A stretch of DNA of 38,171 nt, taken from positions 1-38,171 of the forward strand of contig VGSS01000015.1 in NCBI GenBank assembly GCA_016874935.1, written 5' to 3'. Source of the stretch: Deltaproteobacteria bacterium (GTDB lineage Bacteria; Desulfobacterota; BSN033; UBA1163). The translations under genes and the position numbers were made by a program. Shown here piece by piece: positions 1-38,171 of this stretch (position 1 is the stretch's first letter; each line of letters starts with the position of its first letter). A model generated the notes under the pieces. It worked only from the letters and a program-made list of their open reading frames with translations, was not told the DNA's origin and did not search any database.

Positions 1-401
1 TTGCGAGGGCGATCGTTTCAGAACGGGAGAGAGAACCTATTCAGACCACCCGGGCGCTGAGCAAGATTGTTTATGGCGCCATTCCAAAAAAGTTTCAATC
101 GCGAAGGATTGATCCTGCCACCAGAACCTTCCAGGCCCTCCGGATCAGGGTGAATGAGGAACTGGAGAATTTGAAAGGGATGTTGGAATCGGGATGGAAG
201 GTTTTAAGAAAGGAAGGCCGGATGTGCATCATCTCTTTCCACTCCCTCGAAGACCGAATGGTGAAAGAGGCTTTCCGAAGGTTGGAGAGGGAAGGGATGA
301 TGCGTATCCTGACGAAGAGGCCTTTAACGCCCTCAGAAGAAGAACAAAGGAAGAATCCGCGTGCCCGCAGCGCCAAGCTCCGGTGCGCAGAAAGGCTATG
401 A
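1..401 (+). CDS. rsmH: 16S rRNA m4C1402 methyltransferase RsmH, C-terminal part (5' end outside window)
   Basis: RsmH (MraW) methylates N4 of C1402 in 16S rRNA using S-adenosylmethionine and is normally the first or second gene of the dcw cluster. The open frame runs from base 3 to the stop at 399-401, about 132 codons. It carries the family's C-terminal signatures: DPATRTFQALRIRVNEEL (from about base 111), the ISFHSLEDRMVK segment, and the terminal NPRARSAKLR motif. The N-terminal SAM-binding part lies upstream of the window. The stop overlaps the ftsL start (ATGA), which implies translational coupling and fixes the ftsL start. Confidence 0.95.
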   Translation, partial: ARAIVSEREREPIQTTRALSKIVYGAIPKKFQSRRIDPATRTFQALRIRVNEELENLKGMLESGWKVLRKEGRMCIISFHSLEDRMVKEAFRRLEREGMMRILTKRPLTPSEEEQRKNPRARSAKLRCAERL

Positions 402-754
402 GGAGAGAGGTGTCGAAGGGTTCAAAGAAAGAAGAGGACCGAATTCTCTGGACCGAGAAGGTCCCGAAGAGAAAAGCCAAAGGGATCAATCTCCACTTTC
501 TCCTCTTCTTCAGCTTGCTCCTGTTCCTTTTCATCGGAGGCTCTCTCTTCTATGTCTGGACAAGAATTCAGGTCATCCAACTCGGATATGAAATCTCCAA
601 TGCGGTGAAGGAAGGGAAAGCGCTTACAGAGGCTAACAAAAGAATACGTTTGGAGGCGGCCACGCTCAAATCCTATGCACGGATTGAGAAGATCGCCGTG
701 GAGGAGTTGAAGATGGTCAAACCCAAACCCGATCAGGTGATTGTGATCCGATGA
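398..754 (+). CDS. ftsL: Cell division protein FtsL
   Basis: 118 aa bitopic division protein. The layout is a basic cytoplasmic tail (residues 1-30), one transmembrane helix (about 31-54), then a periplasmic coiled coil (about 58-95) whose IRLEAATL stretch fits the FtsL/DivIC fold. FtsL forms the FtsQ-FtsL-FtsB scaffold that activates FtsW/FtsI at the septum. The family is too divergent in sequence for motif proof, so the call rests on topology, length and position between rsmH and ftsI. The ATG at 398 overlaps the rsmH stop. The frame is open further upstream to an ATG at 194, but that start would lie inside rsmH and I reject it. The stop overlaps the ftsI start (ATGA). Confidence 0.88.
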   Translation: MRREVSKGSKKEEDRILWTEKVPKRKAKGINLHFLLFFSLLLFLFIGGSLFYVWTRIQVIQLGYEISNAVKEGKALTEANKRIRLEAATLKSYARIEKIAVEELKMVKPKPDQVIVIR

Positions 755-2724
755 AAAGAAAATCCATCAACTGGTTTAAGGTCAGGGTCATTCTCGTCTC
801 GGTTGTTCTCTTCTTCTCTTTTGCCCTCATCGTGGGGAGGATGTTCCAGCTCCAGGTCCTCAAGAAGGAGCAGCTTTACAAGCTGGCGACCCGGCAACAA
901 TCGAGCCAGATCCCGCTGGTTCCGAAGCGGGGAACGATCTATGACCGGAATGAGAATGAGCTGGCCGTCAGCGTTGAGGTTGATTCGGTCTATGCGGACT
1001 CGAAAAAGATTGTTGAAGCGGAGAAAGCGGTTCAGAAGCTTTCTGCCATCTTCCAGAACGACCAGAAGGAATTGAGAGAGAAGTTGAAGAGCCAGAAGTC
1101 CTTTGAATGGATCGAGAGAAAAATCTCTCCGAAAGAGACCGAGGCGGTGAAAGCCCTCCACCTCTCCGGGATCCATTTTCTCAGAGAGAATAAGCGGTTC
1201 TATCCTCAATCCCACTTGGCCGCCCATATCATCGGGTTTGTCGGCCTCGATTCGAAGGGGTTGGAGGGAATCGAACTCCAGTACGATGTCCTGCTCAACG
1301 GAAAGCAGAATGTCCTGACGACGGAGAAGGATGCCAAGGGCCGGGCGATCATGATGTCCGGAGGTCCTCATGAGAAGGAGGAACATTACCGAAATATCAT
1401 CCTCACCATCGATAAACAGATCCAGCATATCGCTGAGACCGAGTTGAGCCATTCGGTTCAGAAATGGGGAGCAAATGGAGGGATGGCCATCGTCATGGAT
1501 CCGATGACCGGAAAGATCCTGGCCTTGGCCTCCTATCCCTTCTTCAATCCGAATCAATTCATCCAGTACCGGCCCAGGTCATGGAGGAACCGGGCGATCT
1601 CCGATGTCTTCGAGCCCGGGTCTATGTTTAAAGCCTTTCTGGCCGCGGCTGTCCTCGAGGAAAAGATTATTCAACCTACGGATTCTTTCTATTGCGAAAA
1701 CGGATTCTACACCATTTATGACCGGACGATCCGGGACCCCTCGAAGCACGGATGGCTCACCTTCCATCAGGTGATCAAGGTGTCGAGCAATATCGGGGCG
1801 GCAAAGGCGGCAGAAAAGATAGGGAAGGAACGGTTTTACCGGTACCTCTGTGACTTCGGATTTGGAGAGAAGACTCGGGTCGGCCTTCCCGGAGAAGCAA
1901 AGGGGATTTTTCAGCACCCGAGATACTGGCCTCCGATCACCCTGAACACGATCGCATTCGGACAGGGGATTGCGGTCACAGGGATTCAGATGGCAACCGC
2001 ACTTTCAGCCATTGCCAACGGAGGCGTTCTGATGAAGCCTCAGGTGGTTGAGAAGATCACGGACGAGAGAGGCAAGGTGATCCAATCCTTTCAACCGGAG
2101 GCTGTCAGGAGGGTCATCTCAGCGGAGACGAGCAAAAAGGTGATCGGACTGCTCAAGGCGACCACAGAGAAAGGCGGGACCGGAGAACAGGCGGTTCCCC
2201 AGGGCTATGAGATAGCTGGAAAGACGGGCACGGCCCAGAAGGTGGACAGTATTCTGGGCGGGTATTCTGAGGACAGGTTCACCAGCGGATTTATGGGATT
2301 TGCACCTGAGGATGAACCGAAGATCGTCGTCTTAGTTGTGATCGATGAACCACAGGGATCGACTTATGGAGGGATTGTGGCGGCGCCCATATTCAGGGCG
2401 ATCGTGGAGAAGGTTCTTCCCTATCTTAATATCTTCCCGAAAGGAACGATGGTCGTCAAGAACGAATCAGAGATTCCCGCGAAGAGAGAGGCGGCAAGGA
2501 CTTTGCCTGTGATCGAGGAGATCAAGGTAGGAAGGGGGACGGAAAGGGTTGTGATGCCGGACCTCGCCGGATTATCGATGAGAAGTGCACTGAGTCGTAT
2601 GGAAGGAAGGGGACTGATCATCAAGGTTTCCGGAAATGGAAGGTTGGTGGAGCAGGTTCCCAGAGCCGGAGCGATGATCGATAAAGGAGATATCTGTTAT
2701 CTGAAGTTTGAGTCTCCTTCGTAG
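751..2724 (+). CDS. ftsI: Septal peptidoglycan transpeptidase FtsI (PBP3) with C-terminal PASTA domain
   Basis: 657 aa class B penicillin-binding protein, the division-specific DD-transpeptidase. An N-terminal membrane anchor (about residues 9-30) is followed by the dimerisation region with the RGTIYDRNE motif (about 60-68) and the transpeptidase domain. The three catalytic motifs are present: SMFK (S291, K294), SSN (345-347) and KTG (491-493). A single PASTA domain occupies about residues 598-655 (VMPDLAGLS onward). Well-studied gammaproteobacterial FtsI lacks PASTA, whereas several other phyla carry it on the division PBP. The start overlaps the ftsL stop by 4 nt. The gene is followed by a 220 bp repeat-filled gap rather than running directly into murE. 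Confidence 0.96.
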   Translation: MKRKSINWFKVRVILVSVVLFFSFALIVGRMFQLQVLKKEQLYKLATRQQSSQIPLVPKRGTIYDRNENELAVSVEVDSVYADSKKIVEAEKAVQKLSAIFQNDQKELREKLKSQKSFEWIERKISPKETEAVKALHLSGIHFLRENKRFYPQSHLAAHIIGFVGLDSKGLEGIELQYDVLLNGKQNVLTTEKDAKGRAIMMSGGPHEKEEHYRNIILTIDKQIQHIAETELSHSVQKWGANGGMAIVMDPMTGKILALASYPFFNPNQFIQYRPRSWRNRAISDVFEPGSMFKAFLAAAVLEEKIIQPTDSFYCENGFYTIYDRTIRDPSKHGWLTFHQVIKVSSNIGAAKAAEKIGKERFYRYLCDFGFGEKTRVGLPGEAKGIFQHPRYWPPITLNTIAFGQGIAVTGIQMATALSAIANGGVLMKPQVVEKITDERGKVIQSFQPEAVRRVISAETSKKVIGLLKATTEKGGTGEQAVPQGYEIAGKTGTAQKVDSILGGYSEDRFTSGFMGFAPEDEPKIVVLVVIDEPQGSTYGGIVAAPIFRAIVEKVLPYLNIFPKGTMVVKNESEIPAKREAARTLPVIEEIKVGRGTERVVMPDLAGLSMRSALSRMEGRGLIIKVSGNGRLVEQVPRAGAMIDKGDICYLKFESPS

Positions 2725-2732
2725 TTGATGAA

Positions 2733-2851
2733 TTCGTAAAAAGTCAAAAAGGAAAGAAAATGCCATGCTGAACTTGGTTCAGCATCTAAAGAAATCAAGA
2801 ACTTATCAGACCCTGAAACAAGTTCAGGGTGGCAATACAGGACATTTTACG
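2733..2851. repeat. MITE-like insertion carrying copy 1 of a 74-bp double-hairpin repeat
   Basis: The core at 2761-2834 begins TGCCA, ends TGGCA and contains two hairpins in a row: TGCTGAAC/GTTCAGCA-type (2766-2780 region) and CCCTGAA/TTCAGGG-type (2811-2829 region). Outside the core, TTCGTAAAAAGTC (2733-2745) faces GACATTTTACGAG (2841-2853) as imperfect terminal inverted repeats. The core is the reverse complement of the 74-bp core at 19505-19578, with 62 of 74 positions identical by my hand alignment. It begins a few bases after the ftsI stop. Confidence 0.75.
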
Positions 2852-2858
2852 AGAACGT

Positions 2859-2925
2859 CGGAGTTCGGAGAATTTAATTTTTAAGTTTAAATATTTTCAC
2901 TCCGAACGACGAACTCCGAACTCCG
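2859..2925. repeat. Word-repeat palindromic spacer before murE
   Basis: CGGAGTTCGGAG (2859-2870) is exactly complementary to CTCCGAACTCCG (2914-2925), a 12-bp stem. The right arm continues as tandem CCGAACT words. The AT-rich stretch around it also repeats itself (TTTAAGTTTAAA, AACTTAAAACTTAAA). The right arm ends about 20 nt before the murE ATG, and no Shine-Dalgarno sequence remains in front of that gene. Confidence 0.7.
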
Positions 2926-2944
2926 AACTTAAAACTTAAAGAAT

Positions 2945-4474
2945 ATGGAACTGAGCAAATTGATAGAAGGGGTGGAGATCAGAAAGATCGTCGGAGAGAC
3001 CCGGAAGGATATTGAGGGGATTGCCTACCATTCCCGGCAGGTCGGCAAGAACTTCCTCTTTGCGGCCATCCGTGGATTGGAGGCGGATGGCCATCGCTTC
3101 ATAGATGATGCGATCGGGAGAGGGGCGGAGGCCATCCTGTTAGAAGAGGGGCCCGAGATGGGTGGCAGGACCGCCATATTCGTTCCAAGCAGCCGTCAGG
3201 CCCTGGCAAGGGTTGCTTCAAACTTTTATGGCGATCCTTCGGCAAAGATGCGCCTGGTCGGCATCACCGGCACGAATGGGAAGACAACCACCACCTTTCT
3301 CCTCGAATCGATATTGAAAAAAGCGGGGTCCGCGGTAGGCGTGATCGGAACGATCAATTACCGTTACGGCCAGAAGGTCGTTCCCGCATTGAACACCACG
3401 CCCGAATCCCTCGATCTCCAGAGAATTCTTCGGGAGATGTCCGGGGAGGGGATCTCCCATGTGATCATGGAGGTCTCCTCCCATGGCCTTGACCTCGATC
3501 GTGTCTTCGGATGCCAATTCGACGGAGCGGTCTTTACGAACTTCACTTCCGACCATTTAGACTACCATCAGACCCTGGAGCGATATTTTGAAAGCAAGAA
3601 AAAGCTCTTCTTCGAATCGTTGATGAAAAGCCGGAAGACAGGACGGTTTGCCGTGACCAACTCTGACGATCCCAGAGGAGAGGAGATCGTAAGAGGAGTC
3701 GATCTTCCCATCCTCCGTTATGGTCTGGGAAGTTCCTCCGATTTCTCCGCAACAGAGGTGGCCCTCTCCTTCGAAGGCATTTCCTGTCGGGTCAGGACTC
3801 CGAAGGGAGAATTCCCTCTTCATTCGAAGTTGATCGGAAGATTCAACCTCTATAACATCCTGGCCTCAGTGGCAACGGGATTCGGGATGGGACTTCCCCC
3901 GGAGATTCTGAAAGAGGGAGTGGAAGATGTGGAAGGTGTTTCGGGAAGGTTTGAAAAGGTGGCAAACCGAAAGTCCATTCATGTCATTGTGGATTATGCC
4001 CATACCAGCGATGCCCTGGAACGGGTTTTATTGGGTCTGAGAGATACGCTGGTCTATTCCTCACAGAACAGGGGGAAGATCATCACTGTCTTCGGTTGTG
4101 GCGGTGACAGGGACCGGACGAAGCGGCCCCTGATGGGAGAGGTGGCGGGGAAGTATAGCGATCTGGTAGTGCTCACATCGGACAACCCGAGGACAGAAGA
4201 CCCTCTCGCCATCATCGAGGAGGTAGAGAAAGGGTTTCAATCCCTTTCTCTCGAAGAATGGCGTCGAAACGGGATGGAGGCATGGAGATCAAAGAAAGGA
4301 TATCTGAAGGTCCCCGACCGGAGAGAGGCCATCCGGACGGCCATCCAATTGGCCAAACCCGAAGACACGGTTCTGATAGCAGGTAAGGGCCACGAAGATT
4401 ACCAGATCATCGGAAAGAAGAAGATCCCTTTTGATGACCGGATCGAGGTAAGGAAGGCGCTGGAGGAAGTGTGA
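2945..4474 (+). CDS. murE: UDP-MurNAc-L-Ala-D-Glu:meso-diaminopimelate ligase MurE
   Basis: 509 aa cytoplasmic Mur ligase that adds the third stem residue to UDP-MurNAc-dipeptide. The ATP-binding P-loop GTNGKTTTT is at residues 109-117 and the central-domain EVSSHGLDLDR motif follows. The substrate-selecting motif is DNPR (413-416), the form found in meso-DAP-adding enzymes; lysine-adding MurE carries a different residue set there. VDYAHTSDAL and the C-terminal AGKGHEDYQ motif are also present. The start is the first ATG after the repeat spacer, preceded by an A-rich stretch without a ribosome-binding site. The stop overlaps murF (GTGA). Confidence 0.97.
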   Translation: MELSKLIEGVEIRKIVGETRKDIEGIAYHSRQVGKNFLFAAIRGLEADGHRFIDDAIGRGAEAILLEEGPEMGGRTAIFVPSSRQALARVASNFYGDPSAKMRLVGITGTNGKTTTTFLLESILKKAGSAVGVIGTINYRYGQKVVPALNTTPESLDLQRILREMSGEGISHVIMEVSSHGLDLDRVFGCQFDGAVFTNFTSDHLDYHQTLERYFESKKKLFFESLMKSRKTGRFAVTNSDDPRGEEIVRGVDLPILRYGLGSSSDFSATEVALSFEGISCRVRTPKGEFPLHSKLIGRFNLYNILASVATGFGMGLPPEILKEGVEDVEGVSGRFEKVANRKSIHVIVDYAHTSDALERVLLGLRDTLVYSSQNRGKIITVFGCGGDRDRTKRPLMGEVAGKYSDLVVLTSDNPRTEDPLAIIEEVEKGFQSLSLEEWRRNGMEAWRSKKGYLKVPDRREAIRTAIQLAKPEDTVLIAGKGHEDYQIIGKKKIPFDDRIEVRKALEEV

Positions 4475-5907
4475 CATTTCATACCGGAGAGATCCTGAAG
4501 GCCACAGGTGGAAAAATTCTGCAGGGAGGAGATCAGGTTGTTTTCCACGCCATCACCACAGATTCAAGAACCGTGACCGAAGGAGCGCTCTTCATAGCGC
4601 TGAAAGGGGAGAGGTTCGATGGCCACCATTATGCCATCGAAGCCCTGGAGAAGAAGGCGGGCGGAGTGTTGTTGGAAGAGAGTCAGGCCAGCGACATTCG
4701 ATGGAACGCTTATGCACCCAGACCGGTCATCGCTGTAAAGGATACGCTCCATGCCCTTGGGGATATCGCCAGGGATCGGAGACGCAAGTATGGTGTGCCT
4801 ATTGTTGCACTGACGGGAAGCAATGGAAAGACCACGACGAAGGAGATGATCTCCGCCTGTCTCGAGACCACTTTCCCAATACTCAAAACAAAGGGGAATC
4901 TGAACAATCTGATCGGGCTTCCTCTTACGCTCCTCGACCTAACGGAGAAGGAGAGGGTGGTCGTTCTTGAGATGGGCATGAATGTGCCCGGCGAAATCAG
5001 GAGGCTTACAGAGATTGCAGAACCTGACGTGGGACTGATCACCAATATCCAGAGGGCCCATCTCGAAGGGGTGGGGAGCCTGGAGAGGATCAAGGGGGAG
5101 AAGGGGGAACTCTTCCGGAGGATGAGAAGGGATGGATCGATCATCGTCAATCAGGATGACCCCAGGGTGATTGATCTCGGAGAGGAGTTTCCGGGCCAGA
5201 AGATCACTTTCGGAATCGATCATCCTGCCGATGTGATGGCGAGGGAGATACGGGTCAAAGGGAGAGAGGGAACTTCCTTCATTCTCATTCTGGAAGGGGA
5301 GGAGACAGAGGTCCGTCTTCCATTACTGGGAAAACATTTCGTTCACAATGCCCTCTCAGCCATTGCGGCGGCGAGCCTCTTCGGCGTTGAACCGGAGAGA
5401 ACAATAGAGGCCCTGGAGCAATCCCGGCCCTTTCCCATGAGGATGGAAATTCTCTCCCTTGGAAGCGGAAAGACCCTGATCAACGACGCTTACAATGCCA
5501 ATCCGGATTCGATGGAACTGGCCCTCCAGACCCTTTTAGAGGCAAAAGGAAAGGGCAGGGCCATTGCCGTCTTAGGCGATATGTTGGAGCTGGGAGAGTT
5601 TACTGTGGAGGCCCATCGCCAATTAGGAAAGAAGGTTGCAGAGCTTTCGATCGATCTCCTCATGGCCATAGGGGAAGAAGCCCCTGTCGTTGTGGAGTCC
5701 GCCATTCGGGAAGGATTGGGGCATGAGAAGGCAAGAGTGGCGGAGAGCCATTCCGAAGCCGCTTCGATCCTGAGAGAATTTGCCCGGGAAGGAGATTGGA
5801 TACTGGTCAAAGGTTCGAGAGGGATGGCGATGGAAAAGGTTGTTGAGGGCTTGAAAGAAAGGAGGGAGGAAAGAAATGCTCTATCATCTGCTCTATCCTC
5901 TTCATGA
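4471..5907 (+). CDS. murF: UDP-MurNAc-tripeptide:D-alanyl-D-alanine ligase MurF
   Basis: 478 aa, the last cytoplasmic Mur ligase; it attaches the D-Ala-D-Ala dipeptide made by Ddl (encoded downstream) to complete UDP-MurNAc-pentapeptide. The N-terminal substrate domain has [21 protein letters not shown]. The P-loop [10 protein letters not shown] starts at residue 116, followed by EMGMN and [11 protein letters not shown]. The start is GTG, overlapping the murE stop. The last 32 nt overlap mraY, giving a low-complexity C-terminal tail (ALSSALSSS) that may be read-through of an ancestral stop. Confidence 0.97.
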
Positions 5908-6952
5908 GCTGATCTCCTTTTTCAATGTCTTCCGTTACATCACCATCCGAACGGTCTACGCCATTCTGACCGCCCTGCTCATCAGTTTTGTGATCGGTCC
6001 ATGGATCATCGAGAAGTTGAGGACTTTTCAGATCAAGCAGGTGGTGAGGGAGGATGTTCCATCCCGCCATCTCTCCAAGAACGGGACGCCCACGATGGGA
6101 GGAAGCCTGATCCTGATGGCGCTTCTCATCCCGACCCTTCTCTGGGCTGACCTGACGAATCGATATATCTGGATTGTACTGCTGACCACTCTGGGATTCG
6201 GTGCGCTTGGATTTTTTGATGACTACAAGAAGGTCCGGGATAAGAATGGCATGGGCATTAAGGCGCGATATAAATTCCCCATCCAAGCAGCGATGGGTCT
6301 TGCGGCAAGCTGGATTCTGTTCAACACCATTGACCACGATTCAAGACTGATCTTTCCCTTTTTCAAGAGGGTGATGCCGGACCTCGGAAACTGGTACGTC
6401 CTCTTCGGAATGCTCGTCATTGTGGGCACGGCCAATGCCGTCAACCTGACTGATGGCCTGGATGGATTGGCGATCGGACCGGTATTGATCGCCAGCGGCA
6501 CCTTCATCCTTTTCTGTTATCTGGCCGGTCATTACCAGTTTGCCAGTTATCTTCAGATCCCCTTTGTGAAAGGAAGCGGCGAGCTGACGATCTTATGCGG
6601 AGCCCTGCTCGGTTCCGGCCTGGGCTTTCTCTGGTTTAATACCTATCCCGCCCAGGTCTTTATGGGCGATGTCGGTTCTCTGGCGCTGGGAGCGGCCCTG
6701 GGGACGATCGCTGTGGTCACGAAACAGGAGTTTCTCCTGGTGATCGTGGGTGGGATCTTTGTGGCCGAGACGCTTTCGGTCATCATTCAGGTTATCTCTT
6801 TTAAGTTGCGCAGGAAGAGGGTCTTCCGGATGGCGCCCATCCATCACCATTTTGAATTGAAGGGGTGGGCCGAGCCGAAGATCATCGTTCGATTCTGGAT
6901 CATCGGCATCATCCTGGGATTGGTGGCCATCGGCACATTGAAACTAAGGTAA
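5876..6952 (+). CDS. mraY: Phospho-MurNAc-pentapeptide translocase MraY
   Basis: 358 aa polytopic inner-membrane enzyme (about ten predicted helices) that transfers phospho-MurNAc-pentapeptide to undecaprenyl phosphate, forming lipid I. Hallmarks are the DDYKK motif (D115, D116), the [10 protein letters not shown] motif (N190, D193, D196) and the HHHFELKGW loop near the C-terminus. An AGGAGG site sits just upstream inside the end of murF, and the ATG lies 32 nt before the murF stop. Nothing is missing from the catalytic set. Confidence 0.97.
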
Positions 6953-6965
6953 AAGGAGGAATATT

Positions 6966-7034
6966 GGAAGAATGGAACATTGGAATATTGGGTTAAGAAG
7001 TGGCTTACCCATTACTCCATCATTCCATCCTTCC
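6966..7034. repeat. Word-repeat palindromic spacer between mraY and murD
   Basis: The 26-nt left arm (6966-6991, GGAAGAATGG words) and the 26-nt right arm (7009-7034, CCATCATTCC words) are complementary at 20 of 26 positions. A clear AAGGAGG (about 6954-6960) lies upstream of the left arm but has no suitable start codon near it. It looks like the original murD ribosome-binding site, separated from its gene by the spacer. Confidence 0.6.
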
Positions 7035-7044
7035 AGCTGAAGTT

Positions 7045-8388
7045 ATGGATCTTCGCAGCAAAAAAGTACTGGTGGTGGGACTAGCGAGAACAGGGCTGGC
7101 GACGGTCAAATTTCTCAAGAAGAAAGGGGCGATTGTCAGCGCTTCAGAATCGAAGCTCGAAGCGGAGATGAAGGAGGCCGCTTCGGAGTTAGGAGAGATG
7201 TCCATCTCATTGGAGTGGGGAGGGCATACGGTGAGTCACTTTCTCAACCAGGACCTGATCATCCTGAGTCCGGGGGTTGATCCAACCCTCGAACCCATTC
7301 AGAAGGCGCTGGACAGGGGCATCCAGGTGATCAGCGAAACGGAACTGGCTTGTCGTTTTATCAATGTTCCCATCATTGCGATCACAGGCACCAATGGGAA
7401 GACAACCACCACTCTGCTCATCGGAGAGATGCTGAAGGAAGAAGGGAAGAAAGCCGGAGTCGGCGGCAATGTGGGAGAGCCTTTGATCCTCTTCGCGGAG
7501 AGAGGAGATCAATGGGAGATCCTGGTCGTTGAGGTTTCCAGTTTCCAACTGGAAGGGATCGAAAGCTTCCGACCCCAGTGCTCGGTTCTCCTTAATATCA
7601 CCGAGGATCATCTCGATCGTTATTCAACATACGAAGATTATATTGAGGCAAAGATCAAGATTTTTAAGAACCAGAGGGTTGAGGATGTAGCCATCCTCAA
7701 TCAGGATGATCCCATTGTGATGAGGTATGAGAAAAGGGTGAGGGCGAAGAAGTTCTTTTTCAGCCTGAAGGAGAAGGGCGGAGAAGGCGCCTTTTCGAAT
7801 GGTAAAGAGATTTTTCTCAAACTGAACGGATTCGAAGAAACATATTCTTTGAGTCAGTCGCCGCTGAAAGGGATCCATAATGTGGAGAATATGATGGCGG
7901 CCATCATTGCGGCGAGACTCTTCGGCATCTCGAAAGAGGCGATCAAGAGAGTTCTCAACCGGTTCAGGGGATTGGAGCATCGCCTCGAATTTGTCCGGGA
8001 GATTGAGGGGGTTTCCTATTACAACGATTCGAAGGGGACGAACGTGGGTTCCGTCGCCAAGTCGCTTCAGAGCTTTCAGGAACCCATCATTCTGATCGCG
8101 GGCGGGAAGGATAAGAATACGGATCTTCATCCCCTCACGAAGTTGATACAGGGCTGTGTAAGGCGGTTGATTCTGATCGGAGAGGCCAAGGAGAGGATGG
8201 CCCGGGAATTGGGATCTTTGACCGATACGGTCATGGCAGAGACGCTGGAGGAGGCAGTGCTTCTGGCTCACCGGACGGCGAAGAGAGGAGAGATCGTCCT
8301 CCTCTCACCCGCCTGTTCGAGTTTCGATATGTTCAGGGATTACAAAGAGAGGGGAACAGTGTTTAAGGAAGCAGTGAGCCGCCTTTAG
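7045..8388 (+). CDS. murD: UDP-MurNAc-L-alanine:D-glutamate ligase MurD
   Basis: 447 aa from the chosen ATG; the family is usually about 440-460 aa. It adds D-glutamate to UDP-MurNAc-L-Ala. The N-terminal Rossmann-like domain begins MDLRSKKVLVVGLARTG, which matches where family members start. The P-loop GTNGKTTTT begins at residue 115, followed by EVSSFQLE and the YNDSKGTNVGS motif. An in-frame GTG at 7000 would add 15 residues encoded by the repeat spacer; I do not favour it. Neither start has a good ribosome-binding site in place. Confidence 0.95.
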   Translation: MDLRSKKVLVVGLARTGLATVKFLKKKGAIVSASESKLEAEMKEAASELGEMSISLEWGGHTVSHFLNQDLIILSPGVDPTLEPIQKALDRGIQVISETELACRFINVPIIAITGTNGKTTTTLLIGEMLKEEGKKAGVGGNVGEPLILFAERGDQWEILVVEVSSFQLEGIESFRPQCSVLLNITEDHLDRYSTYEDYIEAKIKIFKNQRVEDVAILNQDDPIVMRYEKRVRAKKFFFSLKEKGGEGAFSNGKEIFLKLNGFEETYSLSQSPLKGIHNVENMMAAIIAARLFGISKEAIKRVLNRFRGLEHRLEFVREIEGVSYYNDSKGTNVGSVAKSLQSFQEPIILIAGGKDKNTDLHPLTKLIQGCVRRLILIGEAKERMARELGSLTDTVMAETLEEAVLLAHRTAKRGEIVLLSPACSSFDMFRDYKERGTVFKEAVSRL

Positions 8389-8401
8389 AAGGCGGAGTGA
8401 T

Positions 8402-8437
8402 GAGTTCGGAGTATAAAAAAATAGAAACTCCGAACTC
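8402..8437. repeat. Word-repeat palindromic spacer between murD and ftsW
   Basis: GAGTTCGGAGT (8402-8412) is exactly complementary to ACTCCGAACTC (8427-8437) across a 14-nt A/T-rich loop. The right side continues with variants of the CCGAACT/CCAAACT word up to about 8458, six bases before the ftsW ATG. The vocabulary is the same as in the murE spacer. Confidence 0.7.
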
Positions 8438-8463
8438 CCAACTCCAAACTCCGAACTAATCAT

Positions 8464-9564
8464 ATGAGATCAAAGGGTAAATTCGATTTCATTCTTCTGA
8501 TGGTGGCCCTGGCCTTGGTGGGAATCGGGATCGTCATGGTCTATAGTACGAGTGCGATCATCGCCGGGGACCGGTTTGGCGATCCCTACTACTTTTTGAA
8601 GAGGCAGGCGCTTTATGCAGGAGCCGGTTTCCTATTGATGATCATGATGATGTTCTTTCCTTACGAGCTACTGAAGCGATTTGCCTATCCCATCTTTGCG
8701 CTTTCCGTTCTGCTGCTCATCGCCGTATTGATCCCGGGAATAGGCCATAAGGCGGGCGGATCGATGCGATGGTTGAAGATCAGCGGCTTCACGTTTCAGC
8801 CCTCAGAATTTGCCAAGCTGGGCCTGATCATCTTTTTAGCTTACTTCCTGACCAAGAAGGAAGACAGGATACGGAGTTTTTCCTTCAGTTTTCTCCCGAC
8901 GATTCTGCTCTCCGGTCTGGTCATCGCACTAGTATTGAAGGAGCCTGATTTCGGGGCGGCTCTCTTTCTGGCGGCCATGGTTTTTATCCTCCTCTTCATG
9001 AGCGGCGCAAGGGTGATCTATATCGCCGGCGCTTTCCTGCTCGCCGCTCCGGTGGCCTACGCCTTTCTAATGAATGCGGAATATCGTTATAAGAGGCTGA
9101 TTGGTTTCATCCGTCCCTGGGAGGATCCCACAGGGACCAGTTTTCAGATCATCCAGTCTTTCCTCTCCTTTGGCTCGGGCGGTCTCTTCGGGCTGGGACT
9201 GGGAGAGGGAAGACAGAAGCTCTTCTTCCTCCCGGCCCCTCACACGGACTTCATCTTCTCCATCATCGGAGAGGAACTTGGGCTGGTGGGTGCAGTGGGA
9301 GTGGTGCTTCTCTTTTTCATCCTGACCTTCAGGGGAATCCAGATCGGAATTTCCATTCAGGATAAGTTCGGTTCCTATTTAGCGCTGGGGATCACCTTAA
9401 TGATCTCCCTTCAGGCAATCATCAATATGGGAGTGGTTCTGGGACTTCTTCCGACCAAAGGGTTGACCCTTCCCTTTGTCAGTTACGGAGGGACCTCATT
9501 GATTGCCAATTTCATCGGGTTGGGGATTCTTCTTCATCTTTCAACCCATGCGGAACGAAGATGA
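8464..9564 (+). CDS. ftsW: Septal peptidoglycan glycosyltransferase FtsW (SEDS family)
   Basis: 366 aa multi-pass SEDS protein that polymerises lipid II at the septum together with FtsI. Family motifs are the GGSMRWLKI region, GTSFQIIQS, the extracellular HTDFIFSIIGEELG loop (H260, D262) and SYGGTSLI near the C-terminus. Its place between murD and murG is the canonical one. There is no Shine-Dalgarno sequence before the ATG, which directly follows a repeat spacer. The stop overlaps murG by 4 nt. Confidence 0.95.
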   Translation: MRSKGKFDFILLMVALALVGIGIVMVYSTSAIIAGDRFGDPYYFLKRQALYAGAGFLLMIMMMFFPYELLKRFAYPIFALSVLLLIAVLIPGIGHKAGGSMRWLKISGFTFQPSEFAKLGLIIFLAYFLTKKEDRIRSFSFSFLPTILLSGLVIALVLKEPDFGAALFLAAMVFILLFMSGARVIYIAGAFLLAAPVAYAFLMNAEYRYKRLIGFIRPWEDPTGTSFQIIQSFLSFGSGGLFGLGLGEGRQKLFFLPAPHTDFIFSIIGEELGLVGAVGVVLLFFILTFRGIQIGISIQDKFGSYLALGITLMISLQAIINMGVVLGLLPTKGLTLPFVSYGGTSLIANFIGLGILLHLSTHAERR

Positions 9565-10655
9565 GGTGTGTCATTGCCGGAGGGGGCACAGGGGGCCACC
9601 TCTTTCCAGGTATGGCGATAGCCGAGGCTTTTATGGAAAGAGAGACGGGCAACGAAGTCCTCTTCATCGGAACGGAGCGAGGAATTGAAGCCAGGGTTCT
9701 GGCCGGAGGGAGATTTAATCTGAAGATGATCCACGCCATGCCCATTAAAGGAAGATCCATCACGGGGAAATTGAACGCTCTCTTGGCTCTTCCGAAGGCC
9801 GTTGCCGAGGCGCTGGCCATCCTGAAGGAGTTTCAACCCCAGATTGTTTTAGGCGTGGGAGGATATGCTTCCGGGCCAGCGGTTCTGGCCGCCTCTCTTC
9901 TCAGGATGAAGAGAGCCATCCATGAGCAGAATGTGATTCCGGGAATGACGAATCGATTTTTAAAAAGGTTGAGCCAGCGAATCTTTGTCTCTTTCGAAGA
10001 GACGATGAGATACTTTCCTGAAAGGAAGACCGTTGTGACCGGCAATCCGATCAGAAAGGAGATAACTGCCTCTGGGTCTTCACGGGAGAGGGGAGATCGG
10101 TTCACCATTCTCGTCTTCGGCGGCAGTGCGGGTGCGCACCGAATCAATGCGGCCATGATGGAAGCCCTGGTCTCGCTCCAGGATATGAGATCCTCTTTGA
10201 GATTGATCCATCAGACCGGCAAAGAGGATCTGGGTTTCGTTTCAAAAGGCTATGAGGAGAAAGGATTCGAAGCAGAGGTGATGCCTTTTATTGATGAGAT
10301 GGCGAGCTGTTACCGGAGGGCTGGCCTGGTGATCTGCCGGTCAGGGGCGAGCACGGTTGCAGAACTGGCGGTCTGCGGAAAGGCATCGATTCTCATCCCT
10401 TACCCCTATGCGGCTCATAACCACCAATGGATGAATGCAAAAAGGCTGGTTGACCGGGGTGCGGCCAGGATAATTCTGGATGAAGAGTTGGAAGGCCCTT
10501 CGCTTTCGGAGACGATTGTCCACCTTTACCATCATCCGGAGGAAAGGGAGAGGATGGAAGAGGCGATCCGGAGAATGGGGCGTCCGAGGGCAGCCGAAGA
10601 GATCGTGGAACATTGCTATGAGTTAGTGAGAACCTCGCTGGAGGCAAGAGGTTAG
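9561..10655 (+). CDS. murG: UDP-GlcNAc:lipid I N-acetylglucosaminyltransferase MurG
   Basis: 364 aa GT-B fold, membrane-peripheral enzyme that converts lipid I to lipid II. The glycine-rich loop GGGTGGHLFPG at the N-terminus, HEQNVIPG, the second glycine-rich loop GGSAGAHRIN (many homologues have Q in the fourth place) and CRSGASTVAEL are all present. ATG overlaps the ftsW stop (ATGA). The stop codon sits in the first bases of a repeat spacer. Confidence 0.97.
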   Translation: MRCVIAGGGTGGHLFPGMAIAEAFMERETGNEVLFIGTERGIEARVLAGGRFNLKMIHAMPIKGRSITGKLNALLALPKAVAEALAILKEFQPQIVLGVGGYASGPAVLAASLLRMKRAIHEQNVIPGMTNRFLKRLSQRIFVSFEETMRYFPERKTVVTGNPIRKEITASGSSRERGDRFTILVFGGSAGAHRINAAMMEALVSLQDMRSSLRLIHQTGKEDLGFVSKGYEEKGFEAEVMPFIDEMASCYRRAGLVICRSGASTVAELAVCGKASILIPYPYAAHNHQWMNAKRLVDRGAARIILDEELEGPSLSETIVHLYHHPEERERMEEAIRRMGRPRAAEEIVEHCYELVRTSLEARG

Positions 10656-10721
10656 AGGTTGGAGGCGAAAGATCTGGCCTCAAGTCTCGCTGTGCGAGAC
10701 AATCCTCAAACCTCCAACCTC
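10655..10721. repeat. Nested hairpin spacer between murG and murC
   Basis: GAGGTTGGAGG (10655-10665) pairs exactly with CCTCCAACCTC (10711-10721). Inside the loop, GTCTCGC (10684-10690) pairs with GCGAGAC (10694-10700). The two stems use unrelated words, as if one palindrome had landed inside another. The murG stop codon overlaps the left arm. Confidence 0.65.
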
Positions 10722-10738
10722 AAACGGTGATTTGAGCG

Positions 10739-12109
10739 ATGTATCGAAAAGGGAAGATTAGAAACATCCATTTTGTCGGAATCGGGGGCATCGGGATGAG
10801 CGGAATCGCCGAGGTTCTGCTTAACCTGGGTTACCGGATCAGCGGATCGGACATGAAAGAGACAGAGGTGACCCGGAGGCTCCAGGCCCTAGGATGCGAA
10901 ATTGATTATGGCCACCGAAGGGAGAATGTGAAAGAGGCAGATGTCTTGGTCGTCTCCTCTGCTATTCGTCCGAATAATCCGGAGATCGAAGTGGCTGAAG
11001 AACGGCTCATCCCCATCATTCCGAGGGCAGAAATGCTGGCGGAATTGATGCGGATGAAGGTGGGCATCGCCATTGCAGGGACCCATGGAAAGACGACGAC
11101 CACCTCCCTCATTGCCACGGTTCTGGGCGCGGCCGGGCTCGATCCAACCGTGGTTATCGGAGGAAGACTGAACAGCATCGGCAGTAATGCGAAGTTGGGG
11201 CAGGGAGAATTTCTGGTTGCCGAGGCGGATGAAAGCGATGGGTCCTTTCTTAAATTGATGCCCACCATCGCTGTGGTGACCAATATTGATCCGGAGCATC
11301 TCGACTACTATAAGGGGATTGAGGAGATCAAGGAAGCCTTTCTCCATTTTCTAAACAAGATTCCTTTCTTTGGGTTGGCCGTGCTCTGCCTCGATCATCC
11401 CAATGTCCAGAGCTTTCTCCCGAAGCTGAAGAAGCGGTTCACGACTTACGGGTTGACCACCCAAGCAGATTTTCAGGCGGGGGAGATCGAATTTGACGGG
11501 ATCTCCACCGCCTTCGATGTCATCTGTCAGCGAAAAGAGATTGGAAGGTTAAGGATCCGGATGCCAGGCCTTCATAATGTCTATAACGCGCTGGCTGCGG
11601 TGGCCACTGCTTTTGAGCTTGACATCCCGTTTCAGGTCGTTCAGGAGGCCCTGAAGGATTTCGGCGGGATTCAAAGGCGGTTTCAGGTTAAGGGCGAGAA
11701 GAAGGGAGTCCTCATCGTGGATGACTATGGCCATCATCCCGTGGAGATCATGGCCACATTGAAGGCGGCGAAAACAGGATGGAAGAGAAGGATCATCGCT
11801 GTGTTTCAACCCCATCGCTACACCCGGACGCAAGCCCTCTTCCAGGATTTCCTCGCTGCCTTTTACGATGCGGATGTCCTCATCCTGACGGATATCTATG
11901 CGGCTGGAGAGGAACGGATGGAAGGGGTGGAAGCAAAAGCTCTCTTTGAAGGGATCAGGGAGTACGGTCATAAGGATGTGACCTATATTCCCGACAAGAA
12001 GGAGATCGTTGGCCATCTTCTCGATGTCGTTGTCCCGGGAGATATGGTGATCACTCTGGGCGCAGGAGATATCTACCAGGCGGCAGAGGAGCTGATGAGT
12101 CGTTTGTAA
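10739..12109 (+). CDS. murC: UDP-N-acetylmuramate:L-alanine ligase MurC
   Basis: 456 aa, the first Mur ligase, adding L-alanine to UDP-MurNAc. The N-terminal [12 protein letters not shown] loop binds the UDP substrate, the P-loop [10 protein letters not shown] is at residues 114-123, followed by [19 protein letters not shown] and the FQPHRYTR motif typical of MurC. The ATG follows a spacer and has only a weak GGTGA about 12 nt upstream. A short spacer separates it from murB. Confidence 0.97.
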
Positions 12110-12116
12110 TTTCGGA

Positions 12117-12150
12117 ATGCGGATTTCGGAATTCATTCCGCACTCCGCAA
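12117..12150. repeat. Short word-repeat palindrome between murC and murB
   Basis: Two 16-nt arms (12117-12132 and 12135-12150) made of GCGGA/TTCGGA words are complementary at 13 of 16 positions, with only two bases between them. The same vocabulary recurs after murB (13065-13106) and before the receiver-LpxC gene (about 27288-27312). Confidence 0.55.
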
Positions 12151-12158
12151 TGGGATGA

Positions 12159-13064
12159 ATGATTCGGGACTGTAAAAAAGAGGCGAGGGGTTTGATTGAG
12201 GGAAGGGTGCTCTTCGAGGCGCCGATGAAGAAATATACCTCCATCAAAGTGGGAGGGCCTGCGGAGTGCCTCTTCTTTCCGAAGAATGTGAAGGAACTGA
12301 GAAAGGTGATCCGGCATGCCCGGAGAAAGAAGATACCCGTCTTCATTTTAGGGAAAGGGACCAACCTCATCGTGAAAGACAGGGGAATTCGAGGCTGGGT
12401 GGTCAGCCTGACGCAGGGGATGAAGAAGGTCCGGATGGATGGAGAGTATATAGAGGCTGAAGCCGGTTGTTCGCTTCAACAACTGGTTCAATTCTCCATT
12501 CAAAAAGGGCTTGCCGGACTTGAACCTTTTTTTGGCATTCCGGGGACCGTGGGCGGTGGGTTGGCCATGAATGCCGGCGCATGGGAAGCAGAGTTGAAGG
12601 ATGTTCTCCATTCTGTCACGTTGATGAAAGAGGATGGAAAGGTGGTGGAGAGACCCCGGTCAAGACTCCGGTTCTCTTATCGAAGCCTGACCTTACCGCC
12701 ATCCTGGATCATCCTGAAAGGAAGCTTCCATCTGAGGAAAGGGAGAAGAGAGGAGATCCTTGAGCGGGTGAAGTCCTTTTCAGAGATGAGGAAGAGAACA
12801 CAGCCTCTCGACTTCCCGAGCGCAGGCTCCATTTTTAAGAATCCGGAGGAAGGACCCGCAGGAAAGTGGATTGACGAGATCGGGTTAAAAGGGTTCAGCA
12901 TGGGGCATGCAATGGTTTCAGATCGCCATGCCAATTTTATCATCAACCTGGGAAAGGCGACCGCGGAGGAGATTCTCCGCCTCATCGAGTGGGTGGAGAG
13001 AAGGGTCTATGAAGAGAAGTCCATCTCCCTAAAAAGGGAGGTGAGGGTGGTGGGTGAAGCATAA
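12159..13064 (+). CDS. murB: UDP-N-acetylenolpyruvoylglucosamine reductase MurB
   Basis: 301 aa FAD-dependent, NADPH-using reductase that makes UDP-MurNAc from the enolpyruvyl intermediate. The TSIKVGGPAE motif and the FAD-binding ILGKGTNLIV and GIPGTVGGGLAMNAGA segments are present. The catalytic serine is S224 in SAGSIFKNP. The length and absence of the long insert fit the shorter type II (B. subtilis-like) class rather than the longer E. coli type. The ATG at 12159 is the first plausible start after the spacer; GGGATGA just upstream may serve as a weak ribosome-binding site. Confidence 0.95.
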   Translation: MIRDCKKEARGLIEGRVLFEAPMKKYTSIKVGGPAECLFFPKNVKELRKVIRHARRKKIPVFILGKGTNLIVKDRGIRGWVVSLTQGMKKVRMDGEYIEAEAGCSLQQLVQFSIQKGLAGLEPFFGIPGTVGGGLAMNAGAWEAELKDVLHSVTLMKEDGKVVERPRSRLRFSYRSLTLPPSWIILKGSFHLRKGRREEILERVKSFSEMRKRTQPLDFPSAGSIFKNPEEGPAGKWIDEIGLKGFSMGHAMVSDRHANFIINLGKATAEEILRLIEWVERRVYEEKSISLKREVRVVGEA

Positions 13065-13106
13065 TGCGGAATTCGGAATGCGGATTGCGGAATTCGGACT
13101 GCGGAG
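13065..13106 (+). repeat. Tandem 21-bp word repeat between murB and ddl
   Basis: Two adjacent 21-mers, 13065-13085 and 13086-13106, both start TGCGGAATTCGGA. They match at 19 of the first 20 positions. The first begins immediately after the murB stop codon. Unlike the other spacers this one is mainly a direct repeat, though the GGAATTCC-like centre of each unit is itself partly palindromic. Confidence 0.75.
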
Positions 13107-13122
13107 TTTTGACGGGAAGTAG

Positions 13123-14067
13123 ATGAAGGATCAACCACTTAAAAAGAGGAAGATCGGTGTCCTGATGGGAGGCCTGTCCCGGGAGAGGGAGATTTCGCTC
13201 CGGACAGGAAAGGCTATATGGAAGGCGCTCGTTGAAAAAGGATATACGGCCTGTCCTGTGGATGTGGGCCGTGACATTGCGGAAAGGTTGGGGAAAGAGA
13301 AGATTGAAATTGCCTTTCTCGCTCTCCATGGAAGGTACGGGGAGGATGGGACGATTCAGGGGATGCTGGAATTGATGGGGATTCCCTATACCGGATCGAG
13401 CATTCTGGCGAGCGCGCTCTGCCTTCACAAGATCATGGCCAAAAAGATCTTGCTCCAAGAGAATGTCCCGACACCCCCATTCGAGTTCCTCAAACAGGAG
13501 GAGGTTGAGAAAGAGGCGCCGAGAAAAATCTCCCTTCCCCTTCCGCTTGTGGTCAAGCCCGCGCGGGAGGGATCGACGATCGGAATCTCCATTGTCAGAA
13601 GGGAGGAAGAACTTCTTCGTGCATTGAAGGAGGCAGGGAAATACGATGAAGAGATCCTCATTGAAGCGTTTATGAAGGGCAAGGAGATCACCGTGGGCAT
13701 TCTCAATGACATTCCCCTTCCCATCATCGAGATCGTCCCCAGGAGTGGGTTCTATGATTACCATTCGAAATATACGAAAGGGGAGACGGAATATATTATC
13801 CCGGCCCAGATTCCAAGAGAAAAGTATCTCCATGCCCAGGAGATAAGCGTCAGGGCTTTTCACGCCCTTGGTTGCTCGGGCTTCGCAAGGGTGGATCTGA
13901 TGACGGATGAAGAAGGAAATCCCTTCGTCATCGATGTGAATACGATGCCGGGGATGACCGAGACGAGCCTCCTGCCCAAGGCCGCGGAGTTTGTGGGTAT
14001 CTCTTTCGGGGAACTGGCAGAGCGGATTCTTTTAGGGGCTTCGTTAAAGATAGGGGGTGGAGGGTAG
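13123..14067 (+). CDS. ddl: D-alanine:D-alanine ligase
   Basis: 314 aa ATP-grasp enzyme that makes the D-Ala-D-Ala dipeptide used by MurF. The N-terminal GGLSREREISLRTG motif, the ALHGRYGEDGTIQG motif (H69, G70), the ATP-grasp VVKPAREGSTIG and the C-terminal VIDVNTMPGMTETSL metal-binding loop are all intact. Some family members of this size belong to the DdlB group. A GGGAAG just upstream of the ATG may act as the ribosome-binding site. Confidence 0.96.
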   Translation: MKDQPLKKRKIGVLMGGLSREREISLRTGKAIWKALVEKGYTACPVDVGRDIAERLGKEKIEIAFLALHGRYGEDGTIQGMLELMGIPYTGSSILASALCLHKIMAKKILLQENVPTPPFEFLKQEEVEKEAPRKISLPLPLVVKPAREGSTIGISIVRREEELLRALKEAGKYDEEILIEAFMKGKEITVGILNDIPLPIIEIVPRSGFYDYHSKYTKGETEYIIPAQIPREKYLHAQEISVRAFHALGCSGFARVDLMTDEEGNPFVIDVNTMPGMTETSLLPKAAEFVGISFGELAERILLGASLKIGGGG

Positions 14068-14106
14068 AGGGCGGAAAGCGGTTCCTTCCACCTTCGGGAA
14101 ACCAAT

Positions 14107-14925
14107 ATGGGTGAAGAAAAATTTTTCAGACCGGAGAAGAAAGGGGACGAAAGGATAGGAGAGAGATTTCAGGAAATTCTGAAAAGAGCCACCCGGGTGG
14201 CCTTTCATGTCCTGATTCTTATCATCTTCTTCTTTGCGGGCCATCAATTGTATGTCCGCCTTCTGGAGAACTCCTTCTTCCAAGTGAGGGAGGTAGAGGT
14301 CAGGGGTTGCCGGAAAATTCCGGAGAAAACCATTCTCTCGCTCGCAAGAATCGAAGGAATGCCCAATCTTTTTATCCTTTCGCTGAAGGAGATCTCCAGG
14401 AGGGTGGAAGTCCATCCCTGGGTTGAGTATGTGAAGGTGAGAAAAATTTTCCCTGACAGAGTGTTGATCCATATTGAGGAGAGGAGACCGATGGCCATCC
14501 TTCAACTGGAGGAACCTTTTTATATTGATTCGAAAGGGGTGATCTTTTCGAGGGTGGGAGATCGGGATGAATATAATTTCCCCTTTCTCACCGGTTTGAG
14601 CCGGCAGGCGTTTGATCAAGACCCGGTCACGGCAAAACATCTCGTCACGAAAGCCCTCGAATTTTTAAGGATCGCGGATCAGGAAAGGGCTCCTCCCCTA
14701 AATGGGGTTTCGGAGATCCGGATGGAGAAGATTTTCGGGATTCAATGTTTCACGCAGGCCGAGGGGGTGGAGGTGAGAATGGGATGGGATCACTTTGGAG
14801 AAAAATTGAGGAGATTGTCCCTTATCTGGACCGATCTTCAGAGAAGGGAAGTCTCGGCAGCGTCGATCGACTGCAGTGACTTGAAGAGAATGGTGGTCAA
14901 AAAGATTTCCCGCAGGTCAAATTAG
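14107..14925 (+). CDS. ftsQ: Cell division protein FtsQ
   Basis: 272 aa bitopic protein: cytoplasmic tail, one transmembrane helix (about residues 30-50), a POTRA domain (about 58-127; it begins VREVEVRGCRKI and contains the HPWVEYVKVRKIFPD motif), then the FtsQ beta-domain with IEERRPMAIL and YIDSKGVIF. It recruits the FtsW/FtsI synthase to the septum. It is followed after 18 nt by ftsA, which has a strong AAAGGAGG site. Confidence 0.93.
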   Translation: MGEEKFFRPEKKGDERIGERFQEILKRATRVAFHVLILIIFFFAGHQLYVRLLENSFFQVREVEVRGCRKIPEKTILSLARIEGMPNLFILSLKEISRRVEVHPWVEYVKVRKIFPDRVLIHIEERRPMAILQLEEPFYIDSKGVIFSRVGDRDEYNFPFLTGLSRQAFDQDPVTAKHLVTKALEFLRIADQERAPPLNGVSEIRMEKIFGIQCFTQAEGVEVRMGWDHFGEKLRRLSLIWTDLQRREVSAASIDCSDLKRMVVKKISRRSN

Positions 14926-14943
14926 AAAGGAGGTGATCCGAAG

Positions 14944-16170
14944 ATGGGCAAGAGGGATTCGCTGGTCGTCGGATTGGATATCGGGACGACAAAGATTTGC
15001 ACGGTTGTAGGGGAGATGGCAGATGGCCAGGTCAATATCATTGGCCTCGGGACCTTTCCCTCAAAGGGATTGCGCAAGGGTGTGGTTATCAATATCGAAA
15101 GCACGGTCCAATCCATTAAAAAAGCGGTGGAAGAAGCCGAACTGATGGCCGATTGCCACATCACTTCCGTCTATGCGGGCATTTCAGGAGGACATATTAA
15201 AGGGATCAACAGCCATGGGGTCATCGCCGTCAAGAACAAGGAGATCACGCCGAATGATGTAAAGCGGGTCATCGATGCGGCGAGCGCGGTGGCCATCCCG
15301 ATGGATCGGGAGGTCATCCACATCATCCCTCAGGAGTTCATCGTGGACGATCAAGACGGAATCAAGGATCCGGTCGGGATGTCAGGAGTGAGATTGGAGG
15401 GGAGAGTTCACATCGTCACCGGCGCCATTACCTCTGCCCAGAACATCATCAAATGCGCCAACCGCGCCGGTCTCGATGTGAATGACATCGTCCTGGAACA
15501 ATTAGGTTCGAGCGAAGCCGTGCTGACCCAGGAGGAGAAAGAACTGGGGGCGGCCATTATCGATATCGGCGGCGGAACGACGGACCTGGTCATCTTTTCG
15601 AATGGGTCGATCAAACATACAGCCGTCTTCTCCCTGGCCGGAAATCATATCACGAACGATATCTCCGTAGGACTTCGCACGCCTGTGGAGGAGGCCGAGA
15701 AGATTAAGATTCGTTATGGGTGTGCGCTCACCTCTCTGGTCCGGAAGGATGAGACGATCGAAGTCCCCAGCGTAGGGGGGAGAAAGCCCCGTGTCCTTTC
15801 GAGGCAAACCCTTGCGGAGATCATTGAACCCAGGGTGGATGAGATCCTCGGTCTGGTTCGAGATGAATTGGTGAAGATGGGTTATGGGAATCTTGTTGCC
15901 TCAGGCGTGATCCTTACAGGGGGGAGCGCTATCCTCGAAGGGATTCCCGATCTGGCCGAACAAATCTTTAATCTGCCTGTCCGAAGGGGGATCCCCATGG
16001 GAATCGGGGGTCTGGTCGACCTGGTCAACAGCCCGATCTATGCCACCGGAGTGGGCCTCGCCCTTTATGGAAGTCGAAATATGGTCCAGAGTCGGTTTAA
16101 GGTGGGCGAGGGGAATATCTTCAGCAAAGTTACCCGGCGGATGAAAGAATGGATAGGAGAATTCTTTTGA
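14944..16170 (+). CDS. ftsA: Cell division protein FtsA
   Basis: 408 aa actin-like ATPase that tethers FtsZ filaments to the membrane. Phosphate-1 motif GLDIGTTKIC lies near residue 10, phosphate-2 motif DIGGGTTD begins at D207, and the ILTGGSAIL adenosine motif is near the C-terminus. The last residues (about 392-408, KVTRRMKEWIGEFF) form the amphipathic membrane-targeting helix. AAAGGAGGTGATCCGAAG before the ATG is the strongest ribosome-binding site in the cluster. A 155-bp hairpin-forming spacer separates it from ftsZ. Confidence 0.97.
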   Translation: MGKRDSLVVGLDIGTTKICTVVGEMADGQVNIIGLGTFPSKGLRKGVVINIESTVQSIKKAVEEAELMADCHITSVYAGISGGHIKGINSHGVIAVKNKEITPNDVKRVIDAASAVAIPMDREVIHIIPQEFIVDDQDGIKDPVGMSGVRLEGRVHIVTGAITSAQNIIKCANRAGLDVNDIVLEQLGSSEAVLTQEEKELGAAIIDIGGGTTDLVIFSNGSIKHTAVFSLAGNHITNDISVGLRTPVEEAEKIKIRYGCALTSLVRKDETIEVPSVGGRKPRVLSRQTLAEIIEPRVDEILGLVRDELVKMGYGNLVASGVILTGGSAILEGIPDLAEQIFNLPVRRGIPMGIGGLVDLVNSPIYATGVGLALYGSRNMVQSRFKVGEGNIFSKVTRRMKEWIGEFF

Positions 16171-16204
16171 TGAATAACCAATTTCCAAGCACCAATCATC
16201 AAAT

Positions 16205-16302
16205 AAGCTCCAATAACCAATATCCAAACTTCAATGAGTTTTGGTTATTGGAATTTGGGTATTGATAATTATTTGGAGTTTGGAATTTGGGTATTGGAGC
16301 TT
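16205..16302. repeat. Long word-repeat hairpin between ftsA and ftsZ
   Basis: The 30-nt left arm (16205-16234) and 30-nt right arm (16273-16302) are complementary at 26 of 30 positions. Both are made of iterated CCAATAACCAA / TTGGTTATTGG words; more copies of the words fill the loop and the flank at 16175-16200, so alternative pairings exist. It ends about 12 nt before the ftsZ ribosome-binding site. Confidence 0.8.
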
Positions 16303-16325
16303 AATCTTCTAAAAAGGAGGAAGAT

Positions 16326-17543
16326 ATGATCGAATTTGACGAGAACAGAAACATGGCCGCCAAGGTCAAGATCATCGGGATCGGAGGAGGAGGGAATAAT
16401 GCTTTGAACACCATGATTTTGAGCCACCTCACCGGCGTCGAATTTGTCGCAGCCAATACCGATGCTCAGGCGTTGGCGGCAAACCTGGCCCCGATGAAGT
16501 TCCAGCTGGGCGCCAGTTTGACCAAAGGCCTGGGAGCCGGCGCTAATCCGGAAGTCGGGAGAAAGGCGGCTCTGGAAGATGTGGAGATGATCCGCGAAAT
16601 CCTGAAGGGGGCGGACATGGTCTTCATCACCGCCGGCCTGGGTGGAGGAACCGGCACAGGCGGGGCTCCTGTGATCGCAGAGGTGGCTCGCGAGATGGGT
16701 GCGCTCACCGTAGCCATCGTCACGAAGCCCTTCCACTTTGAGGGAAAGAAGAGGATGAAACAGGCGGAAGAAGGTCTGGCCAATCTGAAGATGACAGCGG
16801 ATGCCCTGATCACCATTCCGAATCAACGACTTCTGAGCATCAGCGGCAAGAATATGACCTTACTGGAGACCTTTAAGAAAGCGGATGAGATTCTCTTCCA
16901 TGCGGCCAAAGGGATTTCGGATATCATTGTCGGCCATGGGATTATCAATCTCGATTTTGCCGATGTACGGGCCGTCATGTCTGAAACCGGAATGGCGATG
17001 ATGGGAACGGGAATTGCTTCCGGAGAAAATCGGTCAATGGAGGCCGCCCAGAAGGCGATCTCCAGTCCGCTCTTAGAGGATATCTCGATCGAAGGGGCAA
17101 GAGGGCTGCTCATTAATATCACCGGCGGAGAGAATATGACGCTGAGCGAGATTAATGAAGCGACGGGCCTCATCCAGAAAGAAGCTCATGAAGATGCAAA
17201 TGTCATCTGGGGGATGGTGATCGACCCATCCATGAAAGAGGATATCCGGATTACCGTTATTGCCACCGGCTTCGGAAAAGCCGTGGAGAAAAAGGTGGAT
17301 AAACCGGTTTCATCTGGGCTGAAACGATTTTCTCATATTCCCGGTTTCAAGGATCGCAGCAAGGAGATTCCCCCCTTCTCCATCAGCGTCAAGGAGGGGA
17401 ACCGGGAAACCCCCGCTTTTATGAGAAGGGTAAAGGCCAATGAACGATTCGATGAGTTGAAATTGGATTCTCCGTCCGATTTCGCCATTGAGGATGAGGA
17501 CCGTTTTGACATCCCGACTTTTTTAAGGAAGCAGGCGGACTGA
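16326..17543 (+). CDS. ftsZ: Cell division GTPase FtsZ
   Basis: 405 aa tubulin homologue that forms the Z ring. The tubulin signature GGGTGTGG is at 106-113. The T7 synergy loop NLDFAD is at 208-213, supplying the catalytic aspartates. The C-terminal peptide [11 protein letters not shown] (395-405) is the docking site for FtsA and ZipA-type partners, and a variable linker precedes it. The first glycine loop reads GGGGNNALN where many homologues have GGGGNAVN, a small variation. AAAAGGAGGAAGAT precedes the ATG. It is the last dcw gene here; lpxC does not follow directly as it does in E. coli. Confidence 0.98.
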
Positions 17544-17646
17544 AGCTGGAAAGTGGCAGGTGGTTAAAAGAAATATTCCATGAACGTGTGGAAATTTGTT
17601 ATAGTGTAGTTACGACTATCCACATTCCACTATCCACTGACCAAAG
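17544..17646. other. Spacer between ftsZ and the radical SAM gene
   Basis: 103 bp with weak word repetition (AGTGGCAGGTGG against CCACTATCCACT) of the type seen elsewhere. TTGTTATAGTGTAG (about 17593-17606) contains a TATAGT that could be a -10, but I see no matching -35. No terminator follows ftsZ. Confidence 0.4.
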
Positions 17647-19347
17647 ATGATTTCCCGGAAACTCATTCAGAAGGCGAAGACCATTCTCGAAAAAGAGAGG
17701 GGGGCTGCCCGAAAACCCTGGGGAGGAAAAATTTCGATATGTCTTCTCTATCCGAACTCCTATCACGTGGGTATGTCCAATCTCGGATTTCAAGCCGTCT
17801 ATCAGAGGTTCAACTCAGAAGACGATGTCGTCTGCGAGAGGGCATTCCTTCCCGATCTGGAAGACCTCCAGGAATACCGGAGGACGCAAACCCCGCTTCT
17901 CTCACTCGAATCCCAGAAGCCCCTTTCAGGCTTCGACCTATTAGCCTTCTCCATCTCCTTTGAGAACGACTTCCTCAACATCCTCACTCTACTCGATTTA
18001 GCCCGCGTTCCCCTGGAGCGTCACCTTCGAGGAGGGAAAGATCCGCTGATCATGGCGGGAGGCGTGGCCGTCTTTCTCAATCCGGAGCCTCTTAGTGAAT
18101 TCTTCGACCTCTTTGTCCTCGGAGAAGCAGAGGAGGTGATCGGAGAATTCCTGGAGGTCTACCGTCACTCAGAGAGGAAAGATCTATTGAGAAGGCTGGC
18201 GGGAGTGGAGGGGATCTATATCCCGGAATTTTATCGTGTCACTTATGCTGAAGATGGAAGGATAGAGAGGATTGACTCTGAAGCAGGACTGCCCAGGAAG
18301 GTTAGGCGGAGATGGATTTCCAAGATCGATCAATTCCCGACCCAATCGAGTCTCTTCACTCCGGATACGGAGTTCAAGGAGATGGCTGTGGTGGAAGTGA
18401 ACAGAGGCTGTCCGAGGGGGTGCAGGTTCTGTGCGGCCTGTTTTGTCTATCATCCTTTTCGAAACCGGAGTTTCTCCTTGCTTGAATCGCTTTCCAGGGA
18501 AGCCATTTTAAAGGAAAAACGGATCGGTCTTGCTGGAACCGCCATCTCCGACTATCCCTCTCTGCTTCCACTATGCGAGGGTATCCTCTCCCATGGCGGG
18601 GGCGTCTCGATTGCCTCGCTAAGGGTCGATGCGATCACGCCCTCCCTCGCCGACTGTTTGAGAAGAGGCGGAGTTAGCACCGCCGCCGTTGCTCCGGAAG
18701 CGGGATCGGAGAGGTTGCGGAAGGTTTTAAAGAAGGGTTACGGAGAGGATGAGATTTTGAGAGCGATCCGGACTCTATTTGAGAACGGGCTTTCGCAAAT
18801 CAAGAGCTATTTTCTCATCGGACTTCCTTCCGAGACGGATGAGGAGGTGAAGACAATCCTCTCCCTTTCGAAAAGGATTGAGCATCAGATCGTCTCCACC
18901 CGTGCGGGCGAGAAGAAAAGGTGGAAGCTCATTCTGAGCGTCAATCCATTTATCCCCAAGCCGGCGACTCCCTTTCAGTGGGTTCCTTTTGAGAAAGTGG
19001 CTGAATTGAAGAGAAAGCTGAAGATCCTCCGCAGTGGGGTCAGAAGGGAAAAGAACATCGAGTTAATCCATGACCTTCCCAAGTGGGCCTATATCCAGTC
19101 CCTGCTTTCGAGAGGAGACCGGAGGGTGGGGCAGATCTTGATGGCCGCTCACCGCCATCAGGGGAACTGGGAACAGGCCCTCCGGGAGACGAGCCTCAAT
19201 CCTGACTTCTTTGTCTATCGGAGAAGGGATCTGGATGAAATCTTTCCCTGGGACCTCATCGACCACGGGACCCCCAAAGAGAAGTTGAGGGAGGAATATG
19301 TGACGGCAATGAAAGAAGCAGGAGTTAAATTTAACGATAAACGATAG
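17647..19347 (+). CDS. B12-binding-type radical SAM protein (TIGR03960-like)
   Basis: 566 aa. An N-terminal Rossmann-like region (LLYPNSYHVGMSNLGFQAVY) resembles the degenerate cobalamin-binding domain of this radical SAM class. The radical SAM cluster motif CPRGCRFC (C255, C259, C262) follows at mid-protein, then the core strands with VAPEAGSERLR and IKSYFLIGLPSETDEE. The C-terminal part (WAYIQSLLSRGDRRVGQIL) is typical of the same family. The substrate is not known to me; related proteins are often paired with a TIGR03936/DUF2344 protein, which is absent here. It starts about 100 bp after ftsZ in the same direction. Confidence 0.85.
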   Translation: MISRKLIQKAKTILEKERGAARKPWGGKISICLLYPNSYHVGMSNLGFQAVYQRFNSEDDVVCERAFLPDLEDLQEYRRTQTPLLSLESQKPLSGFDLLAFSISFENDFLNILTLLDLARVPLERHLRGGKDPLIMAGGVAVFLNPEPLSEFFDLFVLGEAEEVIGEFLEVYRHSERKDLLRRLAGVEGIYIPEFYRVTYAEDGRIERIDSEAGLPRKVRRRWISKIDQFPTQSSLFTPDTEFKEMAVVEVNRGCPRGCRFCAACFVYHPFRNRSFSLLESLSREAILKEKRIGLAGTAISDYPSLLPLCEGILSHGGGVSIASLRVDAITPSLADCLRRGGVSTAAVAPEAGSERLRKVLKKGYGEDEILRAIRTLFENGLSQIKSYFLIGLPSETDEEVKTILSLSKRIEHQIVSTRAGEKKRWKLILSVNPFIPKPATPFQWVPFEKVAELKRKLKILRSGVRREKNIELIHDLPKWAYIQSLLSRGDRRVGQILMAAHRHQGNWEQALRETSLNPDFFVYRRRDLDEIFPWDLIDHGTPKEKLREEYVTAMKEAGVKFNDKR

Positions 19348-19710
19348 ACGATGGACGATGGACGGCAGACACGAGCCACGGACGCAAAATATAATAACCA
19401 ATTTCCAAGCACAAAAGATCAAATAATGGCCAAGATCTCAATGACCGAAATCATTCATCACCTCTTCCCTCTCCCCCCAGGAGGCTGTGTCGTAAACCCC
19501 TTTTTGTCACCCTGAACTTGGTTCAGGGTCTCGTAGGTATTTGATTCTATTAGATGCTGAAACAAGTTCAGCATGACATTTTTAACCATTTTGCCTATTA
19601 CGACACAGTGTCCAGGGGAGAGGACAAAGGTGAGGGGGCTTTGGGTATTTGGTCATTGGTATTTGGATCTTGGAATTTGGGTATTGGAATTTCCATTGAG
19701 GAGATAGCGT
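19348..19710. other. 363-bp gene-free interval with nested repeats
   Basis: No gene seen. The outer parts (about 19391-19440 and 19639-19700) carry CCAATTTCCAA / TTGGAATTTGG words of the type found between ftsA and ftsZ, partly complementary to each other (for example CAATGACC near 19439 with GGTCATTG near 19650). Inside them are C-rich and G-rich arms (about 19457-19484 and 19609-19636), then an 11-bp terminal inverted repeat element, and in its middle the 74-bp double hairpin. The whole looks like elements inserted into elements. Confidence 0.65.
19485..19608. mobile_element. MITE-like element containing copy 2 of the 74-bp double-hairpin repeat
   Basis: CTGTGTCGTAA (19485-19495) and TTACGACACAG (19598-19608) are perfect 11-bp inverted ends of a 124-bp element with no coding capacity. 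Its centre, 19505-19578, starts TGTCA, ends TGACA, and holds a CCCTGAA/TTCAGGG hairpin followed by a GCTGAA/TTCAGC hairpin. This 74-bp core is the same sequence as the core after ftsI (2761-2834), in opposite orientation, but the outer ends differ between the two copies. Confidence 0.75.
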
Positions 19711-20418
19711 ATGAAAATAGAGAAAGTTTCGTTCCAGAGTGAAGGTTATAAGATAGCAGGGATCCTTCATCTTCCGGATCGAGAATGCCCTCCCTGCGTG
19801 ATTGCTTCTCATGGTTTGCTTTCGAGCAAAGATAGTGAAAAATATATTGTTCTTGGAAACCGGATGTCAGAAGAGGGGATGGCCGTGTTGAGGTTTGATT
19901 TTAGAGGGATTGGAGAGAGTGAAGGAAGCGAGGAGGATAATACAATCAGCAAGAAATTGAACGATCTCGGTTCTGCCATCGATTTTGTGAGGTCCTATCC
20001 GGGTTTAGGAAAGGAGATTGGCCTGGTGGGATCGAGCCTTGGCGGCTTTCTCTCGCTCATCAGGGCTTCAAGGGACAGACAAATCAAGGCCCTGGTAGTC
20101 TGGGCGACCCCTCTTCATATGGACGATCTCAGTTCAAAAGAGCAGGAGGAAGATTATCCGCTGCCTCCCGAAGCCTTCTTTCAAGACCTTCCAAAACATC
20201 GGCTCTTGCCCATTTTACCGAAAGTCTCTAACTGTTTGGTGATCCATGGAGAGAGGGATGAACTCGTGGAGGTAGAACAGGCCCTGGGAATCTTCTATCA
20301 CCTTAGTTCTCCCAAAGAAATCCATCTGATCGGAGGCGCTGATCATCGCCTAACCGATCCGACCCACCGCCAGCGCGCCATCGACCTGACCGCGGAATGG
20401 TTTAAAAGATATCTTTAA
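19711..20418 (+). CDS. Alpha/beta hydrolase (serine aminopeptidase/acyl-hydrolase-like)
   Basis: 235 aa single-domain alpha/beta hydrolase. It shows the oxyanion-side SHGLLSSKDS, the FDFRGIGESEG strand-turn, the nucleophile elbow GSSLGG (catalytic S109), the acid in HGERDELV and the histidine in GGADHRL, so the triad is complete. There is no signal peptide, so it should be cytoplasmic. The substrate cannot be read from sequence; such enzymes include esterases and peptidases. GAGGAGATAGCGT upstream of the ATG provides a ribosome-binding site. It stands alone, ending about 85 bp before the convergent toxin gene. Confidence 0.85.
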   Translation: MKIEKVSFQSEGYKIAGILHLPDRECPPCVIASHGLLSSKDSEKYIVLGNRMSEEGMAVLRFDFRGIGESEGSEEDNTISKKLNDLGSAIDFVRSYPGLGKEIGLVGSSLGGFLSLIRASRDRQIKALVVWATPLHMDDLSSKEQEEDYPLPPEAFFQDLPKHRLLPILPKVSNCLVIHGERDELVEVEQALGIFYHLSSPKEIHLIGGADHRLTDPTHRQRAIDLTAEWFKRYL

Positions 20419-20502
20419 CGTTTTGGATTAGTGAAGTCCCGACTATCCGGGATTTCCCGAAGGGTGGAGACGCCAATTTGGTGTTATCTGCCGGTGCGGG
20501 CA

Positions 20503-20847
20503 TTATCTTAAATTGAATAATTTCCTAAGTCTGTTACTTACTTCGTCTTGAATTCGAGGAGACAGTTCACCTAATTCGCGTTGGAGGCAAAGGGTGGTAA
20601 CCGTCATGAGGCGGTGTAACCGTAATGTAGAGGAAACCCGTAAGCCAGTTGCACCAAAATCGTCCCTTGTCGAATCTAAAATGAGGTCTGTTTCCAATAA
20701 ATCGGCAGGTTTCCGGCTACTAATAAAAGCCAGAATAACATGACGATGTATTCCGATAGGATCAGTCAAACATACCGCTGGGCGTACTTTAGTTCCCGAA
20801 AAATCATCAAATGGAAAAGGGATCAAAACCACTTTACCTCTGATCAT
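20503..20847 (-). CDS. MazF/PemK-like toxin of a type II toxin-antitoxin pair
   Basis: 114 aa from the chosen ATG at 20847. The N-terminal block (GKVVLIPFPFDDFSGTKVRP) is the conserved start of MazF/PemK ribonucleases, which form SH3-like barrels and cleave mRNA. ISSRK and a C-terminal helical tail follow as in the family. An upstream in-frame ATG (20868) would add seven residues and overlap the antitoxin further. The ATG at 20847 overlaps the antitoxin's end by 14 nt, the usual coupled arrangement. Cleavage specificity cannot be told. Confidence 0.85.
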   Translation of the reverse strand: MIRGKVVLIPFPFDDFSGTKVRPAVCLTDPIGIHRHVILAFISSRKPADLLETDLILDSTRDDFGATGLRVSSTLRLHRLMTVTTLCLQRELGELSPRIQDEVSNRLRKLFNLR

Positions 20848-21088
20848 AAAACGGCCTCCCATCCTCAAGTGTGTAAATATCCTCCTCAGGCTCTTTCAAG
20901 AAATTGAAGGCTGGGTTTGTGCTTGCTGCCTGAAGCCATTCCTTTTCACCCACTTCAGTATCTTCGGGTAATAAGATAATAACGCGAACCCTCATTGGGC
21001 CAATAATCGGTAACGGCTCGTCCAAAACAAGCTTCCGTTCTGCATCAATCGTTCCTGCAGCTTCAATGGCTTTTTCTACATTTTCCAT
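20834..21088 (-). CDS. Antitoxin partner of the MazF/PemK-like toxin
   Basis: 84 aa small acidic protein immediately upstream of, and overlapping, the toxin. The N-terminal half (residues 1-45, including LVLDEPLPIIGPMRVRVIILLPED) looks like a short beta-strand region comparable to antitoxins of the DUF2281/AbrB-like kind; the C-terminal half (NPAFNFLKEPEEDIYTLEDG) is acidic and proline-containing, as expected of a flexible toxin-wrapping tail. Identification rests mainly on gene order and overlap. A TATAAT promoter element lies about 25 nt upstream. Confidence 0.75.
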   Translation of the reverse strand: MENVEKAIEAAGTIDAERKLVLDEPLPIIGPMRVRVIILLPEDTEVGEKEWLQAASTNPAFNFLKEPEEDIYTLEDGRPFYDQR

Positions 21089-21105
21089 ACCTATTTCCCT
21101 CCCGT

Positions 21106-21141
21106 CTTATATATTATAACATGGCCGCACTGAGCAGATAA
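21106..21141 (-). promoter_or_regulatory. Likely promoter of the toxin-antitoxin operon
   Basis: On the minus strand a perfect TATAAT -10 box lies at 21118-21113. Seventeen bases upstream is TTATCT, a poor -35 match. The -10 sits in a near-palindromic A/T run (TTATATATTATAA), a plausible place for antitoxin autoregulation. The expected start point is about 15-20 nt before the antitoxin ATG at 21088. Confidence 0.4.
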
Positions 21142-21293
21142 CTTGTTCACATCGGCACCTTGTGCTGATATACTCCCAATTTAGGGGTGATATCAGCACT
21201 CGGTGCGGATATTCTACCTCTGGCAGAATTGCCAAAAAACCTCCTTCCGACAAATAATGTCACTCATCACCTCCTTTCGGAGGTCTTTGAAGG

Positions 21294-21340
21294 TAACTCC
21301 CCTCTCTCCCCTCTTAAATTAAGAGGGGATGGGGGAGTTA
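21294..21340. repeat. Large intergenic hairpin, TAACTCCCC type
   Basis: The left arm 21294-21317 (TAACTCCCC...CTCTTAA) faces the right arm 21319-21340 (TTAAGAGGGG...GGAGTTA) with almost no loop and only minor mismatches. It abuts the 3' end of the recombinase relic at 21338, so it probably inserted into that gene. A related hairpin with the CCCTCCCC/GGGGAGGG vocabulary is at 29356-29460. Confidence 0.7.
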
Positions 21341-21550
21341 GAACAGGGTCTATATGGAGTTCTTCACCATTAAAGACCTTCAAAATCTTTTGTAATGTAC
21401 CGTCAGTAACAGGAAAACTCCAATTTTTTCCGTAGGTTGCCATCTGCGGCCATCTATGGTCTTAATTTTTGAAACAAGAATGGGGTCATAAGGGAAGGAA
21501 ACAATTAGGCGACCAGACGGATCATCTGAGATTTGAATTCTGGCCATCAT
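21338..21550 (-). pseudogene. Truncated, frameshifted tyrosine recombinase (integrase) N-terminus
   Basis: On the minus strand an ATG at 21550 (or 21547) opens a frame reading ARIQISDDPSGRLIVSFPYD, then PILVSKIKTIDGRRWQPTEK. After a one-base loss near 21421 the next frame continues WSFPVTDGTLQKILKVFNGE and ELHIDP. The pattern FPYDP..V..IK.I.GRRW.P.EK.WSFP.TDGTL..I...F.GE..HIDP is, to my knowledge, the N-terminal region of XerC/D-like and integron-type tyrosine recombinases. The DNA-binding and catalytic domains are missing; a hairpin element cuts the gene off. Clearly non-functional. Confidence 0.75.
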
Positions 21551-21558
21551 ACAATCCC

Positions 21559-21746
21559 TTTACCCCGTTAGAAAGCCCCGCTGCTTGCCCCGTGCCAAGC
21601 TCAGCTTCTATCGGGGCTTGCAGCGGGGATGAGTCAATTACCTTATTAGCGAACACAGGGTTTAACCCGCTTCGCCAGCGCTTGCGCGGCGAGTGCCGCG
21701 TGTGAACCTTCCCATTAGAAGGGCGAAGCTTTTCTAACCGGGTTTA
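21559..21746. mobile_element. Dispersed non-coding element, copy A
   Basis: It starts TTTACCCCGTTAGAA (21559) and ends TTTCTAACCGGGTTTA (21746), imperfect inverted ends. Inside, CCCCGCTGC faces GCAGCGGGG as one hairpin. A 40-bp block at 21658-21697, starting GGGTTTAACCCGC, is identical at 39 of 40 positions to 33982-34021 in copy B. It has no coding capacity. It sits directly upstream of the recombinase relic's start codon. Confidence 0.7.
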
Positions 21747-21835
21747 CTTTTTAAGGTTTAAAGGGGACGTATTGGAAATGCCTATTTTGAAATAACATAT
21801 CATAATGGTTAAATATGTCAATAATTTTTCTCTAA

Positions 21836-22029
21836 ACCCCGTTGTTGCAGAAAATGGTATGAAGCAATGCTTCCAAAGTCTTGCCCCATCAGACATTGAG
21901 ACCAAATGGCATGCATCATTCTGGACTTCACTGAATGTGACGTCCTGTAATGGCTGTTGAACACTCTTCAAAAGAAACCATGACGCGGTATTCAGATGAT
22001 AGCATCTATTTTTAATGCAACAACGGGGT
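21836..22029. mobile_element. MITE-like 194-bp element with 14-bp inverted ends
   Basis: ACCCCGTTGTTGCA (21836-21849) and TGCAACAACGGGGT (22016-22029) are perfect 14-bp terminal inverted repeats. I see no transposase fragment or convincing ORF between them, so it would need to move in trans. The ACCCCGTT ends resemble those of the neighbouring dispersed element, suggesting a related mobiliser. No clear target duplication is visible. Confidence 0.6.
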
Positions 22030-22089
22030 AAAGGTGGCAGGTCAGTGTGGCTGAAAGGAATGACGCCCAATTTCTGTATCCCGAACCAA

Positions 22090-22187
22090 GAGGACCACGG
22101 GTTCTACCCGTGGGTGAATTGGTCCTCTGGTACGGGATGTTCGCCCCTTCTCGGGCGTCTTTTGGGAACCACGGGCTAAGCCCGTGG
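22090..22187. repeat. Pair of CCACGGG palindromes
   Basis: CCACGGGT (22095-22102) pairs with ACCCGTGG (22106-22113) inside an outer GAGGACC/GGTCCTC stem (22090-22127). A second palindrome, the 19-mer at 22169-22187 (CCACGGGCT A AGCCCGTGG), follows. Between them, CGCCC/GGGCG (22142-22157) followed by TCTTTT could act as a weak terminator. These are REP-like intergenic palindromes. Confidence 0.6.
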
Positions 22188-22237
22188 GGCTCCATAAGCC
22201 ATTTGCCTTGATGAGGATTGGCAGTTATCATTAAAAT

Positions 22238-23257
22238 ATGGATACTCTCACACATACGCTTACCGGCGCTGTGATTGCCAGGGCTATCGATGACAAGAAG
22301 GTCGGCCGTTGGGGGATGGTGGCAGGGTTGGTCATGGGTGCTTTTCCGGACTCCGATTTTATCCTTGGTCTCTTCAACCGTCAATTCTTCCTCCAATATC
22401 ACAGGGACTTCACCCATTCCATCCTCCTCATCCCCTTTTATGCCATCCTTTTCAGCTGGCTCTTTGTTAAGATATCGAAGCGGCCTCAATTCTGGAGCTT
22501 TTATAAAATCTGTATCTCCGTTCTATTGAGCCATGTCCTGCTCGATCTGCTCACCTCTTATGGGACGATGATCTTCTCCCCTTTCTTTGAGCACCGTTTT
22601 GCCTGGGACTTGGTTTTTATCATTGATCTGATCTTTTCCGGAATCATCTTTGTCCCGCTATTGGCGAGCCTTTTTTTAAAGAGAAGAGCGCAATGGGTCT
22701 GCCGGGGATCGCTCATCGGGCTTGCCACCTATATCCTCTTTTGCTGGGTTCAGCACGGGCAGGCTTTAAAAGAGGTCAGAAATTTTTCAGAGGGATTGAA
22801 GGAAGAGGTCATTCAGGTTGCGGCCCTGCCCCAACCCATTTCTCCTTTCCGTTGGGCCCTCTATGTGGAGACAAAAGCTAATGTTTATCAGGGATTTTTG
22901 GATCTGACGAGGAAGGACTCCCCTGAACCTGTCTCTCCTCGGTCTTCCTTCTTCAGCAGGTTGGACAGCCTCTATTATCCATCCGGAAACATTCCTTTTC
23001 AGTCCTGGGAAAAATTGCCGGACTCACCATGGGTGAAGAAAGCCCTCGCATTAGAAGGCATCAAGTTCTTTTACTGGTTTGCTCGATTTCCTGTTGTGAA
23101 GTCTGTTAATTTAAGAGACGGAGTCCACAGGGTGGAGTTTATGGATGTGAGGTTTTTCCTCCCCGGGATACGCCTCCCTTTTGTCTATTATGTGGAATTG
23201 GATGATCAGGGCCTGGTTCTGTCAGAAGGGTTTGTAGAAGATCGAAGAAGGCTATAA
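22238..23257 (+). CDS. YbcI/DUF457-family membrane-bound metal-dependent hydrolase
   Basis: 339 aa. The N-terminal MDTLTHTLTGAVIARA and the HRDFTHS motif supply the histidines and aspartates conserved in this family (the E. coli YdjM/YbcI group). PDSDF and SHVLLDLLTSYG are the other hallmark motifs. About four to five transmembrane helices occupy residues 1-180, and the rest is a soluble domain. The biological substrate is unknown. The stop overlaps the convergent zinc-ribbon gene by 6 nt. No ribosome-binding site is obvious before the ATG. Confidence 0.85.
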   Translation: MDTLTHTLTGAVIARAIDDKKVGRWGMVAGLVMGAFPDSDFILGLFNRQFFLQYHRDFTHSILLIPFYAILFSWLFVKISKRPQFWSFYKICISVLLSHVLLDLLTSYGTMIFSPFFEHRFAWDLVFIIDLIFSGIIFVPLLASLFLKRRAQWVCRGSLIGLATYILFCWVQHGQALKEVRNFSEGLKEEVIQVAALPQPISPFRWALYVETKANVYQGFLDLTRKDSPEPVSPRSSFFSRLDSLYYPSGNIPFQSWEKLPDSPWVKKALALEGIKFFYWFARFPVVKSVNLRDGVHRVEFMDVRFFLPGIRLPFVYYVELDDQGLVLSEGFVEDRRRL

Positions 23258-24403
23258 ACTCGATTTAATTTCTCCTATCTTCCATGTTGCATCCTCTTTC
23301 TTAAAGACCACATCGAGAATCGTTTTGCTTTCCTGGGGCGGGCCTCCACTTTTCGGAGAAAACCTGACGAGCCATTCTACCCTTGCCCTGGCAATATCTC
23401 CGGATAACGAAGGGTTTCCTAGGGCATAAGTGAGATCGAGGAAATTGAAATTTTCCCAGGATTCAAGCGTCGATTTCTTTTTCCCTTCCCGATCCTTAAA
23501 ATCATTCGAGTAGCATGATAGAAAGAGATCGATATCCTTTCTCAGGTTTGCCTTCCTGATATTTTCGAGAAGGTTTCTTATTTTCTCTATCTCTTCCGCC
23601 TCTATGGGGGAAGAGATAGAAGGGGGAATCCCCGAAGAGGCGGGCGCCGGAGAAGAAGCCTGCTCTTCAGAAGGAGGGATGGCGCTCGAATCCGACTTCT
23701 TTGTCACGATGTGAGAATGGGTGGACCAGAAGAGATATCCTGCGGCAATGCAAATGATGGCGATGCCGCTCCAGTTCAAAAAGATCCGTGGATAGTCTTT
23801 TTTTGTCTTTCTTACAAACCTTCCCTGTTTGATCTGTTCCTCTACGGTTGTTTTAGCCGTTTTCTGATCAGGTGTTTTGTCCTGGGAAAGGCCTTTGCCA
23901 AAATCGGAAGGGAAGGGCGCTTTGGGGGCGGCTTTTTTGGCTTCAAGGGGGCGAGGAGGTCTCGGCCTTTCTTTCTCTTGGGGTGGACCTGGTGGAACCA
24001 GAGCGGCTCCGCATCTGATGCAAGACTGACCTCCCAGGTGCTCTTTTTTACAAACCGAACAGATAAGATGCTGAGGAGGCGACTCCAGCCATTCTCGGGC
24101 GGTCAAAACTTGTGAAGATTCTTTCCCGACATCAGGTTCCTGATCGGTTTTAAACTCCTCTTTTGTTTGAAAGGAGGTTAAAAGAACGACCTCCGCCCCG
24201 CACCGAATGCAGGCCTTTGTTTTTTCATAGATGATTTTACAATCGGGGCAGATGAATTTTTCTTTAGGTTTTTCCTCAACGGATTTTTCTGTATCTCCAA
24301 AATCCGGGAGGGTCTCTTCTTTTTTAATCAGGAAGCTTCCACATTGACCGCAAAACCTCCTGTCATCCTCATATTCGATACGGCATTTTTTACAGAACAA
24401 CAT
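23252..24403 (-). CDS. Multi-zinc-ribbon membrane protein with C-terminal NTF2-like domain
   Basis: 383 aa, function unknown. Three CxxC..CxxC zinc ribbons lie in the N-terminal half: CKKC/CGQC (about residues 4-21), CPDC/CIRC (about 51-69) and CSVC/CIRC (about 116-134). A proline/lysine-rich linker, one transmembrane helix (about 209-226, GIAIICIAAGYLFW) and a Ser/Pro linker follow. The last ~115 residues (NLLENIRKANLRKDIDLFL ... WKIGEIKSS) resemble an NTF2/SnoaL-like alpha+beta domain, which would lie outside the membrane. It is followed by the SH3b gene upstream with 16 nt between them, so the two are probably co-transcribed. Confidence 0.7.
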   Translation of the reverse strand: MLFCKKCRIEYEDDRRFCGQCGSFLIKKEETLPDFGDTEKSVEEKPKEKFICPDCKIIYEKTKACIRCGAEVVLLTSFQTKEEFKTDQEPDVGKESSQVLTAREWLESPPQHLICSVCKKEHLGGQSCIRCGAALVPPGPPQEKERPRPPRPLEAKKAAPKAPFPSDFGKGLSQDKTPDQKTAKTTVEEQIKQGRFVRKTKKDYPRIFLNWSGIAIICIAAGYLFWSTHSHIVTKKSDSSAIPPSEEQASSPAPASSGIPPSISSPIEAEEIEKIRNLLENIRKANLRKDIDLFLSCYSNDFKDREGKKKSTLESWENFNFLDLTYALGNPSLSGDIARARVEWLVRFSPKSGGPPQESKTILDVVFKKEDATWKIGEIKSSL

Positions 24404-24419
24404 CTTTCGTTTGCGATCC

Positions 24420-24935
24420 TTACATTGGTTTGGGTTTCGGGGTTGTCGAAGGAGGAGGTTTGGGGGCCTCTGAAATGGCGGCCTTGCTCACCCATGCCTC
24501 GCTTCCATCTTGCAATCGAACCCGTAACCAGTTTCCCTTATCTTCGAGAATTGACAAAGAAGTTCCCTTTCTAACACTTCCGATTACTCTGTAATTGAGT
24601 CCAGGCCCTTCTCGAAGGTTGACGGAATCCCATATGACCTTCGTTGTGCGAAGGGAAGGGGGAGGGGATGGCAAGGTCACTTTTGGAGGTTCTGAAACAG
24701 ATGGAGAGACAGCAGGTGGAGCAGGCTTGGGTGGAGGTTCTGGGGCGGGCCGTGAGTCAGGGGTTTCTTCCTTCTTAGGCTGTTGGACTTTTTCTTCGAC
24801 AGGAGGGGCAGGTTTCTGTTCGTGCTTCTGTTCAGGTTTTACTCCTGCGCAATTTAATGTAAAAGATAGGGCAACCCAGAGGATCGCTATCTTTAGAAGA
24901 AAGAACCTTTGAAAAAGTCGTGAACCTTTTTTCAT
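24420..24935 (-). CDS. SH3b-domain envelope protein, likely lipoprotein
   Basis: 171 aa from the ATG at 24935; an in-frame TTG at 24944 would add three residues. A hydrophobic N-terminal segment ends in FTLNCAG, a usable but non-ideal lipobox. A long Pro/Lys/Glu-rich spacer of the kind that spans periplasm follows (about residues 37-100). The bacterial SH3 domain (about 104-160) carries VNLREGPGLNYRVIGSVRKG and WLRVRLQDGSEAWV, which typically bind peptidoglycan or peptides. It is upstream of the zinc-ribbon gene in a likely two-gene operon. Confidence 0.75.
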   Translation of the reverse strand: MKKGSRLFQRFFLLKIAILWVALSFTLNCAGVKPEQKHEQKPAPPVEEKVQQPKKEETPDSRPAPEPPPKPAPPAVSPSVSEPPKVTLPSPPPSLRTTKVIWDSVNLREGPGLNYRVIGSVRKGTSLSILEDKGNWLRVRLQDGSEAWVSKAAISEAPKPPPSTTPKPKPM

Positions 24936-24944
24936 CTCTTTCAA

Positions 24945-25180
24945 TTTTGATAATAAGAGAGTTTCCGTGTTTGATAAATAGCAAAATTGATACCAATTTC
25001 AACCATTCCCAACCCTTTGAATGTAAACGTTATATTTTAGTAAGTGTTTAGATTTTGAACGAAAAAGTACAATATTTGTCCTTCCTGTGGCAAAAAATTG
25101 ACATCTTCTGTCCTGTCTGGGAAATTATTATTCTATCCATACTATAAAGATCCAGATGAGGCGATGCAATTCACTTTGGG
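24945..25180. other. AT-rich gap with a possible zinc-ribbon gene remnant
   Basis: 236 bp lie between the SH3b gene and sir2. On the + strand, 25067-25183 reads without a stop as KYNICPSCGKKL followed by about 26 residues, but there is no start codon after the preceding TGA (near 25058). The CPSCGKK motif suggests the tail or head of a decayed zinc-ribbon protein. Base composition is clearly more AT-rich than the neighbours. No terminator is evident for sir2. Confidence 0.3.
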
Positions 25181-25960
25181 TTAGGATCTCTGGGATAATC
25201 CTTTTTTTACACTTTCTAAGATATTGGCCATGGTCGAACCGGCATGGCCATGAATGACGATATCCGCCATGTCGTCGTAAGGGGTGGAATCTCTGTTGAT
25301 GATCACCAATTTCGCTCCGTTCCTTTTTGCCACGAGTGGCATGGAAGCGGCGGGTTGGACGACAAGGGAGGATCCGATGACGATAAAGAGGTCGCAAGTC
25401 GAAGAACGGCGATATGCCCCCTCTGTTTCTCTCTCAGGCATGGGTTGGCCGAATGAGATCGTGGCGGGCTTGAGAGGGCCGCCGCAATCATCACAGTAAG
25501 GGACCCTCGTCTCTTTTCGAAGACGTTCCTGAATTTCATCGCGGTCATATCTCTTTTTGCAATTTAAACAGGTGACATGTAGTGCTGTCCCGTGAAGTTC
25601 GATAATCCTTTCTTCAGAATTTCCGGCTTTATGATGGAGGCCATCGATATTTTGGGTGATAACGCAGTTGAGTTTGCCCAGTCTCTCCAGTTCGGCAATG
25701 GCGAGGTGGGCCGGATTAGGTTGAGCCTTCTTCATCGGTTCGTACATTTCAGTAGCCATCTGCCAGTATTTTTCCCTTGAGGCTTCGCTAGCCAGAAATT
25801 TCTGAAAATAGAAATCCTCCGGATCGTATCGATCCCAAACCCCGCCGGGACTGCGGAAATCAGGAATCCCTGATTCCGTGCTGAGACCCGCCCCCCCGAA
25901 AACAACCACCTTCTTAGCATGGATGATCCATTCGGCCACCTGTTTTAGTTTTTCTTCCAT
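25181..25960 (-). CDS. cobB: NAD-dependent protein deacylase, Sir2 family
   Basis: 259 aa sirtuin that removes acyl groups from lysines using NAD. Motifs in order: GAGLSTESGIPDFRSPGGVW (NAD binding), TQNIDGLHHKAG, the catalytic HG in ELHGT, four zinc cysteines (CLNC and CDDC), and GSSLVVQPAA. The zinc-ribbon and length fit the bacterial CobB-type. The gene is monocistronic by spacing, with a 297-bp repeat-filled region upstream. Confidence 0.93.
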   Translation of the reverse strand: MEEKLKQVAEWIIHAKKVVVFGGAGLSTESGIPDFRSPGGVWDRYDPEDFYFQKFLASEASREKYWQMATEMYEPMKKAQPNPAHLAIAELERLGKLNCVITQNIDGLHHKAGNSEERIIELHGTALHVTCLNCKKRYDRDEIQERLRKETRVPYCDDCGGPLKPATISFGQPMPERETEGAYRRSSTCDLFIVIGSSLVVQPAASMPLVAKRNGAKLVIINRDSTPYDDMADIVIHGHAGSTMANILESVKKGLSQRS

Positions 25961-25984
25961 TTTGCATCCTTTTGAGCATTTTCC

Positions 25985-26210
25985 GATAAATCCGAAATTC
26001 GAATATCGAATCTCGAAACAAAGTTTAGTGGTTATCAGAATATCAGGTTGTCAGGTAGCAGATATCAGGACATCCGGGCATCGGGTTAAAAATTTTCTCA
26101 TCTTCTTTTTTCCTGGTATCCTGATACCCTGGTACCCTGCCCCCTGATTCCCTGGTAACCTGATTCCCCATCGAGAAACATTTCGTGTTTCGATTTTTTT
26201 ATATCATACA
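25985..26210. repeat. Two-layer word-repeat palindrome upstream of sir2
   Basis: The outer layer is made of TCGAAA/TTTCGA words: left 25992-26019, right about 26168-26200. The inner layer is made of ATCAGG/CCTGAT words: left 26032-26085 (at least four copies), right 26112-26166 (at least five copies). Each layer is complementary only to itself, so the spacer folds as one hairpin inside another. It lies between the divergent sir2 and radical SAM genes, where promoters would be expected. Confidence 0.65.
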
Positions 26211-26257
26211 CTTCTCCTAACTTGCAAGGCAAAGACGGCATATGATAAGCTTTCCAT

Positions 26258-27286
26258 ATGCGATGCAATTTGATCAAACAGGGGTATCCCCAGGGAAGCT
26301 GCTTTGTTGAGGTGGAGGGTGGAAAGTCCCTGGCGTGCGAGGCGACGCTCAAAGGATCGGACAGAGGATTGCTCCGGTTAATCTCTGCCGCCCACCTTTC
26401 ACGCCCGGAAAACTATCTCTCTCTCTATCAGTCAGGATGTAACTTCTCCTGCCGGAAATGCCATTCCTGGGCCTTCACCAAAAAGGCCAAAGGGGAATGG
26501 TGGTCGCCTGCCGATGTGTTGAAGGCCTGTAAAGAATATGAAAAGGGGGTGACGATTCGGGAACCCAGGAAGAGAGCCACTGCCTTTCATGCCCATGAGT
26601 CCTGTCGCTGTTGCGGCGCCTGTGTCATGTATGGAAAACGATCCTCCCTCTGTCCCAGAGTGATCCAGAAAAAGGATATCGTTCTGAGCCCTCAAGGATG
26701 GGGGCCTGCGAGGGATATCGTGGCTTTTACCGGAGGAGATCTTACCTGTTGTCCGGAATTTTATATCGAATGTTCGCATCTGATCAAATCAGAGACCCGC
26801 CTCTGGATTCTGATTGAAACCAATGGCTATGGGCTGACCCCCCAGAACCTCGATGCATTGAAGGAGGCAGGAATTGATTCTTTCTGGCTCGATATCAAGG
26901 CTTATGACGGAACGGACCACAAATGGCTGACCGGCTGTTTCAACCGCCACATCCTAAGGCTTCCTGAAGAGATCATCAAAAGAGGGTTTGTCCTGGAAGT
27001 CCTTTCCCTTTATATCCCTAACCTGGTTGAAATCCCCCAGCTGAAGAAGATCGCCCGGTTGCTCTTTGATGTGGATCCTGAGATCCCCTTTACGATCCTC
27101 GCCTTCTTCCCTGAGTATCAGATGAAGCGATACAGAGGCCCGAAGGTCTCAGAGATGATCTCGGCCTACAATGAGGTCAAGGCTGTAGGCCTGGTTAATG
27201 TGAGGCTGGGGAATACGGGGATTTTTGCATCATCCGAAGAGGATCACCACCTTCTAAAGGAGAAGGTGGGGGCGGGGAACTATTGA
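26258..27286 (+). CDS. PflA-like radical SAM enzyme with extra cysteine cluster
   Basis: 342 aa. The radical SAM cluster motif CNFSCRKC (C61, C65, C68) sits in a SLYQSGCN context similar to pyruvate formate-lyase-activating enzyme relatives. Residues 116-132 hold C116, C118, C119, C122 and C132-P, which could bind a second Fe-S cluster. FTGGDLTCCPEFY and WILIETNGYG match the GGE-like and core-strand positions of the fold, and FWLDIKAYDGTDHKWLTG is typical of activases. No glycyl-radical enzyme is nearby, so the substrate is unknown. The ATG at 26258 has no good ribosome-binding site. Confidence 0.75.
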   Translation: MRCNLIKQGYPQGSCFVEVEGGKSLACEATLKGSDRGLLRLISAAHLSRPENYLSLYQSGCNFSCRKCHSWAFTKKAKGEWWSPADVLKACKEYEKGVTIREPRKRATAFHAHESCRCCGACVMYGKRSSLCPRVIQKKDIVLSPQGWGPARDIVAFTGGDLTCCPEFYIECSHLIKSETRLWILIETNGYGLTPQNLDALKEAGIDSFWLDIKAYDGTDHKWLTGCFNRHILRLPEEIIKRGFVLEVLSLYIPNLVEIPQLKKIARLLFDVDPEIPFTILAFFPEYQMKRYRGPKVSEMISAYNEVKAVGLVNVRLGNTGIFASSEEDHHLLKEKVGAGNY

Positions 27287-27379
27287 AAATTCGGAATGCG
27301 GATTGCGGATTGTATCCTTATTATTTATTGCTTCTTCATCCTGGTTGTGATAATGGGAATACAGATAAAGGGGGAAAGT

Positions 27380-28705
27380 ATGGAGAAAAAAGTCCTCATC
27401 GTGGATGATGAGGAGAGAGTGGTCCGGTCGGTTACCGGTGTTCTCGAAGACGAGGGTTTTCGGGTTGCCGCGGCCCAAAGCGGAGAGGAAGCAATCGAAG
27501 CCTTTCAGCGAGAAAATCCCGATGTCACCCTCCTCGATATCTGGATGCCGGGGATGGATGGCATCGAAATTTTAAAACGCTTTAAGGGAATGGTTCCCGA
27601 TTGCCAGGTGATCATGATTTCAGGCCATGCGACGATTTCCACTGCCATGGCTGCCGTCAAGCTGGGGGCCTTCGACTTCATTGAAAAACCCATTTCTCTG
27701 GATGTTCTCCTTATGACGATTCGTCGGGCCCTCGACCGCCAAATGGAATTATCGAGGGACGAGCAACCACGGGGGCTCCCCTCTGAAAAAGCGGATATCT
27801 CTTCTCCTCTCATTTCTTCGATCCCTGAGGCGGTTGCTCCCAAAGAGTCTCCGAAGAGAAAATCAACCTCCCTCACTCTTCAGCAGACGATTAGAAAGAG
27901 CGTCGTCCTCTACGGAACAGGGCTCCATTCCGGGATGAAGACCGGACTTCTCCTTCAACCTCTCCCACCTCATAGCGGTATCCTTTTTGGAAACATCTCG
28001 TATGATGAGGTGGTCCCGGCCCATCTCGATTATGTCCAGACAACCGAATTTGCCACCTCTCTGAAAAAGGGAATGGCCATCGCCAAGACGATCGAGCATC
28101 TGATGGCAGTGCTCCATGCCTATCGCATTACCAATTTAATGGTGAAGATGATCGAGGAAATCCCGATCATGGATGGCTCTGCCCTGGAGTTCTGCAAGAT
28201 CATCGAGGAGGCCGGGATCGAGGAGCAGGAGGAGAGGGCAAACGAAATCGTGATCGATCGAAGGTTCGAAGTCGTCCATAAGAACAAATCGCTCATCATT
28301 GAACCGGCGGAAACCTTTTCCATTCATTATTTTTTAGATTACCCGTCTCCCATCGGACAGCAGACTCTCGATTTCGTATTGGAAAATGAGGAGAAATTCA
28401 AAGAGCAGATCGCTCCTGCGAGGACCTTCGGGTTTTTGAAGGATATCGAGATGCTCGAGCGGATGGGATTGGGCAGCGGGGGACGTCTCCACAACTTCAT
28501 CCTGGTGGACGATGAAAAGATTGTCAACACGGAACTGAGATTCTCCGATGAGTTTGTCCGGCATAAGATTCTCGACCTGATCGGTGATTTCTATCTACTC
28601 AATCGTCCGGTCCGGGGCAAAGTGACGGCCCACCTGACCGGCCATACAGAGAATATTGCCATGATGAAAAAGATACAGGAAGGGATACCGGGAAAGGAAC
28701 GCTAA
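27380..28705 (+). CDS. lpxC: Response-regulator receiver domain fused to LpxC (lipid A deacetylase)
   Basis: 441 aa. Residues 1-125 are a receiver domain: acidic pair D9/D10, phosphoacceptor D53 (LLDIWMPGMDG), MISGHAT and the conserved K103. A Ser/Pro linker (about 126-165) leads into a full LpxC (167-441), the zinc enzyme that deacetylates UDP-3-O-acyl-GlcNAc in the committed step of lipid A synthesis. The catalytic E239-H240 (IEHLM), zinc ligands H395 and D399 (VRHKILDLIGD) and H422 (TGH) are intact, as are IPIMDGSA and ARTFGF. AAAGGGGGAAAGT precedes the ATG at 27380. An in-frame ATG at 27296 would add 28 hydrophobic residues from repeat DNA; I reject it. It is one uninterrupted frame, so the fusion is genuine. 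Confidence 0.92.
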   Translation: MEKKVLIVDDEERVVRSVTGVLEDEGFRVAAAQSGEEAIEAFQRENPDVTLLDIWMPGMDGIEILKRFKGMVPDCQVIMISGHATISTAMAAVKLGAFDFIEKPISLDVLLMTIRRALDRQMELSRDEQPRGLPSEKADISSPLISSIPEAVAPKESPKRKSTSLTLQQTIRKSVVLYGTGLHSGMKTGLLLQPLPPHSGILFGNISYDEVVPAHLDYVQTTEFATSLKKGMAIAKTIEHLMAVLHAYRITNLMVKMIEEIPIMDGSALEFCKIIEEAGIEEQEERANEIVIDRRFEVVHKNKSLIIEPAETFSIHYFLDYPSPIGQQTLDFVLENEEKFKEQIAPARTFGFLKDIEMLERMGLGSGGRLHNFILVDDEKIVNTELRFSDEFVRHKILDLIGDFYLLNRPVRGKVTAHLTGHTENIAMMKKIQEGIPGKER

Positions 28706-28719
28706 TACAGATTCAATAG

Positions 28720-28866
28720 ACCAATAACCAAATTTCAATAACCAAATAAATTCCAAATTCCAATAACCAAACAACAAAATGTTCAATAAATGGATGATTG
28801 GTTATTATTTGGCGTTTGCCTGCCTGCCGGTAGGCAGGGAATTTGGTGTTTGGTTATTGTTGCATT
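28720..28866. repeat. Word-repeat spacer with inserted GC palindrome
   Basis: CAATAACCAAACA (28761-28773) pairs exactly with TGTTTGGTTATTG (28847-28859). Other CAATAACCAAA copies flank the left arm and ATTGGTTATT (from 28797) flanks the loop. Between the right-hand words sits the 20-mer palindrome 28819-28838 (CCTGCCT...AGGCAGG), of quite different composition, apparently inserted later. It separates the receiver-LpxC gene from the HTH gene. Confidence 0.7.
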
Positions 28867-28919
28867 GTCTAATGCGTTTGTATTAAATAAACCGGCCCTT
28901 TTGAGGAGGAGGAAGAGAG

Positions 28920-29306
28920 ATGGTGCGAGAAGAAAGACCCCCTGTAAAAGAATTTCTGGATATGCTGGCGGACATATTGGCTGAAAAATATTTTGAGCGC
29001 ATGGATGAGCGGATGAAGAAGATCCCTGAACTCCGGAGGCTGATCACCGCCAAAGAGGCCGGTCAGTACTTCAGCCTTTCCACTGAAACGATCTATCGTA
29101 TGGCTTCTCTGAAAAAGCTTCCCTATCTCAAGATCGGAGATCGGGTTCTCTTTGATATCAAGACCCTTGACCACTGGATCGAAAGGCATCTGATCAAAGA
29201 AAAAGAGTGGAAGAGGGAGGAACTGAAGGCTGAGATTGAAAAGGATAAGTTGGATGCCAAAGGTTCAAAAGAGTCTGATCTCCTGACCCTCCTGAAAAAA
29301 AAGTAA
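28920..29306 (+). CDS. Excisionase-like helix-turn-helix protein
   Basis: 128 aa. An acidic/basic N-terminal helix region (residues 1-40) precedes an HTH_17/AlpA-like DNA-binding domain (about 41-88): LITAKEAGQYFSLSTETIYR then KLPYLKIGDRVLFD, the winged-helix pattern of excisionases and MerR relatives. A highly charged C-terminal coiled-coil tail follows. GAGGAGGAGGAAGAG upstream of the ATG is a strong ribosome-binding site. Target unknown; no prophage genes adjoin it, so it may be a chromosomal regulator. It is in the same direction as receiver-LpxC but separated from it by a spacer. Confidence 0.75.
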   Translation: MVREERPPVKEFLDMLADILAEKYFERMDERMKKIPELRRLITAKEAGQYFSLSTETIYRMASLKKLPYLKIGDRVLFDIKTLDHWIERHLIKEKEWKREELKAEIEKDKLDAKGSKESDLLTLLKKK

Positions 29307-29355
29307 AAGATTAAGAAAATTTGTATCAATTTAGCAGTTTGAAATGAACCTTTTA

Positions 29356-29460
29356 AAATCCCTCCCCACCTCCCTTTGCCCGGTTGTCTACGGGGATAAA
29401 AAGGCCAAAGGGAGGAGAAATTATTCCCCCCTTTTGACAAAGGGGGATGGAGAGGGATTA
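29356..29460. repeat. Three-arm CCCTTTG/CAAAGGG hairpin element
   Basis: A left arm 29356-29378 and a right arm 29438-29460 are complementary at 19 of 23 positions. The inner part of the left arm (CCTCCCTTTG, 29369-29378) also matches a middle arm CAAAGGGAGG (about 29406-29415), and CCCCCTTTT/AAAGGGGG forms a small hairpin near 29426-29445. Several pairings compete. This is the same style as 21294-21340. Confidence 0.65.
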
Positions 29461-29534
29461 GACACCTCTTTCCAAAAAGCTAAAGTGTAACGCCGATCCT
29501 TATTGCCTTCTATAAAGAGACCTAAAGTTATCCC

Positions 29535-29563
29535 TTGACAGGCGATAAGGTTCACTTTAAAAT
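29535..29563 (+). promoter_or_regulatory. Consensus sigma-70 promoter
   Basis: TTGACA (29535-29540), a 17-bp spacer, and TAAAAT (29558-29563): a perfect -35, the ideal spacing, and a five-of-six -10. Transcription should start near 29570, about 20 nt before the short ORF. It is the best promoter match I see in the window. Confidence 0.75.
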
Positions 29564-29589
29564 AAATCTAAGAAAAGGAGGTGAGGTCC

Positions 29590-29652
29590 ATGAGATGGAT
29601 GTTCCCCCATGCAACCCATTGTTCGACCTGCGGTTCGATACGCTGGTCCTGA
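29590..29652 (+). CDS. Candidate 20-residue micropeptide
   Basis: An ATG eight bases after a near-perfect AAAAGGAGGTGA site opens MRWMFPHATHCSTCGSIRWS, ending at TGA 29650-29652. It is cysteine-containing (CSTC) with two histidines and three tryptophan/phenylalanine residues. It sits between a consensus promoter and an intrinsic terminator. An overlapping 26-codon frame (29609-29689, MQPIVRPAVRYAG...) lacks its own ribosome-binding site. I know no homologue. It may be a peptide gene, or an accidental ORF in a small RNA. Confidence 0.45.
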   Translation: MRWMFPHATHCSTCGSIRWS

Positions 29653-29713
29653 GCATGACATGAAACGGCTCATCAAAAGTTGGAAGTAGGATTTCAGAAC
29701 GAATGGACCACTT

Positions 29714-29750
29714 AAAAGGCCGGAAGAAGTTCTCTCCGGCCTTTTTGTTT
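29714..29750 (+). terminator. Intrinsic terminator
   Basis: AAAAGGCCGG (29714-29723) pairs exactly with CCGGCCTTTT (29736-29745) over a 12-nt loop, followed by TGTTT. The flanking A and T runs make it potentially bidirectional, so it may also stop minus-strand transcription of the cupin/kdu operon, which ends at 29785. Confidence 0.85.
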
Positions 29751-29784
29751 ATGTTATTAATCCTGTCGGATAGCAGGCAACACC

Positions 29785-30120
29785 CTATTTCAGAAAGTCC
29801 TTTCTTATAGGGGTGAAGGTATCTACTATTCGGACATGGCTGGTAAGTAACTGTACGGAGTGGGGCAGATTCGGTGGTACCGTGAACATATCCCCTGGCC
29901 CAAGGCGTGTCAGCTTGTTTTCCATAAAAAGATTGATTTCCCCGGAAGCCACATATGAGACTTGTTCATTGGGGTGCGAATGAGGCGGGTCGGGTTCAGA
30001 GGTGGGGCCGTCATTAAAATCCACCACCACCGTCATCAGAGTTTCGGTGAAGGCGAGATATCGCGTACGTCCTGGTGCGATGATTTCAGGCGTTAACTCA
30101 GATCTTTTTATCATTCCCAT
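29785..30120 (-). CDS. Small single-domain cupin protein
   Basis: 111 aa from the ATG at 30120, which has AGAGGA upstream; an upstream in-frame start (30162) is less likely. The cupin metal motif is PPHSHPNEQVSYVASGEINLF and the second box is LGPGDMFTVPPNLPHSV, giving the expected histidines and glutamate. It is the last gene of the kdu operon. Cupins of this kind beside kduI/kduD are often assigned to uronate/pectin catabolism (KdgF-like, linearising unsaturated uronates). That role would fit here but is inferred from context. Confidence 0.75.
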   Translation of the reverse strand: MGMIKRSELTPEIIAPGRTRYLAFTETLMTVVVDFNDGPTSEPDPPHSHPNEQVSYVASGEINLFMENKLTRLGPGDMFTVPPNLPHSVQLLTSHVRIVDTFTPIRKDFLK

Positions 30121-30187
30121 TTGGATTTCCTCTCTTTTGATGATGTTGTGTCTCGAACACAAGGGTTATGAAAAAAGAACCTGTCTT

Positions 30188-30949
30188 TTACCGCGCGAGC
30201 CACCCACCGTCAACGGCTATCGTATAACCATTAACATAATTGGAGGCTTCTGAAGCAAGGAAAATAGCGATTCCTTTCAAATCATCCGGCATACCCCATC
30301 TTCCTGCCGGTATCCTTTCTAAAATCGCTTTGTTTCTTTCCGGGTCTGCCCGTAGGGCTGCCGTATTATCGGTTGCCATATATCCGGGCGCGATTGCATT
30401 AATATTTATATTATACTTAGCCCATTCGTTGGCCATAAGCCTCGTAATTCCCATGACGCCGCTTTTACTGGCGGTGTAGGATGGAACTCTTATCCCTCCC
30501 TGAAAGGAAAGCATGGACGCGATGTTGATGATTTTCCCGTCCGTTTTCTGCTTTATAAACTGTCTCGCTACCGCTTGAGAAAAAAAGAATACGGTTTTCA
30601 GGTTAACATTCATGACATCATCCCAATCTTTTTCACAAAAATCGACGGCATCTGCCCTTCTTATAATTCCCGCGTTGTTTATCAAAATATCAATTTTTTT
30701 AAATTTTTGAATCGTCTGATCAATGATGTCATCGATCACTCTGATGTTAGATAAATCCTTCTCGATCCCCAAGAATTTACGACCCCTTTCTTCTATCCCC
30801 TTTTGAGTCTCACCCAAATGATTGACGTCGACCCCGACAATATCTGCACCTGCCTCAGCCAAGCCGAACGCCATCCCCTGTCCAAGCCCTGTCCTCGCCC
30901 CTGTGACGATGGCCACCTTTCCTGTCAAATTGAACGCATCGAGTATCAT
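30188..30949 (-). CDS. kduD: 2-dehydro-3-deoxy-D-gluconate 5-dehydrogenase (KduD), SDR family
   Basis: 253 aa short-chain dehydrogenase. The cofactor loop TGARTGLG is at residues 16-23, NNAG at 91-94, and the catalytic S145, Y158 and K162 are present. It reduces 2,5-diketo-3-deoxygluconate to 2-keto-3-deoxygluconate. SDR sequences alone do not settle the substrate, but the adjacent kduI 24 nt upstream makes KduD by far the likeliest. GGAGGG precedes the ATG. Confidence 0.88.
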   Translation of the reverse strand: MILDAFNLTGKVAIVTGARTGLGQGMAFGLAEAGADIVGVDVNHLGETQKGIEERGRKFLGIEKDLSNIRVIDDIIDQTIQKFKKIDILINNAGIIRRADAVDFCEKDWDDVMNVNLKTVFFFSQAVARQFIKQKTDGKIINIASMLSFQGGIRVPSYTASKSGVMGITRLMANEWAKYNININAIAPGYMATDNTAALRADPERNKAILERIPAGRWGMPDDLKGIAIFLASEASNYVNGYTIAVDGGWLAR

Positions 30950-30972
30950 GACAAACCCTCCTCTGAAATAAA

Positions 30973-31803
30973 CTATTTCAACTCTGACATGGGAACTTCG
31001 TCCATGTCCGTGAAAGTCTGATTTTCTCCAGCCATTCCCCAGATAAAGGTATAATTGCTTGTTCCAACCCCCGAATGGATCGACCAGCTCGGGGAAATAA
31101 CAGCCTGCTCATTTCTCACGACGATATGGCGAGTTTCTCTTGGCTCCCCTGATAAATGGAAGACCACGGAATCATCGGGTAAATCGAAATATAAATAAAC
31201 CTCCATACGTCTGTCATGCGAATGGCATGGCATTGTATTCCACATACTGCCGGGTTTTAAAACAGTCATCCCCATCACCAACTGACAGCTATTTAATACT
31301 TTGGGGTGGATAAACTGATAGATGGTTCTTTCGTTGGCTTTCTCCGGCGCGCCAAGATGAAGCTTTTGGGCATCATTGATTGAAAGTTTCACAATGGGAT
31401 GGGCAAAATGAGCCGGGGTACTGTTGAAATAGAATTTAGCCGGGTTGTTCCTGTCGGAGCTCTTGAATGTTACTTCTTTAGAACCCATGCCGATATAGAG
31501 GCATTCCTTTTTCTCCAAAACATATTCGTTGCCATCCACGGAGACGATGCCCTTCGAACCAATATTAATAATTCCTATTTCCCTTCTTTGAAGGAAAAAA
31601 TCTACTCCCAGCTCCTTGGTCACTTTCAGTTCCAATTCTCTATCGGGCGGGCATACTCCTCCAACGATGATTCGATCGATATGGCTGTATACCATATTCA
31701 TTTCATCCTTTTCGAAGAGCCCTTCCATTAAAAAATGGTTCCTGATTTCTTGAGTATCCAACCGCTTCATATGATCCGGATGAATTGCATATCGAATATC
31801 CAT
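30973..31803 (-). CDS. kduI: 5-keto-4-deoxyuronate isomerase KduI
   Basis: 276 aa bicupin zinc enzyme that converts 5-keto-4-deoxyuronate (from unsaturated pectin or other uronate fragments) to 2,5-diketo-3-deoxygluconate. The zinc ligands H194, H196, E201 (CHSHDRRME) and H243 (SIHSGVG) are in place, each two below the E. coli numbering as I recall it. I start it at the ATG 31803, preceded by AAAGGAG; the frame is open further but the extra residues are repeat-like and unlike the family. Confidence 0.95.
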   Translation of the reverse strand: MDIRYAIHPDHMKRLDTQEIRNHFLMEGLFEKDEMNMVYSHIDRIIVGGVCPPDRELELKVTKELGVDFFLQRREIGIINIGSKGIVSVDGNEYVLEKKECLYIGMGSKEVTFKSSDRNNPAKFYFNSTPAHFAHPIVKLSINDAQKLHLGAPEKANERTIYQFIHPKVLNSCQLVMGMTVLKPGSMWNTMPCHSHDRRMEVYLYFDLPDDSVVFHLSGEPRETRHIVVRNEQAVISPSWSIHSGVGTSNYTFIWGMAGENQTFTDMDEVPMSELK

Positions 31804-31896
31804 AGCTTGCTCCTTTCCCCTTGATGGTTTCCTGAAGGTCGATCTGCGGCGTTGCGCTGCATCCTTCATCAACGGAGCGTCCCCCTCAAGGGACCC

Positions 31897-32445
31897 TCAT
31901 TTCTCAGGATTGGCGCGCCTTCCGTCTGGATTTTTCCCTTCTTCCCGCCGTGATTTTATCATACCAATCGTCTCCACTGTAATATTCCGGATTGAATAAA
32001 TGATCATGATGGCACCTGAAACTGGCAAACAGGAGTATAGAACCCTTTTGGGAATGGCGAAAACATTCGTCACATCCTGCGCCAAAACGGTCAACTTTAA
32101 AGAATAATAGAAAAAGATTATAACAAAACATATCACAAACAATTCAATGATCACCCGATATCCATATCTCATTCTTACATTTTTTATTCTTTTCTCCAGC
32201 CAATCCCCAACCCCAAAATGCTCACGCGAAATCCATAAGGCTGCCGCCCCGTAAAAAACCAGGTAGGCATATAAAAGTTCGATGATCTCATCGAACCAGT
32301 GCAAGGAAGCGACGGGGAAAAAACGGACAAAAATATTAGCCGATATTAAGAGGGTCAGGAAGAAAAAACTGGCTATCGTAATTCCCTTTAAAGCATATAA
32401 GAGTGCCTTGTCAATCCGTTTTAATAGATTCATCTGGTTTCCCAC
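31897..32445 (-). CDS. dctQ: TRAP transporter small permease DctQ
   Basis: 182 aa with four transmembrane helices, the DctQ fold: an N-terminal helix after RIDKALLYALKGI, a FFPVASLHWFDEIIELLYAYLVFYGAA segment with the conserved W-x-DE, and two more helices. The start is GTG at 32445, five bases after AAGGGGG; an ATG at 32433 is an alternative. It lies after dctM in the transcript, which is the reverse of the common P-Q-M order. The last residues are lysine/arginine rich. Confidence 0.88.
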   Translation of the reverse strand: MGNQMNLLKRIDKALLYALKGITIASFFFLTLLISANIFVRFFPVASLHWFDEIIELLYAYLVFYGAAALWISREHFGVGDWLEKRIKNVRMRYGYRVIIELFVICFVIIFFYYSLKLTVLAQDVTNVFAIPKRVLYSCLPVSGAIMIIYSIRNITVETIGMIKSRREEGKNPDGRRANPEK

Positions 32446-32456
32446 GGAGCCCCCTT

Positions 32457-33740
32457 TTATTTACCCATGATGAGATTGGGAAGAAAAGTGGCAATCTGTG
32501 GGATGTAAGCAATCAGGACGGTCACCACAAAGATTCCCATCAAATAGGGTAGAACCTCCTTAGACAATGTTGCGATATCAACCTTGCTAAAACTGGTGAC
32601 CGCAAGTAAGCACATCCCAACAGGCGGTGTTAAATTCCCAATCATAATGAGTAATGTCATAACGACGCCGAAATTGACCAGGTCGATCCCGAATTTTTGT
32701 GCGATGGGTAAAAAGAGGGGTATCGTGATAATAAAGATGGCGTTTCCCTCGAGAAAAAACCCAAGGATCAAAACGACCATAATGACTATGACTAAAATAC
32801 CCGAGGTTGTGGCACTCATATCTGTCAAAGACAAGATGATCTGATCCGGGATCTTCTGATGTATGGTCAGCCACCCAAAAAAACCGGCCGCAGCAATAAT
32901 AAACAACAACCGGATGGTCTGTGTTATAGAAAGCCAGAAAACCCGGGGTAAATCTTTCATTTTTAAATCTTTATATAAGAACCCTAAGAATAACGCATAC
33001 AGGGAGGCAACGACCGCTGCTTCGGTCGGTGTAAAAATTCCCGTCAAGATTCCGCCGATGATAATAATCGGGGTTAATAAGGGCAAAAACGCTTCTTTGA
33101 CCGATTCCAGGATTTCTTTTGAATCAGCCTTCTTCTCCTTGGGAAAATGGTAGCGTTTCGCCAACAATCCGACGGCGACCATTATTGCTACTGCCATTAA
33201 CCCTCCGGGAATAAAACCCGCCAGAAAGAGCTTGCTCACCGATATACCCGTCAACGCTCCATAAAGAACAAAGGGAATGCTTGGAGGAATAACGGGGCCG
33301 ATTGTAGCCGCCGCGGCTACGATGGACGCGGAGCATTTGGGTTTAAATCCATTATCGACCATGGCCTTATGCAAGACTTGGCCTAACCCCGCAGCGTCGG
33401 CGATGGCTGAACCAGACATACCAGAAAAGATGACATTGGCGATGACACACACCTGCCCGAGCCCGCCTGGAATATGGCCAACCACAGCCTTGGCGAACCG
33501 AAAGATCCGGTTTGTAATACCTCCGGTATTCATGAGATTCCCTGCGAGTATAAAAAAAGGGATTGCAAGCAGTGTAAAGCTGGTGGTGGAAGCATACATT
33601 CTCTGGGGGAGCATCGTCAGGAGTGAACCCTGGTCCAAACCGATGAAAAATATAATGGCTGTCAGAGCTATAGCCACAGCAATGGGTATATTAATCAGAA
33701 TGAGCACTAATAACAGTGCGAAAATCATCAACGTCAGCAT
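32457..33740 (-). CDS. dctM: TRAP transporter large permease DctM
   Basis: 427 aa with about 12 hydrophobic segments; the DctM family of secondary transporters that use the sodium gradient with a periplasmic receptor. Signatures include SGSAIADAAGLGQVLHKAM, GPVIPPSIPFVLYG, IFTPTEAAVVASLYA and the C-terminal TPPVGMCLL. A 300-bp gap with a long hairpin and a repeat element separates it from dctP. The stop is 11 nt before the dctQ GTG. Confidence 0.95.
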   Translation of the reverse strand: MLTLMIFALLLVLILINIPIAVAIALTAIIFFIGLDQGSLLTMLPQRMYASTTSFTLLAIPFFILAGNLMNTGGITNRIFRFAKAVVGHIPGGLGQVCVIANVIFSGMSGSAIADAAGLGQVLHKAMVDNGFKPKCSASIVAAAATIGPVIPPSIPFVLYGALTGISVSKLFLAGFIPGGLMAVAIMVAVGLLAKRYHFPKEKKADSKEILESVKEAFLPLLTPIIIIGGILTGIFTPTEAAVVASLYALFLGFLYKDLKMKDLPRVFWLSITQTIRLLFIIAAAGFFGWLTIHQKIPDQIILSLTDMSATTSGILVIVIMVVLILGFFLEGNAIFIITIPLFLPIAQKFGIDLVNFGVVMTLLIMIGNLTPPVGMCLLAVTSFSKVDIATLSKEVLPYLMGIFVVTVLIAYIPQIATFLPNLIMGK

Positions 33741-33841
33741 CTTATATAGCCCCTTTTCCCAAAATATTCAGACTTCAGGCTAGAGATAAATTAATGCGTC
33801 TCTCCTTCTGATGGGTTTGGCGACAAAATAGGATTTATGAA

Positions 33842-33884
33842 GAGAAATTGAGATCGGTGTATAATTCGCCGATCTCAATTTCTC
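33842..33884. terminator. 16-bp perfect stem-loop between dctP and dctM
   Basis: GAGAAATTGAGATCGG (33842-33857) and CCGATCTCAATTTCTC (33869-33884) form a perfect 16-bp stem over an 11-nt loop. There is no T-run after it on the minus strand, so it looks more like a transcript-stabilising or attenuating structure than a full terminator. Such structures often let a binding-protein gene be expressed more than its membrane partners. Confidence 0.6.
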
Positions 33885-33916
33885 CCTTTGATAGCCTCAG
33901 CTCGTCCAGTCCGCCG

Positions 33917-34046
33917 TTTACCCCATTAGAAGTAATGCCCCGCTGCTCTGCGGCGGGGTTACATTCTAAACAATTCCGGCGGGGTTTAACCCGCTGCGCC
34001 AGCGCTTGCGCGGCGAGTGCCCCGTTGGAATTTCTAACGGGGTTTA
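33917..34046. mobile_element. Dispersed non-coding element, copy B, at the end of dctP
   Basis: It runs from TTTACCCCATTAGAA (33917) to TTTCTAACGGGGTTTA (34046). The internal CCCCGCTGC/GCGGCGGGG hairpin and the 40-bp block at 33982-34021 match copy A (21559-21746). Copy B is 58 bp shorter, lacking middle sequence present in copy A. The element's final TTA is, on the minus strand, the TAA stop codon of dctP. Confidence 0.7.
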
Positions 34047-35036
34047 CTTAGCCTCATCCACCATTTTGATGAAAGTAGCGATATTCTCTTCTCCGGCAAT
34101 CGCCTGCATCCGGTCATAAGCGGGTTTCATTAATTTTTTAAATTCCGTCTTATCCGGATAGGTAATTTCCATTCCGAATTTTTTCAGTTGGTTGATTTGA
34201 TCCGCTTCATCCGTTCTTGCTTTTTTTCTCATCCAATCGCCGGCTTTCTTGCTTTCTTCTTTAACGATGGTCTTTTGTTCGGGTGAAAGTTTGTCCCAAA
34301 CTTTTTTACTGATCACATGAACCATCGTATTGTAATTGTGGCCTGTCATGGCAAGATACTTCTGGGTTTCATAAATCTTATTCGAGTAAATAACCGCAAT
34401 CGGGTTTTCCTGGCCATCCACCACCCCCTGCTTTAAGGCCATCTGCAATTCACTGAAACTGATCGTAGCTACAACAGCTCCCAAGGCTTCCATTGCGGCC
34501 TGAGTGGGTAATTCCGGAGGGGTTCTCACTTTTAACCCTTTGACATCGGCAGGACTATTCACAGGGCGTTTGCTATTGGTGAGGTTCCTAAAACCCCATT
34601 CCCAGTTTGAAAGAAAAACCAGTCCGGCTTTGTCAAGATCCGGAAGGGCCCATGGGAGAAATTTACCGTCCAAAACCTTATCAGCGTGTTCATAACTGTT
34701 ATACATGAATGGTAGCATCACACAGTTAAACTTCTTGGAATACTTCCCAAGTTGTCCTTGAGTGGGCAAGCTCATATCCACTGCACCCAATATATTTTGT
34801 TCAAGGACTTCGGGGGGGGATCCAAGGGCATTATTAGGATAAATGATCACTTTAATGTTTCCATTGGTCCTTTTTTCAACGCCTTCAGCAAACATTTTAC
34901 TGGCTAAATTCCCAGGATGTGAATCTGCGGCGAAATGCCCCAATTTCATCTCAATGGGGGCAGATTCGGAGTCACTGACATAGGCAAATGGCCCACCCAT
35001 TACCAGCAGAATAAGAATCAATGCAAGCCTCTTCAT
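34044..35036 (-). CDS. dctP: TRAP transporter substrate-binding protein DctP
   Basis: 330 aa periplasmic receptor with an N-terminal signal peptide (residues 1 to about 26, MKRLALILILLVMGG...). The DctP fold is seen in KLGHFAADSHPGN, the KGLKVRTPP segment whose arginine normally binds the ligand carboxylate, and the QENPIAVIYSNKIYETQKYL motif. The KduI/KduD neighbours make a uronate or similar sugar acid the likeliest cargo. AAAAGGAGGAAAAA precedes the ATG. The stop codon lies in the end of a repeat element. Confidence 0.92.
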   Translation of the reverse strand: MKRLALILILLVMGGPFAYVSDSESAPIEMKLGHFAADSHPGNLASKMFAEGVEKRTNGNIKVIIYPNNALGSPPEVLEQNILGAVDMSLPTQGQLGKYSKKFNCVMLPFMYNSYEHADKVLDGKFLPWALPDLDKAGLVFLSNWEWGFRNLTNSKRPVNSPADVKGLKVRTPPELPTQAAMEALGAVVATISFSELQMALKQGVVDGQENPIAVIYSNKIYETQKYLAMTGHNYNTMVHVISKKVWDKLSPEQKTIVKEESKKAGDWMRKKARTDEADQINQLKKFGMEITYPDKTEFKKLMKPAYDRMQAIAGEENIATFIKMVDEAK

Positions 35037-35133
35037 TTTTTCCTCCTTTTATGATTTTCTTGTTGTTGAAAAAATATCATCCTTAATTTCCTTCCCTCGT
35101 TTCTTTTGATTTTCATATATCCCATCATCCCTC

Positions 35134-35922
35134 CTACTCCTTGACCTCCATATAACCTAACTTGGAAGAGATAAGACCAGCGGCTCTTATGACTTCCGCG
35201 ACAAAGTATTTTTCCTGCGGGGTCCCGATCTTCCTCTGGGGGCCGGAGATGCTCAGGGCCGCAATCACATTTCCAAGGTGGTTCTGGATAGGGGCCCCGA
35301 TGCACTCCACCTCTTGCTCGATTTCCCTGTGATCGAGTGAATATCCTTGCTTTCTTATCGCCTTCAATTCTTCCACAAGTTTCTGCTTCGAGGTGATGGT
35401 CCTCGGGGTAAAGGGAGTTAATCTTATTTTACGGATGATCCTCGATTGGTCGTTTTCAGGCTGGAAGGCGAGCAACACCTTTCCCAGTGCGGTGCTGTGG
35501 AGGGGTCCCCTTTGGCCGATTTTAGACATAACCCCTAAAGTCCGTGGAGAATCGACCTTGTCGACGTAAAAAATCTCTGCGCCGCTCAGGACGGCAAGGT
35601 GAACCGTTTCCTGAACCTTTGCGGCAAGCTCCGCCATAACCGGCTTGGAGACCTGAATGAAGTCCATTTGTTTTAAGTAGGTGTTTCCAATTTCAAATAC
35701 ACCCAGACCCAGGGAGTATTCTCCGGTCTTTTTATCTTTCTGCACGAAGCCGCACTTCTCCAAGGAGAGCAGGATCCGGTAAGTGGTGCTCCGGTCGAGT
35801 TGGAGTTCACGGGCGAGTTCACTGATCTTGAGATGGGTCTTCTCGCCCAAAAAACATCTCAGAACATTCGAAGCCCGAAGAATAGAATTGATCAAATATC
35901 TGTCCCGCTGATTTGTAGTCAT
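35134..35922 (-). CDS. IclR-family transcriptional regulator (KdgR-like by context)
   Basis: 262 aa. The N-terminal winged HTH (LKISELARELQLDRSTTYRI, then LLSLEKCGFVQKD) is followed by the IclR effector domain with HLAVLSGAEIFYVDKVDS, STALGKVLLAF, GYSLDHREIEQEVECIGAPI and AALSISGP. KdgR, the pectin/uronate regulator, belongs to this family, which fits the kdu/TRAP genes it precedes. The ATG at 35922 is chosen because it lies one base after the stop of a short upstream ORF; an in-frame TTG at 35985 is the alternative. Confidence 0.9.
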   Translation of the reverse strand: MTTNQRDRYLINSILRASNVLRCFLGEKTHLKISELARELQLDRSTTYRILLSLEKCGFVQKDKKTGEYSLGLGVFEIGNTYLKQMDFIQVSKPVMAELAAKVQETVHLAVLSGAEIFYVDKVDSPRTLGVMSKIGQRGPLHSTALGKVLLAFQPENDQSRIIRKIRLTPFTPRTITSKQKLVEELKAIRKQGYSLDHREIEQEVECIGAPIQNHLGNVIAALSISGPQRKIGTPQEKYFVAEVIRAAGLISSKLGYMEVKE

Positions 35923-36374
35923 TTTAATTGGGCCCTTCTCTTGGAGTTTCGTTCGAACCCCTCTCCCCCATTGCCGACCAGACAATAAAATGTTTTTTCC
36001 CTCTCACGTGATATCCTCCTTTCCCGTAAAATCCTTCATGAATGGTTGAACCCTTCTTTCTATCTTTCTCCTTTGCCTCGCCTCCGAGCTATCCTGTCCC
36101 ATTTCCCTTCTCGGGGGTGTTGTAATAATAAAACATTTCTTTTACTATTTAATCAAATGTTATGTCCATCGAGATGTTTTGTCAAGATATTTCTTTGGAA
36201 ATGTCTTGGGAAAATACACTGCATGAATGGATCGGCGGGTTGACTTGATGATATAAATTTAATAATAGGTTAAGGTGAACAGGGGAATGATATTCAAGAA
36301 TAAGCCCGGAGAGGGATTCTTTGAAAAACCATCGGATAGACATCCCCGTTTGATCTAAAGGAAAAAGAATCACT
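35923..36374. other. Divergent control region between iclR and the MFS gene
   Basis: 452 bp containing one short minus-strand ORF (35924-36007) and AT-rich promoter-like DNA. On the minus strand TTGATT (36156-36151), 17 bp, TTTTAT (36133-36128) could serve iclR with a leader of about 200 nt. On the + strand TTGACT (36240-36245), 17 bp, TAATAG (36263-36268) could serve the MFS gene. Both are moderate matches. No clear regulator operator was found by eye. Confidence 0.4.
35924..36007 (-). CDS. Candidate 27-codon leader ORF coupled to iclR
   Basis: A GTG at 36007 lies seven bases after a strong AAAGGAGG. The frame reads MRGKKHFIVWSAMGERGSNE and seven more residues, and its TAA ends one base before the iclR ATG. 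That geometry suits translational coupling, or a leader peptide controlling the regulator. No homologue is known to me, and a chance ORF is possible, but the ribosome-binding site is better than the one in front of iclR itself. Confidence 0.35.
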   Translation of the reverse strand: MRGKKHFIVWSAMGERGSNETPREGPN

Positions 36375-37583
36375 GTGTCAGAGACTGGAATTCGAAATAT
36401 AGAAGATCTGGGGGGAAGTTCCTCCCATTCCTTTCTGCCCTATGTGGGGCCGCTCCTTTTTCTCGTCGGGATCTTCTTCATCAATTTTCTTTCAAGAGTT
36501 GTTTTCTCCCCCCTGATGCCCACGGTGGAAGGAGATCTGAAGATAGGGCATGATGAGGCAGGGTCCTTCTTTTTCCTCATCACGCTGGGATATTGTGTGG
36601 GATTGTTTTTTTCCGGTTTTGTCTCTTCCCGTCTTGAACATAGGCGGACGATCATTCTCTCTTCTTTCGCATTAGCCGGGGCTCTCTTTTTAGTCAGTGC
36701 GACCTGTCACCCCTGGGGAATCCGATCCGGGCTTTTATTTTTGGGATTGGCGGCCGGATTCTATCTCCCCTCCGGAATTTCAACTTTAACGAGTTTAGTC
36801 AGCCAGCGCCATTGGGGGAAAGCCATTGCCATTCATGAACTGGCTCCCAATCTTGGTTTTATCGTGGCTCCCCTTCTCACGGAGGTTCTCCTGAGATGGT
36901 GTTCATGGCAGGGGATATTGACCGTCATTGGGGTGGCTTCTTTGATGGCGGGAGCGGTCTTTGCCCTCTGGGGAAAGGGAGGGAATTTTCCTGGAGAGGC
37001 ACCCAATTTTGGGACTTTAAAAAGTATACTCAAAGAGCCCTCTCTGTTGTGGATGATCACTTTCTTCGCATTAGGCGTGGGCGCGAGCTTCGGCGTCTAT
37101 TCGATGCTTCCCCTCTATCTGGTTTCGGAGAAAGGGATGGATGGGACCTGGGCAAATGCATTGCTCGCTCTTTCGAGAATATCACCCCTGGCCACCTCCT
37201 TTCTTGCAGGATGGATGACAGACCGTCTGGGCGTAAAACAGACTTTGAAGATCGTCTTTTTAACTTCAGGGGTGGCCACAGCAATGATTGGAATCGTACC
37301 GGTGCCGTGGATCCTGCCGATCATCTTTCTTCAACCCATCCTTGCCACTGCTTTCTTTCCCGCTGGTTTTGCCGCCCTTGCAAGGATAGGGTCTCCTCGC
37401 ATCAAGAATGTAGCCATTTCGCTCACCGTACCGCTGGGTTTCCTCATAGGAGGAGGGGCGGGAACTGCCGGTCTTGGCCTAGCCGGTGAAGCAGGATTAT
37501 TCTTTCTCGGCTTCATCCTTCTTGGAGGAATCGTCGCTGTAGGCTCCCTGCTGGTGAGATATCTGAAGTTGGTCAGTGAATAA
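36375..37583 (+). CDS. Major facilitator superfamily transporter
   Basis: 402 aa with 12 predicted transmembrane helices. The MFS loop 2-3 motif is degenerate (GFVSSRLEHRRTI) and the equivalent in the second half is clearer (GWMTDRLGVKQTL). Start is GTG at 36375 with AAAGGAAAAAG upstream. It is divergent from iclR and so may belong to the same regulon, but the substrate cannot be told. It ends 20 bp before the convergent glycosyltransferase gene. Confidence 0.85.
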   Translation: MSETGIRNIEDLGGSSSHSFLPYVGPLLFLVGIFFINFLSRVVFSPLMPTVEGDLKIGHDEAGSFFFLITLGYCVGLFFSGFVSSRLEHRRTIILSSFALAGALFLVSATCHPWGIRSGLLFLGLAAGFYLPSGISTLTSLVSQRHWGKAIAIHELAPNLGFIVAPLLTEVLLRWCSWQGILTVIGVASLMAGAVFALWGKGGNFPGEAPNFGTLKSILKEPSLLWMITFFALGVGASFGVYSMLPLYLVSEKGMDGTWANALLALSRISPLATSFLAGWMTDRLGVKQTLKIVFLTSGVATAMIGIVPVPWILPIIFLQPILATAFFPAGFAALARIGSPRIKNVAISLTVPLGFLIGGGAGTAGLGLAGEAGLFFLGFILLGGIVAVGSLLVRYLKLVSE

Positions 37584-37602
37584 TCGGCGGTCCCTATTCC
37601 TC

Positions 37603-38171
37603 TTATTTTTGAACGATTTTTTGCCGTGCAAGGATTTCCTCTGTCCGTATTGCGTCTTTGAAGGCATTGTTTCGGTTTAATTCTTCGAGGCTAATCCCTG
37701 CGTCTGTATTGCCTGACCAGCGCCGACAGAGGTAGAGGCTCTCATAGATTCGTCCGATCCGGTATTCCCTGCAGATTTGCAGGGCAGCTGCATAATCCTC
37801 ACCATAACTCACGTTGAGAAATCCGATTTTCCGCATGAAACCGGTGTTAAATGCCCGCGGGGCGCCCAGGCCATTGATGCGCAACGCATTGTTGTGGCCA
37901 TTCTCATCGGTCCATTCGGGGTGGTCGATGAGACCGGGCGGAATTTCCTCCAACTTGGAATCGACGAGGGTATAGGAGCCGATCACCATGGCGAAATTTC
38001 CCTGACGCAGCATGTCCACCATCTTCTGCAGGGTTTGGTTGTCTCTGTAAAGATCATCCGAATCGAGTTGGACAGCATAACGGCCACAATCTTCATGGCG
38101 AAGGGCCTCGTTCCAGCAGCCTCCGATCCCAAGATCAGTCCTCTCAGGGACAATATACTTGAGTTGAGAAT
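37603..38171 (-). CDS. Family 2 glycosyltransferase, C-terminal part (5' end outside window)
   Basis: About 189 codons are visible, open to the window's right edge. The visible start GIGGCWNEALRHEDC, then YAVQLDSDDLYRD, gives the DxDD metal/nucleotide-binding motif of the GT-A fold. GAPRAFNTGFMRKIGF and YGEDYAAALQICREYRIGRI (ED motif, probable catalytic region) follow. The sugar and acceptor are unknown. No gene after it is in view. Confidence 0.85.
   Translation of the reverse strand, partial: SQLKYIVPERTDLGIGGCWNEALRHEDCGRYAVQLDSDDLYRDNQTLQKMVDMLRQGNFAMVIGSYTLVDSKLEEIPPGLIDHPEWTDENGHNNALRINGLGAPRAFNTGFMRKIGFLNVSYGEDYAAALQICREYRIGRIYESLYLCRRWSGNTDAGISLEELNRNNAFKDAIRTEEILARQKIVQK

Follow-up and report, generated by a model that had tools for sequence, protein, structure and literature searches.

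Receiver-LpxC fusion proteins as putative remodelled response regulators of an NtrY-type two-component system

In response regulators with an enzyme output, such as CheB, PleD and others, a receiver is combined with an enzyme in place of a DNA-binding domain. In these examples, the enzyme generates or degrades a signal or modifies other components of signalling. In the NtrY-NtrX system, the sigma-54 response regulator NtrX carries AAA and DNA-binding domains behind its receiver. For LpxC, the UDP-3-O-acyl-GlcNAc deacetylase, the known direct control in E. coli acts via proteolysis of the enzyme. Passages of a published study describe LpxC as a committed, regulated step in other bacteria and name lpxC as the single mapped target of DVU2934 of Desulfovibrio vulgaris (PMC3333781). 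In R. sphaeroides lacking NtrYX, the lpxC transcript is reported to be up 8.8-fold and LPS to be raised, an effect judged indirect by the authors in the passages at hand (PMC7240162). An excerpt of a sigma-54 regulon study names LpxC among the enriched groups in Myxococcia (PMC12316311), and the available text of a 2025 review on lipid A regulation contains no match for receiver or response regulator, NtrYX being cited in its references (PMC12444477). Among openly licensed PMC papers, including PMC3333781, PMC4114195, PMC12444477, PMC7240162 and PMC12316311, no description of a receiver-LpxC protein was found in titles, beginnings of abstracts and passages.

Here we report on such a protein, encoded within the window, i.e. 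the whole stretch of 38,171 nucleotides of a Deltaproteobacteria bacterium that was analysed. LpxC stands where NtrX has its AAA and DNA-binding domains, and in contrast to the CheB/PleD type the output is a committed enzyme of an envelope pathway. The protein resembles DVU2934 and R. sphaeroides NtrYX in that a two-component system would affect LpxC, but both of these operate at the level of lpxC transcription.

Domain architecture and genomic context

The receiver-LpxC fusion protein comprises 441 aa and is encoded at 27380..28705 on the + strand. The initial annotation had read this region as a single uninterrupted frame, and indeed both Pfam domains are complete therein (Response_reg, residues 5-114, 110.8 bits; LpxC PF03331, residues 168-433, 284.2 bits at a cut-off of 27). 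By eye, a purine-rich stretch is visible ahead of the ATG of the 27380 frame, while a second in-frame start upstream at 27296 makes a longer version possible. The NtrX-type receiver, as assigned by Pfam, the best NCBIfam receiver model, tree grouping and conservation, encompasses residues 1-120 (27380..27739, +) and possesses all of the response-regulator residues D9/D10, D53, S81 and K103, with the codon of the phosphoacceptor D53 located at 27536-27538 (+). It is followed by a loose linker characterized by low pLDDT and low identity (residues 121-163; 27740..27868, +) and by the LpxC deacetylase domain (residues 164-436; 27869..28687, +) including E239, H240, T349, H395, K396, D399 and H422. 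Five of these residues (E239, H240, H395, D399, H422), which we take to be the catalytic and zinc-binding residues of LpxC, line up with LpxC sequences from the PDB. Together with D9/D10, D53 and K103 they are found exactly where they had first been annotated, and all nine residues are invariant in an alignment of 29 fused proteins.

The LpxC part additionally passes the TIGR00325 model (247.2 bits versus a cut-off of 187.25) and matches solved LpxC in sequence alignments, in which the receiver matches NtrC-type receivers. AlphaFold2 modelling based on a 29-row alignment yielded two well-predicted domains (mean pLDDT 82.8, pTM 0.77) and predicted disorder with pLDDT <50 at residues 128-163; the model comes without inter-domain confidence and is hence silent on domain contact. 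In the Foldseek listing, each of the 50 top PDB folds is an LpxC. The protein thus shares with LpxC the full domain, the catalytic and zinc residues and the fold, and it differs from LpxC by the additional N-terminal receiver. LpxC also occurs within a two-domain protein in the LpxC-FabZ fusion (PRK13188 model). However, our protein reached 205.5 bits with NF009667, which is below the cut-off of 465, and the partner of LpxC is an enzyme in the FabZ fusion but a signalling domain here. The NCBIfam NtrX model NF051870 matched the receiver only (124 bits, below its 600-bit cut-off). Pfam detected the receiver and LpxC alone in the window protein, the sigma-54 AAA domain and the Fis-type HTH being absent.

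The fused LpxC is the sole LpxC match in its genome, which is 90.91% complete, so that a second stand-alone lpxC, for which the initial annotation had proposed to search, was not found there. LpxB and LpxD are located elsewhere in the genome. Neither a histidine kinase nor a second receiver was found in the window, in agreement with the previous assignment as to the kinase. A division/cell-wall cluster on the same strand occupies 751-17543, its last gene ftsZ ending at 17543, ~10 kb before the fused lpxC begins; Pfam identified in six of its genes a transpeptidase PBP, a family-4 glycosyltransferase, a family-28 glycosyltransferase (MurG-like), MurB, FtsA and FtsZ. In some other bacteria, lpxC closes the division/cell-wall cluster as the last gene, as a passage of the published work states for R. 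sphaeroides (PMC7240162). The gene at 26258-27286 encodes a radical SAM protein, and in six related loci its counterpart is situated immediately ahead of the receiver-LpxC gene. The intergenic region following the fused gene (28706-28880) contains CAATAACCAAA-like pieces repeated in direct and inverted orientation as well as the GC-rich near-palindrome TGCCTGCCGGTAGGCAGG, which is found once in the window. In seven loci among L015-L028, the fused gene is adjoined by a divergent gene pair encoding an HDOD protein and a PAS histidine kinase (Pfam for L015), which is possibly a second input to the fused protein.

NtrX, NtrY and sigma-54 promoters in genomes with fused and separate lpxC

The best receiver model in NCBIfam for the fused receiver is NtrX. 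A quick tree was calculated from 87 receivers (122 columns), with a program warning of few columns and long branches. Therein, 38 receiver-LpxC and 2 receiver-AAA-LpxC proteins cluster by their receivers with 9 NtrX receivers taken from genes beside ntrY (SH-aLRT 95) and are separate from the other 38, of which 36 stem from the window's genome and are an incomplete sample of its receivers. By its sequence, the fused receiver is of the NtrX type, and ntrY is a neighbour of the fused gene in several lineages. Likewise, when LpxC domains were compared, those from 40 fused proteins formed a group of their own (support 99), separate from 63 stand-alone LpxC.

Occurrence of NtrX was assessed with a profile built from 9 genes beside ntrY. 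Leave-one-out scores were 671-786 bits and the best non-NtrX regulator fetched from the window's genome scored 532 bits; the cut-off for NtrX was set at 600 bits in this analysis. In a phylum sample of 148 genomes, LpxC is fused in 34 (24 receiver-LpxC, 10 receiver-AAA-LpxC) and separate in 98, the latter being called from open frames that measure 281-393 aa or are shorter, while 4 genomes contain fragments alone and 12 lack a match. NtrX of at least 600 bits is present in none of the 34 fused genomes but in 89 of the 98 with separate lpxC (Fisher 1.4e-23, kinship ignored). Families f11, f29 and f51 hold both states, and in each of them the fused members lack NtrX whereas the separate members possess it. 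Weaker NtrX-like matches of 552-575 bits are present in 6 of the 34 fused genomes (G004, G007, G008, G011, G068, G160) and are read as another regulator, because similar second matches occur in several genomes with a strong NtrX. NtrY, on the other hand, is encoded in 34/34 fused genomes versus 3/9 separate-lpxC genomes without NtrX, namely G089, G117 and G134 (Fisher 1.4e-5, kinship ignored).

With lpxC as a separate gene, ntrX usually comes after ntrY. Among the 88 separate-lpxC genomes with NtrY in the phylum sample, 32 have the starts of lpxC and ntrY at most 6 kb apart on one contig. The order lpxC - DUF4390 gene - ntrY - ntrX was observed in G018, G019, G026 and G034 (DUF4390 checked for G034 and G018), and DUF4390 genes between lpxC and ntrY are located at L168:5898-6497 and L171:5192-5755. 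The fused gene is directly preceded by ntrY in 10 of the 34 fused genomes (G076 and G111 judged from coordinates) and also in L011-L014, unlike the fused gene of the window, which does not adjoin ntrY. The fused genome G067 possesses a separate lpxC as well, which adjoins its ntrY on a short contig.

A further 21 fused genomes were reached via named loci; their completeness is not known and one is a repeat (G165 = G030). NtrY was found in 19 of them, the remaining two (L016, L021) being without a match at 1e-100. NtrX scored above 600 bits in three (L022, L026, L030), with an intact sigma-54 loop in both NtrX genes that were resolved by gene calling, and a 584-bit match was obtained for the genome of L017. 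One of the three, G181 (L026), possesses a separate lpxC just ahead of ntrY besides the fusion. Given these three further genomes with both, absolute exclusion of NtrX by the fusion had to be rejected, strong as the exclusion is within the phylum sample. Genome G020 (75% complete) carries two fused LpxC genes and has no NtrY match at 1e-100.

The 10 proteins combining receiver, AAA and LpxC all lack a GAFTGA-like motif for contact with sigma-54. Nine of them retain a recognisable remnant of the NtrX HTH, and in nine the AAA-HTH stretch resembles NtrX more closely than any other regulator in the comparison. From their sequences, they look like NtrX-LpxC proteins that are no longer able to contact sigma-54. 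In a rooted tree omitting G123 and G102 (broken frames), 9 receiver-AAA-LpxC rows are nested within the receiver-LpxC rows. Both an ancestral NtrX-LpxC protein with several losses of the AAA-HTH part and a single later gain are possible.

Upstream regions of 330 bases were scanned for what we take to be the sigma-54 promoter consensus, keeping GG and GC fixed and demanding at least 9 of 10 consensus positions. Sites were detected before 24/62 separate lpxC genes versus 0/42 fused genes (expectation from shuffled sequences, 0.29 and 0.27). A second set yielded 14/26 versus 0/30. Related genomes are not independent in these counts, which exclude loci whose upstream stretch was short. Random 350-base stretches reached the threshold in 228 of 20000 cases. 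The sites are located 11-99 bases ahead of the estimated lpxC start. In 11 ntrY-fusion pairs, no site with at least 8 matching positions was found before ntrY within 211-1330 bases upstream. Close promoters at separate lpxC genes were seen at L032, L072, L087, L088, L089, L213, L216, L218, L222, L228, L230 and others, and provide a lead of their own to sigma-54 control of lipid A synthesis.

The presence of a receiver on LpxC in this bacterium and in many relatives suggests that a sensor kinase controls the enzyme directly rather than the lpxC gene. We favour, with a probability of roughly 65%, the reading that Rec-LpxC arose by remodelling from the response regulator that belongs to an NtrY-type two-component system: LpxC would have become the output of the NtrX receiver, so that NtrY would act on LpxC itself and thereby control lipid A synthesis.

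Candidate partner kinase, selection and spread of the family

The NtrY of the window's genome (G000:C42), encoded on a different contig from the fused gene, comprises 749 aa with NtrY_N, HAMP, PAS, HisKA and HATPase domains. Along its length it is 48% identical to the NtrY whose gene adjoins the fused gene in L014, while the next kinase reaches 29% in a partial match. The gene is flanked by a TRAP transporter on one side and by RNase H, zinc-ribbon, sigma-70 and primase genes on the other, and no receiver gene lies beside it. As judged by eye from 10 sequences, the H-box region is nearly identical in NtrY partnered by the fusion and in NtrY partnered by NtrX. This NtrY is a candidate for the partner kinase of the window's Rec-LpxC; in the window's own family the two genes lie apart, so that the pairing is based on gene content there. 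The initial annotation had supposed that the receiver lets a histidine kinase encoded elsewhere act on LpxC. This idea gains strong support from comparative genomics and a named candidate, whereas its functional half, phosphorylation of the receiver with a change in LpxC activity, stays predicted.

The receiver might work without NtrY, being phosphorylated by another kinase or by small phosphodonors, with NtrY serving another regulator. The lack of adjacency in the window's family would agree with this, as would the many kinases and receivers in its genome (44 and 65 matches), the 2 of 21 further fused genomes without an NtrY match and the retention of NtrY without NtrX in three separate-lpxC genomes. 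However, all 34 fused genomes of the phylum sample contain ntrY although NtrX is missing, and ntrY-fusion gene pairs exist in 10 of them and in L011-L014, which renders independence from NtrY improbable. It is more doubtful still that signals flow in reverse, i.e. that the load of LpxC substrate or product alters the receiver and feeds back on NtrY, or that the receiver merely places LpxC at the membrane beside NtrY. The present data would agree with either direction of coupling, and the linker is long and poorly conserved, but NtrY would then be left without a known output where NtrX is lacking, and the position of LpxC as committed, controlled step in other bacteria (in passages of PMC3333781) likewise speaks against these roles.

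Some receivers can act without phosphorylation. Conceivably, the fused receiver is a structural or dimerisation module in which phosphorylation no longer matters, but conservation makes this very unlikely. Among 39 distinct fused proteins, K103 is kept in all and D9, D10 and D53 in 38, the exception being L010 with its broken receiver frame. Mean pairwise identity within 29 proteins is 0.581 for the receiver and 0.589 for LpxC versus 0.179 for the linker. Seven comparisons between the window and close relatives gave non-synonymous/synonymous ratios of 0.041-0.075 for the receiver (6 defined), 0.042-0.059 for LpxC (4 defined; others saturated) and 0.23-0.85 for the linker; for seven other pairs, the receiver ratio is 0.010-0.184. 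Judging from these ratios, the receiver is under strong purifying selection, about as strong as that on the LpxC part, while the linker is relaxed.

The initial annotation had also proposed to search for the domain pair and to map its phyletic spread, which revealed a widespread receiver-LpxC family and disposed of the notion of a unique oddity. Among the first 110 LpxC loci (8 contigs counted twice), the receiver is present in 47, including the window's own copy, and absent in 63. In total, 68 fused proteins distinct by their last 200 residues were collected, the window protein included; three are damaged or cut, with broken receiver frames in L010/G102 and G123 and a stop at the contig end in L033. 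Among the labels given by the sequence records are Deltaproteobacteria, Syntrophaceae, Syntrophorhabdaceae, a Polyangiaceae, a Thermodesulfovibrionia and an Acidobacteria bin. An assembly error at the junction, named beforehand as a possible refutation, or a binning artefact can be dismissed even though many source genomes are metagenome assemblies, because the same joint recurs in 68 distinct proteins from independent genomes, and the LpxC domains form one group in the tested set.

Proposed rewiring of lipid A control

In the preferred reading, control of LpxC by an NtrY-type system, relatives would employ NtrY together with NtrX, a sigma-54 activator with a transcriptional output, with lpxC often adjacent and preceded by a sigma-54 promoter. 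As far as the excerpts go, the published work on DVU2934 and NtrYX fits such an older, transcriptional wiring. In the fusion, the NtrX-type receiver is joined to LpxC instead, and the AAA and DNA-binding parts are absent. NtrY would sense an envelope signal and transfer phosphate to D53, upon which the receiver may alter activity, pairing or lifetime of LpxC.

On balance, we think it likely that a control layer was short-circuited in much of the phylum and in relatives labelled outside of it: control of lpxC transcription by NtrYX and sigma-54 would have been replaced by action of NtrY on LpxC, via an NtrX-LpxC protein that first lost contact to sigma-54 and then its AAA and DNA-binding parts. 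Separate genes, receiver-AAA-LpxC and receiver-LpxC all exist in living lineages, which makes this change testable. If the reading is true, a sensor kinase sets lipid A synthesis without a transcription step or a separate regulator protein. A kinase-controlled LpxC would constitute a new coupling of envelope sensing to outer-membrane synthesis, and the families show how a transcriptional two-component pathway may become a direct enzyme switch.
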